Of a stretch of DNA of 64,000 bases, positions 1-64,000 are shown piece after piece. The DNA is taken from NCBI RefSeq assembly GCF_000949135.2, contig NZ_JTAN02000017.1:186001-250000 (forward strand), written 5' to 3'. A model generated the notes under the pieces. It saw only the letters and a list, made by a program, of their open reading frames with translations. It was not told where the DNA came from and made no database searches. How positions within the stretch are numbered: the stretch's first letter is position 1; every line of letters starts with the position of its first letter. The stretch is from Burkholderia sp. USMB20. Lineage in GTDB: Bacteria; Pseudomonadota; Gammaproteobacteria; Burkholderiales; Burkholderiaceae. The translations under genes were made by a program, and so were the position numbers.

Positions 1-572
1 ACGAGAATCGAAGGCAATGCGCCGGGCAGGATCACGTCGCGATACAGCGCGAAACCGCGCACGCCATAGCTCTTCGCCATCTCGATCAGGTTCGCGTCGA
101 CCGAGCGGATCCCGTGATACGTATTGATGTAAACCGGGAAGAACACGCCGAGCGAAACGAGGAACAGCTTCGCCTTCTCGTCGATGCCGAACCACAGGAT
201 CACGAGCGGAATCATCGCGAGCGCGGGGATGTTGCGGATCATCTGGATCGTCGAATCGAGCGCGACCTCCGCCGCTTTCGACAGGCCGGTCGCGAGCCCG
301 AGCGCGAGACCCACGCCGCCGCCGATCGCGAAGCCGAACAGCGCGCGCCAGGTACTGACCTTCACGTTCGCCCACATCTCGCCCGACGTCACGAGCGACC
401 ACGCGGCACGCACGACCGCCAGCGGCTCGGGCAGCACGCGGGTCGACAGCCAGCCGACGCGCGCGCCGACCTCCCATGCGGCCAGCAGCGCGAGCGGCAC
501 GAGCCACGGCGCGATGCCGCGCCAGGCGCGGGCGGCCACGGCGGCACCCGTCGTCGACGTTTTCGTTGTCAT
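1..572 (-). CDS. ssuC: aliphatic sulfonate ABC transporter permease SsuC (partial)
   Basis: This is the N-terminal 190 residues of an ABC permease; the 3' end runs off the window. It starts at ATG 572, 16 bp after the stop of ssuD, with an AGGAGG-like ribosome site (complement of gcctcct) just upstream. The translation begins MTTKTSTTG and shows a first membrane helix near residues 20-40. It then has the SsuC-type core with WRALFGFAIGGGVGLALG and the EMAKSYGV coupling-loop stretch (EAA motif). By family knowledge it would form the inner-membrane channel for alkanesulfonate uptake with SsuA and SsuB. The close spacing to ssuD supports one sulfur-starvation operon. I am confident of the family; the exact substrate is inferred from ssuD. 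Confidence 0.88.
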   Translation of the reverse strand, partial: MTTKTSTTGAAVAARAWRGIAPWLVPLALLAAWEVGARVGWLSTRVLPEPLAVVRAAWSLVTSGEMWANVKVSTWRALFGFAIGGGVGLALGLATGLSKAAEVALDSTIQMIRNIPALAMIPLVILWFGIDEKAKLFLVSLGVFFPVYINTYHGIRSVDANLIEMAKSYGVRGFALYRDVILPGALPSIL

Positions 573-588
573 CGCAGGCCTCCTTCGT

Positions 589-1746
589 TCAGCTCTGGCT
601 CGCCTTCGGCAGGTAGTTGTTGCCGACGATCTCGCCGAACGGCCCCGACAGCGGGCCGGACGGACGCGCCGCGCCCTTGCCCTTGATCAGCGGGAACACG
701 AGCTCGGCGAAGCGGTACGACTCCTCGAGGTGCGGATAGCCGGACAGGATGAACGTCTCGATGCCGAGATCCGCGTATTCGCGCATGCGTTCCGCGACCT
801 GCTCGGGGTTGCCGACGAGCGCGGTACCCGCGCCGCCGCGCACGAGACCGACACCGGCCCACAGGTTCGGATACACCTCGAGCGCCTCGCGGCCGCCGCG
901 CTTGCCGCCGTGCAGCGCGGCCATCCGGCGCTGGCCTTCCGAATCCATGTTCGCGAATGCCTGCTGCGCGCGGGCGATCGTCTCGTCGTCGAGACGGCTG
1001 ATCAGGCGGTCGGCATCGCGCCACGCCTCGTCCTCGGTCTCGCGCACGATCACGTGCAGGCGGATGCCGAACTTGATCTTGCGGCCGCGCGCCTCGGCGC
1101 GGGCGCGGATGTCGGCGATCTTCTTCGCGACGGCCTCGGGCGGCTCGCCCCAGGTCAGGTAGGTGTCGATGTGATCCGCGGCGATCGCGTGCGCGGCCGG
1201 CGACGATCCGCCGAACCACAGCGGCGGATGCGGGCGCTGCACGGGCGGATACAGCGCCTTGCCGCCCTTCGACTGAAGGTGCTTGCCGATGTAGTCGAAG
1301 CCGCCGTTATCGTGCGAGGCGGACAGCAGTCCGCGCCAGATGTTCAGGAAGTCGTCGGTGATTTCGTAGCGCGTATCGTGATCCGCGAACAGCCCGTCGC
1401 CTTCGAGTTCGGCGGCATCGCCGCCCGTCACGACGTTGATCAGCAGGCGGCCGCCCGACAGGCGGTCGAACGTCGCGGCCATCCGCGCCGCGAGACCGGG
1501 CGATGCGATGCCGGGACGCACGGCGACCAGGAACTTCAGACGCTGCGTCGCCGGAATCAGGCTCGACGCAACGACCCACGCATCCTCGCAGGAACGGCCG
1601 GTCGGCAGCAGCACGCCTTCGTAGCCGAGCGTGTCGGCCGCGACGGCGATCTGCTTGAAATAATCGTAATCCGCGGCGCGCGCGCCTTCGGCGGTGCCGA
1701 GATAACGGCTGTCGCCGTGCGTGGGAATAAACCAGAAAACATTCAT
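589..1746 (-). CDS. ssuD: FMNH2-dependent alkanesulfonate monooxygenase SsuD
   Basis: This 385-residue protein opens [17 protein letters not shown], characteristic of SsuD in the bacterial luciferase-like flavin monooxygenase family. SsuD desulfonates C1-C14 alkanesulfonates to sulfite and an aldehyde using reduced FMN supplied by an SsuE-type reductase. No ssuE is visible nearby. Length equals that of E. coli SsuD (about 380). An AGGAG ribosome site lies just upstream of ATG 1746. ssuC follows directly in the same direction. The substrate-binding protein usual in this operon is not upstream; an SsuA-like gene lies separately at 18200-19189. Confidence 0.94.
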
Positions 1747-2087
1747 CTGCTGCTCCTGCTTGACTGTCCTTGCCGGAATCTGGATAAAACGAAGCCCTGC
1801 TCGCGTCGCGAATCAGCGACGCATGCATGGTGTGCATTCGAATCGGGATGGCTCGCCGGTCAGGCCGTGCCGCGGACGAGTACGCGATTGCACGGCTGTT
1901 TCTGGGAAATCAGTCTATGGATCGGTGCAGGGCTTTGGAACGATTTTTTTGAGCTTAGGTTTTCCGCTTTCGTGATTAGCACGACGCTCCAGCGAATATC
2001 GTATCGGCCGGGCCCTATAATGACGCACCTATCCGAACAACTTCGCGCGGCCGGCCCCGGCCGGCCGCGCCTGCAATACGCTCATCG
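1747..2087. promoter_or_regulatory. divergent intergenic region between ssuD and a membrane protein gene
   Basis: This 341-bp gap holds no convincing gene. On the plus strand a TATAAT hexamer at 2016-2021 lies 67 bp before the membrane protein start and may be its -10 box, with only a weak -35. On the minus strand the A/T-rich segment around 1920-1980 is the likely ssu promoter area. Control of ssu genes by CysB/SsuR-type LysR regulators is known in Burkholderia and relatives; no site was proven here. Confidence 0.4.
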
Positions 2088-2516
2088 ATGCAGAAAGTCA
2101 TCCTGCCGTTCCTGTCCGGCTTCCTGGCCGCCCTCTTCTTTCGCGAAGCGACGCTCGCGCTGCTGCATACGGCCGACCTGATCGCCGCAGCCGGGTTCTC
2201 CACGCAACCGTTCGCGCCGCTCGGCATTCCTGAATTTGTCGCGAACGCGCTGATCAGCGCGTGCTGCGCGATCCCGATGGCGTGGCTGCTGCGCGTGTCG
2301 CCGGAGCGCGAAGCGCCGTGGATCGGCGCGCTGGTGTTCGGCGGCATCGTGCTGACGGCCGCCCGCGTGTTCGCGATCGATCCGCTGCGCGGGATCTGGC
2401 CGTCGGGCAACATGATGCCGGTGCTCGCCGCCGGTTTCGCGGCAAACGCGGTGTGGGGTTTCGGTGCGCTGGTGTTCATGCGCGCGTTCATGTCGGACGA
2501 CGCCGGCGACGAATGA
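2088..2516 (+). CDS. small integral membrane protein, unknown function
   Basis: This 142-residue protein has about four hydrophobic stretches: residues 5-20, 50-65, 78-95 and 108-125. It carries no recognised catalytic motif and no signal peptide beyond the first helix. It stands alone between the divergent ssu genes and a convergent hydrolase gene. It ends before a bidirectional terminator at 2577-2608. The codon pattern and GC-rich third positions match the neighbouring core genes. I do not recognise a named family. Confidence 0.72.
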   Translation: MQKVILPFLSGFLAALFFREATLALLHTADLIAAAGFSTQPFAPLGIPEFVANALISACCAIPMAWLLRVSPEREAPWIGALVFGGIVLTAARVFAIDPLRGIWPSGNMMPVLAAGFAANAVWGFGALVFMRAFMSDDAGDE

Positions 2517-2576
2517 CGCGCGGCTTGCGGCGAGGCCCCGGCCCTGCCGCCGAGCCGGATCGGCATCCGCAAACGC

Positions 2577-2608
2577 AAAGGCCGCCTGCACATGCAAGCG
2601 GCCTTTTT
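2577..2608. terminator. bidirectional rho-independent terminator
   Basis: An inverted repeat with arms AAGGCCGC (2578-2585) and GCGGCCTT (2598-2605) is followed by a T run on the plus strand and preceded by an A run. It can end transcription of both the membrane protein gene and the convergent hydrolase gene. Confidence 0.8.
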
Positions 2609-2633
2609 GCTTTTCGCTTCGATACCGCGCGCG

Positions 2634-3782
2634 TCAGTCCTTCAGGTTGCGCAGCGGATGCGTGTCGGGCGTCCACGGGCTGTCGAACATCGCGAGCACG
2701 TCGGCCCGGTCGATATCGGCCGTCGACTTGAAACGCCAGACCGGCTGTTGATCCTTGTCGACGATCAGCGCGCGCACGCCTTCGATCACGTCGCCGTGCG
2801 CGAACGTCGAACGCGTGAGGTCGAGATCGCGCCGCAGGCAATCGGCCATCGTCGCGCCGCGCGCGCGCTCGACGACTTCGAGCGACACGGCCATCGACAG
2901 CGGCGACAGCTGGCTGCGCATCGCGTGGGTCGCCTTCTCGACCCATCCGTCGACTGCGGCGCAATCCTGCTCGGCGTCGAGCGACGCCAGGATCGCGCCG
3001 ATATCGGGCTGCGCGAAATGCCGGTCGATCCCGGCGCGCGCGTCGGCCAGCGCCGACGTGTCGGGCGTCGGCACGACCTTGTGCGCGGCAGCCGCGTCGG
3101 CCACGCACGCGACGGCCTGCGCGCCGCTGTCGATCCGCGCGCCGTGCAGCGTATCGAGCAGCGCCGGCAGCGCGGCGTCGGGCAGGTACACGTCGGCGAG
3201 CTGCGCATACAGTGCGCCGGCCGCGTCGAGCGTCGCGCCGGTCACCGCGAGATAGCGGCCGAGCGCGCCCGGCGTGCGCGCGAGGAACCAGCTCATCCCG
3301 ACGTCCGGGAACAGGCCGATGCGCGTTTCGGGCATCGCCATCTTCGTCGAATCGGTGACCACACGCAGGCCGCCCGTATGCCGCGCCGCCTGCGAAATGC
3401 CCATGCCGCCGCCCATCACGACGCCGTGCATCAACGCGATGTACGGTTTCGGATAGGTGAAGATCGTATGGTTGAGCGTGTATTCCTCGATGAAGAACGT
3501 GTCGACTGCATCGCGATCGCCGCGCTGCCACGCAGCGTGGAAGAAGCGCACGTCGCCGCCCGCGCAGAACGCGCGCGGATGCGGGCTGTGCACGACGACA
3601 GCCGCCACCTCCGCGTCGTCGCGCCATGCATCGAGCGCTTGCTGCATCAGTCGGATCATCCCCACCGACAGCGCATTCAGCGCCTTCGGCCGGTTCAGTT
3701 CGAGATAGCCGACGCGGTTCGCGACGTACGCGCGCACGTCGGGCTGGGCGGCTTCGGCGGAAGCGACAGTGGAATCGGTCAT
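2634..3782 (-). CDS. 3-hydroxyisobutyryl-CoA hydrolase (crotonase fold)
   Basis: This enoyl-CoA hydratase/isomerase superfamily protein has 382 residues from ATG 3782; an in-frame ATG at 3791 would add three residues. The segments LNRPKALNALS near the N terminus, HPRAFCAGGDVRFF, and GVVMGGGMGISQ are the CoA-binding and oxyanion-hole regions. MAMPETRIGLFPDVGMSWFL is the stretch typical of HIBYL-CoA hydrolases. The length above 350 with an extended C terminus separates it from short enoyl-CoA hydratases. It would act in valine catabolism in the cytoplasm. The rest of the valine pathway is not in the window. It overlaps nothing and lies 31 bp upstream of no other same-strand pathway gene. Confidence 0.88.
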   Translation of the reverse strand: MTDSTVASAEAAQPDVRAYVANRVGYLELNRPKALNALSVGMIRLMQQALDAWRDDAEVAAVVVHSPHPRAFCAGGDVRFFHAAWQRGDRDAVDTFFIEEYTLNHTIFTYPKPYIALMHGVVMGGGMGISQAARHTGGLRVVTDSTKMAMPETRIGLFPDVGMSWFLARTPGALGRYLAVTGATLDAAGALYAQLADVYLPDAALPALLDTLHGARIDSGAQAVACVADAAAAHKVVPTPDTSALADARAGIDRHFAQPDIGAILASLDAEQDCAAVDGWVEKATHAMRSQLSPLSMAVSLEVVERARGATMADCLRRDLDLTRSTFAHGDVIEGVRALIVDKDQQPVWRFKSTADIDRADVLAMFDSPWTPDTHPLRNLKD

Positions 3783-3813
3783 GTGAGCCATCCGGCGTAT
3801 CGCGGGCGCACGC

Positions 3814-4152
3814 TCAGTGCGCCTGCATCTTCGAGAACAGGTTCAGCACCACGACGCCCGAGACGATCAGCCCGAGGCCGATCACGGCCGGCAGGTCCGG
3901 CACCTGGCGATAGAGCAGCATCGCGACGAGCGTGATCAGCACGATGCCGGCCCCCGACCACACCGCATAGATGATGCCGACGGGCATCGTGCGCAGCGTG
4001 AGCGACAGACAGTAGAACGCGATGCCGTAACCGGCCACGACGAGCGCCGACGGCCAGAAGCGCGTGAAGCCGTCCGCCGCGCGCAGCGCGGACGTGCCGA
4101 CCACTTCCGCGACGATCGCGATCGCGAGCCATGCGTAACCCGGAATCTGCAT
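3814..4152 (-). CDS. small multidrug resistance (SMR) family transporter
   Basis: This 112-residue protein has four membrane helices. The conserved glutamate in helix 1 ([13 protein letters not shown]) and the WSGAGIVLI segment of helix 3 are typical of EmrE/QacE/SugE transporters. Family members exchange protons for quaternary cations or guanidinium across the inner membrane as a dimer. I cannot tell the multidrug subtype from the guanidinium subtype. It begins 3 bp after the UPF0303 gene ends, so the two are probably cotranscribed. Confidence 0.88.
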
Positions 4153-4155
4153 CGC

Positions 4156-4653
4156 TCAGCTCCTTGCAAGTGCCAGCACGGCATAGTCCTGCCCGAGCTC
4201 GGCGCACAGGGCTTCGACGACGAACTCGTGATCCGCGCGCTGCGGCAGCCCCGATGCGGTGATCGAGCCGATCACGCCGGCCCCCGCGACGGTCAGCGGA
4301 AACGCGCCGCCGTGCGGCGAATAGTCGGAGATCGGCAGCCCGTGCTTGTCGGCGAGCGTGGCGCCGGCCTGCTGCATGCGCAGGCCGATTGCATACGAAC
4401 TGCGGCGGAAGTGCGCGACGACGTTGCGCTTGCGGCGTACCCAGTCGGCGTTGTCGGGCGTCGCGCCGGCGAGCGCCGCATAGAACAGCGGCTGGCCGAA
4501 CGTGACGATGTCGATCGCGATCGCATGGCCGCGCGACGTCGCGAGCGCATGCATCCGGTTGCCGAGCGCCCAGGCGCGAGCCGGGTCGAAATGGGGAAAC
4601 ACGAGCGCCTGTTCCTGCGCGCCGATCGATTGCAGATCGTGAGCGATGTCCAT
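4156..4653 (-). CDS. UPF0303 / heme-degrading-domain family protein
   Basis: This 165-residue protein begins [20 protein letters not shown] at ATG 4653. A longer reading frame upstream to 4734 is arginine-rich and not protein-like, so the shorter start is preferred. The sequence matches the UPF0303/GlcG-HbpS-like family: [27 protein letters not shown] and [12 protein letters not shown]. The biochemical role of UPF0303 proteins is poorly known. It heads a probable two-gene operon with the SMR transporter. Confidence 0.82.
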
Positions 4654-4822
4654 GAATCCGTCGATGCAGTAGTGAGTGTTGCAACGGCACCGACGCGATC
4701 GCGCGCGACGCCGCTGCAGGCGTGAACGACACAAGCAAACCGCTCGATTCTAGCGCACGCGCCTGCCGTACCGGCCCTGCCGGCGTCCCGCCGGCGACTG
4801 AAACGCGATTGTCAGAAAGTGC

Positions 4823-4851
4823 TTGCAAGCATTCGGGTTAGTCCATATAAT
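4823..4851 (+). promoter_or_regulatory. sigma70-type promoter of tRNA-fMet
   Basis: TTGCAA (4823-4828) and TATAAT (4846-4851) are separated by 17 bp. The start of tRNA-fMet lies 17 bp downstream. Confidence 0.75.
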
Positions 4852-4867
4852 TCATTTCTTCGACGGA

Positions 4868-4944
<77 letters not shown>

Positions 4945-4960
4945 ACGTCCCGATTCATGC

Positions 4961-4989
4961 AAAAAGCCCGGCTCCACGCCGGGCTTTTT
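4961..4989 (+). terminator. rho-independent terminator after tRNA-fMet
   Basis: The arms AAAGCCCGGC and GCCGGGCTTT surround a 5-nt loop and are followed by a T run. Confidence 0.9.
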
Positions 4990-5116
4990 GTTTTCCGGCG
5001 CGCGATTGCGCGCCTCGCACGTTGCGCTTCGCGCCGCACGCCGCGCACATGCGCTCGCGTTCGAGAATGCCCCGCCCCGGTGATACACTCGCATCACCTC
5101 GTCCCTTCCACTCGAC

Positions 5117-5662
5117 ATGAAATTCTGCTCCGTCTGCGGTCACGAAGTCATCGCGCGCATTCCTCCGGGCGACAACCGCGAGCGCTTCATTTGCGATCAC
5201 TGCGGCACGATCCATTACCAGAATCCGCGCAACGTGGTCGGCACGGTGCCGGTCTGGGGCGATCAGGTGCTGCTGTGCCGCCGCGCGATCGAACCGCGCT
5301 ACGGTTTCTGGACGCTGCCGGCAGGCTTCATGGAAATGGGCGAGACGACGGCCGAGGCCGCCGCGCGCGAAACGCTCGAGGAAGCCGGCGCACGCGTCGA
5401 GGTTCAGAACCTGTTCACGCTGCTCAACGTGCCGCACGTGCACCAGGTCCATCTGTTCTATCTGGCGCGGCTCGTCGATCCGGCTTACGAGGCCGGCGAG
5501 GAAAGCCTCGAGGTCAAGCTGTTCGACGAAGCCGACATCCCGTGGGACGAGATCGCGTTCCCGACCGTCAGCCAGACGCTGCGCTTCTTCTTCGCCGATC
5601 GCGCCGCCGGCGACTACGGCGTCCATACCGGCGATATCTTCCGCTCGCTGCGCAACGGCTGA
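5117..5662 (+). CDS. zinc-ribbon NUDIX hydrolase
   Basis: This 181-residue protein has an N-terminal zinc ribbon with two pairs of cysteines (FCSVCGHE and ICDHCGTIHY). A NUDIX domain follows, whose box GFMEMGETTAEAAARETLEE fits GX5EX7REUXEEXGU. The fold hydrolyses nucleoside diphosphate derivatives; the ribbon-bearing group resembles NADH pyrophosphatase NudC-like enzymes, but the substrate is unknown. It starts at ATG 5117 and lies 12 bp upstream of aat, suggesting one operon (nudix-aat-bpt). Confidence 0.88.
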   Translation: MKFCSVCGHEVIARIPPGDNRERFICDHCGTIHYQNPRNVVGTVPVWGDQVLLCRRAIEPRYGFWTLPAGFMEMGETTAEAAARETLEEAGARVEVQNLFTLLNVPHVHQVHLFYLARLVDPAYEAGEESLEVKLFDEADIPWDEIAFPTVSQTLRFFFADRAAGDYGVHTGDIFRSLRNG

Positions 5663-5674
5663 GCCCGGCACCCC

Positions 5675-6439
5675 ATGGTCCCCTGGCTCGGCCCGGACGA
5701 TCCGTTCCCGCCCGTCGAACGCGCGCTCGGCCCCGCGACCGGCGCGCCGGGGCTGCTCGCCGCGAGCGCCGACCTGCTGCCGTCCCGCCTGATCGAGGCC
5801 TACCTGCGCGGCATCTTCCCGTGGTATTCGGACGGCCAGCCCGTGCTGTGGTGGAGCCCCGACCCGCGGATGATCCTCGCGCCGGCCGAATTCAAGGTGT
5901 CCCCGTCGCTGCGCAAGACGCTCAAGCGCGTGCTGCGCGACCCCGCGTGGGAAGTGCGCGTCGACCATGACTTTCCGGGCGTGATGCGCGCATGTGCGCA
6001 AGCGCCGCGCCGCGGGCAGCGCGGTACCTGGATCACGGCCGAGATCATCGACGCGTATTCGTCGCTCTACCGTTCCGGCAACGCGCACAGCATCGAGGCG
6101 TGGCACGACGGGCGACGCGTGGGCGGGCTCTACGGCGTCGCGTTCGGGCGGATGTTTTTCGGCGAATCGATGTATGCGGATGTCACCGATGCGTCGAAGA
6201 TCGCGCTCGCGACGCTCGTCGCCCACCTTCGCGAGCAGGGGCTGGAGATGATAGACTGCCAGCAGAATACGTCGCATCTAGCGTCGCTCGGTGGCCGCGA
6301 GATCGCACGCAAGGCCTTTGTCGCTCACGTGCGCCGCGCGGTAGCCGAACCGCCGATTCCGTGGCAGTTCGACAAGCGTGTGCTCGCCATGCTGACGAGC
6401 CCTGCCGAACCGGCCGCCCCCTCCGGGATCGAGCGCTAG
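5675..6439 (+). CDS. aat: leucyl/phenylalanyl-tRNA--protein transferase
   Basis: This 254-residue enzyme contains [24 protein letters not shown], the family signature, and [16 protein letters not shown]. Aat adds Leu or Phe to N-terminal Arg or Lys of proteins, feeding them to the ClpS/ClpAP N-degron pathway. It sits next to bpt, which marks acidic N termini, so both N-end-rule transferases are in one cluster. It starts at ATG 5675. Confidence 0.95.
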
Positions 6440-6472
6440 CGCGGCACTCCCTCCCTGCATCGAGAGCTGCCC

Positions 6473-7303
6473 ATGACTCACCCGACTGAGCTGCCGCTTT
6501 CACCGCTTTCGGCGCTGCAATTCTATGCAACGGCGCCCTATCCGTGCAGCTATCTGGACGGCCGCGTCGCGCGCTCGCAAGTCGCGACGCCGAGCCACCT
6601 GATCAATTCCGACATCTATACCGAACTCGTGAAGGCCGGCTTCCGGCGCTCGGGCGTGTTCACCTATCGCCCGTACTGCGACGGCTGCCGTGCCTGCGTG
6701 CCGGTGCGCGTGCCGGTCGGCGCGTTCACGCCGTCGCGCACCCAGCGCCGGATGTGGAAGCGGCACCGCGCGCTCGTCGCGACGGTCTCGCCGCTGCACT
6801 ACGACGAGGAGCACTACGCGCTCTACATGCGCTACCAGTCGGCGCGCCACGCGGGCGGCGGCATGGATCGCGACAGCCGCGACCAGTACGAGCAGTTCCT
6901 GCTGCAGAGCCGGATCAATTCGCGCCTCGTCGAATTCCGCGACCTCGACGCGCCGGGCGGCGAGCCCGGCAAGCTGCGCATGGTCAGCATGATCGACATC
7001 CTCGGCGACGGACTGTCGTCGGTCTATACGTTCTTCGAGCCGGACGAGCAGCACACGAGCTACGGCACGTACAACATCCTGTGGCAGATCGAGCAGGCGA
7101 AGAGCCTCGGCCTGCCGTACGTGTATCTCGGCTACTGGATCCGCGAGAGCCCGAAGATGGCCTACAAGGCCAACTTCCATCCGCTCGAAGGGTTGCTCGA
7201 CGGCCGCTGGAAAATACTCGATCCGGATCGCATCGACCTGCCGCCGGTCGACGCGGCACTCGCCCGCGCGCCGCTGCCGGGCGGACATTCCGGGTCGGGC
7301 TGA
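6473..7303 (+). CDS. bpt: aspartate/glutamate leucyltransferase (Bpt/ATE-like)
   Basis: This 276-residue protein belongs to the arginyl-tRNA--protein transferase family. Its N terminus has [14 protein letters not shown] and the cysteine cluster [19 protein letters not shown]. The C-terminal region contains [13 protein letters not shown] and [13 protein letters not shown]. Bacterial Bpt attaches Leu to N-terminal Asp or Glu. It follows aat by 33 bp in the same direction and probably belongs to the same operon. The next gene, pyrD, begins 178 bp later. Confidence 0.94.
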
Positions 7304-7481
7304 CGGGCCATCCCGCGGCGCGGCGGCGCGCCTGCAACGGGCACCTTGCGGCCCTTGCACGCGTTGCCGCGCGGCACAAGCGGTGCCACCGGCCGCGCAT
7401 GCGAAGCGAAGCCCGCCCCTGCCGCGCAACTCCCGGTAAAATAGCGGGTTGTCATTCATTCCGGCCGTCCGCCCAATTCCC

Positions 7482-8519
7482 GTGTTCAGTTCCCTCTATC
7501 CGCTGGCCCGCGCATCCCTGTTCAAGATGGATGCGGAAGACGCTCACCACCTCACGCTGCGCGCGCTCGGCGCGGCCGGCCGCACGGGCCTCGCCTGCGC
7601 GCTGTCGGCCCGCGTGCCCGATGCGCCGCGCACCGTGATGGGGCTCACGTTCCGCAACCCGGTCGGCCTCGCCGCCGGCCTCGACAAGGACGGTGCGGCC
7701 ATCGACGGCCTCGCGGCGCTCGGCTTCGGCTTCATCGAGGTCGGCACGGTCACGCCGCGCCCGCAGCCGGGCAATCCGCGCCCGCGGATGTTCCGCCTGC
7801 CGCAGGCGGAAGCGCTGATCAACCGGATGGGCTTCAACAACCACGGCGTCGATCAGTTCGTGAAGAACGTCCAGGCGGCCCGCTATCGCGGCATCCTCGG
7901 CCTGAACATCGGCAAGAACGCCGACACGCCGATCGAACGCGCCGCGGAAGACTATCTCTACTGCCTCGAGCGCGTGTATCCGTTCGCAAGCTACGTGACG
8001 ATCAACATTTCGTCGCCGAACACGAAGAACCTGCGCCAGCTGCAGGGCGCGGGCGAACTCGACGCGCTGCTCGCCGCGCTGAAGGACAAGCAGCAACGCC
8101 TCGCCGACCTGCACGGCAAGCTCGTGCCGCTCGCGCTGAAGATCGCGCCCGATCTCGACGACGAACAGGTCAAGGAAATCGCCGACACGCTGCTGCGCCA
8201 CAAGATCGAGGCGGTCATCGCCACCAACACGACGCTGTCGCGTGCGGCCGTGCAAGGCCTGCCGCACGCGGACGAAGCCGGCGGCCTGTCGGGCCGTCCG
8301 GTGTTCGATGCGTCCAACGAAGTGATCCGCAAGCTGCATGCGGAAGTCGGCAGCGCGGTGCCGATCATCGGCGTCGGCGGCATCTTCTCGGGCGAGGACG
8401 CGCGCGCGAAGCTCGCGGCCGGCGCGTCGCTCGTCCAGCTGTACACGGGCTTCATCTATCGCGGCCCCGCGCTCGTCGCCGAGTGCGTGAAGGCGATCGC
8501 GCGCGAACGCGCCGCGTAA
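7482..8519 (+). CDS. pyrD: dihydroorotate dehydrogenase (quinone), class 2
   Basis: This membrane-associated flavoenzyme oxidises dihydroorotate to orotate in pyrimidine synthesis. The GTG at 7482 ([14 protein letters not shown]) is chosen because family members begin here; an ATG at 7449 would add 11 residues. That gives 345 residues. Motifs seen: [39 protein letters not shown]-type segment with the catalytic serine region, and [20 protein letters not shown] for FMN phosphate binding. The N-terminal amphipathic stretch is typical of the quinone-linked class. Confidence 0.95.
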
Positions 8520-8541
8520 TATAGCCATAAACAAACGATAT

Positions 8542-8570
8542 TTAACGGTCGATTGTATTTTTGCTATGAT
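8542..8570 (+). promoter_or_regulatory. sigma70-type promoter of the cystine-type ABC genes
   Basis: TTAACG (8542-8547) and TATGAT (8565-8570) are 17 bp apart. The start codon of the binding-protein gene is 51 bp downstream, leaving room for a short leader. Confidence 0.6.
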
Positions 8571-8621
8571 CGACCCCACAGTCAGAATCAAGCGCCCCGT
8601 TGGGGCAAGGAAGCTCACACG

Positions 8622-9416
8622 ATGAAAATTTCGCTGCTGAAGAAGCTGCTGGTCGCCGGCCTGATCGGTACGTCGTTCGCCGCCGCCACCGCGCAGGCGG
8701 CCGACCTCCTCGACCAGGTGAAACAACGCGGCACGCTGCGCGTCGGCCTCGAAGGCACGTTCCCGCCGTTCAACTCGAAGAACCCGCAAGGCGAACTCGT
8801 CGGCTTCGACGTCGACATCGCGAATGCCGTCGCCGCGAAGCTCGGCGTAAAGGCCGAGTTCGTCACGACCGAATGGAGCGGCATCATCGCGGGCCTGCAG
8901 GCCGGCAAGTTCGACGTGATCGCGAACCAGGTCGGCATCACCGACAAGCGCAAGGAAACGCTCGACTTCTCGCCCGCGTACACCTATTCGTCCGCCCAGC
9001 TGATCCAGCGCAAGGACGACACGCGCCAGTTCAAGTCGCTCGACGACCTGAAGGGCAAGAAGCTCGGCGTCGCGCTCGGCACGAACTACATGGACATGGC
9101 GAAGTCGGTGCCCGGCATCGACGTGAAGACGTACCCGGGCGCGCCCGAGTACCTGCGCGACCTCGCGGCCGGCCGTCTCGACGCGGCACTCAACGACCGC
9201 CTGATGCTCGCGTACCTGACGAAGAACTCGCAACTGCCGCTGCGCCCGGGCGCGAACGTCGGCTCGGCGAATCCGTCGGGCATCCCGTTCAAGAAGGGCA
9301 ACCCGAAGTTCCAGAAGGCGATCGACGACGCGATGGCGCAACTCGAGGCCGACGGCACGTTCACGAAGATCTCGGACAAGTGGTTCGGCATCGACGTGAC
9401 GAAGCCGGTCAAGTAA
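8622..9416 (+). CDS. cystine/amino-acid ABC transporter substrate-binding protein (FliY/TcyJ-like)
   Basis: This is a 264-residue periplasmic protein. ATG 8622 is used because it places a clear signal peptide at the start (MKISLLKKLLVAGLIGTSF..AQA, cleaved before ADLL). The mature part is solute-binding family 3: RGTLRVGLEGTFPPF, LVGFDVDIANAVA, TEWSGIIAGLQAGKFDVI, and a C-terminal DKWFGIDVT. It closely resembles E. coli FliY, which delivers L-cystine. The permease gene follows after a terminator-like hairpin at 9454-9487. No ATPase gene is present nearby. Confidence 0.86.
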   Translation: MKISLLKKLLVAGLIGTSFAAATAQAADLLDQVKQRGTLRVGLEGTFPPFNSKNPQGELVGFDVDIANAVAAKLGVKAEFVTTEWSGIIAGLQAGKFDVIANQVGITDKRKETLDFSPAYTYSSAQLIQRKDDTRQFKSLDDLKGKKLGVALGTNYMDMAKSVPGIDVKTYPGAPEYLRDLAAGRLDAALNDRLMLAYLTKNSQLPLRPGANVGSANPSGIPFKKGNPKFQKAIDDAMAQLEADGTFTKISDKWFGIDVTKPVK

Positions 9417-9453
9417 GCACGCCTCTGCTTCCCGCCTGACGGCGGGCCGGAAA

Positions 9454-9487
9454 GGGCGGCATCCGAAACGATGCCGCCCTTTGTTTT
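9454..9487 (+). terminator. hairpin between binding-protein and permease genes
   Basis: The arms GGGCGGCAT and ATGCCGCCC are followed by TTTGTTTT. Lying between two genes of one transporter, it may attenuate read-through so that the binding protein is made in excess. Confidence 0.7.
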
Positions 9488-9538
9488 ATCGGTCCGGTTT
9501 ATGATTGCGCTTTCGCGCACGCATTCGATTCGTATTCC

Positions 9539-10231
9539 ATGTCGACAACGTCCCTGCTCGTCCAATCGCTGCCGGTGCTCGCCCAGGGTGCCGTACTGAC
9601 CGTCAAGTTCGCCGTGCTGTCGATGGTGTTCGGCCTGCTCGGCGCCGTCGTGCTCGCGATGATGGGCATCCGGCAAAGCGAACCGCTCGACGGCTTCGAA
9701 CGCATCTGGGTCAACGCGCTCGCTGGGCTCGCGCGCGCCTACGTGAGCCTGATGCGCGGCACGCCGCTGCTCGTGCAGATCTTCGTCATCTATTACGGAC
9801 TGCCGAGCCTCGGCATCTCGCTCGACCCGACGCCGGCCGGCGTGATCGCGCTCTCCGCGAACGTCGCCGCTTACATGTCCGAAAGCATGCGCGGCGCGAT
9901 CAACGGGATCGCGCGCGGCCAATGGCTGGCCGCCTACAGCCTCGGGCTGTCGTGGGGGCAGACGCTGCGCTACGTGATCGGCCCGCAGGCGCTGCGCATC
10001 GCGGTGCCGAGCCTGTCTAACAGCCTGATCAGCCTGATCAAGGACACGTCGCTCGTGTCCGTCATCACCGTGACCGAACTGCTGCGCAGCGCGCAGGAAG
10101 TGATCGCGGCGACCTACCAGCCGTTGCCGCTGTATCTGGCCGCCGCCGCGATCTACTGGGTGCTGTGCCAGATCCTCGAATGGGTCCAGCGCTGGTACGA
10201 AAAGCGCCTGTCGCTGCCCGCGCGGCACTGA
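9539..10231 (+). CDS. amino-acid (cystine-type) ABC transporter permease
   Basis: This 230-residue inner-membrane permease of the His/Glu/Gln/Cys subfamily has SLMRGTPLLVQIFVIYYGLPSLGI and the coupling motif AYSLGLSWGQTLRYVIGPQALR. The latter aligns with the EAA loop of E. coli YecS/TcyL. It has about five helices. It pairs with the binding protein upstream. The ATP-binding subunit must be encoded elsewhere, since the next gene is a convergent oxidoreductase. Confidence 0.88.
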   Translation: MSTTSLLVQSLPVLAQGAVLTVKFAVLSMVFGLLGAVVLAMMGIRQSEPLDGFERIWVNALAGLARAYVSLMRGTPLLVQIFVIYYGLPSLGISLDPTPAGVIALSANVAAYMSESMRGAINGIARGQWLAAYSLGLSWGQTLRYVIGPQALRIAVPSLSNSLISLIKDTSLVSVITVTELLRSAQEVIAATYQPLPLYLAAAAIYWVLCQILEWVQRWYEKRLSLPARH

Positions 10232-10295
10232 GCACGTCGCCTCTCCCGCCGGGCCGCGGATGCGCGCCCGGCTCCCGCCTTCCCGTCCTTCCCGC

Positions 10296-11282
10296 CTACT
10301 CGCCCGAATAGCGCACGCCGAGCGCCGCGCGTGCCGCATCGGTCATCGCGATCATGCGCCGCGAATGGTCGTGCGTCATGATCGGGCTCTCGAGTTCGCC
10401 CGCGCGCAGCAGGTCGCAGAAATGCGCGGTCTCGTAGTTCAGGCCGCCGCCGTCGACCGGCGCGTCGAGTTCGACCGTGCGCCCGTCCGCATAGCGGATC
10501 GTCGCCCGCGCGGGGTTCCACCACTTCTCGTGAATCGTCACGTGCCCGCCTGCCGCGGCGATCAGCGCATCGCCGCGCCCCATCACGTCGAGCCCGCAAA
10601 AGAGCTGCGCGATGCCGCCGTTCGCGTGGCGGCTGTTCAGGCTCGCGAACACGTCGACGCCCGTCGCGCCGATGCGGCCGAGCGTCTGCACGTCGACTGC
10701 CGCGCCGAGCCAGTCGACCGCGAGAAACGCTTCGTAGATCCCGATGTCGAGCAGCGCGCCGCCGGCGCGGTCGAGCCGATAGACGGAATGATCGTCCGGC
10801 ACCGACGACGACGCGCAGCCCGCGCGCACGAGCCGAATCTCGCCGATCGGATCGTCATGCAGATGCGCGCGCAACCGACGATACAACGGAAAGAACGGCG
10901 GCTTCATCGCTTCCATGAAGAGCCGGCCGGCCGTGCGTGCCGCATCCAGCACGGCATCGAGCTGCGTCGCGTTCAGCGTCGCGGGTTTTTCGCACAGCAC
11001 GGCCTTGCCGGCGGCGAGCGCCGCTTGCGCGTAGTGCGCGTGACTGTCGTGGAGGGTCGCGATATAGATCGCGTCGATGTCGCTCGCGAGGAGCGCGTCG
11101 AGGCTGGCGGCAGGCGTGCCGCCGCAGCTGTCGCAGAAAGCGGTTGCCGCATCGGCGCGGCGCGCCCACACGCCGGCGAGCGTGGCATCCGGCACGTGCG
11201 CGAGGCTTTGCGCGAAACGGCGTGCGATGCTGCCTGCGCCGACGATGCCGAAGCGCACCGGGCGGTTGTCGAATTCGTTCAT
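10296..11282 (-). CDS. Gfo/Idh/MocA family NAD(P)-dependent oxidoreductase
   Basis: ATG 11282 gives 328 residues beginning MNEFDNRPVRFGIVGAGSIARR, which carries the GXGXXA nucleotide-binding motif at the N terminus. The segment AVLCEKPATLN contains the EKP motif of the family, and YRLDRAGGALLDIGIY is the usual substrate-domain signature. Family members oxidise sugars, inositols or similar polyols; the substrate is not deducible. A FadR-type regulator upstream on the same strand (101 bp away) could control it. Confidence 0.87.
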   Translation of the reverse strand: MNEFDNRPVRFGIVGAGSIARRFAQSLAHVPDATLAGVWARRADAATAFCDSCGGTPAASLDALLASDIDAIYIATLHDSHAHYAQAALAAGKAVLCEKPATLNATQLDAVLDAARTAGRLFMEAMKPPFFPLYRRLRAHLHDDPIGEIRLVRAGCASSSVPDDHSVYRLDRAGGALLDIGIYEAFLAVDWLGAAVDVQTLGRIGATGVDVFASLNSRHANGGIAQLFCGLDVMGRGDALIAAAGGHVTIHEKWWNPARATIRYADGRTVELDAPVDGGGLNYETAHFCDLLRAGELESPIMTHDHSRRMIAMTDAARAALGVRYSGE

Positions 11283-11383
11283 CCGGATCTTCCGTGTCGG
11301 TCGTATGACGGTGGCCGGCACGCTGCCGGCCGGCCGTCATGATAAACGGCTCGCCGGCACAGGGATAAGCGACGCGCGCCGAT

Positions 11384-12100
11384 TCAGGCGCGCACCGGCA
11401 CGTCGACGGAGAAATCGCGCGAGATCTCGTCGGCGCTGAAATCGATCAGGGCGAGCGACGCCGCCTCGGCTTCGCGCGGATCGCGGCGTTCGATCGCATC
11501 GACGACGCGCGCATGCGCCTTCACCGCAATGTCGTGCGCACCGTCCTTCTGCGCGACGCGCGGATTCACGAGCCGCACAGCGCCGCGCACGATCGCCGCC
11601 ATCTGCTGGAAGAACTGGTTGCCGCTCGCCTGGACGATTCGCGTGTGCAGCAGTTCGTCCGCCGTGTCGTAACCGGGGTCGCCCGGTTGCAACACCTTGA
11701 ACGCTTCGAACGCCTCGCGGATGCCCGCGATGTCGGCCGCCGTCGCACGGACCGCCGCCTGCGCGGTCGCGCGCGGTTCGATCAGCATCCGGAATTCGAT
11801 GACGTCGCGCATGAACTGCGGATCCGGCTTCGCACGAAACCGCCAGCTCACCACGTCTTCATCGATCATGCGCCAGTCGCGCATCGGCCGAACGCGCGTA
11901 CCGACTTTCGGACGCACGTCGAGCATGTCGCGCGCGAGCAACATCGACAATGCTTCGCGCATCACCGTGCGACTCACGTCGAACTCTTTCGACAGCACAT
12001 CCTGCGGCGGCAGAATGCCGCCGTACTTGTCCTCGACGATACCTGCGACAAGCCCATCCATCACTTTGGCGACCAGTGACCGGTCTTTGCCCTGCTCCAT
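11384..12100 (-). CDS. GntR-family (FadR subfamily) transcriptional regulator
   Basis: This 238-residue protein has an N-terminal winged helix (residues 1-75; SKEFDVSRTVMREALSMLLARDML is the recognition region). The C-terminal all-helical FCD effector domain has metal-site residues in the EFRMLIEP and HTRIV stretches. A strong GGGAGGTG ribosome site precedes ATG 12100. It lies upstream of the oxidoreductase gene in the same orientation, so it may repress that gene in response to a carboxylate or sugar acid. That link is inference. Confidence 0.86.
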   Translation of the reverse strand: MEQGKDRSLVAKVMDGLVAGIVEDKYGGILPPQDVLSKEFDVSRTVMREALSMLLARDMLDVRPKVGTRVRPMRDWRMIDEDVVSWRFRAKPDPQFMRDVIEFRMLIEPRATAQAAVRATAADIAGIREAFEAFKVLQPGDPGYDTADELLHTRIVQASGNQFFQQMAAIVRGAVRLVNPRVAQKDGAHDIAVKAHARVVDAIERRDPREAEAASLALIDFSADEISRDFSVDVPVRA

Positions 12101-12268
12101 GACACCTCCCCGTGCGTCGATTTGCGAACACCTGCTCCGCAGTTCCGCCGGCCCTGGTTACGACTGTTCTTATGATCTATAAGTTGATGAGTTCGGGGAT
12201 ATTTCGCTATCTGGTAAACACCTGACAGGGTTATCCCTCTTTTTGATGCGGTTGATTTATAAGGCTTC

Positions 12269-12312
12269 AAAAAAAGCCCGGAAAGCGCGCTGCGCTTGCC
12301 GGGCCGGGCTTT
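12269..12312 (-). terminator. rho-independent terminator of rpiA
   Basis: On the minus strand the arms AAAGCCCGG and CCGGGCTTT flank an inner GC-rich loop and are followed by seven T residues. Confidence 0.85.
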
Positions 12313-12384
12313 CCACGAACTTTGAACATGCAATCCATTACGGCATCCGGATGCCATTACGGACTGCTTCTCATTCAGTTTCGA

Positions 12385-13077
12385 TTAATCGGGATAAACG
12401 ATCGTTTCAACGCCGTTTGCCGTGCCGAGCAGGCACAGATTCGCGCCGCGCGCGGCGAACAGGCCGACCGTCACGACGCCCGGCCATGCGTTGACCTGCG
12501 CCTCGAAACCGCGCGGATCGGTGATTTGCAACCCCTTGACGTCGATGATCTCGTTGCCGTTGTCGGTGATGTACGGCGCGCCGTCCTTCGTCACGCGCAG
12601 CACCGGCACGCCGCCCAGCGCGGTCACGCGCCGGCCGATCGCCGTGCGTGCCATCGGCACGACCTCGATCGGCAGCGGGAATGCACCGAGCACCGGCACG
12701 CGCTTGCTGCCGTCCGCGATGCAGACGAACGTATCGGCCACCGACGCGACGATCTTTTCGCGCGTCAATGCGCCGCCGCCGCCCTTGATCATTGCACCGC
12801 TTGCGTCGATCTCGTCGGCACCGTCGACGTACACCTGCAGCGATTCGACCTCGTTCAGGTCGAACACCTTGATGCCGTGCGATTTCAGGCGTTCGGTCGT
12901 CGCGATGGAGCTCGACACGGCGCCGCGATAGCGCGACTTGACGGCCGCGAGCGCGTCGATGAAGCAGTTGGCGGTCGAGCCGGTGCCGACGCCGATCACG
13001 GCGCCTTCCGGCACGTTCTGGATCACATAATCGGCGGCCGCCTGGCCGACCAGGCGTTTGAGTTCGTCTTGAGTCAT
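12385..13077 (-). CDS. rpiA: ribose-5-phosphate isomerase A
   Basis: This 230-residue enzyme interconverts ribose-5-phosphate and ribulose-5-phosphate in the pentose phosphate pathway. Signatures: [42 protein letters not shown] (catalytic Asp and Lys region) and the C-terminal [19 protein letters not shown]. Length and motifs match RpiA throughout. It has its own terminator downstream and stands alone. Confidence 0.96.
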
Positions 13078-13192
13078 GGGGGTGGGAATACAGCGGGATT
13101 GCGGAAAACCGCCAGTTTACCGGACTCGGGAGACGACCCGGGCATTTTCGGTGGGGTGCCGGCGCTGCGATCAGCGCCGGGCACGCCGGCGA

Positions 13193-14065
13193 TCACGGCG
13201 CGCCGGTGGCGGATGCGTCGCCCGCCGGCGGCGTGGCGGAGAAATACTTGTCGAGCAGCGCCTGCGCGATCGCATCGGTTTCGGCGTCCGGATCGCCCGC
13301 ATAGTCGGCCGGCCGGAAATGCATCTGGAACGCCGCGAATACGCGTCGCGTGCGGGTGTCGAGCACGCCGTCGGCCGGCACGTCGTAGCCGTAGCGCGCG
13401 AGCTTCAGCTGCAGTTCGCGCACGTCGACGAGCGCGTGCGGATCGCGGCCGCCGAGCCGGGCGGCCACGGTCGCATCGTCCGGCCACGCGCCGACACCGG
13501 CTTGCGCGAGCGCATGCCACGGGAACAGCGGCCCCGGATCGATCTTGCGTTGCGGCGCGATGTCGCTGTGCCCGACCACGCGCGTCGGCGGAATCCGGTA
13601 GCGCGCGACGACATCTTTCGACAGACGGATCAGCGCATCGACCTGTTCGGGCGGATACGGCTGCCACGTGCGGTTTTGCGGATCGAGCGGGCCGCGATTC
13701 ACGTTCTCGATGCCGATCGACGCTGCGTTGAGCTCGGTCGTGCCCTGCCATTCGCTGATGCCCGCCTGCCATGCGCGTTCCGATTCGGGCACGAGCTGGT
13801 AGACCACCGGCATCCCGCGTTCGATGCGCGGTTGCGGCGGCACGACGTAGTGCGCGCTGACCGAATCGCCCGTCAGCGTGCGCAGCGATTTCGCTTCGTC
13901 GCTTTCGGTGTAATGCATCACGAGAAAGCGGATCCGCGAATCGGCGCCGCGTGCGTGCAAGCTCGTGTCGGCGTAGTAAGTGCCGCGCCCGACCAGTGAC
14001 GGCGACGTGCAGGCGGCCAGCAGGCCGAGGATGGCGCACGATGCGCCGAGGCGAAACAGGGTCAT
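13193..14065 (-). CDS. lipoprotein N-acetylmuramoyl-L-alanine amidase (AmiD/AmpD-like)
   Basis: This 290-residue protein begins with a lipoprotein signal (MTLFRLGASCAILGLLAACTS; lipobox LAAC), so it should be membrane-anchored in the envelope. Residues about 45-200 form an Amidase_2 domain: FLVMHYTESDE gives a zinc His, then NAASIGIENV, and VVGHSDIAPQRKIDPGPLFPW gives the second His and the catalytic Lys/Asp region. A short PG_binding_1-like segment follows (ELQLKLARYGYDVPADGVLD). It cleaves the muramyl-alanine bond in murein turnover. The AmiD-type domain order is clear. Confidence 0.88.
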   Translation of the reverse strand: MTLFRLGASCAILGLLAACTSPSLVGRGTYYADTSLHARGADSRIRFLVMHYTESDEAKSLRTLTGDSVSAHYVVPPQPRIERGMPVVYQLVPESERAWQAGISEWQGTTELNAASIGIENVNRGPLDPQNRTWQPYPPEQVDALIRLSKDVVARYRIPPTRVVGHSDIAPQRKIDPGPLFPWHALAQAGVGAWPDDATVAARLGGRDPHALVDVRELQLKLARYGYDVPADGVLDTRTRRVFAAFQMHFRPADYAGDPDAETDAIAQALLDKYFSATPPAGDASATGAP

Positions 14066-14169
14066 GTTCGCGAGTTCCGGGAGGCGCGTGCCGCGCGCAG
14101 TCGCGGCACGCGTCGTGCGGGTCGTGACGGCCCGCGCAGCGCGCGAGACCGCGCGCGTCAGCCCGTGTA

Positions 14170-14913
14170 TCAGCCCTTCACGCGCCGCTGCCGCACCGCT
14201 TCATACAGGCACACGCCGCTCGCGACCGACACGTTCAGGCTTTCCACGCTGCCGGCCATCGGGATGCTCATCACTTCGTCGCAGGTGTCGCGCGTGAGCC
14301 GGCGCATGCCTTCGCCTTCCGCACCCATCACGATGGCGACGGGACCGTCGAGCTTCGTGTCGTACAGCGTGCCCGACGCCTCGTCCGACGTACCGATGAC
14401 CCACACGCCCGCGTCCTTCAGCTCGCGCAGCGCGCGGGCGAGGTTCGTGACCGTGATGTACGGCACCGTGTCGGCCGCGCCGCTCGCGACCTTCGCCGCG
14501 GTCGCGTTCAGGCCGACCGCGCGGTCGCGCGGCGCGATCACCGCATGCGCGCCGGCCGAATCGGCGACACGCAGGCATGCGCCGAGGTTGTGCGGATCGG
14601 TGACGCCGTCGAGTACCAGCAGCAGCGCCGGGCCCTGGATGCCGTCGAGCAGCTCGGACAGGTTCTGTGCGAGCGGAACATCCTCGACGCGCGCCACGAC
14701 GCCCTGGTGGCGCTCGGTATGCGCGAGGCCCCACAGGCGGGTTTCATCGGCCGCAATCAGCCGCACGCCCGCTTCCTTCGCGGCGTGCAGGAAGTCCTGC
14801 ATGCGGCGGTCGCGGCGCGTCTGGTCGTACAGCACCTCCGCAACCGTCGACGCATCGTGCCGCAAACGTGCGGTCACCGCATGAAAACCGTAAAGAACCT
14901 TCAGACGAGACAT
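14170..14913 (-). CDS. rlmB: 23S rRNA (guanosine-2'-O-)-methyltransferase RlmB
   Basis: This 247-residue SPOUT-class methyltransferase has an N-terminal L30e-like substrate domain ([14 protein letters not shown]) and the knot region [18 protein letters not shown]. It also has [20 protein letters not shown] and [15 protein letters not shown]. RlmB methylates G2251 of 23S rRNA. It lies downstream of rnr on the same strand, the arrangement found in many beta- and gammaproteobacteria. Confidence 0.95.
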
Positions 14914-14967
14914 GACTGGAACAACCTTCGATCAAACGTGCGGCCGCGCGACATGCGCAGCCGCGAT

Positions 14968-15022
14968 CCATGGAAAAGGAAAGCGCCGCGTTGCCGGCCG
15001 GTGACCGGTCAAGCGCGGCGTC
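14968..15022 (-). terminator. possible weak terminator between rnr and rlmB
   Basis: An imperfect inverted repeat with outer arms near GCGCCGCGTTG and CAAGCGCGGCG is followed on the minus strand by a pyrimidine-rich TTTCCTTTTCC tract. It could cause partial termination between the two genes. Confidence 0.4.
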
Positions 15023-15064
15023 TCTCGATACTGCAAGGGCGTGCGCGTGCGCCGCCCCGAACGC

Positions 15065-17527
15065 TCAATACTTCTTGCGGGCGTGCACCTTCTTCGCGGC
15101 CGTCTTCGCCGCCGCACCGCCCTTCTTCTTCGCGGCACGCGCGGCGCGCGCCTCCTTCACCGCAACGGTCGGTGCGCTGGCCGCCTTCTTGCGGCGCGGC
15201 GCGGCGTCCTCCACCGGCGGCAACGCGCGCACGCGCGGGCCGCCGCGATCGTTACCGTTGCCGGCGACAGCCGGCGCCGGTGCCGGACGCGGCGCCTTCA
15301 CCGGCGTGTCGCGCACGAGGCGGAAGTCGATCTTGCGTGCGTCGAGATCGACGCGGCTCACCTGCACGCGCACGCGATCCGACAGGCGATAACGGATGCC
15401 CGTGCGCTCGCCGCGCAGCTCGTTCTTGATCTCGTCGTACTGGAAGTAGTCCGAGCCGAGTTCCGTGACGTGCACGAGCCCTTCGATGAACAGCGTATCG
15501 AGCTGCACGAAGATGCCGAACGACGTGACGCCGTTCACCATCCCGCCGTACTCCTCGCCGAGCTTGTCGCGCATGAAGTAGCACTTGAGCCAGGCCTCGA
15601 CGTCGCGCGACGCTTCGTCGGCACGGCGCTCGTTCGCCGAGCAGTGCAGGCCGAGTTCTTCCCAGATCGCCGTGTTCGAGCGCGAACGGCCGCGCGCTTC
15701 GTCGTCGGCCTGCTGCATCGCGCGGGCGCGCGGCGACAGCGCGGTGTTCAGCTCGAAGCCGTCCGGCGCCTTCGGCACGTACTTCTTGCCGGACAGGATC
15801 GCGTAGATCGCGCGGTGCGTGAGCAGGTCGGGATAGCGGCGGATCGGGCTCGTGAAGTGCGCGTACGCCTCGTACGCGAGACCGAAGTGACCGATGTTGT
15901 CCGGGCTGTAGACGGCCTGCTGCATCGAGCGCAGCAGCATCGGCTGCAGCATCTGCGCGTCGGGCCGGTCGCGGATCTGCGCCATCAGCGCCGCGTAGTC
16001 GCTCGCATGCGGCTTGTCGCCGCCGCCGAGCGAGAGGCCCATCCCGCGCAGGAACGCGCGCAGGTTCTCGAGCTTCTCCGGCGTCGGCCCCGCGTGCACG
16101 CGGTACAGGCCCGGGTGCTTGTGGCGCTTCAGGAAATCGGCCGCGCACACGTTCGCGGCCAGCATGCATTCCTCGATCAGCTTGTGCGCATCGTTGCGCT
16201 GACGCGGGACGATCTGCTCGATCTTGCCTTGCGAGTTGCAGACGATGTAGGTCTCGGTCGTGTCGAAGTCGATCGCGCCGCGCTTCTGGCGTGCGGCGAA
16301 CAGCGCCTTGTAGACGCCGTACAGATCCTGCAGGTGCGGCAGCAGGTCCGCGCGGCGCGCGGCCTCCGGCCCCTTCGTGTTCGACAGCACGGCCGCGACT
16401 TCGGTGTACGTGAGGCGCGCGGCCGAATGGATCACGGCCGGATAGAACTGGTACGCCTTGATCTCGCCGCGCGCGGTAATCACCATGTCGCATGCGAGCA
16501 CGCAGCGATCGACCTGCGGGTTCAGCGAACAGAGGCCGTTCGACAGCTTCTCCGGCAGCATCGGGATCACGCGGCGCGGGAAGTAGACCGACGTACTGCG
16601 CTCGAGCGCGTCGGCATCGAGCCCGCTGCCCGGCTGCACGTAGTGCGACACGTCGGCGATCGCGACGATCAGGCGGAAGCCGTCGCCGCGGCCGACCTTG
16701 GTCGGCTCGCAGTAGACGGCATCGTCGAAGTCGCGGGCATCCTCGCCGTCGATCGTCACGAGCGGCACGTCGCGCAGGTCGACGCGGAAGCGCAGGTCGG
16801 TCGGCCGTACCTTGTCCGGCAGCGCGGCGGCTTCGTCGAGCGCCGGCTGGCTGAATTCGTGCGGCACGCCGTACTTGCGCACGGCGATCTCGATTTCCAT
16901 GCCCGGATCGTCGATGTCGCCGAGCACTTCGACGACGCGGCCGAGCGGCTGCGAATGGCGGCTCGGGAAGTCGGTCAGTTCGACGACGACGACCTGCCCG
17001 ACCTTCGCCTTCTTCACGTTCTGCGTGATCAGGATGTCGTGGCCGATGCGCTTGTCTTCGGGGGCGACGATCAGCGCGCCGTTCTCGTTGAGCAGGCGGC
17101 CGATCACGCGCTTGTTCGCGCGCTCGGTGACTTCGACGACGTGCCCTTCCGGGCGACCGCGGCGATCGTAGCCGACGATCCGCGCGAGCACGCGGTCGTT
17201 GTGCATGACCTTCTGCATTTCGCCGTTCGGCAGGAACAGGTCGTCCTGGCCGTCGTCGCGGATCACGAACCCGTAGCCGTCGCGATGGCCCTGCACGCGG
17301 CCGGCAACGAAGTTCGACGGATGGGTGAGCTGGTAGTGGCCGCGCTTGTCGAGGCGGATCTGGCCGTCGCGTTCCATCGCGGCGACACGCCGGAAGAACC
17401 CCTCGCGCTCCTGACGCTTGATCGACAGCGCTTCGGCGATGTCGTTGGCTGCCAGCGGCGCGTCGCTCGTACGCAGCACGCCGAGAATTTCTTCACGGCT
17501 CGGAATGGGGTACGGATATTTGCTCAA
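15065..17527 (-). CDS. rnr: ribonuclease R
   Basis: This 820-residue 3'-5' exoribonuclease of the RNB family starts at TTG 17527 (MSKYPYPIPSREEIL). Order seen: an N-terminal winged helix (residues 1-75), cold-shock domains, then the catalytic RNB domain with TIDGEDARDFDDAVY carrying the metal-binding Asp cluster. An S1 domain follows (about residues 640-720) and a Lys/Ala-rich basic tail (KKKGGAAAKTAAKKVHARKK). RNase R degrades structured RNA and takes part in rRNA and tmRNA quality control. The basic tail is long, as in other Burkholderia. Confidence 0.95.
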   Translation of the reverse strand: MSKYPYPIPSREEILGVLRTSDAPLAANDIAEALSIKRQEREGFFRRVAAMERDGQIRLDKRGHYQLTHPSNFVAGRVQGHRDGYGFVIRDDGQDDLFLPNGEMQKVMHNDRVLARIVGYDRRGRPEGHVVEVTERANKRVIGRLLNENGALIVAPEDKRIGHDILITQNVKKAKVGQVVVVELTDFPSRHSQPLGRVVEVLGDIDDPGMEIEIAVRKYGVPHEFSQPALDEAAALPDKVRPTDLRFRVDLRDVPLVTIDGEDARDFDDAVYCEPTKVGRGDGFRLIVAIADVSHYVQPGSGLDADALERSTSVYFPRRVIPMLPEKLSNGLCSLNPQVDRCVLACDMVITARGEIKAYQFYPAVIHSAARLTYTEVAAVLSNTKGPEAARRADLLPHLQDLYGVYKALFAARQKRGAIDFDTTETYIVCNSQGKIEQIVPRQRNDAHKLIEECMLAANVCAADFLKRHKHPGLYRVHAGPTPEKLENLRAFLRGMGLSLGGGDKPHASDYAALMAQIRDRPDAQMLQPMLLRSMQQAVYSPDNIGHFGLAYEAYAHFTSPIRRYPDLLTHRAIYAILSGKKYVPKAPDGFELNTALSPRARAMQQADDEARGRSRSNTAIWEELGLHCSANERRADEASRDVEAWLKCYFMRDKLGEEYGGMVNGVTSFGIFVQLDTLFIEGLVHVTELGSDYFQYDEIKNELRGERTGIRYRLSDRVRVQVSRVDLDARKIDFRLVRDTPVKAPRPAPAPAVAGNGNDRGGPRVRALPPVEDAAPRRKKAASAPTVAVKEARAARAAKKKGGAAAKTAAKKVHARKKY

Positions 17528-17712
17528 GGGTTTGTCGATGATTGTTCTCGTTGCGTTGACTGATGGTGCACGGCATCAACATAGAAGTGTCCGTCAGACA
17601 GTTCTATAGTGACGGCGGCGGATCATTCTATCACCCGCCTGTGCCGCCAAATGACGCGAATGCCGCGTGCAGGCGCCGCGGCGACCGGTTTGCGGTGCAT
17701 CGCAAAAAAGTG

Positions 17713-17740
17713 TTGACACGATTAATTGGGGCGCTATAAT
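17713..17740 (+). promoter_or_regulatory. consensus sigma70 promoter of tRNA-Leu copy 1
   Basis: Perfect TTGACA (17713-17718) and TATAAT (17735-17740) hexamers lie 16 bp apart, 36 bp upstream of the tRNA. Confidence 0.85.
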
Positions 17741-17776
17741 TTCGCTTCTTTGCAGCAAGCAGCTACTGCAAAACGT

Positions 17777-17863
17777 GCCCAGGTGGCGGAATTGGTAGAC
17801 GCACTAGGTTCAGGTCCTAGCGGTGGCAACATCGTGGAGGTTCGAGTCCTCTCCTGGGCACCA
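17777..17863 (+). tRNA. tRNA-Leu (CAG), copy 1
   Basis: This 87-nt class II tRNA begins GCCCAGGTGGCGGAATTGG, with anticodon CAG in GGTTCAGGTCC, a long variable arm and an encoded CCA end. It is identical in sequence to the copy at 19300-19386. A terminator follows. Confidence 0.97.
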
Positions 17864-17873
17864 CTTATTTAAA

Positions 17874-17905
17874 AAAGGTCGGCTTCTGCCGGCCTTTTTC
17901 TTTTT
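17874..17905 (+). terminator. terminator after tRNA-Leu copy 1
   Basis: The hairpin AAAGGTCGGC-ttct-GCCGGCCTTT is followed by a T-rich run. Nearly the same hairpin recurs at 18027-18055. Confidence 0.85.
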
Positions 17906-17994
17906 CAGGCCCAGGAAGCAAAGCGCCTGCGCGCTTTGCGCGAGGACTCGAAAGGCTGCGCTTGCAAGCGCAGCCGGGGTCGCGCTCGTGTGAC

Positions 17995-18015
17995 CGAGTC
18001 CTCTCCTGGGCACCA
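17995..18015 (+). repeat. duplicated 3' end of tRNA-Leu (21 bp)
   Basis: These 21 bases are identical to the last 21 bases of tRNA-Leu (17843-17863 and 19366-19386), including CCA. They are followed, as at copy 1, by a GGTCGGC/GCCGGCC hairpin. No 5' tRNA half is present. It looks like an old attachment-site half or recombination scar. Confidence 0.75.
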
Positions 18016-18026
18016 TCTGTTTTTTG

Positions 18027-18055
18027 AAAAGGTCGGCTTCTAGCCGGCCTTTTTT
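18027..18055 (+). terminator. duplicated terminator hairpin after the tRNA fragment
   Basis: The arms AAAAGGTCGGC and GCCGGCCTTTT end in a run of T. It is a near copy of the terminator after tRNA-Leu copy 1. Confidence 0.75.
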
Positions 18056-18199
18056 CATTTCCGGCCGCACATTGCGCGTACTGTGCCGCGCCATATGCCC
18101 GCCACTCCGATCGATAGCAGAATTAATCGGTTATCGATTGCCCTCCCCGTTGGTACGTTAGCCGCCTCGCTTTCAACGAACCCGACGAGGAACCACCCC

Positions 18200-19189
18200 A
18201 TGACGTCGATGAACCGCCGCGCGTTCGCGCGCGCGATGCTGGCCGCCGGCCTGAGCGTCGCCGGCATCCGGACGCACGCCGAGAACGCGCCCTCCACGTT
18301 GCGCATCGGATACCAGAAATCGTCGACGCTCATTACGCTGCTCAAGACGCGCGGCACGCTGGAGCAGTCGCTTGCGACGCTCGGCCTGCGCGTGTCGTGG
18401 CATGAATTCGCGAGCGGCTTGCCGCTGACCGAAGCGCTCAACGTCGGCGCGGTCGATTTCAGTGCCGACGTGGCCGACACCGTTCCCGTCTTCGCGCAGG
18501 CCGCGCATGCGCGCTTCGTATACGTCGCGCAGGAAGCGCCGTCACCGAAAGCGCAGGCCATCATCGTCAAGCGCGACAGCGCGCTGCGCACGCTCGCCGA
18601 TCTCAAGGGCAAGCGCATCGCCGTCACGAAGGCAGCCGGCAGCCACTACCTGCTGCTTGCCGCACTCGCGCGCGCAAAGCTCACCCCCGCCGACGCCGCA
18701 ATCCACTACCTGACGCCGGCCGACGGCCGCGCGGCGTTCGAGCGCGGCAGCGTCGATGCATGGATCACCTGGGACCCGTATGTCGCATCGGTCGACGCGA
18801 ATCCCGACGTGCGGATTCTGGCCGACGGCGACGGGCTTGCGTCGTACCAACGCTATTACCTTGCGTCGAGCAGCTTTGCCGCCGCGCGCCCCGACGTCAT
18901 CCAGATCGTGTTCGACCAGTTGTCGCAAGCCGGCACCTGGCTCCGCGAACATCAGCAGGAGGCCGCCAATACCCTCGCCTCGATCTGGGGACTCGACGCG
19001 AAGACGATCGAGCGCGCGAACGCGCGACGCAGCTATCTCGTGCGCACCGTGGCCACGCAGAACTTCGGTGAACAGCAGAAGATCGCCGATACGTTCCTCG
19101 CGGCCGGTTTGCTGCCCGCCCGCGTCGACACGGGTGAAGCGCTGCGCTGGAATTTCGCGGCAAAGCGTGCTGAGCCGATCGGCGCCTGA
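18200..19189 (+). CDS. aliphatic sulfonate ABC transporter substrate-binding protein (SsuA-like)
   Basis: ATG 18200 (MTSMNRRAFARAMLAAGLSVAG, 329 residues) gives a twin-arginine-like or Sec signal and has GAGGA upstream. The mature part matches the SsuA/TauA group: LRIGYQKSSTLITLLK, LNVGAVDFSADVADTVPVFAQ, and RGSVDAWITWDPYVA. It would deliver alkanesulfonates to an SsuBC-type transporter. It is isolated from ssuC and ssuD at the start of the window and sits between two tRNA-Leu copies, so it may have moved or been duplicated. Substrate is inferred from family only. Confidence 0.87.
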   Translation: MTSMNRRAFARAMLAAGLSVAGIRTHAENAPSTLRIGYQKSSTLITLLKTRGTLEQSLATLGLRVSWHEFASGLPLTEALNVGAVDFSADVADTVPVFAQAAHARFVYVAQEAPSPKAQAIIVKRDSALRTLADLKGKRIAVTKAAGSHYLLLAALARAKLTPADAAIHYLTPADGRAAFERGSVDAWITWDPYVASVDANPDVRILADGDGLASYQRYYLASSSFAAARPDVIQIVFDQLSQAGTWLREHQQEAANTLASIWGLDAKTIERANARRSYLVRTVATQNFGEQQKIADTFLAAGLLPARVDTGEALRWNFAAKRAEPIGA

Positions 19190-19240
19190 TGCCCGGAACC
19201 TGCAACGCGCGATAATTTTGATCGCGATCGAAAAATTGTG

Positions 19241-19268
19241 TTGACAGATGCTCCAGACACGCTAGAAT
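19241..19268 (+). promoter_or_regulatory. sigma70 promoter of tRNA-Leu copy 2
   Basis: TTGACA (19241-19246) and TAGAAT (19263-19268) are 16 bp apart, 31 bp upstream of the tRNA. Confidence 0.8.
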
Positions 19269-19299
19269 AGCGGTCTTCGCATCGCAGCAAGCGAAACGT

Positions 19300-19386
19300 G
19301 CCCAGGTGGCGGAATTGGTAGACGCACTAGGTTCAGGTCCTAGCGGTGGCAACATCGTGGAGGTTCGAGTCCTCTCCTGGGCACCA
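19300..19386 (+). tRNA. tRNA-Leu (CAG), copy 2; probable ICE attachment site
   Basis: This is an 87-nt tRNA identical to copy 1. Its 3' end abuts the ICE: the integrase gene begins 165 bp downstream in the same direction. tRNA 3' ends are the usual targets of P4-type integrases, and the tRNA remains intact. The attL core is therefore expected within its T-arm and acceptor-stem end. The matching attR is not in the window. Confidence 0.95.
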
Positions 19387-19422
19387 CAAGGCTGTATAGC
19401 GTAGTACAGAGAAGTCCAGAAG

Positions 19423-19456
19423 ACCCCGTAAATCATTGAATTTTCGGGGTTTTTTG
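19423..19456 (+). terminator. terminator just inside the ICE left end
   Basis: The arms ACCCCG and CGGGGT, with a 16-nt A/T-rich loop, are followed by TTTTTG. It probably ends tRNA transcription before the integrase gene. Confidence 0.65.
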
Positions 19457-19550
19457 TTTATTGCCGTCCAAACCAGAACACGGCAAGCCACGTGCAGACG
19501 AGTACGTTTTTGAGTACATTGAAAGTTCGAGATCCCGCAATGTACTCACC

Positions 19551-20825
19551 ATGCCTCTCACCGTTCGCGAAGTCGAAGCGGCCCGCCCCCGGCCGAAGCC
19601 CTACGGTGTCGCCGATGGCGACGGCCTGGTCCTCTGGGTGACACCAGAGGGCAACAAGTTCTGGCATTTCCGCTATCGCCTGCACGGCAAGCAACCGCGC
19701 ATCTCGCTGGGACGCTTCCCGGACGTGACGCTTCAGAAAGCGAGGCAGCAGGCAGCGGCATACCGTGCACTCGTCGCCGATGGCGCCGATCCGCGCGCGA
19801 AACGACGGATAGACCGCCAGCGGGCGGATACCGGCGACGACGGCACGTTCAGGGCAGCCGCGGAGCTCTGGTACAAGAGCAAACAGGATGCGGGTCGGGC
19901 CGCCTCGACGCTGGACAAGATTCGGACGTACCTCGACAAGGACATCCTGCCCGAGCTCGGTTCGATCAAGCTAGTAAACATCACGCGCGCCGACTGCGCC
20001 CGCGTCCAGGAACGTTTCGAAAAGCGCGACGCCCTCAACGTCTCGAAAAAGGCCCGCGGCTGGCTGCGCGAGATTTTCAGTCAGGCCATTGCACGCGGAA
20101 AGTGCGAATTCAACCCGGCCTCGGAACTCAAGGTCATTGCGAAAGCCGCTCCGAAGGCAAAACCCTATCCTCACCTCCTCGAACCGGAACTGCCTGACTT
20201 CCTGCGCGCGCTTGAGAAATCGTCGAGCCGCCTCATCGCCTACGTCGCTGCTTGGATGACCATCTGGACGGCAAGCCGGCCGGGTATGGTCCGATACGCT
20301 GAATGGATCGAGGTCGATCTCGACGAGGCGCTCTGGACGATCTCCGCCGAAAAGATGAAGATGCGGCGTAGCCACGTCACGCCGCTTCCATCGCAACTCG
20401 TGAAGGCGCTTAGGGAGCTCAAGAAGCTGACTGGCCGTCACCGGTACGTGTTCCCGGGTATCGGCACGAAGCATGAGGTCATCAGCGAGAACACCATCAA
20501 CCTCGTATTTTCCAAGATTGGCTATAAGGGCCGTATGGTAGGGCACGGCACACGCCATACCGCGAGCACCCTCCTTCGCGAGCACGGCTGGGTGAAGGAC
20601 CACGTCGAAACGCAGCTAGCCCATCTTGAAGAAGGGACCGCCGGTGACTACAACCACGCTAGGTATCTGGTCCAACGCCAAGCAATGATTCAGTGGTACG
20701 CCGATTACCTTGACGCGCTCAAGACAGGAATCGAAAGTGATCAGCAAGAAGCTCTTTGTTGCAGGGTCAATGTCGTCCCTCCGCGACCGATTGTCGAAAG
20801 CCTGGAGCCGGGCATAGCAGCTTGA
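19551..20825 (+). CDS. int: P4-type tyrosine recombinase / ICE integrase
   Basis: ATG 19551 gives 424 residues (MPLTVREVEAARPR). The N-terminal DUF4102-type arm-binding domain has KPYGVADGDGLVLWVTP and GKQPRISLGRFPDVTLQKAR. A core-binding helical domain follows, then the catalytic domain. Arg in TASRPGMVRYAEW, the HGTRHTASTLL box (H-x-x-R) and the Tyr in DYNHARYLVQR are all visible, so the enzyme looks intact. It would integrate and, with an excisionase, excise the element at tRNA-Leu. A candidate directionality factor is the AlpA-like protein at 33222. Confidence 0.94.
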   Translation: MPLTVREVEAARPRPKPYGVADGDGLVLWVTPEGNKFWHFRYRLHGKQPRISLGRFPDVTLQKARQQAAAYRALVADGADPRAKRRIDRQRADTGDDGTFRAAAELWYKSKQDAGRAASTLDKIRTYLDKDILPELGSIKLVNITRADCARVQERFEKRDALNVSKKARGWLREIFSQAIARGKCEFNPASELKVIAKAAPKAKPYPHLLEPELPDFLRALEKSSSRLIAYVAAWMTIWTASRPGMVRYAEWIEVDLDEALWTISAEKMKMRRSHVTPLPSQLVKALRELKKLTGRHRYVFPGIGTKHEVISENTINLVFSKIGYKGRMVGHGTRHTASTLLREHGWVKDHVETQLAHLEEGTAGDYNHARYLVQRQAMIQWYADYLDALKTGIESDQQEALCCRVNVVPPRPIVESLEPGIAA

Positions 20826-21212
20826 TCCAACGCTGAATGTGCACGTACCGAGCAGTCGATAAGGCTCGTCCCAGGCTAGTGCATCGGTCTTGACCGTCCC
20901 GGGCGACGCCTTCTACGGATGCGCCGCGGCGGAACACAGACATAGCTAACGTCACTGCAAGCTATAAGGTTCTACGGCGGAATTCGATGTGACGTTCGGC
21001 AATTCGCAGATGCTATGCTACGAAAGTGCGATGGATTGGAAGCCATAGTATGTCTTCGCGCCGAGTGACCGCCGCGCCAGTTAGCAGTCCGCCGGCTGAG
21101 AGCCTTTTGCCTCAAAGTGAAGGGCAGCTCGAACAAAAGCAATAGTCGCACACAGAAACAAGCAGTGTTGGACGTGATACATCGCGCTACCCATCGAAAA
21201 CAGAAAATAAAC
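20826..21212. other. intergenic region between integrase and patatin gene
   Basis: This 387-bp gap shows no credible gene. Its A/T content rises towards the patatin start. An in-frame GTG at 21117 could extend the patatin by 32 residues. No clear promoter or repeat was seen. Confidence 0.4.
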
Positions 21213-24023
21213 ATGTCGAACACTACGACCTGGTCCCAGTACCTATCGAAGTATGAGCACATCTTCGGAAGTTCATCTGAATGGAATGCATTCAAATGGA
21301 GCCCGAATGAAGAAGACAAAGGTGCAGCGTCAGAACTCCATACACAGCTGATATCTCGAATAGCGACTCATTCGTTGACTTACCAAGACGGGATAGAGGC
21401 GTCGGCACTACATAGTCTTCATCAGCTGTTCGACAAGACACGCTCGATTTCGGACAAATATCCAGAGGCTGGGCATTTCCACACCGTCGCGTGGTTCGTC
21501 CTCAACTATCACGTGCGCCCCTTCACTGCGAGATGGCATCCTCGAAATGAGAGCGGCGCTCTCATGGCGTTAGACTCCACTGACGAATTCCGCTCAGAAC
21601 TACGCCGGCTACAGGTGGTTCTGAAGGACTTCGATAGCCTATTGCTCGTGATGTGTGACCGCAACGACTTGCCAGAGCTACCTGCTCTGGACTACGGTCG
21701 CCGGCTAGTACGCGAAGAAATGTCTCGACCAGTCTTCTCAAAGATTTCCCTCGTCCATGGTGGTCTAGATGAAAACGACGCTACCAGATTGAACGACGCG
21801 GAACGCCAAGCAATCGTGGCTCGACGCGATTATTATGGCACCCCTTATGCTCCTGAACCTCACGACCCGTCCGCCAGCGGACTTGCTTTATCTGGCGGCG
21901 GCATTCGGGCGGCTACGTTCTCGCTCGGGGTCCTAGTTTCGTTGGCTCGGCGAGGCTTGCTACCACAGTTCGACTATCTCTCCACCGTATCAGGCGGGGG
22001 CTATCTCGGCTCTTTCATAACGTCCTTCGTATCACATATTCCTGGCACTTCTACAGACGTTCCGATTGACCAGATTGGACTAAAGCCAGATCAATTGCCT
22101 TTTCGCCGGGACGGGGGCGAAGCAGCCGCGCTTCGGCACATTCGGCACCACAGCCGCTATCTCCAAGCATCTTTACTCGAACGTATAGGCCTAGGCGCTG
22201 CGCAGTTCTTTGGCATAGTCGTCAACTGGATGGCATTAATGGCGATGCCAGCGCTCATTGGTATCATCGAAAATCACTTTAGGCCTTGGATTGATAAGTT
22301 TCTGTCCCCGGTTAATCACGGACTGGTAATTCCAAGCCTTTTAATTAGCATAGCCGTGAGCTTGCTAGCCTTGGCGCGCGTCAGCGTTCGAATGAAACCA
22401 ATGGCCCGAAATGGTTTATCGATCGTTGGCCTGACGCTAGTATTTCTCTTGGCTTGGCGCGTGTTGGGATACCTGCATACGTGGGTTGACATTTTTGCAA
22501 CGCAATCACGAATTCGCGATTATTTTGGGGCTGCGATATTATCTGCGATCGGTGCACTTCCTATTATTGCAGCAATACTAATAGTTGCGGCCGGACAAAA
22601 GCTTCCACGTGCCACAAAATTGCTCGGAGTAATTGCTGGGCTTGCTGCACCCGTGATGCTGCTAGATATCGAGCTTCTCGTATTTGCTCACCTGCACGAT
22701 CCGTCCTCGCTCTCCTTCTGGTCGTCCGAACGAGAAAGTCATCCTGAGTGGATCGCCGCGCTAATTGCGATCACGCTGATAAGCCTAAACGTCAATTTTA
22801 CCTCGCTGCACGACTTCTATCGGCGTAAACTTGCGACTGAATTTGTCATTCGTCCTGCCGCTCATCTCACATCTTCTTCCTTTCTCGCGCTTCAGTTCCA
22901 AAAGCTTAGCGAATGGGTGCGAGACTACGCAGGTAGGCGGTCAAAGATGGGGCAAGAAAAAGCAGAAGACACTGGCACCCAGCGTGCGCGGCCAGACAAT
23001 TCCTTTGAGGTCGCTGTGAAGCTTAAACTTTCCGCGATGAGCGTAAGCGCTAAAGGCCCCTACCACTTAATCAATGCAGCGCTGAACGTGCCGGGGTCAA
23101 AGAGCAGCGCGATGCAAGGACGCCGCACCGATTTTTTTCTGTTCAGCCAAAGTTACTGCGGCAGCCCACTAACAGGATATCAACCAACAACAGATTGGGA
23201 AAAGTGTGATCGAAGCCTCGATCTGAGCAGCGCAATGGCCATCTCCGGGGCTGCGGCGTCTCCGCTGATGGGCCTGACGACCAAGCCATATATGTCGTTC
23301 TGGATGGCTTTATTCAACATTCGACTCGGCTATTGGCTCCGAAGACCAAATCGATTACGGAAAGTCGCCGCGGTCGACGCGCCGGGGGTTGGTTATCTAT
23401 TCAGGGAGATGTTTTCTACCGCCAGTGAACGCAGTCGATTTCTCAATATTACTGATGGTGGTCACATCGAAAATCTCGGCGTCTATGAGCTCCTGAGGCG
23501 TCGCTGCAAGTATATTGTCGCAATAGACGGCGAGCACGATCCATCGATGACGTTCAATGCCTTGGCTACGTTACAGCGACTGGCCGCGATAGATCTTAAT
23601 ACCAAGATCGACATTGATCTCGATAATTTGCGATTAACAGATGATGGATTAAGCCGATCTCATTTCGAGTTTTGCCGAGTGCTGTACCCCGCGTCGCGCG
23701 AAGAAAAGGCCGAGGTGGGATACTTGCTCTATGTTAAGTTGTCGCTGACCGGAAACGAGGGAGAGTTCATCCGACGCTATAGACTGGACGAACCCGAATT
23801 CCCGCATCACCCCACGGCTAATCAGTTCTTTACGGAAGCGCAGTTCGAGGCGTACAGATCGCTTGGGGAACACGTAGGTGATAAGCTTTTCCTCGAAGCC
23901 ATCACCGGAAAGCACTTCGATGACCCGATCGTACCTATGGCAGCTTGGTTTGGTGGAATCGGCGAAGAGATGTTGTCTGAGAGCGATCTTCTTCCTGCCC
24001 GCGCTAGTACTTCGGCAGGTTAG
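21213..24023 (+). CDS. patatin-like phospholipase with internal membrane domain
   Basis: From ATG 21213 the protein has 936 residues. The patatin lipase core is split. The oxyanion-hole motif SGGGIRAATF lies at about residues 226-235, the nucleophile serine in VSGGGYLGS at about residue 260, and the catalytic Asp in TDGGHIENLG at about residue 748. Between nucleophile and Asp are five or six hydrophobic helices (about residues 335-530), such as LVIPSLLISIAVSLLALARV and LSIVGLTLVFLLAW. It should hydrolyse membrane phospholipids while anchored in the inner membrane. Patatins serve as membrane-damaging effectors in CBASS (CapV), but no cyclase is adjacent here. It converges on the UDG-like gene with a 3-bp overlap of stop codons. 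Codon use is lower in GC than the core. Confidence 0.85.
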   Translation: MSNTTTWSQYLSKYEHIFGSSSEWNAFKWSPNEEDKGAASELHTQLISRIATHSLTYQDGIEASALHSLHQLFDKTRSISDKYPEAGHFHTVAWFVLNYHVRPFTARWHPRNESGALMALDSTDEFRSELRRLQVVLKDFDSLLLVMCDRNDLPELPALDYGRRLVREEMSRPVFSKISLVHGGLDENDATRLNDAERQAIVARRDYYGTPYAPEPHDPSASGLALSGGGIRAATFSLGVLVSLARRGLLPQFDYLSTVSGGGYLGSFITSFVSHIPGTSTDVPIDQIGLKPDQLPFRRDGGEAAALRHIRHHSRYLQASLLERIGLGAAQFFGIVVNWMALMAMPALIGIIENHFRPWIDKFLSPVNHGLVIPSLLISIAVSLLALARVSVRMKPMARNGLSIVGLTLVFLLAWRVLGYLHTWVDIFATQSRIRDYFGAAILSAIGALPIIAAILIVAAGQKLPRATKLLGVIAGLAAPVMLLDIELLVFAHLHDPSSLSFWSSERESHPEWIAALIAITLISLNVNFTSLHDFYRRKLATEFVIRPAAHLTSSSFLALQFQKLSEWVRDYAGRRSKMGQEKAEDTGTQRARPDNSFEVAVKLKLSAMSVSAKGPYHLINAALNVPGSKSSAMQGRRTDFFLFSQSYCGSPLTGYQPTTDWEKCDRSLDLSSAMAISGAAASPLMGLTTKPYMSFWMALFNIRLGYWLRRPNRLRKVAAVDAPGVGYLFREMFSTASERSRFLNITDGGHIENLGVYELLRRRCKYIVAIDGEHDPSMTFNALATLQRLAAIDLNTKIDIDLDNLRLTDDGLSRSHFEFCRVLYPASREEKAEVGYLLYVKLSLTGNEGEFIRRYRLDEPEFPHHPTANQFFTEAQFEAYRSLGEHVGDKLFLEAITGKHFDDPIVPMAAWFGGIGEEMLSESDLLPARASTSAG

Positions 24024-24682
24024 AACATCCCCAGTTGCCCCGTTACAGGTGCGAGCCCATAAAGACAGCGCATTGTTTCCAGGAATTGGGACTGCCCACC
24101 GTAACTCGGATGACGAACCTGCTCGACGTTCGAGTTACGTGAAAGCTTTCTGGCGGTCGCTGCGGCGTCATTGCCTATTGCGACGAGCCGTCTGGGTTTC
24201 AATAGATCTATCAACTCCGCCAGGACATCCTCTCCGCCTCTTCGCTCTGCCGCACTATGGCTACGATTGCTGAAAGGCTTCGATGGCTCATGCGGATGTA
24301 GCGGAAATACGTTCCACAGGAAAATTGGATCTCCGATCTGTGAGAGCAATCCCCAAATTACCGCAGCAGTTCTTTCCGCAACCGGTTGTCCGTATGTTGG
24401 TCGCAGTGCATTAACACCCCAGCGCTGGGTATGCGCCTGCATATAGACATCATCGGTCAACGCGAGACCGGTTCGCCGTCCACCGCGATATCCGAGGTCC
24501 CGGCCTATCCATATCGAGTCAATCTCGGAGCGAGTCGCTGCCTTGAGAATTGCCAGCAGCATCCGACGCCGCATGATCGGGGCGTCTACTCGGTCATGCA
24601 CGGGACAACGATGTGCGTACGGATTGAAAGTATCCGGAAACGTCAGGGTCTCAAGACCCTTGATAAACTGGTTTGCATTCAA
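24020..24682 (-). CDS. uracil-DNA glycosylase superfamily protein
   Basis: This 220-residue protein starts at TTG 24682, whose TTGA overlaps the stop of the MazG-like gene and suggests translational coupling. Motif I is IWIGRDLGYRGGRRTGLALTD (about residues 57-77), reminiscent of the GEAPGYRGCRxTG motif of UDG-like proteins. PIFLWNVFPLHPHEP follows, then VAIGNDAA, and motif II VRHPSYGG near residue 190. The canonical catalytic residues are altered, so it may recognise a modified base rather than uracil. It is the last gene of the minus-strand cluster and converges with the patatin gene. Confidence 0.72.
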   Translation of the reverse strand: MNANQFIKGLETLTFPDTFNPYAHRCPVHDRVDAPIMRRRMLLAILKAATRSEIDSIWIGRDLGYRGGRRTGLALTDDVYMQAHTQRWGVNALRPTYGQPVAERTAAVIWGLLSQIGDPIFLWNVFPLHPHEPSKPFSNRSHSAAERRGGEDVLAELIDLLKPRRLVAIGNDAAATARKLSRNSNVEQVRHPSYGGQSQFLETMRCLYGLAPVTGQLGMF

Positions 24683-25830
24683 TCGATTTCATCCAGCCGA
24701 CGAAAAGTAAGCTTCCGCGATGCGCGATCACCGATAACAACCCCACCGCTGGAAGTCACGACCTTCCGGAAGACTGCGTAGCCTTGCAGGATGGCATCTT
24801 CCCACAATTTCAGCGGACATGCCTCGACCTCGTAACCTCGTACAAACTCCCCGATAGTCTTCAGCAAATCGAACGACACTCCAGTTTGACCTTCGAAAAA
24901 GTCGAGCGATTTGGCCCTCGAATAGAGCCACGCAGTCAAGCCCTCCTCCACGACTATTGCCCTCCCACCATCCTGTGCTTCATCAATCGAGCTAACGCTT
25001 TTGCGCTTGTGCTTGATTAAGGCGCGAAACGTGGGCGACCAGTGCAGTATTGCTGCGTGGGCGAAGTGGAAGACGTCGTGGAAGCGATACCCATCCCGGT
25101 CCTCAATGTTGTCGGTAAGGGGATCACCGATGAATACGCCGTTCCATTGCAAGCAACTCTGCCCATTTCTGCGCTGTTTGATGACTATTTCGAAATGAGC
25201 GGGCAGTCGCTCCTCTTCGTCGAACGTATCGTCAAACGTCGGAAGAGTTGAGATGTCGGGCATCAGAAAGCGCCCAGAGGCCTTGGTTAGGTTGCGGTGA
25301 AGCACCCTCGAAAACGTGATGTTTGCAGCCTGAAGAGCGTGAAGATACGATCCAGCAAAATTTTGAAGAAGGTGCTCTCCATTGGATACGTTTTCGCGCA
25401 ATGCAAGCAGGGCTGCTGCCGAATGGCCCAGATCAAGGAGTGCGTCATCGAGATTTCGAAGTGCCAAGGCCGACGAAATATGAACTATAGGGCTAGTTGC
25501 AACGTCGCTAGCGGCGACCGTCATCGTATATCCACTGTTGCGCGTTGCGTTTGACAGAATCATAGGCAAACTGACGTCGAGGCGGCGAGCTAGCGCAGCA
25601 AAATACCAAAGCGCGTCGCCGAATTCCTCTTCGACCGCCGCTTCATAGCCCTTATAGGCTTCTCGTTCCCTGTGCAACTTCTTAGCGGGTGCCATGATAC
25701 TCCCCACCTCACCAAAAAGTCCCATGAGAACCGGGCGTAAGTCGTCCTCTGATAAGCGATCAGTTGGCCGTATTGCATCAAGATAGTCCTGAAGAAGTAT
25801 CGATCTACAACCGTCAACGATTCCGTTCAT
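24679..25830 (-). CDS. MazG-like nucleotide pyrophosphohydrolase fused to an unknown C-terminal domain
   Basis: ATG 25830, with GGTGAGG placed 6 nt upstream, gives 383 residues; non-ATG starts exist further up. The N-terminal 100 residues carry the all-alpha NTP pyrophosphatase pattern: LMGLFGEVGSIMAPAKK, then EEEFGDALWYFAALARRLDVSLP, with the metal-binding Glu/Asp set. The remaining 270 residues form a conserved-looking domain. It has a His-rich stretch (GYRFHDVFHFAHAAILHW), an EEGLTAWLYSRAK helix and the ending GVVIGDRASRKLTFRRLDE. I do not recognise that domain. Together with the neighbouring Nmad2-like and UDG-like genes it points to handling of unusual nucleotides. Confidence 0.75.
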   Translation of the reverse strand: MNGIVDGCRSILLQDYLDAIRPTDRLSEDDLRPVLMGLFGEVGSIMAPAKKLHREREAYKGYEAAVEEEFGDALWYFAALARRLDVSLPMILSNATRNSGYTMTVAASDVATSPIVHISSALALRNLDDALLDLGHSAAALLALRENVSNGEHLLQNFAGSYLHALQAANITFSRVLHRNLTKASGRFLMPDISTLPTFDDTFDEEERLPAHFEIVIKQRRNGQSCLQWNGVFIGDPLTDNIEDRDGYRFHDVFHFAHAAILHWSPTFRALIKHKRKSVSSIDEAQDGGRAIVVEEGLTAWLYSRAKSLDFFEGQTGVSFDLLKTIGEFVRGYEVEACPLKLWEDAILQGYAVFRKVVTSSGGVVIGDRASRKLTFRRLDEID

Positions 25831-25838
25831 ATCGAACC

Positions 25839-26432
25839 TCACCAATCAATCGGCCGCCCGAGATACCCGGTAGCGCCGAGCGACGAAAACCACTCCACAA
25901 AGCACGCTTCCATTCCGGCAGGAAAATACCGCTTGTATCCACGACCAATGCATAGATCATGGCCTTCGTAGCTTCTCAGGTTCGCCGGAATCAGCGGGCC
26001 ATTTCCACCCCAGTATGCGAAGATCCGACCGATCAGTACCCGATCGACGCGTGTGTCATTACGTATGTTTCTAATGTTCGGGACGCCCTCCTCGTAACTG
26101 TGATGTGAGTCTGCTTGTGCCCAACCACCATCAACGCGATGATATATGTTGTCTCCGAATGCAACCTTCGCACTTCCCTCCAGGCTTGGCCTTTTATACT
26201 GAAACCGGGGATCATTCCAATACCCGTCAAAGGTCATCGTTTCCGACACCTGCATTGCATACACAAGGTAGCCCGCACGATTGTTTGATGCACTTCCGGT
26301 TCCGACAACCCAATCCCCAACTTGCGCAAAGCGTCTGACATCGGGTTTACAAGTCGCAAGCGTACAACATTGGCCAAAAGGATTCGGCGCAAATCCATAG
26401 TCGCGCGCGACCACATAGGAGAATAGAGTCAT
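25839..26432 (-). CDS. Nmad2-like putative nucleotide-modification-associated protein
   Basis: This 197-residue protein begins MTLFSYVVARDYGFAPNPFG. With CTLATCKPDVRRFAQVGDWVVGTGS, LVYAMQVSETMTFDGYW and GDNIYHR, it resembles the Nmad2 family (nucleotide modification associated domain 2), as I recall it. Those proteins were predicted to work with DNA or nucleotide hypermodification systems; no activity is known to me. The start is ATG 26432, 5 bp after the ThsB-like gene, and the MazG-like gene follows within 8 bp, so the three are cotranscribed. Confidence is high that it is a real gene, moderate for the family name. Confidence 0.7.
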   Translation of the reverse strand: MTLFSYVVARDYGFAPNPFGQCCTLATCKPDVRRFAQVGDWVVGTGSASNNRAGYLVYAMQVSETMTFDGYWNDPRFQYKRPSLEGSAKVAFGDNIYHRVDGGWAQADSHHSYEEGVPNIRNIRNDTRVDRVLIGRIFAYWGGNGPLIPANLRSYEGHDLCIGRGYKRYFPAGMEACFVEWFSSLGATGYLGRPIDW

Positions 26433-26437
26433 TTTAT

Positions 26438-26920
26438 TTAACAGCTATATCTCTTGATATCTCGATGAGTTGACGGCTTACCTTCAAAATCTTCCCAACT
26501 CTCGCCCTGACCATTTATGGCCTTTATAATACTTTCGCCGTGCCAGCCGACGACCATGGAATCCGCGTAGTCCGCCAGCGCCTGTGGAATCTCGCATCCC
26601 TTTTCGCCACGTGCCCAGACGCCAATTATCGTTTTCCCTTCCTTCTGAGCATACTCGATTTCCCAATTTACGTAATGACTGTCCTTGGTCTGCGGGGTGA
26701 TATACACAATCAGCGTACTGCAGTCCCTGATACGTGGCGCCAAGATCTCCGACTTTATATAATCTTCTGATTTGGCATTATTTGGGTTACTAGAATTTAT
26801 TGAATAATCTCTAATATTCATCCCATTTTCAGCCAGCAACGCCTTTAGCTTGCCAAGCCCATCATCGTCTTCGTGTACATGGCTTATAAAAACATTCTTC
26901 GTCTGCGCCGGCTTATCCAT
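26438..26920 (-). CDS. ThsB-like TIR protein (MTH538/DUF1863 type), copy 2
   Basis: ATG 26920, after a GGAGGGGG ribosome site, gives 160 residues. KNVFISHVHEDDDGLGKLKALLAENG is the TIR-like first strand and helix. ILAPRIRDCSTLIVYITPQTKDSHYVNWEIEYAQKEGKTIIGV is the DUF1863 core, as in Thoeris ThsB. ThsB proteins sense phage infection and make cyclic ADP-ribose isomers from NAD+. The protein is a distant paralogue of the product of 32249-32791. It leads the downstream sub-operon with the Nmad2-like, MazG-like and UDG-like genes. Confidence 0.8.
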   Translation of the reverse strand: MDKPAQTKNVFISHVHEDDDGLGKLKALLAENGMNIRDYSINSSNPNNAKSEDYIKSEILAPRIRDCSTLIVYITPQTKDSHYVNWEIEYAQKEGKTIIGVWARGEKGCEIPQALADYADSMVVGWHGESIIKAINGQGESWEDFEGKPSTHRDIKRYSC

Positions 26921-27114
26921 ACCCCCTCCACTGTCAATATCGGTATCAGCGACAATCAACCTGCCCAAGCACACTCAACTTCCTCGCGCTCGCCAGAAAA
27001 TAATGCTCATGATTTCATCAGTTTGGCGCACCTTTTGGATTGTAAATTTTCTTTATCGGAGACGTCGACCAAATCCGATCCGAAAGTTGATTAGATAACA
27101 ACCCTTCCATCGAA

Positions 27115-28149
27115 TCATCTTATGCGCCCATCAATCAGCGCAATAACTCGACTTTCCAGATCCTGCCTTGTTAATGCGGTGTGGTAAATAAGATCACGCG
27201 CCCTAGTAGGCACAATGCGAGTCTCGTCTGTTCGAATTATCCAAAGATCCATTTTTTCTTGGCTATGCCTATCGAGCGCCAACTCAAACTCATCGAAGCA
27301 CCAAGGACTACACGCATATTCGGCCGACCACAATGCGATGAAAACCGTCGCTTCGAAGACGGCCTCGCGAATTCGTTCAACGACCGAGTGTCCCGCCCCG
27401 AAATCGCTTTCATCGCGGAACACTGTGATATTCCGGCGCCGGAGAAGAGTTTCAACATGATCGGCTTCCGCCTGCCGCGCCCTCGGATAACTAATGAAAA
27501 TCTTCTCGTTGCTCGGAGCGTCGAGCACGGAGTCTCTGCCTACGGCAAACGCATTGATCATCGATTCAAGAGAATCCTCGACGTCGTGGTCTTGCAACTT
27601 TATGAAATTGAGGCCCAGCTTGTCTTCCAATTCGTACCGACGACGCTCGTATGATAATTTTGCAGCACCTCCGAGCACGGGAAAGGGTAGAACATGCTTT
27701 CGCTTTCCATCGGCGACCTGGAGCAGCATATTAGCGGAGCCGTCAACGTGCCCCCCGATAGCAATCGTCACGTTGCTGGAATCAAGCGCTCGCAACTGAG
27801 ACAAAAGCCATGCGTACCGGCGGCCATCTTCTGTATCGCTTTGCCAAGGTGCGTGCGGAATTCTATGCACGTTTTCTAACTTCAATTGACCAACGACATT
27901 TTCTATACTCTGTCTTACCTTGGCGTCGTCGGGGAAGTGAAACTCGACCTCGATTGAACGTCCACGTGCGGCCGATGCAGCACCATGCAACACCTCAACG
28001 TCCGCGGTATTTGGGAAAGGACTGCACAGTATCAGGGCATGACCAGCGTTTGCTAAGCTTCGTCCTATAGACCGACAGAGTTTGCTCCTCCCCTGCTCCG
28101 ATGAATCGACTCCGCGATCGGCTGGCCCACCAATAACAAATATCTTCAT
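27115..28149 (-). CDS. SLOG-TIR fusion protein
   Basis: ATG 28149 gives 344 residues. Residues 1-205 form a Rossmann-like SLOG domain: MKIFVIGGPADRG at the start, SIGRSLANAGHALILCSPFPNTADVEVLHG, and TIAIGGHVDGSANMLLQVA as the ligand-loop region. Residues about 215-340 are a TIR domain: EKIFISYPRARQAEADHVETLLRRRNITVFRDE, then ALWSAEYACSPWCFDEFELAL. SLOG domains bind nucleotide-derived messengers (as in ThsA) and TIR domains consume NAD+. The protein may thus be a signal-gated NADase that uses its own sensor. It stands between gaps of 269 and 194 bp, so it may have its own promoter. Confidence 0.82.
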   Translation of the reverse strand: MKIFVIGGPADRGVDSSEQGRSKLCRSIGRSLANAGHALILCSPFPNTADVEVLHGAASAARGRSIEVEFHFPDDAKVRQSIENVVGQLKLENVHRIPHAPWQSDTEDGRRYAWLLSQLRALDSSNVTIAIGGHVDGSANMLLQVADGKRKHVLPFPVLGGAAKLSYERRRYELEDKLGLNFIKLQDHDVEDSLESMINAFAVGRDSVLDAPSNEKIFISYPRARQAEADHVETLLRRRNITVFRDESDFGAGHSVVERIREAVFEATVFIALWSAEYACSPWCFDEFELALDRHSQEKMDLWIIRTDETRIVPTRARDLIYHTALTRQDLESRVIALIDGRIR

Positions 28150-28418
28150 TGTGTTGCCCCGATGTATTTTCTCTTTAAAAGATTTTCCTGGTTCACGCCT
28201 GCATCGCAATTTTAAATCTCGACATTACCGTCGAGCAGAATGACAGAATTGATTTAACACACCCACTATGCACAGATACGGTTTGGGCTGTTCAAAACAC
28301 TTTGCTTTTAGGTGCTACACGAATTTTCCAATGAGGCGTTGAAACTGAGACCGCAAAACCAATCAATGACATCGATTGATGTTTTAGCTCGACCATGCCT
28401 GCCCTCTCGCTAGCCCTG
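28150..28418. promoter_or_regulatory. intergenic gap splitting the TIR cluster
   Basis: This 269-bp A/T-rich gap probably carries the promoter for the SLOG-TIR gene. A short inverted repeat TCGAC-attacc-GTCGA lies at about 28217-28232. No hexamers close to consensus were found with confidence. Confidence 0.35.
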
Positions 28419-29621
28419 TCACGATCGACTCTTCACAAATCGCCGTGTCGCATCGGTCTTACTGACCTGAAGGGTAATGAACGGCCCCGAGGCTAATGCT
28501 TGGAAGACGCGAATCGCATCCCGCTCCTGCAGATAAGCAATCGCGGGATTGAGACGTCGCGCAGTCCAGCCGTACCTCTGTGCGATCTCCAAAGGCGTTG
28601 TCGGCATCTCCGAATCATTGACAAGGTCGACGGCTAGCCGCACAGCATCAAGAGCCGGATCCCAAGGCTGCCAGTAGCGATCGAACTCAGAATACAGCGT
28701 GCTTTTGGGTACTACAAAGTCGAATCTGGTCTGCACGCGATGTCGGATCTCGTAAAGCGCGTCAGCCAAATCCTCAGGCGACAGGCCTGTACGTTCTGCG
28801 ATCTCGTCGATCTTCAATTGAGGATCGGCGAATTGTCCATTTTTGCTAGCCGTAACGAATAAGCCCGCCACGGCTGTCGCCGCACTTGTGTACCCACTAC
28901 GAGGCGCACTAACAGCCGCCGGCGCGGGTCCACGCTCCGGTTTCCTGCTCACTCCGTGGATATCGTGGACGAGTTGGAGCATTCCCGTCCCGTCCGCGCC
29001 GATTTCGGGCGAAAGCATTCCGGCCATCAAAGGAGGAAGGGCCGTCGCTCCCAGTCCATGTCGCAGCGGTATGAACCGGCTCTTGTCACCGAGCTTGCGT
29101 ATGAAGCCTCCGTCGATTTCCTCGTTCACCCACGGGCGGGTTATTGACGCCGGTGTCAGGAGAACAAGGAAATGCGTGCAATTCTCCAGGCCTTCATCGA
29201 TCTTGCGTCTGATGCTATCGCCGGCCCGAATCTCCCACTCCGCCCACCATGTTTCAATCCCGTTCGCCTGTAAACACTCAGCGATTTTGCTGGCCAGATG
29301 CCGATCTTCCCATCCATAGCTGAGAAAAGCGCGCGGACCAGTGCCAGCATCTGAATCAACAAACGTCATGCTGTTCAACTCCTCCGGGCTCATCCTGTCC
29401 CGAACTATCTGTAGCAGCGCCGGCGACCCTTCTATCCGAAACGCCATATCCCGGAGATCATCTCCCTCAACTACCACGGAAGGAAACTCTCCCGTCTCCG
29501 GATGCCGAATCGATCCTAACTTTTCCCGCATGCTAGTCGCGATCTTGGCAGCGGCAGTCCGCATTATCTCTTTCTCAAGATCCCTCGGCATGATCGATTT
29601 GCCATTGATCGTCAACTTCAA
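28419..29621 (-). CDS. TIR-domain protein with C-terminal winged-helix region
   Basis: This 400-residue protein has an N-terminal helical part (1-90) and a TIR domain at about 96-205: RAFLSYGWEDRHLASKIAECLQANG, then WWAEWEIRAGDSIRRKIDEGLENCTHFLVLLTPASITRPWVNEEI. The Glu near residue 130 is the likely NADase catalytic residue by position. Residues 255-385 look like one or two winged helices (KIDEIAERTGLSPEDLADALYEIR and TPLEIAQRYGWTARRLNPAIAYLQERDAIRVF). They could bind DNA or mediate assembly. It is the last gene of the upper operon, 11 bp from the preceding TIR gene. Confidence 0.82.
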   Translation of the reverse strand: MKLTINGKSIMPRDLEKEIMRTAAAKIATSMREKLGSIRHPETGEFPSVVVEGDDLRDMAFRIEGSPALLQIVRDRMSPEELNSMTFVDSDAGTGPRAFLSYGWEDRHLASKIAECLQANGIETWWAEWEIRAGDSIRRKIDEGLENCTHFLVLLTPASITRPWVNEEIDGGFIRKLGDKSRFIPLRHGLGATALPPLMAGMLSPEIGADGTGMLQLVHDIHGVSRKPERGPAPAAVSAPRSGYTSAATAVAGLFVTASKNGQFADPQLKIDEIAERTGLSPEDLADALYEIRHRVQTRFDFVVPKSTLYSEFDRYWQPWDPALDAVRLAVDLVNDSEMPTTPLEIAQRYGWTARRLNPAIAYLQERDAIRVFQALASGPFITLQVSKTDATRRFVKSRS

Positions 29622-29632
29622 CAGGCTCTCTT

Positions 29633-30220
29633 CTAGTTTACTCTTTTACGGATTTTCGCCGTGCCTTTCGCCCATCTTGCAAGACTCGCGTATGTATCGG
29701 CGGCCTCGGTAATCCACAGCTCGCGCTTTTTTGTCTCCCGGCTTGTCTCTATATCCACGTGCGGGTACAGGTTGAGATACTCTTCGCCTTTGAATGCCTC
29801 TTCCTGGTTCCGAGTTATCGGGATGATCCCAACAGATCCCTTAAGGCCGTCAAAGAAACCAAGCTCCCATGGCATCCAACGGGATTTCTTCGAGTACTGA
29901 CTGTGGACGTAAAGAAGCGTATTCGAGCATCGCATCCGATATCGCAGGATCTCCGCAGTCTCTCGCGTTACCCTTTCGGGAGAAAGATGAGGATCGCTGT
30001 ACTTGTCGACGTAGACTGAGAGTCCTCTATCCTCAAGCAAAGCCACGACGCCGAGCAAAATATCCTCCGGCTCTGCCGAAGAATGGCTGAGAAACACATC
30101 GAACCGTTCATCGGCCAATGCGGCTGTCGCTTCCGAGAGTATGCGCCCCGCAGATTTCTGAAGACGTCGAGTGACGCGTTCCGCACGCGCTCGAACTTCC
30201 TGTTCCGTAAGATATGCCAT
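29633..30220 (-). CDS. TIR-domain protein
   Basis: ATG 30220 gives 195 residues (MAYLTEQEVRARAERV); the longer open frame upstream overlaps the SLOG gene in another frame and is rejected. After a helical N terminus, residues 40-160 form a TIR domain: RFDVFLSHSSAEPEDILLGVVALLEDRGLSVYVDKYSDP, then CSNTLLYVHSQYSKKSRWMPWELGFFDGLKG. The WELGFF helix is typical of bacterial TIRs. Spacing to the neighbours is 11 and 11 bp. Whether it is an enzyme or an adaptor cannot be told. Confidence 0.8.
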   Translation of the reverse strand: MAYLTEQEVRARAERVTRRLQKSAGRILSEATAALADERFDVFLSHSSAEPEDILLGVVALLEDRGLSVYVDKYSDPHLSPERVTRETAEILRYRMRCSNTLLYVHSQYSKKSRWMPWELGFFDGLKGSVGIIPITRNQEEAFKGEEYLNLYPHVDIETSRETKKRELWITEAADTYASLARWAKGTAKIRKRVN

Positions 30221-30231
30221 GGCAATACAAG

Positions 30232-31059
30232 CTATGAGCCATCCTTGGTGGTCGCAACATTGAGCAACCCGCGAATGATAAGAAGGATGGCTTGATCGAC
30301 GTGTGGCGTACAGGCAAGAATAGTGTTCTCTTCCTGCGTAAGACCGTTGTGAAGATCGACGTCTCGGAAGACCTTGAAGGCGGCCCGACCAGGCCATGCC
30401 GGCCGCGATCCTGTCCAAGGCGCAATCAGTCCGACGCTTTCCGCGATGTCGCGCGCACACCCGCCGAAGCCGCCCAGGAGAAACAGGGGCTGCCCTTTTT
30501 GCATCGACAGCAATGCTTCTTCGGCGATACCGGGCATGGCGCCTCTGTACTGATCCACCCGTCCGCCCAAGACAATTCTGGCGTGCGTCTCTGAGAGCAT
30601 TGTCCGACGCATGGACGTAAGTCCCTGCGACCACTCCACGTCGGTTGGCGCACACTGCAGAAGGTGCTGACGTTCATCCACCGACAGCCGGGCACCGTCC
30701 AGTGTGAGGCAAACGAGTTCAGCCGCCCCTTCAAGGTCAGCAGCAAATGCTTGCAGATCGCCGAACGGCTTAGCAATATGCACTGGCCAAGCCAGATAAT
30801 TGGTAACACCGATTTGATCGTCCCCACCACTCGTATCCCGGCGGTGCCGAGCCACAAGCTCGAATAACAACTCGCTGAATCCGTACTGACGTAGATCGCC
30901 CCCATAAACGAGCTTTGCGCCCAACGCAAGCATGTGCCGAGCAATCTCGGCCATGGCATCGCGCAAATGCTCTTCGCTCAACCCTAACGCCGGCATATCC
31001 GGGCTTTCTGAGGTCGATATAGCGATTGAGTGACAATGAAGGACTTCTTGATAGTTCAT
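30232..31059 (-). CDS. stand-alone SLOG (LSDAT/TRPM-like) domain protein
   Basis: ATG 31059 gives 275 residues and overlaps the stop of the double-TIR gene as ATGA, indicating coupled translation. N-terminal half: DMPALGLSEEHLRDAMAEIARHMLALGAKLVYGGDLRQYGF, a Rossmann-like start with a glycine loop. C-terminal half: ARIVLGGRVDQYRGAMPGIAEEALLSMQKGQPLFLLGGFGGCARDIAE, the SLOG ligand-binding signature. No membrane helix or catalytic motif is seen. In this context it is a candidate receptor for a TIR-made nucleotide. Confidence is good for the SLOG fold and lower for its partner. Confidence 0.78.
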   Translation of the reverse strand: MNYQEVLHCHSIAISTSESPDMPALGLSEEHLRDAMAEIARHMLALGAKLVYGGDLRQYGFSELLFELVARHRRDTSGGDDQIGVTNYLAWPVHIAKPFGDLQAFAADLEGAAELVCLTLDGARLSVDERQHLLQCAPTDVEWSQGLTSMRRTMLSETHARIVLGGRVDQYRGAMPGIAEEALLSMQKGQPLFLLGGFGGCARDIAESVGLIAPWTGSRPAWPGRAAFKVFRDVDLHNGLTQEENTILACTPHVDQAILLIIRGLLNVATTKDGS

Positions 31060-32240
31060 CTGACCGCTCCCGCGAGCCACTCGGTCAGGCTGCGCAACTG
31101 TACACGAGGGGCAACATCCGCGAACAGTCTTTCTTCTTCGGCGCTAAGCGGTGGATCCGGGTACACGATCACCGGAGCAGGCGCGTCAATGGCGGATGGT
31201 AGGCTGGCGAGTGTGATGAGTTCCGGCGGGCGAGGCACAAATACGACCGACGAATCGGCTCTAACACTAGCGAGTTCCACCTTGCAGCGCCATAAAAAAT
31301 CCTTTAGAACCTCGTCAAGCAATCGGCCAATGACGGAGTCGATACGATCCACACCGTGAGGCTCCAACCGAACCACAGGAACATTTCCCATGTAAGGAAA
31401 GCCGCGTTCATCGAGATCGGTAATACTGTTGGCGACGACTAGAGGTACGTTCCAACGCTTTGCTTCTATGATCTCGCGACGACACCACTCTCGAGACGAG
31501 TACGAGTCGGTGTGGATGGCTACCATAGCGCTCACCCGCACCTGCTGGAGCAAGACTTTATGAAATCGAAGGCCAGCCGGAATATCGTGGACGTCGAAAA
31601 AGCTTGAAAGACCATGACCACTGTGAAGCCGGTCACGAATTAAGTGCGCAATCCTCTCTCCATCGCCGTCATGCTTGGAGTGGCTGAGGAAAACTTGCAC
31701 TTTCTTAAGGTAAGCCTCAAGTTCATCGTCTTCCTTGGCAGGATGTTTTAGATGCTCCAGATAGTGGCGCAGCATCCGGCAAAATTCGTAGGTAAGCTCA
31801 CTGATCAGTCGCTGCCGACGATCGTCATTGGAGCCGCTCCAACGATCCCAGCGCAGCGCCTGTTCTTCCAGCCCTAGATTGTTGAGTGCCGCTCGCTCAA
31901 AGGAAATAGGGAAAACACGGGAGCCAAGGCCTGCAGCCTCAGTTCGATCGACTAGCTCCCGAATGTAATTGGACCAAGCCGCATCTGCTGTCAACGTCGA
32001 GTTGGCCATCACCACGACAGCGGTCGCCTCAGCTTCGGCTAGGTCAATCGGCAAAGGTTCGTCGGCCCCGGGAGCGTTGGTTGAACGGTAAATCACGCTC
32101 AAACCCGTGCCGCCCGCTACATTCTCATATAGCTTGCGGCGGAAATGCTTCCGCAACATCTCCGCAATCTCGGGACCGTCAGTAAACCCGGGATGCCAGA
32201 CGACATAGACCACGAGGAACGGCCGAGTCGAATCGATCAT
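31056..32240 (-). CDS. double TIR-domain protein
   Basis: This 394-residue protein has a second TIR domain that is clear at about residues 181-330: KVQVFLSHSKHDGDGERIAHLIRDRL, FFDVHDIPAGLRFHKVLLQQVRVSAMVAIHTDSYSSREWCRREI. The N-terminal 115 residues also look TIR-like (PFLVVYVVWHPGFTDGPEIAEMLRKHF, then AVVVMANSTLTADAAWSNYIRELVDRTEAAG), but are more divergent. The usual catalytic glutamate position in the second TIR is not obvious. It overlaps the SLOG gene by 4 bp and follows the ThsB-like gene by 8 bp. A tandem TIR may act as sensor plus effector, or as a scaffold. Confidence 0.8.
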   Translation of the reverse strand: MIDSTRPFLVVYVVWHPGFTDGPEIAEMLRKHFRRKLYENVAGGTGLSVIYRSTNAPGADEPLPIDLAEAEATAVVVMANSTLTADAAWSNYIRELVDRTEAAGLGSRVFPISFERAALNNLGLEEQALRWDRWSGSNDDRRQRLISELTYEFCRMLRHYLEHLKHPAKEDDELEAYLKKVQVFLSHSKHDGDGERIAHLIRDRLHSGHGLSSFFDVHDIPAGLRFHKVLLQQVRVSAMVAIHTDSYSSREWCRREIIEAKRWNVPLVVANSITDLDERGFPYMGNVPVVRLEPHGVDRIDSVIGRLLDEVLKDFLWRCKVELASVRADSSVVFVPRPPELITLASLPSAIDAPAPVIVYPDPPLSAEEERLFADVAPRVQLRSLTEWLAGAVR

Positions 32241-32248
32241 GGTGCTTC

Positions 32249-32791
32249 TCAGGCGTTGCGCAATCTGCGGTCGCGCGTATTGACGATCAGCTTACAGCTA
32301 CGAGACTTCGCATCCGCAACAAGGCGTTCGAGTTGTCCCGGGCTGGCGGTAATGTCTTCCCAGCTGCGCCATACCGCAAAGCCAGACTGGATGTTGTCGT
32401 GCAGCCTGCCGGGAACAATGACTTTGTTATCCTTGGGATCGCGAGCCGCAGTCGGCAGGCGAACCCCAATCAAGCCGTGCTCCTTGTCGAGCGTCGCCTT
32501 GATCTCCCAGTCCACATACTTGCGGCCCCATGTCTCGGCACCGACAAGAACAATCGTGCAAGAGCTTCCAGTTATATAGTTTTCCCGGATCCGTCGCATA
32601 ACGTAATCGACGTCGTCGCTATCTACCTCACGCTCAAGTGAGTTGTCGTAGATTACGTCATAGGTGTCGTGGAACGCCTGCGAGAATGCGTCATAGTACC
32701 GTTGGTCTCGCCTATGGTGGTAGCTGAGAAACACCTTATGTTTGACCGGCTTCTGTACGCGAAGACTTTCTCCAAATATCCCGTAGCTCAT
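32249..32791 (-). CDS. ThsB-like TIR protein (DUF1863 type), copy 1
   Basis: ATG 32791 gives 180 residues. Core: KHKVFLSYHHRRDQRYYDAFSQAFH, then VMRRIRENYITGSSCTIVLVGAETWGRKYVDWEIKATLDKEHGLIGVRLP, the pattern of Thoeris ThsB and MTH538. It is the first gene of the minus-strand TIR cluster. ThsB-type proteins often provide phage-specific sensing and make the second messenger. Two divergent ThsB-like copies in one island (also 26438-26920) resemble Thoeris loci with several ThsB genes. No Sir2-SLOG ThsA is present. Confidence 0.84.
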   Translation of the reverse strand: MSYGIFGESLRVQKPVKHKVFLSYHHRRDQRYYDAFSQAFHDTYDVIYDNSLEREVDSDDVDYVMRRIRENYITGSSCTIVLVGAETWGRKYVDWEIKATLDKEHGLIGVRLPTAARDPKDNKVIVPGRLHDNIQSGFAVWRSWEDITASPGQLERLVADAKSRSCKLIVNTRDRRLRNA

Positions 32792-33221
32792 GCGGTTTTT
32801 CCTTTGGTACCGGACAATCACCTTCTTTGCGACGTCCGGCAATCTCATTCGACGATCTCACCCACCGCTAACAAGGTAACGACTGCGTCCCACCGCGCGT
32901 CATATGTCATCAAGTCGTCAATTGGTTCGGGTTCGTTCGGTGTCACTTTGTGCGTGGGCCTTCTCTTGCGCCGGTTAGCTCGCGAAAATAGCGGCAGCAC
33001 CCCAGTGGCGCGCTATCGAGCATCCACGAACTTGGGCCGCTCGGCTCGCGGAGAAAAGCGTAACCAAGTGTAACCGTCGCGTGTCTTTTTTGGTAGCCTA
33101 TACATGCGCTGATGTCACCGCACCGTTTGTCGCGTCACGGTGCATCTTTTGCGAATCCATTGCCACGGACCAGACTCCGGGGATAATCGGACCTGGCCAG
33201 TGCAATGCGGAGCCGTGCAAA
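32792..33221. promoter_or_regulatory. divergent intergenic region between the TIR operon and alpA
   Basis: This 430-bp gap has no convincing gene. Near the alpA side a short tandem GTAACC repeat (about 33060-33074) lies upstream of a TATACA hexamer near 33101, a possible operator and -10 box for the regulator. The TIR operon promoter should lie at the left part. Confidence 0.4.
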
Positions 33222-33434
33222 ATGGACCAGGTAATGCGCATGAAGGAAGTCGTGAAAAAGATCGGCCTTTGCCGTGCCACCATCTATGCGATGATCAGCC
33301 GCGGCGAATTCCCGCGCCCTATCCGCATCGGAGAACGTGCAACAGGCTGGCGCGAGTCGGAACTGGAAGCATGGCTCGCTGCCCGCACTGCGACGCGAGA
33401 GCGGTCAGCGCCAGTGCTACCATCGGGCCGCTGA
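33222..33434 (+). CDS. AlpA-family transcriptional regulator
   Basis: ATG 33222, with GGAG 9 nt upstream, gives 70 residues. MRMKEVVKKIGLCRATIYAMISRGEFPRPIRIGERATGWRESELEAWLAAR is a full AlpA/MerR-like winged helix. Such proteins activate integrase or excision genes of P4-like elements and ICEs. It lies between the TIR cargo and the transfer genes and is a good candidate for the excision or transfer switch of this element. Confidence 0.88.
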   Translation: MDQVMRMKEVVKKIGLCRATIYAMISRGEFPRPIRIGERATGWRESELEAWLAARTATRERSAPVLPSGR

Positions 33435-33448
33435 TCGTCCACCGAGCG

Positions 33449-33919
33449 TCACGACGCGCCGACACCCAGCATCGTGCCGCGGCATCCTCGCGTCCCACAC
33501 CGGCAGACGTAGCTTAGTCTCGTCTCTTCGTCCGTCGGATCGTCGACGGCCAACTGGTAATCGAGAAAGAGTTCCTCGCCGGGTCCAATCGCGGTCGACG
33601 CGTGAATAAATACGCGGTCTTCGATCTCAACCGCCTCGCAATTGGCCGTACACGCATGATTGAGCCAGCGCGCGCTGTTTCCACCACGCCCGCCGTCGAT
33701 TACGCGTCCGTCGGAGAGACCAAAGAAATACGTGTGGCCCGCTATGCCATTACTTCCATGCTCCCTGATGGCCGCCGTCCACGCGATCCGCTCGCCCTTG
33801 TATTCAAAAATCCGCTCGCCGGCTTCGAGTATCCGTAATGCGAAGACACCACGCCCATGCACGGGCGAGCGCCGAACCACTACGCGTCGGCGAATGACCT
33901 GTCCATTCTCTTTTTTCAT
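33449..33919 (-). CDS. SET-domain protein-lysine methyltransferase homologue
   Basis: ATG 33919 gives 156 residues. The SET hallmarks are complete: VVVRRSPVHGRGVFAL at the start, RWLNHACTANCEA (the NHxCxxN box), and GEELFLDY with the active-site Tyr. A post-SET cluster CRCGTRGCRG with a CxCGx3CxG arrangement follows. SET proteins methylate lysine using S-adenosylmethionine; bacterial versions are rare and their targets are poorly known. It converges with alpA and lies 29 bp upstream of the end of the DUF4400-type gene. Confidence 0.86.
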   Translation of the reverse strand: MKKENGQVIRRRVVVRRSPVHGRGVFALRILEAGERIFEYKGERIAWTAAIREHGSNGIAGHTYFFGLSDGRVIDGGRGGNSARWLNHACTANCEAVEIEDRVFIHASTAIGPGEELFLDYQLAVDDPTDEETRLSYVCRCGTRGCRGTMLGVGAS

Positions 33920-33948
33920 GGCGGAAGTATAGGACGACAAATTGCGGT

Positions 33949-34647
33949 CTACGTGTACTTCTTGAAGTACTTCGCCATGTTCCATACGGCGATCACGATC
34001 ATTATCGACACCGGCCAGAAAAGCAGCCAGACCGGCAGCCGTACCGGCGCGACCAGCCAGACGATCGCAGTCAGCGGGATGACGCCGAACATCAGCAGAT
34101 GTTTTACGTGGTGATAGCGGGTCGCGGATTCATGCCCGCCCAACGCGCGTCTCACATCTCGCGCGACCAGTCCGTCAACCAGCGCGACGGCAATCGCGAG
34201 GACGAACTGCGGCACCGTCATGGCGAGCATCGCCATGCGAACCCCGAAGAGCTTGAGGCCGTACATCGCGACAACAAGCCCCTCGCGCGTCCCCCCTGAA
34301 AACGCAGGCTGGAGATACGATCCGAGTCCCTGTGCCGGCAGCACGCCAGCCTGCCATGCCCGCGCCGACGCGTCGACGCCGGTCCAGCCGAACCAGGTCC
34401 AGTAGGCGAAGTCCGCGGCCCTCGCAGCGAGGCCGGGATCGGTTGTTCCGTTCAGGTAATAACGCAGGAGCGCCTGCACCCCGCCCACCGGATCGTCGCG
34501 CCACAGGAAATGTGCGGCCAGCAGATCCGCCAGGACCGAAAGTATGCTTGCCAGCAGCAGCCAGAGCGCAACGTGAATCGCCAGATCGACGACCCAGAAA
34601 AACGACTTCACGCCATCGGCGTTTCCATCACGCGTCTTCGCTGCCAT
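33949..34647 (-). CDS. ICE membrane protein, DUF4400/TIGR03747-like
   Basis: ATG 34647 (MAAKTRDGN, GGAG upstream) gives 232 residues. A membrane helix lies at about 15-45, two or three more in the C-terminal half (MAMLAMTVPQFVLAIAVALVDG and HLLMFGVIPLTAIVWLV), and the protein ends in KYFKKYT. The sequence resembles the ICE membrane proteins found next to traD. It sits 15 bp downstream of traD and is probably cotranscribed with it. Its role in transfer is unknown. Confidence 0.78.
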   Translation of the reverse strand: MAAKTRDGNADGVKSFFWVVDLAIHVALWLLLASILSVLADLLAAHFLWRDDPVGGVQALLRYYLNGTTDPGLAARAADFAYWTWFGWTGVDASARAWQAGVLPAQGLGSYLQPAFSGGTREGLVVAMYGLKLFGVRMAMLAMTVPQFVLAIAVALVDGLVARDVRRALGGHESATRYHHVKHLLMFGVIPLTAIVWLVAPVRLPVWLLFWPVSIMIVIAVWNMAKYFKKYT

Positions 34648-34662
34648 GCTCACTCCATCGCG

Positions 34663-36813
34663 TCAGAATCCCGCGCCCTTGCCTTCCACAGCCCACGGTT
34701 CGGTGGTGGATTGCGAAGCACCGATGACGTTCCCTCCAACCGGCATGAAACTGCCCACCGCGCCACCGATGGCGTCGGGCGCCACACCGCCCGATTCATC
34801 GAAAGCCGATACGGCCTGGACATAAGACGTATAGCGGGAACGCATGTCCGCCACCACGTCGTCGAGCCCGGGCAGCATGACGGGGTCATGCGCATCGAGC
34901 AGCGGCAGCCGGACCTTCACAAGCTGGCCGCCCTCAACGAGCGCGAACGCCTGGCCCTTGGGCAACTGCGTCAGGTCGGCCGCCTGTAGCATTGGCACCT
35001 CTCGCACTGAAACCTGGTCGTGCGTCTGCGCCGTGAAATGCACACCCTCACCGCGGCGCACGGCGTCCGTCGCCGACGACACAAGCGTCAGTGATTTCAC
35101 GTCGACCATCGGGAGCTGGTCGGTCAGGATCTTCGCGGTCGTCACATACTTCACGCGCAGCATCACGAGCGTGTTGAAGTTGCCGAAGATCTGCTCGGCC
35201 TTCGCGCGCGAGCCGATCTTCGCCTCGAGATCGGCGCTCGTCTGCGTGTAGGCCGTGACCTGATAACCCGCCCCGCCCCCCTTGTTCACCATCGGTACGA
35301 ATTCGTCGCCGACCAGTTCGTTGAACTCGTCCGCGTGGATCGACACGCGCCGGTGGCTGCCTGCCGTGCTTTGTCCGTAGCCGTGCCCATACTTGTAGAT
35401 GCGGCCCGCGGTCGATGTCAGATCGGCGAACATCGCGTTGCCGACCACGCCCGCGACCTCGAAGTCGGACAGCGCATCCAGTCCGACGTACACGATGCCG
35501 CCACGGTCCATGACCCGGTTCCAGTCGAACACCTGGCGCGGATCGTGTGGATCGTCGTAGTCGGGTGACAACAGCTCTGAGGTCCTTCCTGTGGTGAGCT
35601 TTTCCAGGAGCGGATAGAGCGACGAGACGAGCTTGTCGAAGTACGAGCGCTCATTGCTGATCACCGACAGCAGGCCGTTGGCAATCGGATCCGTCCAGCC
35701 CTGCTGACGGATGAGATTGGCCACCTGCAGGACTTCCTGATTGCGCTGCAGGCGCATCGCCTGCTTCGCCTCTTCCTTGTCCAGGGGTTCGAGCCCCTCC
35801 TCCCATCCCGCGTGATCGCGATCGAGCCAGAACCGGAAGTACCGCAACGCGAGCCCGTCGATATTCACCGCGTTCTGGTAGATCATCTCGTAGGTGGGAC
35901 GGATGCCGAGCGCACTCATCGCCCGCGCCATCACGTTCACGAAGCGCCAGACGAAATCCCGGAATGCGGCTGACTGGCCCTCCTTCGGCAGGTTGCCTGC
36001 GATGCGCGTGGCGACCTCCGTAATCCGCGAGTAGGTGCCGATCGGGCTGTAGCGCGCCGACCGGTCGGGATAGCCGAGATGGAAGAACGTGAACTCGCCT
36101 TCCCGTCCGCAACGTTTCGCTTCGGCGTACATGCGAAGCAACAGGTCAACGTCGCCCTTCGGATCGAACACGATCACGATGTCGCCGCGCCGGATGTCCT
36201 GGGCAACCAGCACCTCGCACAGCCGCGTCTTGCCCACGCGCGTCGTGCCCAGCACCGCCATGTGCCCCACACGCTCGCCAATGTCGAACCAGATATCGCG
36301 CTCGTCCGGCTCGACACCATGCAGCGCAGGGTCGCCTCCGACCGGCGGCAGCGGCGCGACAGGATTCCACCATGCTTCGCGACTCGTCACGCGCGCGATG
36401 CGGCTGCCGGGACGCTGCCGCTCATGATCCCGCGCCCGGTCGTACAGGTCATTGCGGGCCAGCAGCCGGCGGTTTTCGGGAAACCGGGCCTGATACAGGC
36501 GCTGCGTGTGAATGACACTCCACCGAAAGCCCCGCCCGAGAAATACCTCCTTCGCGGAGCACGGAATGTCAGCCGCGGGAATGACATATTGCGGCAGACG
36601 CCGCAGGTTGCGCTGGAAGCGGATCAGCCGCCATGCCTGTCGCCCGCGAGTCCAGGCGAGTGACAGCAGGGCAAGCGTCGTGACGCCGCCCGTGGCGGGC
36701 GTGATGAGGAAGAGCGCCGGATGGGACCAGAGGATTCCGGTCGCAACGAGCGCAGCAACGCAGGACAGCAGCTCGGCCGGTTTGCGGAAAAGGTTCTCGA
36801 CCGGATACGCCAT
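34663..36813 (-). CDS. traD: type IV coupling protein TraD (SXT/TOL-type)
   Basis: This 716-residue ATPase has two N-terminal membrane helices (about 14-60). The nucleotide-binding domain has Walker A GTTRVGKTRL (near residue 190) and IVIVFDPKGD as the Walker-like strand. RVSIHADEFNELVGDEFVPMVNKGGGAG is the Walker B and downstream region, followed by TAYTQTSADLEAKIG. Coupling proteins bring the relaxase-DNA complex to the secretion channel. It starts 23 bp after the relaxase gene. The tail (about 100 residues) is Ala/Gly-rich and likely flexible. Confidence 0.92.
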   Translation of the reverse strand: MAYPVENLFRKPAELLSCVAALVATGILWSHPALFLITPATGGVTTLALLSLAWTRGRQAWRLIRFQRNLRRLPQYVIPAADIPCSAKEVFLGRGFRWSVIHTQRLYQARFPENRRLLARNDLYDRARDHERQRPGSRIARVTSREAWWNPVAPLPPVGGDPALHGVEPDERDIWFDIGERVGHMAVLGTTRVGKTRLCEVLVAQDIRRGDIVIVFDPKGDVDLLLRMYAEAKRCGREGEFTFFHLGYPDRSARYSPIGTYSRITEVATRIAGNLPKEGQSAAFRDFVWRFVNVMARAMSALGIRPTYEMIYQNAVNIDGLALRYFRFWLDRDHAGWEEGLEPLDKEEAKQAMRLQRNQEVLQVANLIRQQGWTDPIANGLLSVISNERSYFDKLVSSLYPLLEKLTTGRTSELLSPDYDDPHDPRQVFDWNRVMDRGGIVYVGLDALSDFEVAGVVGNAMFADLTSTAGRIYKYGHGYGQSTAGSHRRVSIHADEFNELVGDEFVPMVNKGGGAGYQVTAYTQTSADLEAKIGSRAKAEQIFGNFNTLVMLRVKYVTTAKILTDQLPMVDVKSLTLVSSATDAVRRGEGVHFTAQTHDQVSVREVPMLQAADLTQLPKGQAFALVEGGQLVKVRLPLLDAHDPVMLPGLDDVVADMRSRYTSYVQAVSAFDESGGVAPDAIGGAVGSFMPVGGNVIGASQSTTEPWAVEGKGAGF

Positions 36814-36835
36814 CTCCGCCGTCCGCGTTCCCGGT

Positions 36836-39004
36836 TCAGTCTTGCACCGGGGCCGCGTCTTCCACCACGACGGCCTTCTGCTTCGACTGGATCATCGCGT
36901 TCGGCGGCGGCACGGGATTGAAGAACCGCTCCGGCTCGGGCACGAGCATCACGGACAACTGACGGCCGCCGGCGCCCTTGATGTTGTAGTGGATCAGATA
37001 GGAGCGCCCCGCGCCATCGCCATCCGCTGTGACCGGATAGCCGGATTTCTGGAAATCGCGCTGGACCTGCTTCCATGGCTCGGGCGTGCGGCCATCTTCA
37101 GCCGGCGTCTGCTCGATCGCCTCCCGATGGGCTTGTGCGAAATCGCGGAAGATTGCGGGCGTCACCAGCAGCATGCCCTCCGGCACGAAATGCACGCGGG
37201 CCATCGATTCGTTGTAAGGCAATCCGCCATTGGCCACCCCCTCCTGCACCCAGGCCATGAACCGTTCCGCATTGGGCCGCGGCTGCCGCGCACCCGCGCG
37301 GGTGGCAATGGATCGCGACGGGACCCGCGCCTTCTCGCGCGGACGCACCGGCGCACTCACCTGATCCGCTACGGGCCCATCATCCCTAGGTTGGCCGTGA
37401 CCGACGGCCACTTCGTCATCCAGCACCGCGGCGCTCTCGGTGTCCGGCAAATATGCGGGCTCGCCCTCGTCGATGGAATCGGCTTCGAACGCGGCCCTCG
37501 CCTGCAATCCAGGCGAGTTATCGTCCGCGTCATGACGATCCCGGCAATCCGGCCGATCCAGCTCTTCGCGCGCGGGTGACGCCGCTGAGTCTGGCGCCTC
37601 GGCGCTTTGTCCAACCGCCACCGTCGTCGCGACTTCCGCCACCTGCGACGGCGCTCGCGGAGCAGTCTCTGCTGGCATGGGCGTTGCACCGCCATCAGCG
37701 TTGCCGGCTGGTTCCTCCGTCGGCTTCGGCCCAGTGCCCGACTCGATAACCTGAATGGAGCCTGCCGGAAGCGAACGCGGATAGCGGGCGGGATCCGCAT
37801 AGAGCCGTCTGAGCGGAAAGCGCAGGACGGTGAACGTCTGCGTCCAGGTGCCTATCGCGACCGCGATCGTCCAGATCGCACCACCTTCTGGCGTGGGCAC
37901 CAGCGCGCCGTACTCCTGCCACGTATCGAAGAGCCGGTTGTTGTCCGTCGGGATGCCTGCCGCGCCGCGCTGTTGTTCCTCATTCGAAGCAAGGTAATGG
38001 CGCACGGCCTCGGCCAGCGTTTTGGCCACGCACCAGAGCGATTCGCCATCGCAATAGCCCGTCGCGCCGGCGCGGTTGAGCGGCACACCGCCCTCGGCGA
38101 GCAGCCGCCGCAGTCCTTCCATCAGGCGCTCGATCAGCGGGACGGCACGCGCCGTTGAAAACCGCGTACGTGGGCCGGCAAGCAGGTTTTCCGCGACGGA
38201 GCGGCGATCCGCGTCGCCCACGATCTTCGCCAGTGCGCAATTTTTTGCACCATCTTTCGCGCTGTCTTTCCCACCGCCATCGCCGGACAGGTATGCCGCC
38301 AGTTCCTGCAGCACCGGGGGGTACTGCGCCAGCCAGCTCAACGAAGCTGCCGGCACGAGGCGCTGCAGCAGCACGATGGCGAGTCGCGAATGGGCGCCGT
38401 AATCCCGCTCGCCGGGCGCCGGGAAATCCACGCGATACCATTCGCCACCCTGCTCGTTCATGCTGCCGGCCATCGGCATCCAGGGCCGCACCTCGTGGCC
38501 GGTGGCCAGATCGACCTTCAGATCCGCGAGCGGCTTGCCGATGTCATGCAGCAGCGCAGCGACCAGCACCGCGTAACTGCACCGCGCGCCATGCCGCATC
38601 TGGTCTTCCGGGCTCGCCCCGAGCGGCAACCGGTATCCTTCGCGCACATGCAGCGCATAGCGCGCCACTTCAAGCAGATGGATCAGCAGGCCGCCCGGTT
38701 GCGCGTGATGATGCGATTCGGACGCGGGCAGAAGCTGCACGAATTCCGCGAGCCGCTGCAGCAACGGTTCGAGGTCGCGCTGCTCGCTCTCAGGCGACAG
38801 CCCGAAACTGCTGGAGATACGGCGGACCATCCCCTCGACGCATGTTCGCCGAATCAGCTCGCGGTATCCCAGTACCGGCAGATACTGCGACGAAGGCGGC
38901 ACGCCGCGTGTGACGGGCGGCGCAGCCGGTGGCATCGGCCGCGTCGCCTGCACCATCGACGATCGTGGCAACTTCAACCAGTTAAGGGCATTGGCTAAGG
39001 CCAT
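36836..39004 (-). CDS. traI: MobH-type ICE relaxase TraI
   Basis: ATG 39004 (MALANALNWLKLPRSS) gives 722 residues. The N-terminal TraI_2 domain (about 50-370) has LPASESHHHAQPGGLLIHLLEVARYAL and AALLHDIGKPLADLKV, the HD-like metal-binding features of MobH relaxases. A Pro/Ala/Glu-rich linker follows (about 430-560). The C-terminal TraI_2_C-like domain has FMAWVQEGVANGGLPYN and VHFVPEGMLLVTPAIFRDFA. It would nick at oriT and pilot the strand. It heads the traI-traD-DUF4400 operon. Confidence 0.9.
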   Translation of the reverse strand: MALANALNWLKLPRSSMVQATRPMPPAAPPVTRGVPPSSQYLPVLGYRELIRRTCVEGMVRRISSSFGLSPESEQRDLEPLLQRLAEFVQLLPASESHHHAQPGGLLIHLLEVARYALHVREGYRLPLGASPEDQMRHGARCSYAVLVAALLHDIGKPLADLKVDLATGHEVRPWMPMAGSMNEQGGEWYRVDFPAPGERDYGAHSRLAIVLLQRLVPAASLSWLAQYPPVLQELAAYLSGDGGGKDSAKDGAKNCALAKIVGDADRRSVAENLLAGPRTRFSTARAVPLIERLMEGLRRLLAEGGVPLNRAGATGYCDGESLWCVAKTLAEAVRHYLASNEEQQRGAAGIPTDNNRLFDTWQEYGALVPTPEGGAIWTIAVAIGTWTQTFTVLRFPLRRLYADPARYPRSLPAGSIQVIESGTGPKPTEEPAGNADGGATPMPAETAPRAPSQVAEVATTVAVGQSAEAPDSAASPAREELDRPDCRDRHDADDNSPGLQARAAFEADSIDEGEPAYLPDTESAAVLDDEVAVGHGQPRDDGPVADQVSAPVRPREKARVPSRSIATRAGARQPRPNAERFMAWVQEGVANGGLPYNESMARVHFVPEGMLLVTPAIFRDFAQAHREAIEQTPAEDGRTPEPWKQVQRDFQKSGYPVTADGDGAGRSYLIHYNIKGAGGRQLSVMLVPEPERFFNPVPPPNAMIQSKQKAVVVEDAAPVQD

Positions 39005-39279
39005 GTAGGGTTTCCGGCAGAGCGGGAAGACGAGATTGGCTCGGTCATGAGGCGCGCGACTCAACGCGTCGCATGGTTCAACCGTACGCACTGGCCCGCA
39101 GCGCCTGCCGCAAATGGCTGCACGAGAACGTGCCGCGCCGCGCAGTCATGCTGCCTGACGGACGGCTGCGATTCGAGGACCGCTCCCTGATCCTTCCCAG
39201 CCTTCTGCGGCAAGCACCGCTGCGTTTCTTCTCCCATGCTCCACGCCCTTTTTTGCCCTTCGGCGTTTGCGCCTTTGAG

Positions 39280-39310
39280 CGGGTGATGCGACTCATCCCA
39301 GCATCACCCG
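39280..39310. repeat. perfect 10-bp inverted repeat with 11-nt loop
   Basis: The arms CGGGTGATGC and GCATCACCCG are perfect. It could be a relaxase or accessory-factor binding hairpin. Confidence 0.65.
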
Positions 39311-39550
39311 CGGCCTTTGGATTGGGCCCTTCCCTTTACGGCGCCCTTTATTCCCCTTGCGTTTCCGGCCTTCCCCGACGCCTTTGTCGCGCCCTGGACA
39401 GCACCCGTGCTTCAACTGGCGCGGTCACGCTCAGTCACAGATGACCGCACGAGCGCCATCGTTTCCGTGCAGGCATTCCAGCCATCTGCGCACCTGCGCT
39501 GCCTACAGTGAAGCCGTCAGTCCTCCCCCCTGGACTGACGCGCGCTGTTG

Positions 39551-39588
39551 ACCTGCCGGGCTGCTCCCCGCTCCCGGCAGGTTCTTTT
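39551..39588 (+). terminator. strong hairpin with T run upstream of the trb operon
   Basis: The arms ACCTGCCGGG and CCCGGCAGGT are followed by TCTTTTT. It lies 33 bp before the first trb gene, so it either ends an upstream transcript or attenuates the operon. Confidence 0.65.
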
Positions 39589-39620
39589 TCTGATGGCACC
39601 CCCAACCGGATGAGGTCGAC

Positions 39621-40145
39621 GTGAAGCGTGTCTGGACGATGTCTTTGTGTGCATTGCTCGTTGTAGTGACCCAAACGGTCCGCGCCGACTGCCTGGACGA
39701 TGCCGCGCGTTTTCATCACGTCAATGTCCGGCTGGTACGCGCGATTGCCACCGTGGAGTCCGGTCAGCGTGCCGGCGTCATCCATCTGAACGGCGACGGC
39801 ACCACCGACATCGGACTGATGCAGATCAACAGCCGCTGGCTCACGGCACTCTCGCGCTTTGGCGTCTCGCGCGCGGGCCTCTACAACCGCTGCACCAACG
39901 CCTATGTCGGTGTGTGGATCCTGTCGCAAAACATCCGTCGTCTCGGACTCACGTGGGATGCCATCGGCGCATACAACGCGGGCGCGCACGAAAAACGCAT
40001 TGCCTATGCGCGGCGCGTATACCGCGAACTACAAGTGCCCCAAGCGACCGTGAGCGAACAACCGGAAGTCGTGGAGGCTCGACCAGCGAAACCGGACTTC
40101 ATTGCCCAGCTTTTCGAACCCATCGGATGGGAGAACGGGCAATGA
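39621..40145 (+). CDS. lytic transglycosylase (VirB1/TrbN-like)
   Basis: GTG 39621 with a GAGG site gives 174 residues and a signal peptide (MKRVWTMSLCALLVVVTQTVRA). The SLT-type domain has RAIATVESG with the catalytic Glu, then DIGLMQINSRW and IGAYNAGAHEKR. It opens the peptidoglycan for secretion-channel assembly. Its stop overlaps the trbB start as ATGA. It begins the plus-strand conjugation operon. Confidence 0.91.
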   Translation: MKRVWTMSLCALLVVVTQTVRADCLDDAARFHHVNVRLVRAIATVESGQRAGVIHLNGDGTTDIGLMQINSRWLTALSRFGVSRAGLYNRCTNAYVGVWILSQNIRRLGLTWDAIGAYNAGAHEKRIAYARRVYRELQVPQATVSEQPEVVEARPAKPDFIAQLFEPIGWENGQ

Positions 40146-41203
40146 GCCGGCTCACTTACGATTACGCGATCGCGGTGCTCAACGACTACCTCGGCCCACT
40201 GCAATCCATGCTCGCCGACGCCGACGTACAGGAGATCATGGTCAACCGCGCCGACACGATCTTCGTCGAGCGCAACGGCGTTATCTCGTTCGTCGCTGGA
40301 TGCCACCTGGACCCGGACGCGCTCGATCGCGCGATCACGATCCTCGCCAACGTCAACGCGAAGGCGCAGACACCGCTGCTTGACGCACGGCTGCCTGCCC
40401 TACGCATCGCGGCAGCCCGCCATCCGGTTGCCATTCACGGCGACATGCTGTCGATCCGCAGGCATGCGCGTCGCCGCATTGGCCTGGCTGACTATGAACG
40501 CAACGGCGCCTTCGACGTGTTGCCGGCCACACGGTCACCTTTTACCCGTCGTCGGGACGCGGCGCTGCTCGCGCGCCTCTCTCGCGGCGGTGCCGCGCTA
40601 CGCGAGTTCTTCCAGTGGGTGATGCGCGAACGGATCAATGTCGCCTTCTCGGGCGGCACCTCATCCGGCAAGACAACGCTGCTCAACGCGATGATCGATG
40701 CCATGCCGCCGGACGAGCGCATCGTCACGATCGAGGATACGGCGGAACTGCAGGTCCACACGCCCAATCATGTGGGACTCGAGACGAATCTCGGCATCAT
40801 GATCCGCGAGCTCGTGCGCTTTTCGCTGCGCATCCGTCCCGACCGGATCATCGTCGGCGAGGTACGCGGCGCCGAAGCCTTCGACCTCATGGAAGCGCTC
40901 AACACGGGTCACCCCGGCTCCATCGTTTCGTTTCATGCGGACTCAGCCGATACCGCACCCGCGCGGCTCGAATCGCTCATCCGCATGAGCGATGAAGGAC
41001 GCCTCATGACGATCACCGATCTGCGCCACCGGATCGCCTCGACCTTCCGCTTTTTTGTGCACGCTGAACGGCAGGGCGCCGTGCGCGGCCCCGTCGAGAT
41101 CCGTGAAGTGCTCGGCGTCGAGAACGACCGCTACATCACGCGGTGCCTGTTTTCCCGCTACGCCGCAGCGGACGCCATTGCAGAGGAGCTGGTCCATGCA
41201 TGA
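40142..41203 (+). CDS. trbB: conjugation ATPase TrbB/VirB11
   Basis: ATG 40142 gives 353 residues. Walker A is FSGGTSSGKTTLLNA, the Asp/Glu boxes are ERIVTIEDTAELQ and RPDRIIVGEVRGAEAFDLM, and the His box is NTGHPGSIVSFHADS. This hexameric traffic ATPase powers pilus biogenesis and DNA transfer at the inner face of the channel. Placing the VirB11 homologue first follows the Trb rather than the VirB gene order. The next gene overlaps its end by 8 bp. Confidence 0.94.
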   Translation: MSRLTYDYAIAVLNDYLGPLQSMLADADVQEIMVNRADTIFVERNGVISFVAGCHLDPDALDRAITILANVNAKAQTPLLDARLPALRIAAARHPVAIHGDMLSIRRHARRRIGLADYERNGAFDVLPATRSPFTRRRDAALLARLSRGGAALREFFQWVMRERINVAFSGGTSSGKTTLLNAMIDAMPPDERIVTIEDTAELQVHTPNHVGLETNLGIMIRELVRFSLRIRPDRIIVGEVRGAEAFDLMEALNTGHPGSIVSFHADSADTAPARLESLIRMSDEGRLMTITDLRHRIASTFRFFVHAERQGAVRGPVEIREVLGVENDRYITRCLFSRYAAADAIAEELVHA

Positions 41204-41624
41204 AGTCATCCGTCTCCGCATTGCCGTTGCACGGAGCATCGTCTCCCGTATCTGTCGACATATCGGCCGCCATGTCGGGGAAGTCCGCCGCGCGTGGCGC
41301 GCCCTTCTCCGCCAGCATGCACCGACGATGCGAAGTGTCCTCGTTGCGCTGTGGCTCGGCTCGATCCCGGTCCTGGCCCACGCGGGCATCTGGAACGGGG
41401 GGCTCTGCACCGTCTATCAGGACGTGCTCGACAACGAACTGCTCGAGGTCGTGTCGCTCTCGGCACTGGTCGGCTCGATCGTGCTGTGGCTGCTCGACGA
41501 CGGTCGCAGCAACATCAAGACCCATGTGCTGCGCGGCGTGCTCGGCACACTCGCGATCCTGAACATGCCGCTGCTCTGGGCGCAGGTCTTCAACCACGGT
41601 GCCGCCTGCACCGGCACGCTCTGA
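41196..41624 (+). CDS. trbC: TrbC/VirB2-like pilin
   Basis: ATG 41196 gives 142 residues. The N terminus is long and basic, followed by a cleavable hydrophobic segment (RSVLVALWLGSIPVLAHA). The mature part has two hydrophobic segments (VVSLSALVGSIVLWLL and VLGTLAILNMPLLWAQVF) and two cysteines. Size, position between trbB and trbD, and topology fit the major pilin. The leader of about 65 residues is unusually long, and I saw no sure sign of the cyclic-pilin processing site. Confidence 0.72.
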   Translation: MHEVIRLRIAVARSIVSRICRHIGRHVGEVRRAWRALLRQHAPTMRSVLVALWLGSIPVLAHAGIWNGGLCTVYQDVLDNELLEVVSLSALVGSIVLWLLDDGRSNIKTHVLRGVLGTLAILNMPLLWAQVFNHGAACTGTL

Positions 41625-41649
41625 CGGGCACATCCAGGGGCATCATGTG

Positions 41650-42006
41650 ATGGAAGAACGGAATCCCGATCATCGCGACCTGGCCGGCGAACCGGACGAT
41701 CCGCTCGCCGCCCGCATCCGCAAGACGATGCTCGAACAGTTCCTGCTGCTTGGCATCGACCGCCGCTGGTGCATCGCGCAGGCGGCCATCGTCATCACGT
41801 TTGCCGCGGGCATGCGCAACGCGTGGGTGCTGCTCGCGGTGCTGGTCACGCACCCCGTCCTATGGCTCGCCGTGCGTCGCGATCCGGACCAGATCCGCTG
41901 CTACACGAAATACAGCCTCCAGGGCGACTACTACGAACCGCGCCAGGTGTTGCGACAGAAGGTCAACGCCCGCCCAAAAGGATTCGCGCGAGGCCTGCCG
42001 TGCTGA
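41650..42006 (+). CDS. trbD: TrbD/VirB3-like inner-membrane protein
   Basis: ATG 41650 gives 118 residues with two adjacent hydrophobic segments (CIAQAAIVITFAAGM and WVLLAVLVTHPVLWLAV) and a short cytoplasmic tail (DPDQIRCYTKYSLQGDYYEP). It is the usual partner of TrbE. The stop overlaps the trbE start by one base (TGATG). Confidence 0.8.
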   Translation: MEERNPDHRDLAGEPDDPLAARIRKTMLEQFLLLGIDRRWCIAQAAIVITFAAGMRNAWVLLAVLVTHPVLWLAVRRDPDQIRCYTKYSLQGDYYEPRQVLRQKVNARPKGFARGLPC

Positions 42007-44711
42007 TGCCCGCCTTCGCACGCTCACCGTTTGATAGCGAGTCGCTCGCGCGTATCGCCCGGCGAACCGATGGCGATCGCCGCTCGACCGCGGAGCTGGT
42101 GCCGTGGCTGTTCCGGTTCAGCAATTCGCTCGTCGTCAACAAGGATTCTGCACTGATGGTGACCTACGAATTTGCCGGGCCGGACGCGGACGCACTGTCG
42201 GGCAGCCACATCCTGGAATTGATGAACAACCTCGTCACGTCGCTGCGCGACATGGCGCGTCGACCCATCGCGCTATGGTGGACCGTGCACCGCCGTCGCA
42301 GTGCGCAGTATCTCAGCACACCGATGCCCGATCCAGTCTCACAGCGGGTTGACGACGCGCGACGCGAAACGTTCGAGTTGGGTGCGAACTATATGAACCG
42401 TCACTATGTGACGTTCACGCTCGCGCCCGACGTCGGCATTGACCGCTTCGCGGGCAAGGTCACACATGGCATGACGCACGACGGGCTTTCCATCACGCGG
42501 TCGCTGCTGCAGGCCGTGCGCGGCACGTTCTCCGATCAGTACCTGTTCGCGTACACCGCGTCGGAGCTCGCCGCAATCGTCGAGACATTCGAGACCACGC
42601 TGTTCGGCTTCGTCGCCGGCAATCAGCGTCTGAACTGCCGGTGCCTCTCCGGCGACCGACTGGGCGCGTTCATGCATGCGTGCGCCGCGCCGCCCGCCGA
42701 TCATCTTGAGACCATCCCTGTCCCCGACATCCCGGCGCTCGACGTTGCGATGTGTGACACGGAGGTCCGCCCCGGGCACGATTACCTGCACTTTTATGCG
42801 GGCGGCCGGCAGCGCTTCGGGATCGCCGCGGGCATTCCGGCCCGCCGGGACTTCTGGCCCGACAGCGTGCTGCCGACCAGCCTCGACGGTCTGCTCAAGG
42901 TGCCCGGGGAACTGACCATCAGTCACTGCTTCCGGCTCACCACGCCGTCGGCCGCGATGCGCTTCATCGACGGGGTGCGCCGCTATCACGAGGGACGCCG
43001 GCTCGATACCCGGTCACTGCTTGCGGCCACCCTGCGCGGCGGTGACCTGTCGGGCGCGCGCCAGAACCAGTCACGGTCGGCCGCGGCCGACGACGCGAAC
43101 CGCCGCGCAGGCAAGGTCGAGATGGCCGAAGAGGTCTACGGCTACTACAACCTGTCCGTGCTCTCGTACTCGCCGGCGTTCGGGACCAGTCCGTTCGACG
43201 ATGGGCGCGTCGCGGAAACCGCATGGGCCCAGGCCGTGGCGACCCACCAGGCGGTCGAGGAAGCACTGCGCGCGGCCCATTTCACGCCGGTGCGCGAAAC
43301 ACTGCACGCTCTGTCCGCTTTCGCCACGACCATTCCCGGCATGTGGCGCGAATGCGCACGCTGGTCGTTCATTGATACCGAAGCACTGGCGCGGCTGCTG
43401 CCGCTTCGCGGTGTTTCGGACGGCCACCGCATCAACGCGCACCTGACGAAGGAAACCGGGGTACGCTGCCCCGCGCTCGCGGCCTTCCCGACCGAGTTTG
43501 GCACGCCTTACTGGTTCACGGGATTCCTCGGCGACGTCGGTCACATGCTGGTGTGCGGGCGCACGGGCTTCGGCAAGACGATCTTCATGCTGCTGTGCGC
43601 GACGCTCTTCCGCAAGTATCCGAACGCGTGGTTGTACGGCTTCGACAAGGATCTGTCGATGCGCATTCCGACCATCCTGCAGGGTGGTCGCTACATGCAG
43701 TTCGACAGCCAGACGGGCGAGATTAGCGACTTCAGTGAGGCAAGCGGCGTTCACGCCGACGAGCGTGCGCAGATGAATCCGCTCGTGCTGCTGGCCGATC
43801 CACGGCACCTCGAATTCCTCGTCGAATGGATCATTCTGCTGGTACAGCAGCGCGGCACCTATCGCGTGACCGCTGCCGATCGTCGCGAGCTCGAAAAGGC
43901 ACTCGCCGCCACGCGTAGCCGCACCGACCGGAGGCTCTGGCGCCTGCGCACGATTCACGCGTCGCTGCCCGCGGGGCCACTCGCCGACGAACTGGCCATG
44001 TGGATCGGACCCGCCGTGCAGGCGCACTACTTCGACAACGTCACGGACAGCTTCGACGACTCACACTGGGTGTCGATGGCGACCGACCGGATTCTCGCGA
44101 GCCCCGTGATCGCGCGCCCCTTCCTTTCGTACGTCACGTATCGCATCCAGGATTCGCTCGAGCAACGGCGCGCGCAGGGAATCATTGGCCCGACGCTCGT
44201 GATGCTCCCGGAGATCTGGAGCCTGCTCGACGATGCAAGCTTTGCCCGGCAAATCGGTAACTGGATCGTTACGATGCGCAAGAAGCTCGGCTGCGTGTGG
44301 ATGGACGCCCAGTCGCCCGAACAGGTATCGTCCTCGCCGATCTGGCCGCAGATCCGCGACAACGTGCTGGTGCGCGTGTTCGTGCCTGTCGAGAACTTCA
44401 CGCCGTCCGCGAAGACCGCCTACCAGCGCGACTTTGGACTGTCGGACGGCCAGATCCGTACGATCCAGAAGCTCGTCGCCAAACGCGACTACTTCATCGC
44501 CGAACAGGGCGGCGCATCACGCCGGATTTCCATTCCCCTCGATCCGGTTTCGATTGCGATCCTGCGCTCCGAGCTGAGCGCCCAGATCCTGTTCGACCGG
44601 CATCTGCATTCGGGCCGTCCCGACTGGAAAGCGCGTTACATCGAGGAGGCCGCCGCGCGGGCGCGGGGAGATGCGACGCCGGATTTCGCAACGGAGGTCG
44701 ATCATGCGTAA
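42006..44711 (+). CDS. trbE: conjugation ATPase TrbE/VirB4
   Basis: ATG 42006 gives 901 residues. The N-terminal CagE/TrbE domain spans about 1-470, and the P-loop is GHMLVCGRTGFGKTIFMLL near residues 515-533. LMLPEIWSLLDDASFA-type sequence (seen as LVMLPEIWSLLDD) is the Walker B region, and GCVWMDAQSPEQVSSSP follows. VirB4 ATPases energise substrate transfer and pilus assembly. Walker B is LPEIW rather than the usual DE pair, which is worth noting. The next gene overlaps its end by 8 bp. Confidence 0.92.
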   Translation: MPAFARSPFDSESLARIARRTDGDRRSTAELVPWLFRFSNSLVVNKDSALMVTYEFAGPDADALSGSHILELMNNLVTSLRDMARRPIALWWTVHRRRSAQYLSTPMPDPVSQRVDDARRETFELGANYMNRHYVTFTLAPDVGIDRFAGKVTHGMTHDGLSITRSLLQAVRGTFSDQYLFAYTASELAAIVETFETTLFGFVAGNQRLNCRCLSGDRLGAFMHACAAPPADHLETIPVPDIPALDVAMCDTEVRPGHDYLHFYAGGRQRFGIAAGIPARRDFWPDSVLPTSLDGLLKVPGELTISHCFRLTTPSAAMRFIDGVRRYHEGRRLDTRSLLAATLRGGDLSGARQNQSRSAAADDANRRAGKVEMAEEVYGYYNLSVLSYSPAFGTSPFDDGRVAETAWAQAVATHQAVEEALRAAHFTPVRETLHALSAFATTIPGMWRECARWSFIDTEALARLLPLRGVSDGHRINAHLTKETGVRCPALAAFPTEFGTPYWFTGFLGDVGHMLVCGRTGFGKTIFMLLCATLFRKYPNAWLYGFDKDLSMRIPTILQGGRYMQFDSQTGEISDFSEASGVHADERAQMNPLVLLADPRHLEFLVEWIILLVQQRGTYRVTAADRRELEKALAATRSRTDRRLWRLRTIHASLPAGPLADELAMWIGPAVQAHYFDNVTDSFDDSHWVSMATDRILASPVIARPFLSYVTYRIQDSLEQRRAQGIIGPTLVMLPEIWSLLDDASFARQIGNWIVTMRKKLGCVWMDAQSPEQVSSSPIWPQIRDNVLVRVFVPVENFTPSAKTAYQRDFGLSDGQIRTIQKLVAKRDYFIAEQGGASRRISIPLDPVSIAILRSELSAQILFDRHLHSGRPDWKARYIEEAAARARGDATPDFATEVDHA

Positions 44712-45513
44712 CCGCGTCGTTGTCCTCGTGGTCCGCGCCGGCGCACCGCTCGCGGCCGGCCTGCTGCTCGCCAGCGCGGCGTGGGCAGGAGGCGGGATGA
44801 CGGGCGGTGCGACCGAGATCACGCAATTGATGAACCACGCTGAACTCGTCTCGTCCGTCGCACAGCAGGCGCAGATGGTCGAACAGAATGTCCAGGCGCA
44901 GATCACGCGCCTGCAGCAGTACGTGACGATGGTGCAGAACCTGAAACAGGTACCTGCGTCCCTGATCGACCAGACGATTGCGCCGTACCGCACGCAGATC
45001 GCCAGCTTCCAGTCGCTGTCCACCGCCATTACGCAGCTACAGCAGGCCACCTCGGCCACGAATGGGCTTTTCGGACGCAGCCTCGCGGAAATGAACACGA
45101 CCGGCATGTCGCCCGCGCAATGGTTGTCCGCCTATACCTCGCTCGCCTCGACCCGCGGTGGGATCTATCAGCAGCAGCTGACCCAGGACATGCAGAACCT
45201 CGACACGCTGGCCGCCCGCGCGCAGAACCTGCAAAAGATCCAGTCGCAGATCCCGAACGTTGGGGGCACCGTGCAGGGCCTCCAGATGCTGAACCAGCAG
45301 TCCAACGTGCTCGCGGGCGAGATGGTCGACCTGCACGCGCTCATGCAGCGACAGGTCGCGCAGCAGATGCAGGACCGCGCCGCTCAGGCGCAGGCCCAGG
45401 GCATTGCGGCGCAGCTCGCCGCCGCCCGCGCCGCGGCGATGGGACAGGTCAACCAGCAGGAACAGCAGACAACGCAGGGCGCACCGGATTTCGACCTGCT
45501 GCAGGACCAGTGA
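44704..45513 (+). CDS. trbJ: TrbJ/VirB5-like minor pilus protein
   Basis: ATG 44704 gives 269 residues with a signal peptide (MRNRVVVLVVRAGAPLAAGLLLASAAWA). The mature protein is Gln/Ala-rich and helical: TEITQLMNHAELVSSVAQQAQMVEQNVQAQITRLQQY near the start and QRQVAQQMQDRAAQAQAQGIAAQ near the end. This is characteristic of TrbJ. It is exported to the periplasm and the pilus tip. Confidence 0.87.
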   Translation: MRNRVVVLVVRAGAPLAAGLLLASAAWAGGGMTGGATEITQLMNHAELVSSVAQQAQMVEQNVQAQITRLQQYVTMVQNLKQVPASLIDQTIAPYRTQIASFQSLSTAITQLQQATSATNGLFGRSLAEMNTTGMSPAQWLSAYTSLASTRGGIYQQQLTQDMQNLDTLAARAQNLQKIQSQIPNVGGTVQGLQMLNQQSNVLAGEMVDLHALMQRQVAQQMQDRAAQAQAQGIAAQLAAARAAAMGQVNQQEQQTTQGAPDFDLLQDQ

Positions 45514-45528
45514 TCCGGGAGACCGACC

Positions 45529-45813
45529 GTGCTACTGCGCTGGCTGATCCGCTCGCTCTGCAGAACTCCCGCCGAACTGCGGGTCGTCCTGACGGGAATC
45601 CGTACTTACCGGCTGCGCCGCCAACGACCTGATGAAAAACGCGCGGCGCAGTGGAAGTTCGACCGGCGGATCACGCGCAACGTGCGTCTGTCGTTGCTAA
45701 CGGGCCTGCTTATCGTACAGACCGACAGCCCGCAGGTCTTTGCGGCCGGCTGGATTGCCCTGCCGCTCGCTGCCCTGCTGGCACTGGCGCGCGTCGCAGG
45801 CGTGCTGCGTTGA
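45529..45813 (+). CDS. small membrane protein at the trbK position
   Basis: GTG 45529 with GGGAG upstream gives 94 residues. The first half is basic (IRTYRLRRQRPDEKRAAQWKFDRR) and the second half has one or two hydrophobic segments. In RP4 the gene between trbJ and trbL is trbK, which encodes the entry-exclusion lipoprotein. This one has no lipobox, so it is only positionally equivalent. Its function is unknown. Confidence 0.62.
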   Translation: MLLRWLIRSLCRTPAELRVVLTGIRTYRLRRQRPDEKRAAQWKFDRRITRNVRLSLLTGLLIVQTDSPQVFAAGWIALPLAALLALARVAGVLR

Positions 45814-45842
45814 TCACTTGCGCAATGTGCGGAATCTGAGTC

Positions 45843-46871
45843 ATGAACGACGTCATCTCGGTACTGAACGCGCTGTTCACAGCCATGCAGGCAAAGGGAA
45901 CAAGCCTGCAGACGCTGTTTGTCTCCGATGGCCAGGATCTGCTTGCAGCCCTGGGACTGGTCATGGCGACGTGGCACGTGTTTCTGTGGCTGCTTGAAGG
46001 CGACTTCCCAGGCTTCTTCGCGAACCTGTTCCGACATCTGATCAAGTGCGCCGTCATCCTCGTGATGCTCACGGCCTGGAGCGGCACCGTTCACAGCTAT
46101 TTCGTCGACAACATGCAGACGATGGCCTCACGCGTCTCGGGCGGCGAAGGCAATCCGGGCGACCTCCTACGCGCCCTCGTCAATGCCGCGTCGACCATCA
46201 TGCAGGGCGTGCGCACTCAGGCGGCGCAGGTGTGTCAGGAAGTACCGGACGTCACCCCCGAAGGCGTCGTCATTCCCAACAGCGAACATCAGGAGTGCGG
46301 GGCGACGAGCGATAACGGCGCCGACTCGGCCGGCCTGAGTTCGATCTGGACGCTCATAAAGAACCTGCCATTGATCCTGCTCGCGTTCCTTGCGAAGGCG
46401 CTCGCGATCGCCGCGATCGTGCTGATGACGCTGATCTTCGTGGTGGTCGTGCAGTTCGGCTCGTTCCTGCTCGACATCGCGTTCTGCCTGGGGCCCGTGC
46501 TGATTCCCTGGTATGTACTGCCGGCAGGCGAATTCCTGTTCGACGGATGGCTGCGCTTCACGATCTCGGCGGGCCTGTTCAAGGTCGTGGCCTGGCTGAT
46601 GATGGCGATCGTCGAGAGTGGCGCGTTGCCCGGCATTCAGGGACTTGTGCAACAGGCTGCTGCACAGAGCGGCACGCAAAGCGACGCGTATTACGCGACG
46701 AACTACCTCGCGATGCTGGCGCTCGCACTCGTCTGCGGCGTCGGGGCTTTCATGATGTGGCAGGTGCCGGATATCGCCAAATCGCTTGTCTCAGGCGGCG
46801 CCGGCGGCGGCTTGCGCGGCTTTGGGAAAGGCGTCATGGGGAACAAGCTGACGCCTAACGTATTGAAGTGA
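45843..46871 (+). CDS. trbL: TrbL/VirB6-like polytopic channel protein
   Basis: This 342-residue protein has about six membrane helices: residues 35-55, 62-80, 175-215, 225-245 and others. VQFGSFLLDIAFCLGPVLIPWYVLPAGEFLFDGWLRFTISAGLFKVVAWLMMAI is the core typical of TrbL/VirB6. The C terminus is Gly-rich (SGGAGGGLRGFGKGV). It forms the inner-membrane part of the DNA path. The next gene in the operon is 345 bp away because a small opposite-strand gene lies between. Confidence 0.86.
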   Translation: MNDVISVLNALFTAMQAKGTSLQTLFVSDGQDLLAALGLVMATWHVFLWLLEGDFPGFFANLFRHLIKCAVILVMLTAWSGTVHSYFVDNMQTMASRVSGGEGNPGDLLRALVNAASTIMQGVRTQAAQVCQEVPDVTPEGVVIPNSEHQECGATSDNGADSAGLSSIWTLIKNLPLILLAFLAKALAIAAIVLMTLIFVVVVQFGSFLLDIAFCLGPVLIPWYVLPAGEFLFDGWLRFTISAGLFKVVAWLMMAIVESGALPGIQGLVQQAAAQSGTQSDAYYATNYLAMLALALVCGVGAFMMWQVPDIAKSLVSGGAGGGLRGFGKGVMGNKLTPNVLK

Positions 46872-46873
46872 GA

Positions 46874-47140
46874 TTAGTGATGCCGACTTTCGTTTTGATG
46901 GCTCGCGTAGTACGCATTCCAGGAAGCATCGGCATCTTTGAGATGTTGCTCGTCGGCCTCGCGAGACTGCTGCCTATCTCTTGGCGTCCGACCAAGTGCT
47001 GCCCACGCGAGAAAGACCACCGCGCCCGCGAGCATCATCGCGACGCCGAAATGCTGCACGCCGACCTGGTAAAGGACGAACGCCGCGAACACGAGAACCG
47101 GCAATACGAAATACAGCAGGATGATTTTGAGTCGGGCCAT
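46874..47140 (-). CDS. opposite-strand small membrane protein inside the trb operon
   Basis: ATG 47140 (GAGG 8 nt upstream on the minus strand) gives 88 residues. It starts MARLKIILLYFVLPVLVFAAFVLYQVGVQHFG, then has a second helix MMLAGAVVFLAWAALG and a charged tail ending HQNESRHH. It ends 3 bp from the trbL stop. The plus strand has no competing gene here. Codon use is good, so I believe it is real. Its placement and size suit an entry-exclusion or transfer-control protein, but this is inference. Confidence 0.6.
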   Translation of the reverse strand: MARLKIILLYFVLPVLVFAAFVLYQVGVQHFGVAMMLAGAVVFLAWAALGRTPRDRQQSREADEQHLKDADASWNAYYASHQNESRHH

Positions 47141-47215
47141 GGCTGCACCCTCGCAGCTTGTGAACTGGGTCCCAGTGTAGCACCGCTGGCTCTGGCCCGC
47201 GCGGAGGCATGACCG

Positions 47216-47959
47216 ATGCAAAAGCAACCGCCTCCATCGATTTCACCACGTGCTGCCTCTGCCGCCGATCTCCGAGCCCCGCCCCATACCGGAGAAGCGG
47301 TCGCCGCCTGGTTCGCGGCGTTCCAGAAACCAATCTGGGAAAAGCGGCTCGCGATCAAGGTCGCGCTGGGCTTCGCACTCATCGCCACCGGCGAATGCGC
47401 CGCCCTGATCGTCCAGAGCATGCACAGCGGCCCGCGCCCCTATTTCGTCGAACATGATGAGAAAACCGGTGCCGTTTGGGTGTCCGATCGCTACGCCGAG
47501 ACCTGGTCCGCCACGGCGGCCAACAAGCGCTATTTCCTCGTCAAATGGGCTTCGCGCGTTTTCACAGTCGAGGCGGACAGCCAGGACACGCTCACACGAC
47601 AGATCCCCGCTGCCGTCAGTTGGACGTCGGGCGCGGCGACACGGGAGCTCGAAACCTACATCACGGTAACCGATCCGGTCGCCCAGCGCGTCGTACAGAC
47701 ACCTGGTCTCACTCGCGAATTCGTCGAAAACTCGACGTCGTTCTCGCCCGACGGGCAGGTCGCGTACCTGATCTTCACGCTGATCGAAAGCGTGAACGGC
47801 AAGCCCGCGGCGCCCCGCCAGATGCTGCTCACCATCAGTTTCCTGCTTGCCCCCGAGACGCTGAAGCCCGGCGAAGAAAAGGACAACCCGATCGGGCTGC
47901 GCATCACTCACTTCAGCATCACGCCGTACCTTGGCGTCAATCCCGGAGCGAATCCATGA
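47216..47959 (+). CDS. trbF: TrbF/VirB8-like inner-membrane channel protein
   Basis: This 247-residue protein has a short cytoplasmic N terminus, one membrane helix (LAIKVALGFALIATGECAALIV, about 40-62) and a periplasmic NTF2-like VirB8 domain (KRYFLVKWASRVFTVEADSQDT, then YLIFTLIESVNGKP). A GGAGG site precedes ATG 47216. The stop overlaps trbG as ATGA. It links the inner-membrane complex with TrbG and TrbI. Confidence 0.88.
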   Translation: MQKQPPPSISPRAASAADLRAPPHTGEAVAAWFAAFQKPIWEKRLAIKVALGFALIATGECAALIVQSMHSGPRPYFVEHDEKTGAVWVSDRYAETWSATAANKRYFLVKWASRVFTVEADSQDTLTRQIPAAVSWTSGAATRELETYITVTDPVAQRVVQTPGLTREFVENSTSFSPDGQVAYLIFTLIESVNGKPAAPRQMLLTISFLLAPETLKPGEEKDNPIGLRITHFSITPYLGVNPGANP

Positions 47960-48984
47960 ACGTCATCGCGTACGCAACGTGTCTTGCGATGCTCTGTGCT
48001 GCGAACATCGCGACCGCATACGGGCAATCGCCCGCGCCCTCACCGGTTCCATCGTCGCCACTGCCGTCAGGTGCGCCATCCGTGGTGAGTAGGCACACGA
48101 AGACCGGCACCTCGGGTCCAGTGACATCGTCCCTGCGGAATCGGCGACATTCTGCGCCGAGTCAGCCAATCAACGGTCCGTATGCGTCGCCTGACGCCAC
48201 GTCGCTCGTTGTCTACGACTACGACCCGGACTATCTTTACCCGATCCTCGTGCGGACTAGTCAGGAAACGCATTTGGTTTTTGCGCCAGACGAGGAAGTG
48301 GTCGGGGTCTATCTGTCCGACACCGGCAAGCGCTGGCTGGAACATACGGCCCTCACCAAGCGCGACGTGTTCATCGAGGCACGCTTACCCGGTCTCGAGA
48401 ATGCCGCGACCATCATCACGTCACGCCGGCGCTATGAACTGGACTTGCGCTCGTCCGATGATGGCAAGACGTATCAGCGGGTTTCCTGGCATTACCTCGA
48501 CACGGATGCCAAAGCCTCGTCCGGTCAGGCCTCGCCGTTCGGCATCGAATACCCGGGCAACGTGCCGCATGCAGACGGGCACAATGAAGACGACGTTGCG
48601 CCGGCCAGCGGATCATCATCGTCACACTCGCCCCCTGGCAGTCCTCACATCATGCTCGACCGCGCGAATTTCGATTACCGCATCGAAGGCAGTGCACCGT
48701 TCGCGCCTGTCATCGTTTTCGACGACGGACGGTTCACGTATCTCCAGTTCCCGCATCAGGCGGAGCTTCCTGCGATCCTGTTGATGGATGAAAAGGGCGA
48801 AGCCGAAATCGCGAACTTCATTCCGCTTGGCAACGACTTCTACGAAGTGCAGCAGACGGCGACCTACGGGCTGCTGCTCAAGCGCGGCAGGCAGGAAGTG
48901 CGGATCTTCAACGGTCGGGGCAAAGGTTGCGGGATTTTCGGCTGCGACGCCGCGCAGATGAAGAACATCTACGGGAAGCCCTGA
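47956..48984 (+). CDS. trbG: TrbG/VirB9-like outer-membrane-complex protein
   Basis: ATG 47956 gives 342 residues with a signal peptide (MNVIAYATCLAMLCAANIATAYG) and a low-complexity Pro/Ser stretch. The VirB9 N-terminal domain is at about 75-180. The C-terminal domain is at about 235-340: FDYRIEGSAPFAPVIVFDDGRFTYLQFP, PAILLMDEKGEAEI and EVRIFNGRGK. It forms the outer-membrane core with TrbI. Its C-terminal domain is echoed in the small protein at 50333-50761. Confidence 0.89.
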   Translation: MNVIAYATCLAMLCAANIATAYGQSPAPSPVPSSPLPSGAPSVVSRHTKTGTSGPVTSSLRNRRHSAPSQPINGPYASPDATSLVVYDYDPDYLYPILVRTSQETHLVFAPDEEVVGVYLSDTGKRWLEHTALTKRDVFIEARLPGLENAATIITSRRRYELDLRSSDDGKTYQRVSWHYLDTDAKASSGQASPFGIEYPGNVPHADGHNEDDVAPASGSSSSHSPPGSPHIMLDRANFDYRIEGSAPFAPVIVFDDGRFTYLQFPHQAELPAILLMDEKGEAEIANFIPLGNDFYEVQQTATYGLLLKRGRQEVRIFNGRGKGCGIFGCDAAQMKNIYGKP

Positions 48985-48986
48985 TC

Positions 48987-50336
48987 ATGGCCGCCCCGCA
49001 ACCCAACGGTCGCAGGCCGCCACCCCTGACGCCGGAGCCACCGCGGCTCACGCGCATCCGGCGCAACCTCGCGAAAGTGCTTGTCATCGCCCTCTTCTCC
49101 GCGCTGCTCGCGATCGTGCTCGTGCGCGCGCTGTCCCACCCTCATGAGACTGCTGCCGAGCGGCGGCAGCGTGAACAGCTCGAGGCCGCTGCGCGGCAGC
49201 CGAAGGCGTCGGCAGACGCACTGCGCAAGCGCCTGGAAGATCAGCACACGCTCGCACTGGCCCGCGCGGCAAGTGCTGCATCGGCCGAAAGCGCGCCACT
49301 GGGCGGCACGCCGCTCGACGGCATTCCGAAGGGCGCGCCGGGTGATGATACCGGCCCACTGCCTCGTGAGTATCGCTCGCCGGGGCGGACGGCATCTGCC
49401 ACTGATGCAGACCGGCTCGCGCTGCAACGACAGATCGAAGCCATGCAGAGCCAGTCGCTTGTCGCCTATGAAGATACGGCGAGTAGTACCAGCCGGACAT
49501 CGGGCGAGAACGCTAGCGGCCCAGCACTCGATCGCATGGCGGAAAGCCTCACGAGGCTCGCTGGCGAATCGACGGCCAGTGCGCACGCAAATGCCGAACG
49601 CGATCCGGCAACCGGGTCGACGATGCCGCTGCCGACAAGCGCCGCAACCGCCAATGCCCGGCATAACGCCGACTGGCTGAAGCAGCAGTCGAACGTGGCT
49701 GACGACGAAAAGCCGCTGGTTCCCATACCGATCGACTCGCCCTACATGGTCATGGGCGGCACGCCCATTCCCACGGTCATCCTGCAGGGCGCAAAAAGCG
49801 ACATGCCCGGCACCTTCCGCGCGATGGTTGATCGCGACATCTACGACAGTATTGATGGCAGTTGCAAACTAATTCCGAAAGGCACGCGCATTCTCGGCCG
49901 GACCAGCAACGACGTGGCGATCGGTCAGGACCTGATGCTGATGGCCGCCACACGGATGATCTTTCGCCACGCCTCGATGCGCCTCGACGGTCTCTCAGGC
50001 AACGATCCCGATGGCGAGGCCGGCGTGAGCGCCGACGTCAACAACCACTTCTTCAAAATCTTCGGATCGACTTTCCTGATTGCCGGCGTGGCTGCGTGGA
50101 TCGGTCACAACCAGAACCAGTCGAGCGGCACCACGATCAACATCAACGGCGGTGCGTCGGCCGATCTGTCGTCGGCGACGGCCCAGTCGCTCTCGCAGAC
50201 GACGCAGACCATCCTTCAACGCAACATGAACATCCAGCCGACGCTGCGGCTCGAGCCCGGTCAGCGCATCACGTTCATCACGCAACGCGACATGATGTTG
50301 CCGCCCAATGTCACCGACGGGAGCTGCAATCGATGA
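48987..50336 (+). CDS. trbI: TrbI/VirB10-like channel protein
   Basis: ATG 48987 gives 449 residues. There is one membrane helix (VLVIALFSALLAIVLVRAL, about 30-50), then a long Ala/Pro/Arg-rich periplasmic linker. The VirB10 C-terminal barrel follows: ILQGAKSDMPGTFRAMVDRDIYDSIDGSCKLIPKGTRILG, then DVNNHFFKIFGSTFLIAGVAAWIG as the antenna, and ending PGQRITFITQRDMML. It spans both membranes. Confidence 0.92.
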   Translation: MAAPQPNGRRPPPLTPEPPRLTRIRRNLAKVLVIALFSALLAIVLVRALSHPHETAAERRQREQLEAAARQPKASADALRKRLEDQHTLALARAASAASAESAPLGGTPLDGIPKGAPGDDTGPLPREYRSPGRTASATDADRLALQRQIEAMQSQSLVAYEDTASSTSRTSGENASGPALDRMAESLTRLAGESTASAHANAERDPATGSTMPLPTSAATANARHNADWLKQQSNVADDEKPLVPIPIDSPYMVMGGTPIPTVILQGAKSDMPGTFRAMVDRDIYDSIDGSCKLIPKGTRILGRTSNDVAIGQDLMLMAATRMIFRHASMRLDGLSGNDPDGEAGVSADVNNHFFKIFGSTFLIAGVAAWIGHNQNQSSGTTININGGASADLSSATAQSLSQTTQTILQRNMNIQPTLRLEPGQRITFITQRDMMLPPNVTDGSCNR

Positions 50337-50761
50337 AACATTCCGCCTCTGCCGTACTGTCTGCCTCGCTGCTGGTTGTCGGCTGCGTGCTGCAGTCGGC
50401 CTGCGCCGAGCCGCCGGCCGCGACAGCGCCGGTGTACGACTTTGACTGGCGTCTGGATGGTGCGGCCGACGTCCGGCCGTATCAGGTGTTCGATGACGGC
50501 CAGAAGATCTATCTGCAGTTCGCCGAACCGAAGCGGGTGCCAGCCATCCTCGCCGACACCCCAGGCGGCCTCGTGCTGCTGCACTGGCGGCCCGATCCAC
50601 CCTACATCATCATCGACCAGATGGAACGCGCGCTGGTGTTTCGCGCCGGCGCTGCCGAGGCGCGTGCGGTGCGCGATTCGTCCGGCGAGCCGCCCCATAG
50701 TGCCCATTTTGGTGCAGCCGTACCGCGCAGTACGACTCATACGGGCGCCGCAGCGCAATGA
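50333..50761 (+). CDS. small exported VirB9-like protein (candidate VirB7 substitute)
   Basis: ATG 50333 overlaps the trbI stop. The product has 142 residues. The signal peptide MKHSASAVLSASLLVVGC offers a possible lipobox (VVGC, Cys18), though cleavage after SACA is an alternative. The mature part YDFDWRLDGAADVRPYQVFDDGQKIYLQFAEPKRVPAIL matches the VirB9/CagX C-terminal domain and resembles trbG residues from 235 on. No separate VirB7 lipoprotein is otherwise present, so this protein may stabilise the outer-membrane core. The tail is low complexity. It is the last gene of the operon. Confidence 0.72.
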   Translation: MKHSASAVLSASLLVVGCVLQSACAEPPAATAPVYDFDWRLDGAADVRPYQVFDDGQKIYLQFAEPKRVPAILADTPGGLVLLHWRPDPPYIIIDQMERALVFRAGAAEARAVRDSSGEPPHSAHFGAAVPRSTTHTGAAAQ

Positions 50762-50890
50762 ATCCGGCTTGTCGGTATCTCGCCGAACAAGCGGGACGTT
50801 TCGGACGACGGCCAACTGGGTTTTGTCCTCCGACGTACGTGCCGACACACTCGCGGGACAGAAAAACCGTACGCCAATGCGGGCATGAAT

Positions 50891-53731
50891 CTACACTGAT
50901 TGCCCGATCCTCGCTCTTCGGGCCAGGGTCATCTGGTTGCGGCACTTTAACGAAGGATATCGCGTGCATCCGTAGAAGGGACCATTTTTTCCCGGCCGCT
51001 GTACCATATATCCCTGCTTGCAGACGTTGCATCGGACTGGTTGTTCGTCCTTTCCCTCGAACACAACCGCCTTACCATATTCCGGCCCGAGCAGTTCCAG
51101 TACAAATCGGGACGGCTCGGTCGACGAGAGGAAAAGCGTGACCTGTTCACGGGCCCGGGTCAGCGCGACATAGAACAATCTGCGCTCCTCTGCATACTCG
51201 AAGGCCTCCCGGTTTGCAAATGACAGTCCAAGAAGCGGGTCATCTTCCATCTCCGATGGGAATGCGTACCACCCTGCCTGCAAGCTATGCACGAGCACGA
51301 AATCCGCTTCAAGCCCTTTCGATTTATGCACGGTATCGAGCGGCTTCGTCGTCTTCTTTTTTTCGTCGACCACTTTTCTGATCTGCAGCCGCGCGCTGTA
51401 CTGATCGTTCCATCGGTCAATATCCTGTTCGGTGACCACTTCCGTCGTCTCATACTGATAGCGGCCAAGAATCAGTACCGTGACGACGCGCATTTGCGAG
51501 CCGGCAAGCGTCGCAAGTTCCGCCAGCTTGTTTTCAATGCAGGCAATGAGCGAGTCCTTGTCGGCATATTCGACGATCCGTACGACCCCGACATCCTCCT
51601 TGCTTCTCGCTTGTACCGCTTTGGGAATCTGCGCGGGGTTTCTTCGGACGAAGCGCGCCGCCACGTCGCTGACACCCTGGTTGCTCCGGAAGGTCGTACT
51701 GAGGAAACGGGTCTCCGTCTTCCCGAAATGCGCCTCGAATTCACGCATGATGGAAAGGTCCGATCCGGCGAACCGGTTGATCGCCTGCCAGTCGTCGCCC
51801 ACCCCAAAAAGTACCGAATCCGGATGCCTCGCGAGAAGCGCCTTGACCAGCCGCGCGCGCCCCGGAGAAATGTCCTGAAACTCGTCGACGAGAATCACCT
51901 TGAATGGGGAGTCGGTATAACGACCGGTTTCGACGTACGTGGCCGCCAGGCCAATCATGTCGGCAAAGTCAATTGACCTTAGTTCGTGGTGCAGACGGCG
52001 CTCGTATTCCCGCCACACGGGAAACAGGAGCTCGAGAAACGCCTGTGCCCGCACCACATTGTGCTGCTTGCCCGCCTGGACTGAGAAATGGTTCTCGTCG
52101 TAGCCACTTTCTTTCGCGTGCGAAATCAGCGAATGCAGGAGCGTAACAAGATCCAGGTCCTTACGCTCCTTCAGACAGCCCTGCAGCTCCGCTTCGGCTT
52201 TCATCGCGAACGTCACGCCGTGGGATGTCAGCTCACGGCGCAGGTGGGCAAATACAGATCCATCCCTGAACTGGGCACTCGTCGTCTCAATGAGGCGGGT
52301 CCCGCAATCAGCATGCAACTTGCGCTTGCCGGCTGCCGATTTCACATAGGCGCTACCAAAAGGGGACGTTCCATCCTGGCGCAATGCAAAGTGTTCGTGA
52401 TAGAGCCTGCGGCCGTCCGCAAGCTCATAGACGAAATCCGGTTCGTACTTCGTCCAGCCATGAGAGGTCACATCGTGCTCGTATGGCGCCTCATACCGGT
52501 ATCGAACACCGTGAACATAAAGCCAGTTCGCGATCGCGAGTTCTTCGAATGACCGTACGGGCTCCCCCTGAAGCGTCGGAATACCCCATTGATCGCGGTC
52601 CTTTCTTCGCCTGCCCTTGCTCTTGATATAGGCCTCGTACGCCTCGATACTGTCGAACTCCTGTTCCGGGCCAGGCTCCCAATGGACCGCCTTGAAGAAT
52701 AGCCAGTTGCCGAGAAACTGACGGTCGTTGTTTCTCAGGTCGGCGACGATTTTCAGGACAAGCTGCCTGGTGCCGACTTCAACACGGGCTGTTCTGCCCT
52801 GAACCTCGCTGACGATTGACTTGCCTAGACTGTGGAACGTCTGGGCCGCGATTGGTATCTGAAGCCGCTGGGCCAGACGATCACGGATTTCGTCAGCAGC
52901 TTTCGCGTTGAAGGCAAGTGCTAACACTGCGTCCGCTTCGGCGTAGCCTCGCCTGATCGCGTAGCCGACCTTGGCAACGAGGGTAGAGCTCTTGCCCGAC
53001 CCGGCTGCCGCCACCAGCAGATTGCGGTCCTCGAACACGACCACGGCCTCCTGCTGCTCGGACGTCAGCTCGGATTTTTCTACATGCCTGAAAAAGTCCG
53101 CCCATTGCGGATCGGCCATTTCCCGTTTGACGAACGCCCTGTTCCAGTCGGCGATAGCCGAATGAGGCGGATCGACGATTCGGCCGAGGTCCGCGATCCG
53201 CTTGCGCGCCTTGTCATACCGGGCATCATCGAACGGCCAGATATTGAGCAACTCCGTGAACCGGGGAAGCCTGGCGATGTTCCCTGCTTCCGAATCGAGC
53301 AGGCAGCGGATGTCGTGGCCGCGAACGTAGCGATTTCGTTCGAACAGGTTTGTGGTCGCCGCATCGAGCGCCTTGATATGCGGCAACAGTTCCCCGTACT
53401 CGCGCCGCCGATCCTCTTCGAGACGCTTTTTTTGTTCTCGCTCCGCGACCAGCTTGCGCTCGGTTTCCTCGCGTGCGGCAACATGAATGACCTCTGCTGC
53501 CCGGCGTCTGGTCAACCCGGCCAGCCGGATATGCTCCCCTTGATGGTCAAACGTCAGGGTAGCCCACAACCAGCGGGCTTCAATGCGTGCGCTCTCAAGA
53601 GAAGCCGTCACGACTTGGCGTCGTTGTCCCGATACTTCGACAATTTCGCTGCGGGGTGATCCGAGAACCAGTTTCCAGCGGGATCCGCCGCCAAACAGTC
53701 GTCCCCAAACCCCGGGAGTAAATGTGGTCAT
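50891..53731 (-). CDS. UvrD/HelIV-like superfamily 1 helicase with C-terminal zinc ribbon
   Basis: This 946-residue protein has an N-terminal region (1-90) resembling the helicase IV-type NERD-less head, then a coiled coil (about 90-115). The SF1 motor has the Q-motif SELTSEQQEAVVVF and Walker A LVAAAGSGKSSTLVAK (241-249). VILVDEFQDISPGRARL is motif II, followed by VGDDWQAINRFAGSD, and DTVHKSKGLEADFVLVHSL is motif V. Inserted at about 380-470 is a segment ELAIANWLYVHGVRYRYEAPYEHD..YEPDF, which looks like a PD-(D/E)XK-type nuclease-like fold. The C terminus has a topoisomerase-type zinc ribbon (C901, C904, C922, C930). It may process DNA ends as repair or defence cargo. Confidence 0.86.
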   Translation of the reverse strand: MTTFTPGVWGRLFGGGSRWKLVLGSPRSEIVEVSGQRRQVVTASLESARIEARWLWATLTFDHQGEHIRLAGLTRRRAAEVIHVAAREETERKLVAEREQKKRLEEDRRREYGELLPHIKALDAATTNLFERNRYVRGHDIRCLLDSEAGNIARLPRFTELLNIWPFDDARYDKARKRIADLGRIVDPPHSAIADWNRAFVKREMADPQWADFFRHVEKSELTSEQQEAVVVFEDRNLLVAAAGSGKSSTLVAKVGYAIRRGYAEADAVLALAFNAKAADEIRDRLAQRLQIPIAAQTFHSLGKSIVSEVQGRTARVEVGTRQLVLKIVADLRNNDRQFLGNWLFFKAVHWEPGPEQEFDSIEAYEAYIKSKGRRRKDRDQWGIPTLQGEPVRSFEELAIANWLYVHGVRYRYEAPYEHDVTSHGWTKYEPDFVYELADGRRLYHEHFALRQDGTSPFGSAYVKSAAGKRKLHADCGTRLIETTSAQFRDGSVFAHLRRELTSHGVTFAMKAEAELQGCLKERKDLDLVTLLHSLISHAKESGYDENHFSVQAGKQHNVVRAQAFLELLFPVWREYERRLHHELRSIDFADMIGLAATYVETGRYTDSPFKVILVDEFQDISPGRARLVKALLARHPDSVLFGVGDDWQAINRFAGSDLSIMREFEAHFGKTETRFLSTTFRSNQGVSDVAARFVRRNPAQIPKAVQARSKEDVGVVRIVEYADKDSLIACIENKLAELATLAGSQMRVVTVLILGRYQYETTEVVTEQDIDRWNDQYSARLQIRKVVDEKKKTTKPLDTVHKSKGLEADFVLVHSLQAGWYAFPSEMEDDPLLGLSFANREAFEYAEERRLFYVALTRAREQVTLFLSSTEPSRFVLELLGPEYGKAVVFEGKDEQPVRCNVCKQGYMVQRPGKNGPFYGCTRYPSLKCRNQMTLARRARIGQSV

Positions 53732-53985
53732 AACCGCCCTTCTATTTCTTGTTGATGCCGACGCTAACTGGCGCCGTGTTTCGTTTTCTGCAGTTCTTGT
53801 TTATTGATCAGATGATTGCGTTGCAGCCTACACCATACTGTAGTGTTACGGTGGGAAACGGCATATCACGTCCAATGCTGGTCTCGTTGGAGAGCACGAA
53901 GCTCCGTGAGCTGCCGTGGTGTGCGCCATGCTGTTAGCCGCAGAGGCCAGGGGCGAGCGGCTGCCAACGGGCAACTGCCGGCAGC

Positions 53986-54023
53986 TTTGTCCAAAAAATT
54001 CTCGCGTCTACGTAACGTGGACA
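53986..54023 (+). repeat. 38-bp direct repeat A, putative AbiEi operator
   Basis: It begins TTTGTCCAAAA and ends CGTGGACA. The outer GTCCA and TGGAC are also inverted repeats, as expected for a dimeric repressor. Copy B lies 65 bp downstream. Confidence 0.65.
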
Positions 54024-54050
54024 CCCGGAAATCTTTAGACGACCTGACAC

Positions 54051-54088
54051 TCTGTCCAAAATTTCGCCGCGTCCACGCTCCGTGTACA
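54051..54088 (+). repeat. 38-bp direct repeat B, putative AbiEi operator
   Basis: It begins TCTGTCCAAAA and ends CGTGTACA. It covers the likely promoter of the abiE pair. Confidence 0.65.
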
Positions 54089-54118
54089 ATGGAGATAATT
54101 GGACAACCTTTCCCCGTC

Positions 54119-55144
54119 ATGCGCCCCGCCACTCCGCACCTGCCTGCCATCGTGGAAGCTGCCGCGATCGCGTTTGCCGACGCGACCGGCATCTCCGTCA
54201 GACCGCGCAGTGCTCCCGCCGGGGCCAGTGCGGACGCGGTACTGGAGTTCCTGATCGGTGCCCACCGCTTCAAACGACCGGCACTCGTCAAGCAGACAGT
54301 CGACCGCTACGGCACGCTCGCCGCCATCCGCGCGCAGGTCACGCCCCACAATAGCGATCGCCCCCTTCTTGTGACGACTTACCTCTCCCCAAATATCGTC
54401 GACGCCTGCCGGAAGATGGACATCGACGCGCTCGACCTGGCCGGCAATGCGAGCGTGCTTCTTGGCGACAGCGTGATCCTCGTATCGGGGCGCCCACGAC
54501 CGCAGATAAGCCCGCAGGGCAGCGACCGGGTCTGGACGAAGTCCACACTGCGGGTGGCGCTCACATTGCTCTCGGTCCCTTCGTTACTGCAACAGAGCTA
54601 TCGCGACATTGCAAAGGTCGCTGGCGTCAGCCACGGAACTGTTCAGAACGCAATACGTGGCATGCTCGCCCGTCGCGATCTGATTGAGCTGCCGGGCGGA
54701 CAAGGCATGCAGTTCACGGACTGCAGCCGCATGATCGACGAATGGACCACCCTGTATCCGACGCTACTGCGTGGATCCCTTCAGCTCGGACAGTACCGCA
54801 CGGACATGCCCGAGTGGTGGCGAAATGTCCCCGCGCTTCCCGACCGATGCCGGTTTGGCGGAGAGCCCGCGGCGGCCATCGTCACGGAATACCTGAAACC
54901 GGCCTTCTTCACCGTATACTGCACGGACGAAGTACCGCGCGAATGGATCGCCAAGGCCCGACTACGGCCGGATCACAAGGGTAACGTCGAATTCCTGAAG
55001 TCTCCGATCAGGTTTGCATCGATGCCGGATAGTCCCCCGAACGTTGTACCGCCCCTGCTCGTCTACGCCGATCTCGTCGCGAGCGGCGACTCGCGCAATC
55101 TCGAAACGGCTAGGTTACTGCGTGAACAATATCTCCCCGCTTGA
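54119..55144 (+). CDS. type IV antitoxin, AbiEi-like winged-helix protein
   Basis: ATG 54119 (MRPATPHLPAIVEAAAIAFAD) gives 341 residues; an ATG at 54089 would add ten. The chosen start leaves the promoter and both repeats untranslated. The winged helix appears at about 155-200: LTLLSVPSLLQQSYRDIAKVAGVSHGTVQNAIRGMLARRDLIEL. The C-terminal half belongs to the AbiEi/DUF-type antitoxin group. AbiEi proteins bind repeats in their own promoter and counter the nucleotidyltransferase toxin. The toxin gene overlaps its end by 23 bp. Confidence 0.82.
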   Translation: MRPATPHLPAIVEAAAIAFADATGISVRPRSAPAGASADAVLEFLIGAHRFKRPALVKQTVDRYGTLAAIRAQVTPHNSDRPLLVTTYLSPNIVDACRKMDIDALDLAGNASVLLGDSVILVSGRPRPQISPQGSDRVWTKSTLRVALTLLSVPSLLQQSYRDIAKVAGVSHGTVQNAIRGMLARRDLIELPGGQGMQFTDCSRMIDEWTTLYPTLLRGSLQLGQYRTDMPEWWRNVPALPDRCRFGGEPAAAIVTEYLKPAFFTVYCTDEVPREWIAKARLRPDHKGNVEFLKSPIRFASMPDSPPNVVPPLLVYADLVASGDSRNLETARLLREQYLPA

Positions 55145-56024
55145 TGCGCGTCCCAATCGCGCCTTTCCACTGGAAATGATCGCCCTTCTGCGGGAGGTGG
55201 CAGTCGCGGCCACGGCCAGGAGCATCCCGTGGTTCGTCGGCGGGGCAAGCGCGCGCGACATGCTACTCACGCATGTTCACGACATTGAACCGACACGGGC
55301 CACGGCAGACGTCGATATCGGTATTTCCATCGAAAGCTGGGCCGGGCATGAGGCGCTCAGAGCGGAACTGCTTGCGTCAGGTCACTTCGAGCAGCGGGGT
55401 AACGCGACGCACCGCCTCCATTACCGGGTCCCGGCCACAGGCGTCAGGACATGGCTGGACGTCGTCCCATTCGGGCGCATCGCGGACGACAGCGGCGAGA
55501 TCGCCTGGCCACCGGATCAGGCGATCCGCATGAACGTGGCTGGCTTTGAAGAGGCGTTGCGCACGGCGGTGCCGGTGCGCATGGATGCCGACCTCGTCGT
55601 GCCGGTCGCTTCACTACCAGCCCAAGCGATGCTCAAGGTCATTGCCTGGCAGGACCGTCACGGCGTCGATCGCAAGGACGCGAGCGATCTGCTTTTTCTG
55701 CTCGCGTGGTACGGCGAGGCGGGAAACCTGGAAAGGCTGTACGCCGACGATGGCTTCGATCTGATCGAACAGCACGACCATGACCCCGACATCGGTGGCG
55801 CAGCGCTCCTCGGTCGGGACATGGCAGATATCGTTACGCCGGAAGTGAGCGCGCAGATCCTCGCCGTTCTCGCGCCGGACGACCCGTCACCGCTGATACT
55901 CACGCACATGATGGCAAGCCGCATGCGGATTCCCGGAGGCGATTCGGCTGAACGGACCGGTCAGCTGTTTGACGCGTTCCGCCAGGAATTTCTCGCGGCG
56001 GTTCAGCGCCGCAGCGGCGCATGA
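55122..56024 (+). CDS. AbiEii-like nucleotidyltransferase toxin
   Basis: GTG 55122 gives 300 residues; ATG 55176 is a possible later start. The polymerase-beta fold signature is present: WFVGGASARDMLL (GGxSxRD) followed by ATADVDIGISI with the metal-binding Asp pair. LKVIAWQDRHGVDRKDASDLLFLLAWY is the helical part common in AbiEii/AbiGii toxins. AbiE systems give abortive infection or plasmid stabilisation. Here the pair may maintain the ICE or protect against phage. Confidence 0.82.
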   Translation: MNNISPLDARPNRAFPLEMIALLREVAVAATARSIPWFVGGASARDMLLTHVHDIEPTRATADVDIGISIESWAGHEALRAELLASGHFEQRGNATHRLHYRVPATGVRTWLDVVPFGRIADDSGEIAWPPDQAIRMNVAGFEEALRTAVPVRMDADLVVPVASLPAQAMLKVIAWQDRHGVDRKDASDLLFLLAWYGEAGNLERLYADDGFDLIEQHDHDPDIGGAALLGRDMADIVTPEVSAQILAVLAPDDPSPLILTHMMASRMRIPGGDSAERTGQLFDAFRQEFLAAVQRRSGA

Positions 56025-56063
56025 CCGCCGGAGACCACGGAAGACCTCCCAGCGCGTGTACGG

Positions 56064-56483
56064 CTAACCGGCCACGCCCTGTGCTGCCCGCGACTGGAGA
56101 TCCATCAATTGAGCAAGCGCATCCGTTGCGCGCTCGACGGGCACAAAAATGTGATCATGAAAGGCTGCAGCAACGACGTTGCAACTGATACTGGCTTTCG
56201 TCAGCGCCTCAGCCACCGCAGCAGTGAGCCCCACTGCCTGCAGGTCCGAGTGCACGGTCAACGTGATCCACGCTGCCCGGAAAAGCACCGGCAGATCCTC
56301 GCGCACGGCCGTCGGCTCATCGATGATGACGGTCAGCCCTTCGCGCTCACGAAACGTCGCCAGGGGCGCGAGCTGCGACACGTCCCTATCCGCCTGCACG
56401 GACGAGAAGGCATAGGCACCTTCATTCAGTTCTGGCTGCATGGACGCAAGCAGCTCTGCGAGATCAGAAACCGGTTGGCTCAC
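56064..56483 (-). CDS. ACT-domain (CASTOR-like) protein
   Basis: GTG 56483, with GGAAA just upstream, gives 139 residues (VSQPVSDLAELLASM). LNEGAYAFSSV begins the first ACT-like half. EGLTVIIDEPTAV and FRAAWITLTVHSDLQAVGLTAAVAEALTKASISCNVVAAAFHDHIFVPVERA form the second half, typical of ACT_7-type amino-acid-binding folds. Such proteins are usually small-molecule sensors or N-acetyltransferase relatives. It is divergent from the XRE regulator. Its role in the ICE is unknown. Confidence 0.75.
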   Translation of the reverse strand: MSQPVSDLAELLASMQPELNEGAYAFSSVQADRDVSQLAPLATFREREGLTVIIDEPTAVREDLPVLFRAAWITLTVHSDLQAVGLTAAVAEALTKASISCNVVAAAFHDHIFVPVERATDALAQLMDLQSRAAQGVAG

Positions 56484-56674
56484 TGAGTTTCCTGTCGGAG
56501 AGAAGTCAATCGGGCAGGACACCGGCAACTACGATTGCGAGCGGCGCCCACGTCGCTTTCACAGCACCATTGTGACCGACGCAATAATTGTCACTCATAG
56601 TGCGTCCTATCATAGAGCGTGGTCTCAAACAGGTCAAATCCGTACGCTTCGATATCCTTCCGCTCGAGATATTG
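56484..56674. promoter_or_regulatory. divergent promoter region with inverted repeat
   Basis: A GTGAC...GTCAC inverted repeat lies at about 56573-56595, between the ACT-domain gene and the XRE regulator gene. It may be the regulator's operator. Confidence 0.35.
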
Positions 56675-56899
56675 ATGCAGTACGACCCGCTTGCCCTGTT
56701 TGGAAAACGCCTGATTGCGCTTCGCAAGGCGCGCGGCTGGTCGCAGGAGCGCCTGGCGCTCGAAAGTGGCCTCGCCCGGTCGTACATCGGCGGCATCGAG
56801 CGGGGCCAGCGCAACATCGCCCTCTATAACATCTGCGTGCTGGCCGCCACACTCGGGATTTCACCCGCTTCAATGCTCGAATTTGATGAGCTTGCGTGA
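56675..56899 (+). CDS. XRE-family HTH regulator
   Basis: ATG 56675 gives 74 residues. FGKRLIALRKARGWSQERLALESGLARSYIGGIERGQRNIALYNICVLAATLGISPASML is a complete HTH_3 domain with nothing else. It is likely an autoregulated repressor for adjacent ICE genes. Confidence 0.88.
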   Translation: MQYDPLALFGKRLIALRKARGWSQERLALESGLARSYIGGIERGQRNIALYNICVLAATLGISPASMLEFDELA

Positions 56900-57302
56900 C
56901 GGCTCACATTCTTTCGGGGCTGTTCACGAAGCCACCGTGGCCAATCGTGATGACAGAGTATCGGCCGCAATGGCAATGTACAGATCGTGAGATATCGTGA
57001 TGCGTCATGAGCTCAACATTAATCCCGTTATACCGGTCTCGCACGAAAAAAAATGGTGCGGTTATCACCTTGATTTTTTGATTTCGCCGGCTATGATTCG
57101 CGATTGAAGTTGCCCGCTGGAGCCCATCCAGCATCCTTTGCAGCACCGTCGCTTTGCGACACCTTTTGCGGTTGCGCTTCGTCCCACTGTCTGGACCACC
57201 GCAGGTCGTTTGACCGGAAGCTCCCTTCCTTGCCCGTCTGGGGAATTGCCATTCCCCGACACGGGCCCTGGCGATTCCCTTTTTTCGTTCTGGAGAATCG
57301 TC
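56900..57302 (+). promoter_or_regulatory. promoter and leader region of the ICE maintenance module
   Basis: This 403-bp gap has no gene. TTGATT (57070-57075) and TATGAT (57092-57097), 16 bp apart, form a good promoter in an A/T-rich island. A leader hairpin GGGGAAT-tgcc-ATTCCCC (57240-57257) precedes the DUF3577 gene. Confidence 0.6.
57240..57302 (+). repeat. recurrent 5' leader element, copy 1
   Basis: A 7-bp perfect hairpin is followed by about 45 nt with GGAG before ATG 57303. It is the most divergent copy of a leader shared by most genes up to 63788. Confidence 0.5.
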
Positions 57303-57980
57303 ATGAATCAGTCAGTCGAACCCCGCAAGTATTTCGATCTTCATCTGCGTGGCCTCGGGTATCTGTCGCGCGTGCGCGATGTGACCGCCAGCGGCAATGG
57401 CCGCAGCAAGGCGAAACCCTTCCTCGCATGCGCCATTTCCGCGTTTCACGGCGATCCGAACGTCGAGAACGGCATCGTCTATCTCCCGCTCGACCTGATC
57501 GTCGCCGGCGAAAAGGCCAGGGAAGCGGTCCGCTCCGTGATGGACGACGCGAACGATCCCGATGTGAAAGTCCTCGTTTCATTCCGCGCGGGTGATCACT
57601 ACATCCGGACGTTCGAGCGCACCGGCAACCGCGCTGGCGAAACCGGCGCTGTGCTCAAGGGACGCCTGCTCAAGCTCTTCTGGATCAAGGTCGACGGCCA
57701 GGAGGTCTATCGAGATGAAAGCGAAGAACGCGACGACGCCGACGCCGACGCCGGAAACGATCAGGCGCCGGAGCGGGTCAACGGACAAGTGCCGTCGACA
57801 GACGGTCGTGATCAGCACGACATGGACGGCGTAGATGAGACCGGCAGCGGTCGCAACGCACTGGAACCACGCAAAGCTTCGGCTTTGACTGAGCGCACTG
57901 CCTCGCGTACCAATCGCTATCCGCCACTGCGCCGTCACGGCAACGCCAATACCCGTCGAGCCGCCAGCACCGCCGAGTAA
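57303..57980 (+). CDS. STY4534/DUF3577-family ICE replication protein
   Basis: ATG 57303 gives 225 residues. The N-terminal 145 residues carry the DUF3577 pattern: RKYFDLHLRGLGYLSRVRDV, KPFLACAISAFHGDPN, VKVLVSFRAGDHYIRTFER and VLKGRLLKLFWIKVDGQEVY. The rest is charged low-complexity sequence (DESEERDDADADAGND) without a known domain. The family is found in ICE replication and stability clusters and may resemble single-strand-binding OB folds; direct evidence is lacking. It heads the right-hand maintenance module. Confidence 0.85.
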   Translation: MNQSVEPRKYFDLHLRGLGYLSRVRDVTASGNGRSKAKPFLACAISAFHGDPNVENGIVYLPLDLIVAGEKAREAVRSVMDDANDPDVKVLVSFRAGDHYIRTFERTGNRAGETGAVLKGRLLKLFWIKVDGQEVYRDESEERDDADADAGNDQAPERVNGQVPSTDGRDQHDMDGVDETGSGRNALEPRKASALTERTASRTNRYPPLRRHGNANTRRAASTAE

Positions 57981-58348
57981 ACGGCAATCCCTCGTCCCCC
58001 GCCCCGCGCGGGGGGCTTCTCGCATGACCGGTCCGCCGGCTTTCCCGAGCGACGAATCATGAAACGCTCAGGAAAGCTGGCACCGGCCCCAATCCACACT
58101 GGGTTCACGGTGGCCCAGTCACGCCGTGCCGTTTGTGCCGGACCGATTGCTCCGGCCCAGACACACGCCTGGCAGATGCAACTGCCAGGCGTCATGCGTC
58201 ATTCGCCTCTCATGGGCAGCCACGGCCAATGAAGGCCAATGACGCATGACGGTATCACTGCTGGCCTGCCAGCTTGCAGGCCCGTCCGTCGCCATGCGAG
58301 GCGACACCTTTACAGCCCACTTCCGGTGCCACTGTCTGCACGGCTGTT

Positions 58349-58368
58349 CCCGCGTCACGTGACGCGGG
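58349..58368. repeat. 20-bp perfect palindrome
   Basis: A perfect self-complementary 20-mer centred on CACGTG with CGCGG flanks, typical of a dimeric repressor site. Confidence 0.7.
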
Positions 58369-58410
58369 CTCCGGAATCACCTCCTGTCACGCCTTCGGGC
58401 CTCACCTTGT

Positions 58411-58476
58411 CCAACCCTCGCGGGGATGCGCTTCCCCGCCCGGGTAGCCGTTCGCCGCGTCTTTTCGGAGAACGTC
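58411..58476 (+). repeat. recurrent 5' leader element, copy 2
   Basis: CCAACC box, then hairpin GCGGGGA-tgcgct-TCCCCGC (58420-58439), then 37 nt with CGGAG before ATG 58477. Confidence 0.65.
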
Positions 58477-58896
58477 ATGACTCAAGCCAGCGAAACACGC
58501 GCCATCACGGCCACCATCGTGCCTGATGAGCGCCGCATGGAAATCCTGCCGCGCTACTTCGGCAAACACATGATCCGCGCCGAAGTGGCGGTCTATACGG
58601 CCATGTCGTCACTGTGCGCAACGTACCATGGTGGATTCTGGGATTACGTCGAGCTGTCCAATGGCGCCTTCTATATGGCACCCCGCCTCAGTGATCCGCT
58701 GCCCATCACCTGCGACGGCAACGGATACGACGGCGAAATGAGCAGCGATGCCGCAGGCATTGTTGCCACGCTGTTCGCGTTGAACGCCATGGCGTGGTCG
58801 ACGGAAGAAGCACGCTTCACGGACCTGTATCACGAGCTGCTCGCCTTTGTGCCATCTCACCCGGAAGCCCGCGAGATCTTCGCGGCGATCGACTGA
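58477..58896 (+). CDS. klcA: KlcA-type antirestriction protein
   Basis: ATG 58477 gives 139 residues. RRMEILPRYFGKHMIRAEVAVYTAMSSLCATYHGGFWDYVELSNGAFYMAP is the ArdB/KlcA family core, followed by the C-terminal DLYHELLAFVPSHPEAREIF. These proteins protect incoming DNA against type I restriction in vivo by a mechanism not fully understood. It suits a newly transferred ICE. Confidence 0.88.
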   Translation: MTQASETRAITATIVPDERRMEILPRYFGKHMIRAEVAVYTAMSSLCATYHGGFWDYVELSNGAFYMAPRLSDPLPITCDGNGYDGEMSSDAAGIVATLFALNAMAWSTEEARFTDLYHELLAFVPSHPEAREIFAAID

Positions 58897-58971
58897 CGTC
58901 CTGCCTATCTCTTACACCCTGCGGAACGCAGCCCGCACGGGCGCGTCTCCGCGGCGCTCACGGAGACAATC

Positions 58972-59559
58972 ATGTCAAGCTGTAACTGCCTCGCCTCCCG
59001 GCCGTCCGTCAGAAAGCCCAGCGACATCGAAATGTGTTGCTGGCCAGGTGTGCAAACGAAACACCATGCGCGAACTTCAGAGATGCTCGTGCACGCCGCG
59101 AACTGGCCCGTCGATGAAGACGGTCCGTCGCAGCAGGTTTTCCAGTGCCGTGACGGGCGCACATTGCCGCGCTTTATGAGCCAGAGCGTCGGTCTTCCAG
59201 ACGGCCTCTATCTCGGACTCTTCAACGGGCGCGACGATCCACTTGGATCTCCACTCGTCACCGGGTTTGACGGACCACTGATTGGCCGGCTGCGTTACTG
59301 CCACACCGTCGAGGCCCGCGACCTCAAGCTGGAATTCCTCGATCCGCCCGAGGGGCGGCGCTTCTTCCCGGACATGGGCGTCGTCGTCGGACCGGATGGC
59401 GAGGTTCCTGCCGGGAAGATCACGATGCCGATCCAGCTCATGCTCAACTCGGGGGCCATCGTCTTCGATGGCCGGTACTTCGCCGACTGGACCGTGTTCA
59501 TCATCAGCTCCGTTCGTAGCGCCATGGGTCGCGATCTTCGCGCGCAGCGACGCGTGTAA
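58972..59559 (+). CDS. conserved ICE protein, unknown function
   Basis: This 195-residue protein has several cysteines near its N terminus (MSSCNCLAS, MCCWPG). Its second half is more protein-like (GLYLGLFNGRDDPLGSPLVTGFDGPLIGRLRYCHT and KITMPIQLMLNSGAIVFDGRYFADWTVFI). ATG 58972 is preceded by CGGAGA. It also follows a short hairpin leader (CTGCG-gaa-CGCAG at about 58919). I do not recognise a family. Confidence 0.65.
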   Translation: MSSCNCLASRPSVRKPSDIEMCCWPGVQTKHHARTSEMLVHAANWPVDEDGPSQQVFQCRDGRTLPRFMSQSVGLPDGLYLGLFNGRDDPLGSPLVTGFDGPLIGRLRYCHTVEARDLKLEFLDPPEGRRFFPDMGVVVGPDGEVPAGKITMPIQLMLNSGAIVFDGRYFADWTVFIISSVRSAMGRDLRAQRRV

Positions 59560-59681
59560 CCCCGGCATCACGATCGCCGTTTTCACTTCCTTCCATCACT
59601 TGCACCGTATCAACGGTGCTTCCCCGCGGGGCATCGCTCCGCCACGGGAACGATGCCTCGTCTCACCTTGCGAGGTACATT

Positions 59682-60218
59682 ATGGGATGGCTGTTTGGTC
59701 ATGGGCAGACGCGCGCGCAACTCATCGCTCGCCTGACGCGCGACGAGGAGCATGACAGCTTCACACGTCGCTGCCTTCGTCACTGCACGAGTGGCAACGT
59801 ACTCTGGACCGTCTGGGAAATCGGTCGCTCCGGCGAAGCGCCGATGCGTTTCATCGGCTGCGACCTGCTCGCATGGGACAAAACCTGTGCAGGCTGGGGA
59901 TACAAGGATATGTGCGAGCAGATGGAACCGCTTTATTACTCCTGCCCCCTCGCCTATCTCCACATGGTCCCGCCCGCGGCGCCCGCGTGGCGCGAGCAGG
60001 TTCGCGCCTGGCATGCGGCCCGCTCACGCTCGCTCGCGCCAGGCGATGTGCTGACGCTCAGCGGTCTGTCGATCAATGAGGCGGTGGTCGTGAGTCGACA
60101 CCATCGCACGTGGATCGTAGAAAGCGGCGGCCGGCTGTTCAGGTTTCCCCCTCGCCTCTTCCGTCATATCGTCGAGCAGCGCACCGCCGACGAGTGCGGT
60201 CCGCAACGCGCGGGCTGA
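59682..60218 (+). CDS. conserved plasmid/ICE protein beginning MGWLFG
   Basis: ATG 59682 gives 178 residues: MGWLFGHGQTRAQLIARLTRD, then VLWTVWEIGRSGEAPMRFIGCDLLAWDKTCAGWGYKDMCEQMEPLYYSCPLAYLHMVP. Proteins with this start are frequent on plasmids and ICEs (DUF6927-like, from memory), with no known activity. A leader hairpin (GGCATCG/CGATGCC, 59630-59657) precedes it. Confidence 0.68.
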   Translation: MGWLFGHGQTRAQLIARLTRDEEHDSFTRRCLRHCTSGNVLWTVWEIGRSGEAPMRFIGCDLLAWDKTCAGWGYKDMCEQMEPLYYSCPLAYLHMVPPAAPAWREQVRAWHAARSRSLAPGDVLTLSGLSINEAVVVSRHHRTWIVESGGRLFRFPPRLFRHIVEQRTADECGPQRAG

Positions 60219-60437
60219 CGCATCCATGCCGTCGGGTGACGCATCGCGCTCCCTGGCCGACATGCCGGAAGCCTCCGTTCATGAGCTTCCGGGATTGAGC
60301 GATGGCTGTTGCCTCGCCGTATCGGTGGCGCATCGCCCTATCAACAAAACCTGCCAGCAAGACCTGCAATGTTTCGTTCGGCGTGTCGGCTGTGCCCTGT
60401 ACCGACCGCGCAGCGACAGTCTATCCGCACGATCTTT

Positions 60438-60497
60438 CCTAACCCGCGGGACACCATGCCCGCCAGGGAGGGTCCCGCCTCACTGCGTGGAGGCATC
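60438..60497 (+). repeat. recurrent 5' leader element, copy 5
   Basis: CTAACC box, then hairpin GCGGG/CCCGC (60446-60463), or a longer GCGGGAC/GTCCCGC pairing (60446-60478), then TGGAGG before ATG 60498. Confidence 0.6.
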
Positions 60498-61058
60498 ATG
60501 ATTTCGCTTTCCGGCACGCTTGACGTGCGCACCATCAAGGGCAGCAACGGCCCGTTCCAGGTCGGGGAACTCACGACGTCCGTCGGCGAGTTCAAGGTCA
60601 AGGACAAGGTGCTCGAACAGTTCGAGCCCGGCGCCTACACCGGCACTTTTCTGATCGACAAGATCTATCCGCACAGCTACGTGTGGTACGGCAAGGTCAC
60701 CGTCGAAATCCGCGCGAGGCTCGCCGATGTGCAGCTCGACAACGACGAACCGTTCAGCGAGACCGGGCGCGAGCCCGCCTCGACAGAGCCGGACCCCGTC
60801 GACGAGGAGCGCACACCGGGTGCCACAGCCGCCGCGCATGCCGACGAAACGCCGGCGTCCGCGCAAACCGGCGACGATTCCGGCGAGCTGTATCTGCCCG
60901 ACCTGTTCGGCACCGAACTGGCCGATGCGATCGTCGCCGGGGAGCCGGTGAAGCTCGATCCAACCGTCGACCGCGGCGTATTCCGCCAGCAGCGCGACCA
61001 GCTTCGCGCATTTGGCTACGCCTTCCAGGCCTCCAGCCAGACCTGGCTGAAAGCCTGA
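60498..61058 (+). CDS. DUF3275-family ICE protein
   Basis: ATG 60498 gives 186 residues. MISLSGTLDVRTIKGSNGPFQVGELTTSVGEFKVKDKVLEQFEPGAYTGTFLIDKIYPHSYVWYG is the N-terminal DUF3275 region. An acidic linker (EPASTEPDPVDEERTPG) follows, and then a C-terminal motif DRGVFRQQRDQLRAFGYAFQASSQTW. The family co-occurs with DUF3577 in ICEs; no activity is known. Confidence 0.82.
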   Translation: MISLSGTLDVRTIKGSNGPFQVGELTTSVGEFKVKDKVLEQFEPGAYTGTFLIDKIYPHSYVWYGKVTVEIRARLADVQLDNDEPFSETGREPASTEPDPVDEERTPGATAAAHADETPASAQTGDDSGELYLPDLFGTELADAIVAGEPVKLDPTVDRGVFRQQRDQLRAFGYAFQASSQTWLKA

Positions 61059-61126
61059 TTCCCATCCATCGACGGTGTGCCAAGGCGTCACAGCGACCGC
61101 ACACCCGTGACGCAAAGGAGAATCGT

Positions 61127-62233
61127 ATGGCCCTGATCTTTCCCCGCCTCGCCAGAAACTATGTGAAGAACGGGTACTTTCCGACCGACGCCGTTACGCT
61201 CGCGCGCGTTATGCCGGCGCTCGCGCTGTCCGATCCTGATCGCCCCGTGCGGCTGCTCGATCCCTGCTGCGGCGAAGGTGTCGCGCTGCAGGAACTTAGG
61301 GCTGCGCTTGTTGCGCACTCCACGATGCCCGATGCGGCCCGTGCGTTTGGCGTCGAGTACGATCGCGAGCGTGCATGGCACGCGAAGGACGTACTCGATA
61401 CGGTCGCGCACACCGACGTCCACGACATGTTCATCACGGCCCGCAGCATGGGACTGCTGTTCCTCAATCCACCGTACGGCGATGTTGTCTCCGACAAGGC
61501 GCAGACGGGCGAGCATCAGCCGGATCGTCTCGAGAAGATTTTCTACCTCAAGACGGTCCCGTGGCTCGCATTCGGCGGCGTGCTGGTCCTGATCGTGCCG
61601 CACTACGTGATGGACCGCGAGTTCGCCACCATGATTGCCCGCAACTTCACAAAGGTCGAGGTGTTCCTCGCGCCCGACCAGACGTTCAAACAGCTCGTGC
61701 TTTTCGGCGTCAAGCGCCGGGCAGATGGAGTCGACACCGCACTGGCCGCGCGCCTGGCGCGCATCCATGAAGGCGAAATGCCGCCCGAACTGCCGGTGAG
61801 CTGGACCGCTGTGCCGTACCGCATCCCTTCGCTGGTCGGCGAATACGCCTTCATGTCGACACGGATCGATGCGCCGCAGCTCGAACACGAGCTGAAACGC
61901 CTGCAACACGCCACGCTGTGGCCGCAATTCGCCACGATGTTCGCGACGAAGGCTGTCACGCCGCGGCGTCCGCTACGTGATCTTTCCGACTGGCATCTTG
62001 CGCTCGCGCTCGCAGCCGGGCAGATCACGGGTGTGGTGACTGGTGCTGACGGTACGCGCCTGCTGATCCGCGGCGACACCATCAAGCAGAAGGAACAGGA
62101 AGTCCAGATCGAGGAAACCGACAAGGGCGATATCCGGACCACGATCCTGATGCGGGACCGGTTCGTTCCGACGATCGCGGGCATCGACTTCACCCCCGGC
62201 CCGAACCTGGGCCGGATCGTCACGATCCGCTAG
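61127..62233 (+). CDS. DUF6094-type class I SAM-dependent methyltransferase
   Basis: ATG 61127 with AAAGGAG upstream gives 368 residues. RLLDPCCGEGVALQEL is the SAM-binding motif I, and LLFLNPPYGD is the amino-methyltransferase motif IV (NPPY). YVMDREFATMIARNFTKVEVF follows. This resembles adenine-N6 methyltransferases without a separate target-recognition domain. The C-terminal 100 residues are unique. It may methylate element DNA to evade restriction alongside KlcA; the target is unknown. Confidence 0.82.
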   Translation: MALIFPRLARNYVKNGYFPTDAVTLARVMPALALSDPDRPVRLLDPCCGEGVALQELRAALVAHSTMPDAARAFGVEYDRERAWHAKDVLDTVAHTDVHDMFITARSMGLLFLNPPYGDVVSDKAQTGEHQPDRLEKIFYLKTVPWLAFGGVLVLIVPHYVMDREFATMIARNFTKVEVFLAPDQTFKQLVLFGVKRRADGVDTALAARLARIHEGEMPPELPVSWTAVPYRIPSLVGEYAFMSTRIDAPQLEHELKRLQHATLWPQFATMFATKAVTPRRPLRDLSDWHLALALAAGQITGVVTGADGTRLLIRGDTIKQKEQEVQIEETDKGDIRTTILMRDRFVPTIAGIDFTPGPNLGRIVTIR

Positions 62234-62247
62234 CCCGGATCACCTTC

Positions 62248-62309
62248 ATCAACCCCGCGGGGCCACGCCCCGCAGGGACGGGTTACCGCACCTCCAGGAC
62301 ACCCATGTC
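62248..62309 (+). repeat. recurrent 5' leader element, copy 7
   Basis: TCAACC box, then hairpin GCGGGGC-cac-GCCCCGC (62257-62273), then 36 nt before ATG 62310. Confidence 0.65.
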
Positions 62310-62762
62310 ATGAATGAGATGAGCCTCACCTGGCAGGCACTGCCTGCCTTCATGGTCGGCTACAGCCTTGACCATACCCACCGCGTCGTCGTCGGCATTC
62401 GGGCTGCCAGCGCCGACGCAGCTTGCGCCATCGCCCGTGCGGCATTCGACGCCGGGACATTGTGGGACGACACGCCGGACATGCCGCTGCTCTACGACGA
62501 TTACGACGAGCTTGACGGGCAGGTCCTCAACTTCGATGCCACGTCAGTCGCAACGTGGCCAGCAGCCGATGTCTCGGTACGCGCAGTAAGACTCCATGCC
62601 GCTGCGCATCGGCTGCTCGCGTTCGCACGGCTTGCCGACAGACGGTTGCCGGTCGCAGCGGCAATCGAAGCGTGGCATCCCGATGCCCTGGTGCCGATGA
62701 CGGTCACCGCCCGGCAGGCGCGTGATCTCCGCGCACTGCTGGGCACGCTGGATGCCTGCTGA
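62310..62762 (+). CDS. conserved ICE protein, unknown function
   Basis: This 150-residue protein has no membrane segment and no known motif. The first half (LPAFMVGYSLDHTHRVVVGIRAASADAACAIARAAFDAGTLWDDTPDMPLLYDDYDE) is alpha/beta-like with an acidic stretch. ATG 62310 is used; ATG 62319 is also possible. It is preceded by the leader element. Confidence 0.62.
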   Translation: MNEMSLTWQALPAFMVGYSLDHTHRVVVGIRAASADAACAIARAAFDAGTLWDDTPDMPLLYDDYDELDGQVLNFDATSVATWPAADVSVRAVRLHAAAHRLLAFARLADRRLPVAAAIEAWHPDALVPMTVTARQARDLRALLGTLDAC

Positions 62763-63052
62763 CTCGCGAGTCCATTGCCGGACATCCCTGTGCGCCCCTC
62801 GAATGGGGCGCTTTCCCGGAACGTCCCATACGGCGTTCGGGGAAAGCGTGATTCGCAGCCCTCATTTCCGCTGATCTGCCGGCCGCAGATCCGTTGTCGC
62901 CCGTCACGCGGCACCTTTGCACCACCCGCAGCTTTCTTCCGGCGCCTTCGTCTGCGCGGCTGCAGCTTCGTTCGCGAAGCCTCGGAATTTTCCCCAACCG
63001 GCCCGGGTCCGCACCCGGTGGGTGCGCCGGACATTCAGACTGGAGCACCCCC
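62763..63052 (+). other. noncoding segment with two leader-like hairpins
   Basis: This 290-bp gap has no gene. A hairpin GCGCCCC/GGGGCGC lies at 62792-62811, and the leader copy 8 lies at 62991-63052 (CCAACC box, CCGGGT-ccgc-ACCCGG at 63003-63018, CTGGAG). Confidence 0.5.
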
Positions 63053-63664
63053 ATGCTGTATCCCATCAAGGAATTGCAGGACATCTTCGTCGACGCCTGC
63101 GTGCGCGCACCCAATGGCGAACTCGTCTTCGTCTCCGTCTTCGGACGCGATGGCGCCGTTCAGCAGCTGTATGCCTCGCTACACCTGGGCATTCAGGAAG
63201 GCGGCATCCGGCAGCTCACGCTGCTCGATCCCGACAACAGCCAGCCGGTTGCGGCCGTTCCCGTCGGTGACCCTCGGCGGCTGGACAAGTACAGCGGTCG
63301 CCTGCCGAAAGACAACCTGTTCGGCAACCTCGTCCATACCTGGATTTACGACGAGTCGCTCCTTACCCCATCGAGAGCCGCAGGCTCGGCATGGCTATTG
63401 GTCGATCGCGAAACGCAGGTGCACGACGACGAGTCCCTGCAGGCCCGCGTCTGGTCACTGATCGAACAGCTCAGTCCAATACCGCTGCTGCCGCATTGGC
63501 GTACGCCGGTGCTCGACGCACTTGGCAGTCAGCTCGTCGCCCATCTCGGCGACGCGCCTTATGCGCCTGTCGGGCGCATCCACGCTTCGCAGGTCACGCT
63601 CCCCGACACGTTCGCGAAGGCGATCTCTGAATTCGTCAGCAGAGCAAAGCTCACGCTCGACTGA
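63053..63664 (+). CDS. conserved ICE protein, unknown function
   Basis: ATG 63053 gives 203 residues: MLYPIKELQDIFVDACVRAPNGELVFVSVFGRDGAVQQLYASLHLGIQ. It has a mixed alpha/beta composition, no signal peptide and no membrane helix. The C-terminal half has LLPHWRTPVLDALGSQLVAHLGDAPYAPVGRIHA. I do not recognise it. The leader element directly precedes it. Confidence 0.65.
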   Translation: MLYPIKELQDIFVDACVRAPNGELVFVSVFGRDGAVQQLYASLHLGIQEGGIRQLTLLDPDNSQPVAAVPVGDPRRLDKYSGRLPKDNLFGNLVHTWIYDESLLTPSRAAGSAWLLVDRETQVHDDESLQARVWSLIEQLSPIPLLPHWRTPVLDALGSQLVAHLGDAPYAPVGRIHASQVTLPDTFAKAISEFVSRAKLTLD

Positions 63665-63720
63665 CGCGCAGTAGCACTCATCCAGACCGCACGAGCCGCA
63701 CCTGCGGCCCCCGACATTTC

Positions 63721-63787
63721 CCCCAACCTGCGGGACTCACGCGTCCCGCCAGGGGAACGTGCGACCCGCGTCTTATGGAGACGTATC
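63721..63787 (+). repeat. recurrent 5' leader element, copy 9
   Basis: CCAACC box, then hairpin GCGGGAC-tcacgc-GTCCCGC (63730-63749), then 38 nt with ATGGAG before ATG 63788. The clearest copy. Confidence 0.7.
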
Positions 63788-64000
63788 ATGGAAGATCTAC
63801 AACTCGCTGTCATCGATAGCAACACCCCCGGTGACGATCTGGTGAGCGGCAATCAGTCTCGTGACGTGATTGCCCTGCCGGACTTCATTGCGAACTTCGG
63901 TGCCGGACTGCTGGAGGCTGTCCGCCAGCAGAATCCGTCAATCTATGATGGCCAGCGTCCACAACGCTGGGACGCGCTACTGGATGCACTTTCGCGCCAG
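63788..64000 (+). CDS. start of a large ICE protein (possible helicase/methyltransferase), partial
   Basis: ATG 63788 opens a frame of 71 residues cut by the window end (MEDLQLAVIDSNTPGDDL..ALPDFIANFGAGLLEAVRQQNPSIYDGQRP). The segment FIANFGAGLLEAVRQQNP resembles the N terminus of large DEAD/DEAH helicase-type proteins that follow DUF3275 and DUF6094 genes in similar ICEs, as I recall. The catalytic part is not in the window, so the product is uncertain. Confidence 0.55.
   Translation, partial: MEDLQLAVIDSNTPGDDLVSGNQSRDVIALPDFIANFGAGLLEAVRQQNPSIYDGQRPQRWDALLDALSRQ

Follow-up and report, generated by a model that had tools for sequence, protein, structure and literature searches.

Ten collinear genes on the minus strand (24020..32791) of the window, i.e., the whole 64,000-nucleotide stretch of Burkholderia sp. 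USMB20 DNA analyzed here, raise the question of whether an island rich in TIR and SLOG proteins works as one signaling system or combines parts that also occur separately. A sequence-only reading had proposed a single layered system matching no named defense type. We favor, with a probability of roughly 0.58, a modular reading, in which a type III-like Thoeris unit (A) and a base-linked input module (B) would share mobile cargo.

Domains were called with Pfam and PADLOC profiles, type III Thoeris by NCBIfam cut-offs, and remote matches with hhalign; HMM and blast score thresholds were our own choice. Locus counts (those out of 80 and the 42 Nmad2 loci) draw on 80 genome loci and 20 plasmid loci, with L014, L123, L125, L126, and the short genome loci L095 to L116 (also left out of the Mantel co-variation run) set aside. 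Genome rates for Nmad2 and SLOG cluster-2 (SLOG2) refer to 397 Pseudomonadota and 384 Bacteroidota genomes, centers excluded.

Layout and carrier of the island

All ten open reading frames are present and open, and six carry TIR domains, in keeping with the five TIR genes and one SLOG-TIR fusion first counted; the remainder are one SLOG gene and Nmad2, MazG_C, and UDG genes, the last three named correctly and above Pfam cut-offs. The catalytic-motif Glu is kept in all six TIRs. Genes 1 to 5 are separated by 8, −4, 11, and 11 bp, which bears out the 4-bp overlap and short spacings reported for them. The gap is 269 bp upstream of gene 6 and 194 bp upstream of gene 7, and genes 7 to 10 are separated by 5 bp, then −4 or 8 bp depending on the start codon, and then −4 bp. 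Because of this spacing, a division into three units (genes 1 to 5, gene 6, and genes 7 to 10) is suggested. A promoter and terminator scan gave no excess over shuffles (4 versus 6.5 and 7 versus 9.5).

A tyrosine integrase gene (19461..20825, plus strand) adjoins tRNA-Leu (19300-19386), and conjugation genes lie farther along. An integrative conjugative element is therefore suggested as the carrier, and the island is probably its cargo; no near-identical copies of the island were found on plasmids. Gene 0 (21117..24023, plus strand), which the sequence-only reading did not include, encodes a 968-residue patatin-like protein (Pfam Patatin, 26.9 bits, slightly below the cut-off of 27.7) and is convergent with gene 10, their ends overlapping by 4 bp. 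Its relatives occur in 8 of the 80 gene-2 loci, and the three plasmid matches covering at least 72% of it all adjoin relatives of island genes; judged by these recurrences, it is a recurrent accessory of such loci.

The TIR and SLOG genes

Genes 2 and 3 constitute core A. Gene 2 (“dTIR,” 31056..32240, minus strand) encodes a putative effector made up of a conserved N-terminal region, a TIR_2 domain, and a C-terminal region. It had been called a double TIR, which is weaker than first stated: Pfam finds a single TIR_2 domain (residues 183 to 262), and hhalign gave no match between the first 170 residues and the profile of TIRc, the gene 7 TIR (probability, 0.2). We do not take a TIR fold as the proven identity of this N terminus. 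Glu256 is conserved in 94% of 71 aligned sequences, including that of the window. Gene 3 (30232..31059, minus strand) encodes a SLOG cluster-2 protein (PF18163, LD_cluster2 SLOG, 245 bits), a putative messenger receptor, whose start at ATG 31059 produces the 4-bp overlap with gene 2.

Of the 80 gene-2 loci, 15 have gene 2 and SLOG2 as a single fused gene, and 58 have them as same-strand neighbors. SLOG2 is still next door in L030 (SLOG2 truncated), L052 (gene 2 frames broken), and L086 (contig end), which brings adjacency or fusion to 76/80; the sequence runs out within 370 bp in L022, L084, and L088, and L079 is without SLOG2. Fusion of TIR and SLOG implies an effector and a sensor in one machine, as in the SIR2-SLOG protein ThsA, and since a patatin is fused to SLOG cluster-2 in L012, the effector part appears exchangeable. 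A second TIR gene lies within 2.5 kb of gene 2 in 60 loci, and no other TIR was recognized in 20. By hhalign, gene 2 matches ThcB4 of type III Thoeris (P, 1.6e-6; probability, 90) and gene 3 matches ThcA (P, 3.7e-5; probability, 71), so the pair would be distant relatives of those proteins. Going by record titles, many of which denote metagenome bins, core A presumably occurs in some ten bacterial phyla and in a single archaeal bin; viral relatives of gene 2 were found at two loci. Some core-A loci are bordered by type I restriction-modification genes.

The remaining TIR genes of the first two units are more varied. Gene 1 (TIRa, 32249..32791, minus strand) is ThsB-like (Pfam ThsB_TIR, PF08937, 95.9 bits), as proposed, but matches the PADLOC ThsB profile only partially (47 bits), its top PADLOC match being the candidate PDC-M50B (53 bits). 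Its catalytic-type Glu is residue 115, numbered from the ORF start at 32848, the likelier start being ATG 32791; genes 4 and 7 have such a Glu as well. A TIRa-type gene is present in 51 of the 80 loci. Gene 4 (TIRb, 29633..30220, minus strand), correctly read as a TIR, matches PADLOC ThsB over nearly its full length (PDLC00422, 207.7 bits), though Pfam TIR_2 is slightly below its cut-off (27.8 versus 28 bits); TIRb immediately follows SLOG2 in five loci (L003, L015, L025, L028, and L052). In gene 5 (28419..29621, minus strand), described as TIR-wHTH, the TIR stands (TIR_2, 80 bits) and the winged helix is a possible one, with a match below cut-off. Such a gene adjoins SLOG2 in L010 and stands alone in two other opened plasmid loci (L125 and L126), and gene 5 is probably a stand-alone passenger. 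Gene 6 (27115..28149, minus strand) has a C-terminal TIR_2 domain (68.6 bits), and its SLOG-like N-terminal half is weaker than first stated, with no Pfam match, a remote match to the gene 3 profile (P, 1.1e-4; probability, 56), and a value of only P, 0.014 (probability, 3) against ThcA; no viral relatives of gene 6 were found.

The Nmad2 module and its partners

Genes 7 to 10 constitute module B. Gene 7 (TIRc, 26438..26920, minus strand), the second gene read as ThsB-like, matches both Pfam ThsB_TIR and the full PADLOC ThsB profile (PDLC00418, 209.9 bits), ATG 26920 being a likelier start than GTG 26974. In 30 of 30 sequences, including that of the window, TIRc keeps Glu105 and has a Cys at the C terminus or at most 4 residues from it. 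Gene 8 (25839..26432, minus strand) encodes Nmad2 (PF18753, 225.6 bits). A TIR gene is directly upstream of all 44 Nmad2 genes in the 42 chosen loci; no TIRc lies beside four of the five noncenter Pseudomonadota Nmad2 matches (L105 to L108) or plasmid L123, all five of these scoring 78 to 140 bits. Gene 9 (24679..25845, minus strand) ends in MazG_C (PF18722, 257 bits); Pfam shows no MazG in its N-terminal part, which is MazG-like by its conserved residues. Gene 10 (24020..24682, minus strand) encodes a protein of the uracil-DNA glycosylase superfamily (Pfam UDG, 24.9 bits; cut-off, 24.3). For Nmad2 and for gene 10, sequence searches turned up no useful relative of solved structure.

In other loci, a 5-hmdU DNA kinase gene occupies the place of the UDG gene, and MazG_C is a frequent rather than a constant companion of the TIR-Nmad2 pair. 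The 42 Nmad2 loci include 17 with UDG, 21 with the kinase, none with both, and 4 with neither (Fisher P = 2e-8, in a test that ignores ancestry). Homology between MazG_C and the kinase was considered and dropped, as whole-alignment hhalign gave no match. Module B is perhaps an exchangeable input unit connected with the chemistry of uracil and 5-hydroxymethyluracil.

The conserved synteny to which the sequence-only reading had looked was found: TIR and SLOG genes recur together, with several TIRs beside one SLOG. Indeed, relatives of most island genes recur together across loci of many lineages, and the association is therefore more than chance. Presence of genes 2 and 3 co-varies at an r of 0.91 (86 loci) and that of the TIRc-Nmad2-MazG-UDG set at 0.69 to 0.84, versus 0.27 to 0.52 between the two sets; all values exceed 999 permutations, which ignore ancestry. 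The idea that all ten genes form one layered system did not survive this difference or the solitary TIR-wHTH genes, and the island probably combines modules rather than forming one indivisible system.

Nmad2 is nevertheless linked to core A. It is present in 29 of the 80 gene-2 loci (51 are without it), versus 5/397 Pseudomonadota and 12/384 Bacteroidota genomes (about 1 to 3%), and is thus about 12 to 29 times commoner in gene-2 loci, although the units differ (per locus versus per genome). The common defense family HSDR_N showed no such enrichment (213/398 genomes; HsdR, by a model built from six sequences, in 7/80 loci). Of the 17 noncenter genomes that carry Nmad2, only 2 also have SLOG2. 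Noncenter genomes with SLOG2 numbered 11 (two weak), Nmad2 being present in the same two at 0.3 and 1.6 kb; a first scan with SLOG2 as the sole query gave zero matches. Nmad2 matched 16 plasmid records, and within about 13 kb in the 15 opened, it was accompanied by the gene 2-3 pair in 5, by ThcB4-ThcA in 4, by SLOG-TIR in 1, and by no recognized TIR/SLOG effector in 5. Module B thus adjoins SLOG cluster-2 and also cluster-3 partners. Shared mobile elements may partly cause the A-B linkage.

A modular reading and its relation to known systems

We infer from these gene sets that genes 1 to 5 contain a type III-like Thoeris unit in which, upon infection, the ThsB-type TIRs (genes 1 and 4) would make an NAD-derived messenger. 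Gene 3 would bind it and turn on the gene 2 TIR, which would consume NAD+ and stop the cell. Genes 7 to 10 would be a separate input module, with TIRc placed before Nmad2, a MazG-like pyrophosphohydrolase, and a UDG-type glycosylase, that may recognize or process noncanonical pyrimidines (such as uracil or 5-hydroxymethyluracil), whether these are part of phage DNA or of nucleotide pools; TIRc could convert base detection into a messenger for a nearby SLOG effector (gene 3 or 6). If so, Thoeris-type signaling gains a branch whose receptor is a SLOG cluster-2 protein and whose effector is a TIR, sensors are modular, one modified-pyrimidine module being re-paired with different effectors, and what ThsB-type TIRs detect becomes a testable question. 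More tentatively, TIRc-Nmad2-MazG_C with UDG or 5-hmdU kinase might be a plug-in U/hmU detector whose ADP-ribose-type signal is shared by different SLOG effectors (cluster-2 TIR, type III Thoeris, SLOG-TIR, and SIR2-SLOG), which would join base surveillance to TIR second-messenger immunity. The gene set is rare but widely spread, and it may couple the sensing of unusual phage DNA to a known kind of self-destruct signaling.

Rather doubtful, in our view, is a defense island of merely clustered independent systems (type III-like Thoeris, TIR-wHTH, SLOG-TIR, and nucleotide modification) with no shared signal. The lower between-module correlation, the two loci with TIR-wHTH by itself, the five plasmid records in which module B has no recognized effector, and the three-unit spacing are what it would predict, but it leaves the Nmad2 excess (in its differing units, and not seen for HsdR) and the partnering of module B with both SLOG clusters to be accounted for. 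Still less probable is that module B, in the manner of 5-hmU hypermodification genes, is a self-modification or nucleotide-hygiene pathway marking or cleaning the DNA of the element or its host, with TIRc as its enzyme or guard rather than a phage sensor. The 5-hmdU DNA kinase in 19/94 loci, the thymidylate synthase and O-methyltransferase genes of a few loci, and the restriction-modification neighbors of core A would suit such a pathway; yet the kinase is replaced by UDG, whose relatives remove bases, Pfam finds no thymidylate synthase among the island's ten genes, and TIRc scores as ThsB with an invariant Glu105.

That genes 2 and 3 are a true ThcB4-ThcA pair, missed by the models only through divergence, is unlikely. 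Like type III Thoeris (ThcA, NF058525; ThcB4, NF058526), they consist of a long TIR protein gene and then a SLOG gene, with short gaps or overlaps, and the remote matches agree; genes 1 to 5 also resemble the tight operon of one SLOG and several TIRs that the model names ThcA and ThcB4 imply. However, gene 3 scores 16.4 bits against a ThcA cut-off of 110, and gene 2 scores 35.4 against a ThcB4 cut-off of 220, with the TIR only aligned, whereas the type III pairs that take the place of core A beside the TIRc-Nmad2-MazG-UDG module in L012, L013, and L121 reach 252, 225, and 216 and 477, 417, and 388 bits, respectively (a fourth, in L119, was identified by a custom model). The Pfam SLOG families differ (cluster2 versus cluster3), and the SLOG fusion in 15/80 core-A loci further sets these loci apart. 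The claim of no named type thus held in part: type III Thoeris is similar, but genes 2 and 3 are far below its cut-offs. The literature search turned up neither an account of the type III Thoeris proteins nor a TIR-Nmad2-MazG-UDG set, a weak absence given that most subscription papers were outside the search.

With type I Thoeris (ThsA SIR2-SLOG plus ThsB), the island shares ThsB-class TIRs (genes 4 and 7, nearly full-length and full-length by PADLOC, respectively) and a SLOG protein. As first noted, no ThsA is present: the ten genes and gene 0 gave no above-cut-off match to SIR2 plus STALD (gene 3 scores 11 bits against STALD; a true SIR2-plus-STALD ThsA occurs in L012), no macro domain as in the TM-macro ThsA of type II, and no caspase-like effector as in type IV. 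Unlike in type I, the island's putative effector is a TIR. The available part of the main text of DefensePredictor (PMC13092281) does not contain the words TIR, SLOG, or Thoeris; MazG, MazG-C, and a nucleotide-modification domain appear there as predicted but unvalidated defense genes, UDG is among the abbreviations of the figure concerned, and 5-hmU kinase and thymidylate synthase occur in validated systems. The module B loci share MazG, MazG-C, UDG, and 5-hmU kinase types with its nucleotide-modification genes. According to the part of its description available (PMC11078745), the antiphage enzyme Brig1 belongs, like gene 10, to the UDG superfamily in a defense context, lying near a ThsA-like gene, but it confers immunity alone and excises glucosylated hmC, whereas gene 10 is a putative glycosylase beside TIRc-Nmad2-MazG_C.

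Gene content and setting of the island

All ten ORFs of the collinear minus-strand island at 24020 to 32791 (TIRa, gene 2, SLOG cluster-2 or SLOG2, TIRb, TIR-wHTH, SLOG-TIR, TIRc, Nmad2, MazG_C, and UDG) are open. Domains were found by Pfam or PADLOC as named in the sequence-only reading, except that two labels turned out weaker, namely, gene 2 as a “double TIR” and gene 6 as a SLOG-TIR fusion. Gene 2 has a single Pfam TIR domain and a conserved N-terminal region without domain assignment, which gave no match to the TIRc profile in hhalign. The SLOG half of gene 6 is visible only when its profile is compared with that of gene 3 (P = 1.1e-4, probability 56); against the profile of ThcA, the Thoeris type III SLOG protein, P was 0.014. 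A catalytic-type Glu is kept in all six TIR domains. Spacing suggests three putative units (genes 1 to 5, 6, and 7 to 10); a promoter and terminator scan of the island gave a site number not above that of shuffled sequence. In TIRc (26438 to 26974) and its homologues, the last residue is Cys in 23 of the 30 sequences used and a Cys lies ≤4 residues from the C-terminal end in all 30, the window included in each case.

The GC content is 0.49 to 0.57 over the island, compared to ∼0.61 to 0.70 upstream of the element. Its position between a tRNA-Leu and tyrosine integrase (19300 to 20825) and, on the other side, AlpA, TraG/D, TraI_2, and TrbI genes suggests that the island is cargo of an integrative conjugative element. 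Two tRNA-Leu copies (17768 to 17864 and 19291 to 19387; 97 nt each, 99% identical) and an additional copy of the tRNA 3′ end (17995 to 18022) are possibly attachment-site remnants. A minus-strand SET-domain gene (33449 to 33985) adjoins the element's AlpA regulator gene, and a UvrD-like helicase gene (50891 to 53731) has a topoisomerase-type zinc ribbon match under the cutoff.

Relatives of gene 2 and two gene modules

The gene set is real, widespread, and modular. A genome scan with the gene 2 alignment (A3) confirmed 94 relatives, the best 80 of which were taken as loci. Judging from record titles, many of them of bins, we take the relatives to include members of Pseudomonadota, Bacteroidota, Bacillota, Chloroflexota, Gemmatimonadota, Binatota, Latescibacteria, Eremiobacterota, Planctomycetes, and Acidobacteria, together with a single archaeal bin; one cyanobacterium and one actinomycete are further represented among the plasmid records. 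Gene 2 and SLOG2 are fused in 15 of the 80 loci and are same-strand neighbors in 58, and SLOG2 still adjoins gene 2 at L030 (truncated SLOG2), L052 (gene 2 frames broken), and L086 (contig end). At L022, L084, and L088 the sequence stops within 370 bp, and SLOG2 is absent from the fragment L079.

Because the 10-kb flanks reach past the ends of many contigs, the following counts per 80 loci are lower bounds: TIRa, 51; TIRb, 30; TIRc, 30; TIR-wHTH, 4; SLOG-TIR, 2; Nmad2, 29; MazG, 22; 5-hmdU kinase, 17; UDG, 9; patatin, 8; and HsdR, 7. A further TIR gene lies ≤2.5 kb away in 60 loci. The closest of these best 80 loci (L015, Methylobacterium tarhaniae) has island-like genes in ∼11 kb, with identities of 79% (gene 2), 71% (gene 3), 69% (gene 4), 38% (TIRc), and 52% (MazG), two Nmad2 genes (47 and 48% identical), and a patatin-like gene split over two frames. 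A homologue of the gene 2-gene 3 pair also occurs in Pollutimonas subterranea (L018). Type I restriction-modification genes (HsdM, HsdS, and HsdR) flank a TIR-gene 2-SLOG2 cassette at six loci (L067, L070, L075, L085, L094, and L039), five of which have a YgjP-like gene. Two contigs of a viral collection (L127 and L128) code for gene 2 relatives of 71% and 63% identity.

Distance correlation was 0.91 between genes 2 and 3 (86 loci), here called core A. Within module B (TIRc-Nmad2, often MazG_C, and UDG or a 5-hmdU DNA kinase) it was 0.78 for TIRc-Nmad2 (40 loci), 0.70 for Nmad2-MazG (31), 0.84 for MazG-UDG (16), 0.69 for Nmad2-UDG (16), and 0.63 for Nmad2-kinase (21). Across sets, gene 2 gave 0.27 with TIRc (34), 0.37 with Nmad2 (34), 0.52 with MazG (25), 0.27 with TIRa (72), and 0.52 with TIRb (18). 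All eleven values exceeded 999 permutations, in a test that ignores ancestry, and the two sets are thus not independent of each other. In 42 chosen Nmad2 loci, a TIR gene lies directly upstream of 44 of 44 Nmad2 genes, a count that becomes 45 of 50 once L104, where TIRc is present, and L105 to L108 from Pseudomonadota genomes and plasmid locus L123 (Nmad2 at 78 to 140 bits, no adjoining TIRc) are added. UDG occurs in 17 of the 42 loci and the kinase (PF18723) in 21, with both in none and neither in 4 (p = 2e-8).

Module B against the genomic background

Among 398 Pseudomonadota and 385 Bacteroidota genomes, Nmad2 occurs in 6 and 13 and SLOG2 in 7 and 6, respectively, with the chosen center genome included in each count. 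Without these centers, SLOG2 is found in 11 genomes (two at only 37 bits) and Nmad2 in 17, and both in two (G291 and G438), where the genes are separated by 0.3 and 1.6 kb. By comparison, Nmad2 is present at 29 of 80 gene 2 loci, whereas HSDR_N occurs in 213 of 398 genomes and HsdR, by a model of six sequences that some HsdR types may escape, at 7 of 80 loci; the contrast is large despite the differing units (per genome and per locus). The converse direction is looser, with 15 of the 17 Nmad2 genomes lacking SLOG2.

Nmad2 matched 16 plasmid records, of which 15 were inspected (fragment H80 was left out). Within ∼13 kb, five have the gene 2-gene 3 pair (L004, L006, L007, L124, and L008, whose inspected stretch is separated from its Nmad2 by the record's start), four have ThcB4-ThcA, the type III TIR and SLOG genes (L012, L013, and L121 by NCBIfam; L119 by a model made here), one has SLOG-TIR (L005), and five have no recognized partner (L117, L118, L120, L122, and L123). 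L012 and L013 come from Cupriavidus basilensis and Beijerinckia indica, respectively; L012 additionally carries a SIR2-STALD ThsA and, at 1419 to 3035, another SLOG-effector fusion, of SLOG cluster-2 to a patatin phospholipase, adjoining a TIR gene. TIR-wHTH has ten plasmid records with ≥80% coverage; among the three inspected, SLOG2 was near it in L010 and not in L125 or L126. The patatin-like gene 0, just outside the island, matched 41 records, and the three covering ≥72% adjoin island-type genes (L004, L005, and L124).

We favor, with a probability of about 0.58, a joint explanation in which core A would be a Thoeris type III-like signaling unit and module B a separate base-linked input module. 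That module B is a plug-in detector of noncanonical pyrimidines, whose TIR signal different SLOG effectors share, is a doubtful further step. Confidence in both was lowered slightly (the former from 0.60), because only 2 of 17 Nmad2 genomes in unanchored samples have SLOG2.

Judged from its domain company, module B may handle U/hmU, and the tie to modified-base chemistry is intriguing but putative. In PMC13092281, predicted, unvalidated defense genes include MazG, MazG-C, and a nucleotide-modification domain, UDG is among the abbreviations of that figure, and validated systems include 5-hmU kinase and thymidylate synthase; the words TIR, SLOG, and Thoeris are absent from its main text. Antiphage defense by a UDG-superfamily enzyme is described in PMC11078745.

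Relation to named Thoeris types

Architecture, fusions, effector exchange, and conserved catalytic-type residues are evident at the sequence level. TIR messenger, SLOG receptor, and NADase effector would all be roles carried over from Thoeris, with ThsB and ThsA properties as given in PMC11204291 and types I, II, and IV defined after PMC12847820. Type III is mentioned in name only in a passage of PMC12390725, and a literature search found no published description of its proteins. Genes 2 and 3 score 35 and 16 bits with the NCBIfam type III models, far under the cutoffs, but the profiles are related and the gene order is identical; core A is therefore best described, on sequence comparison, as type III-like rather than type III, and the gene set as a probable new variant of Thoeris-type signaling.
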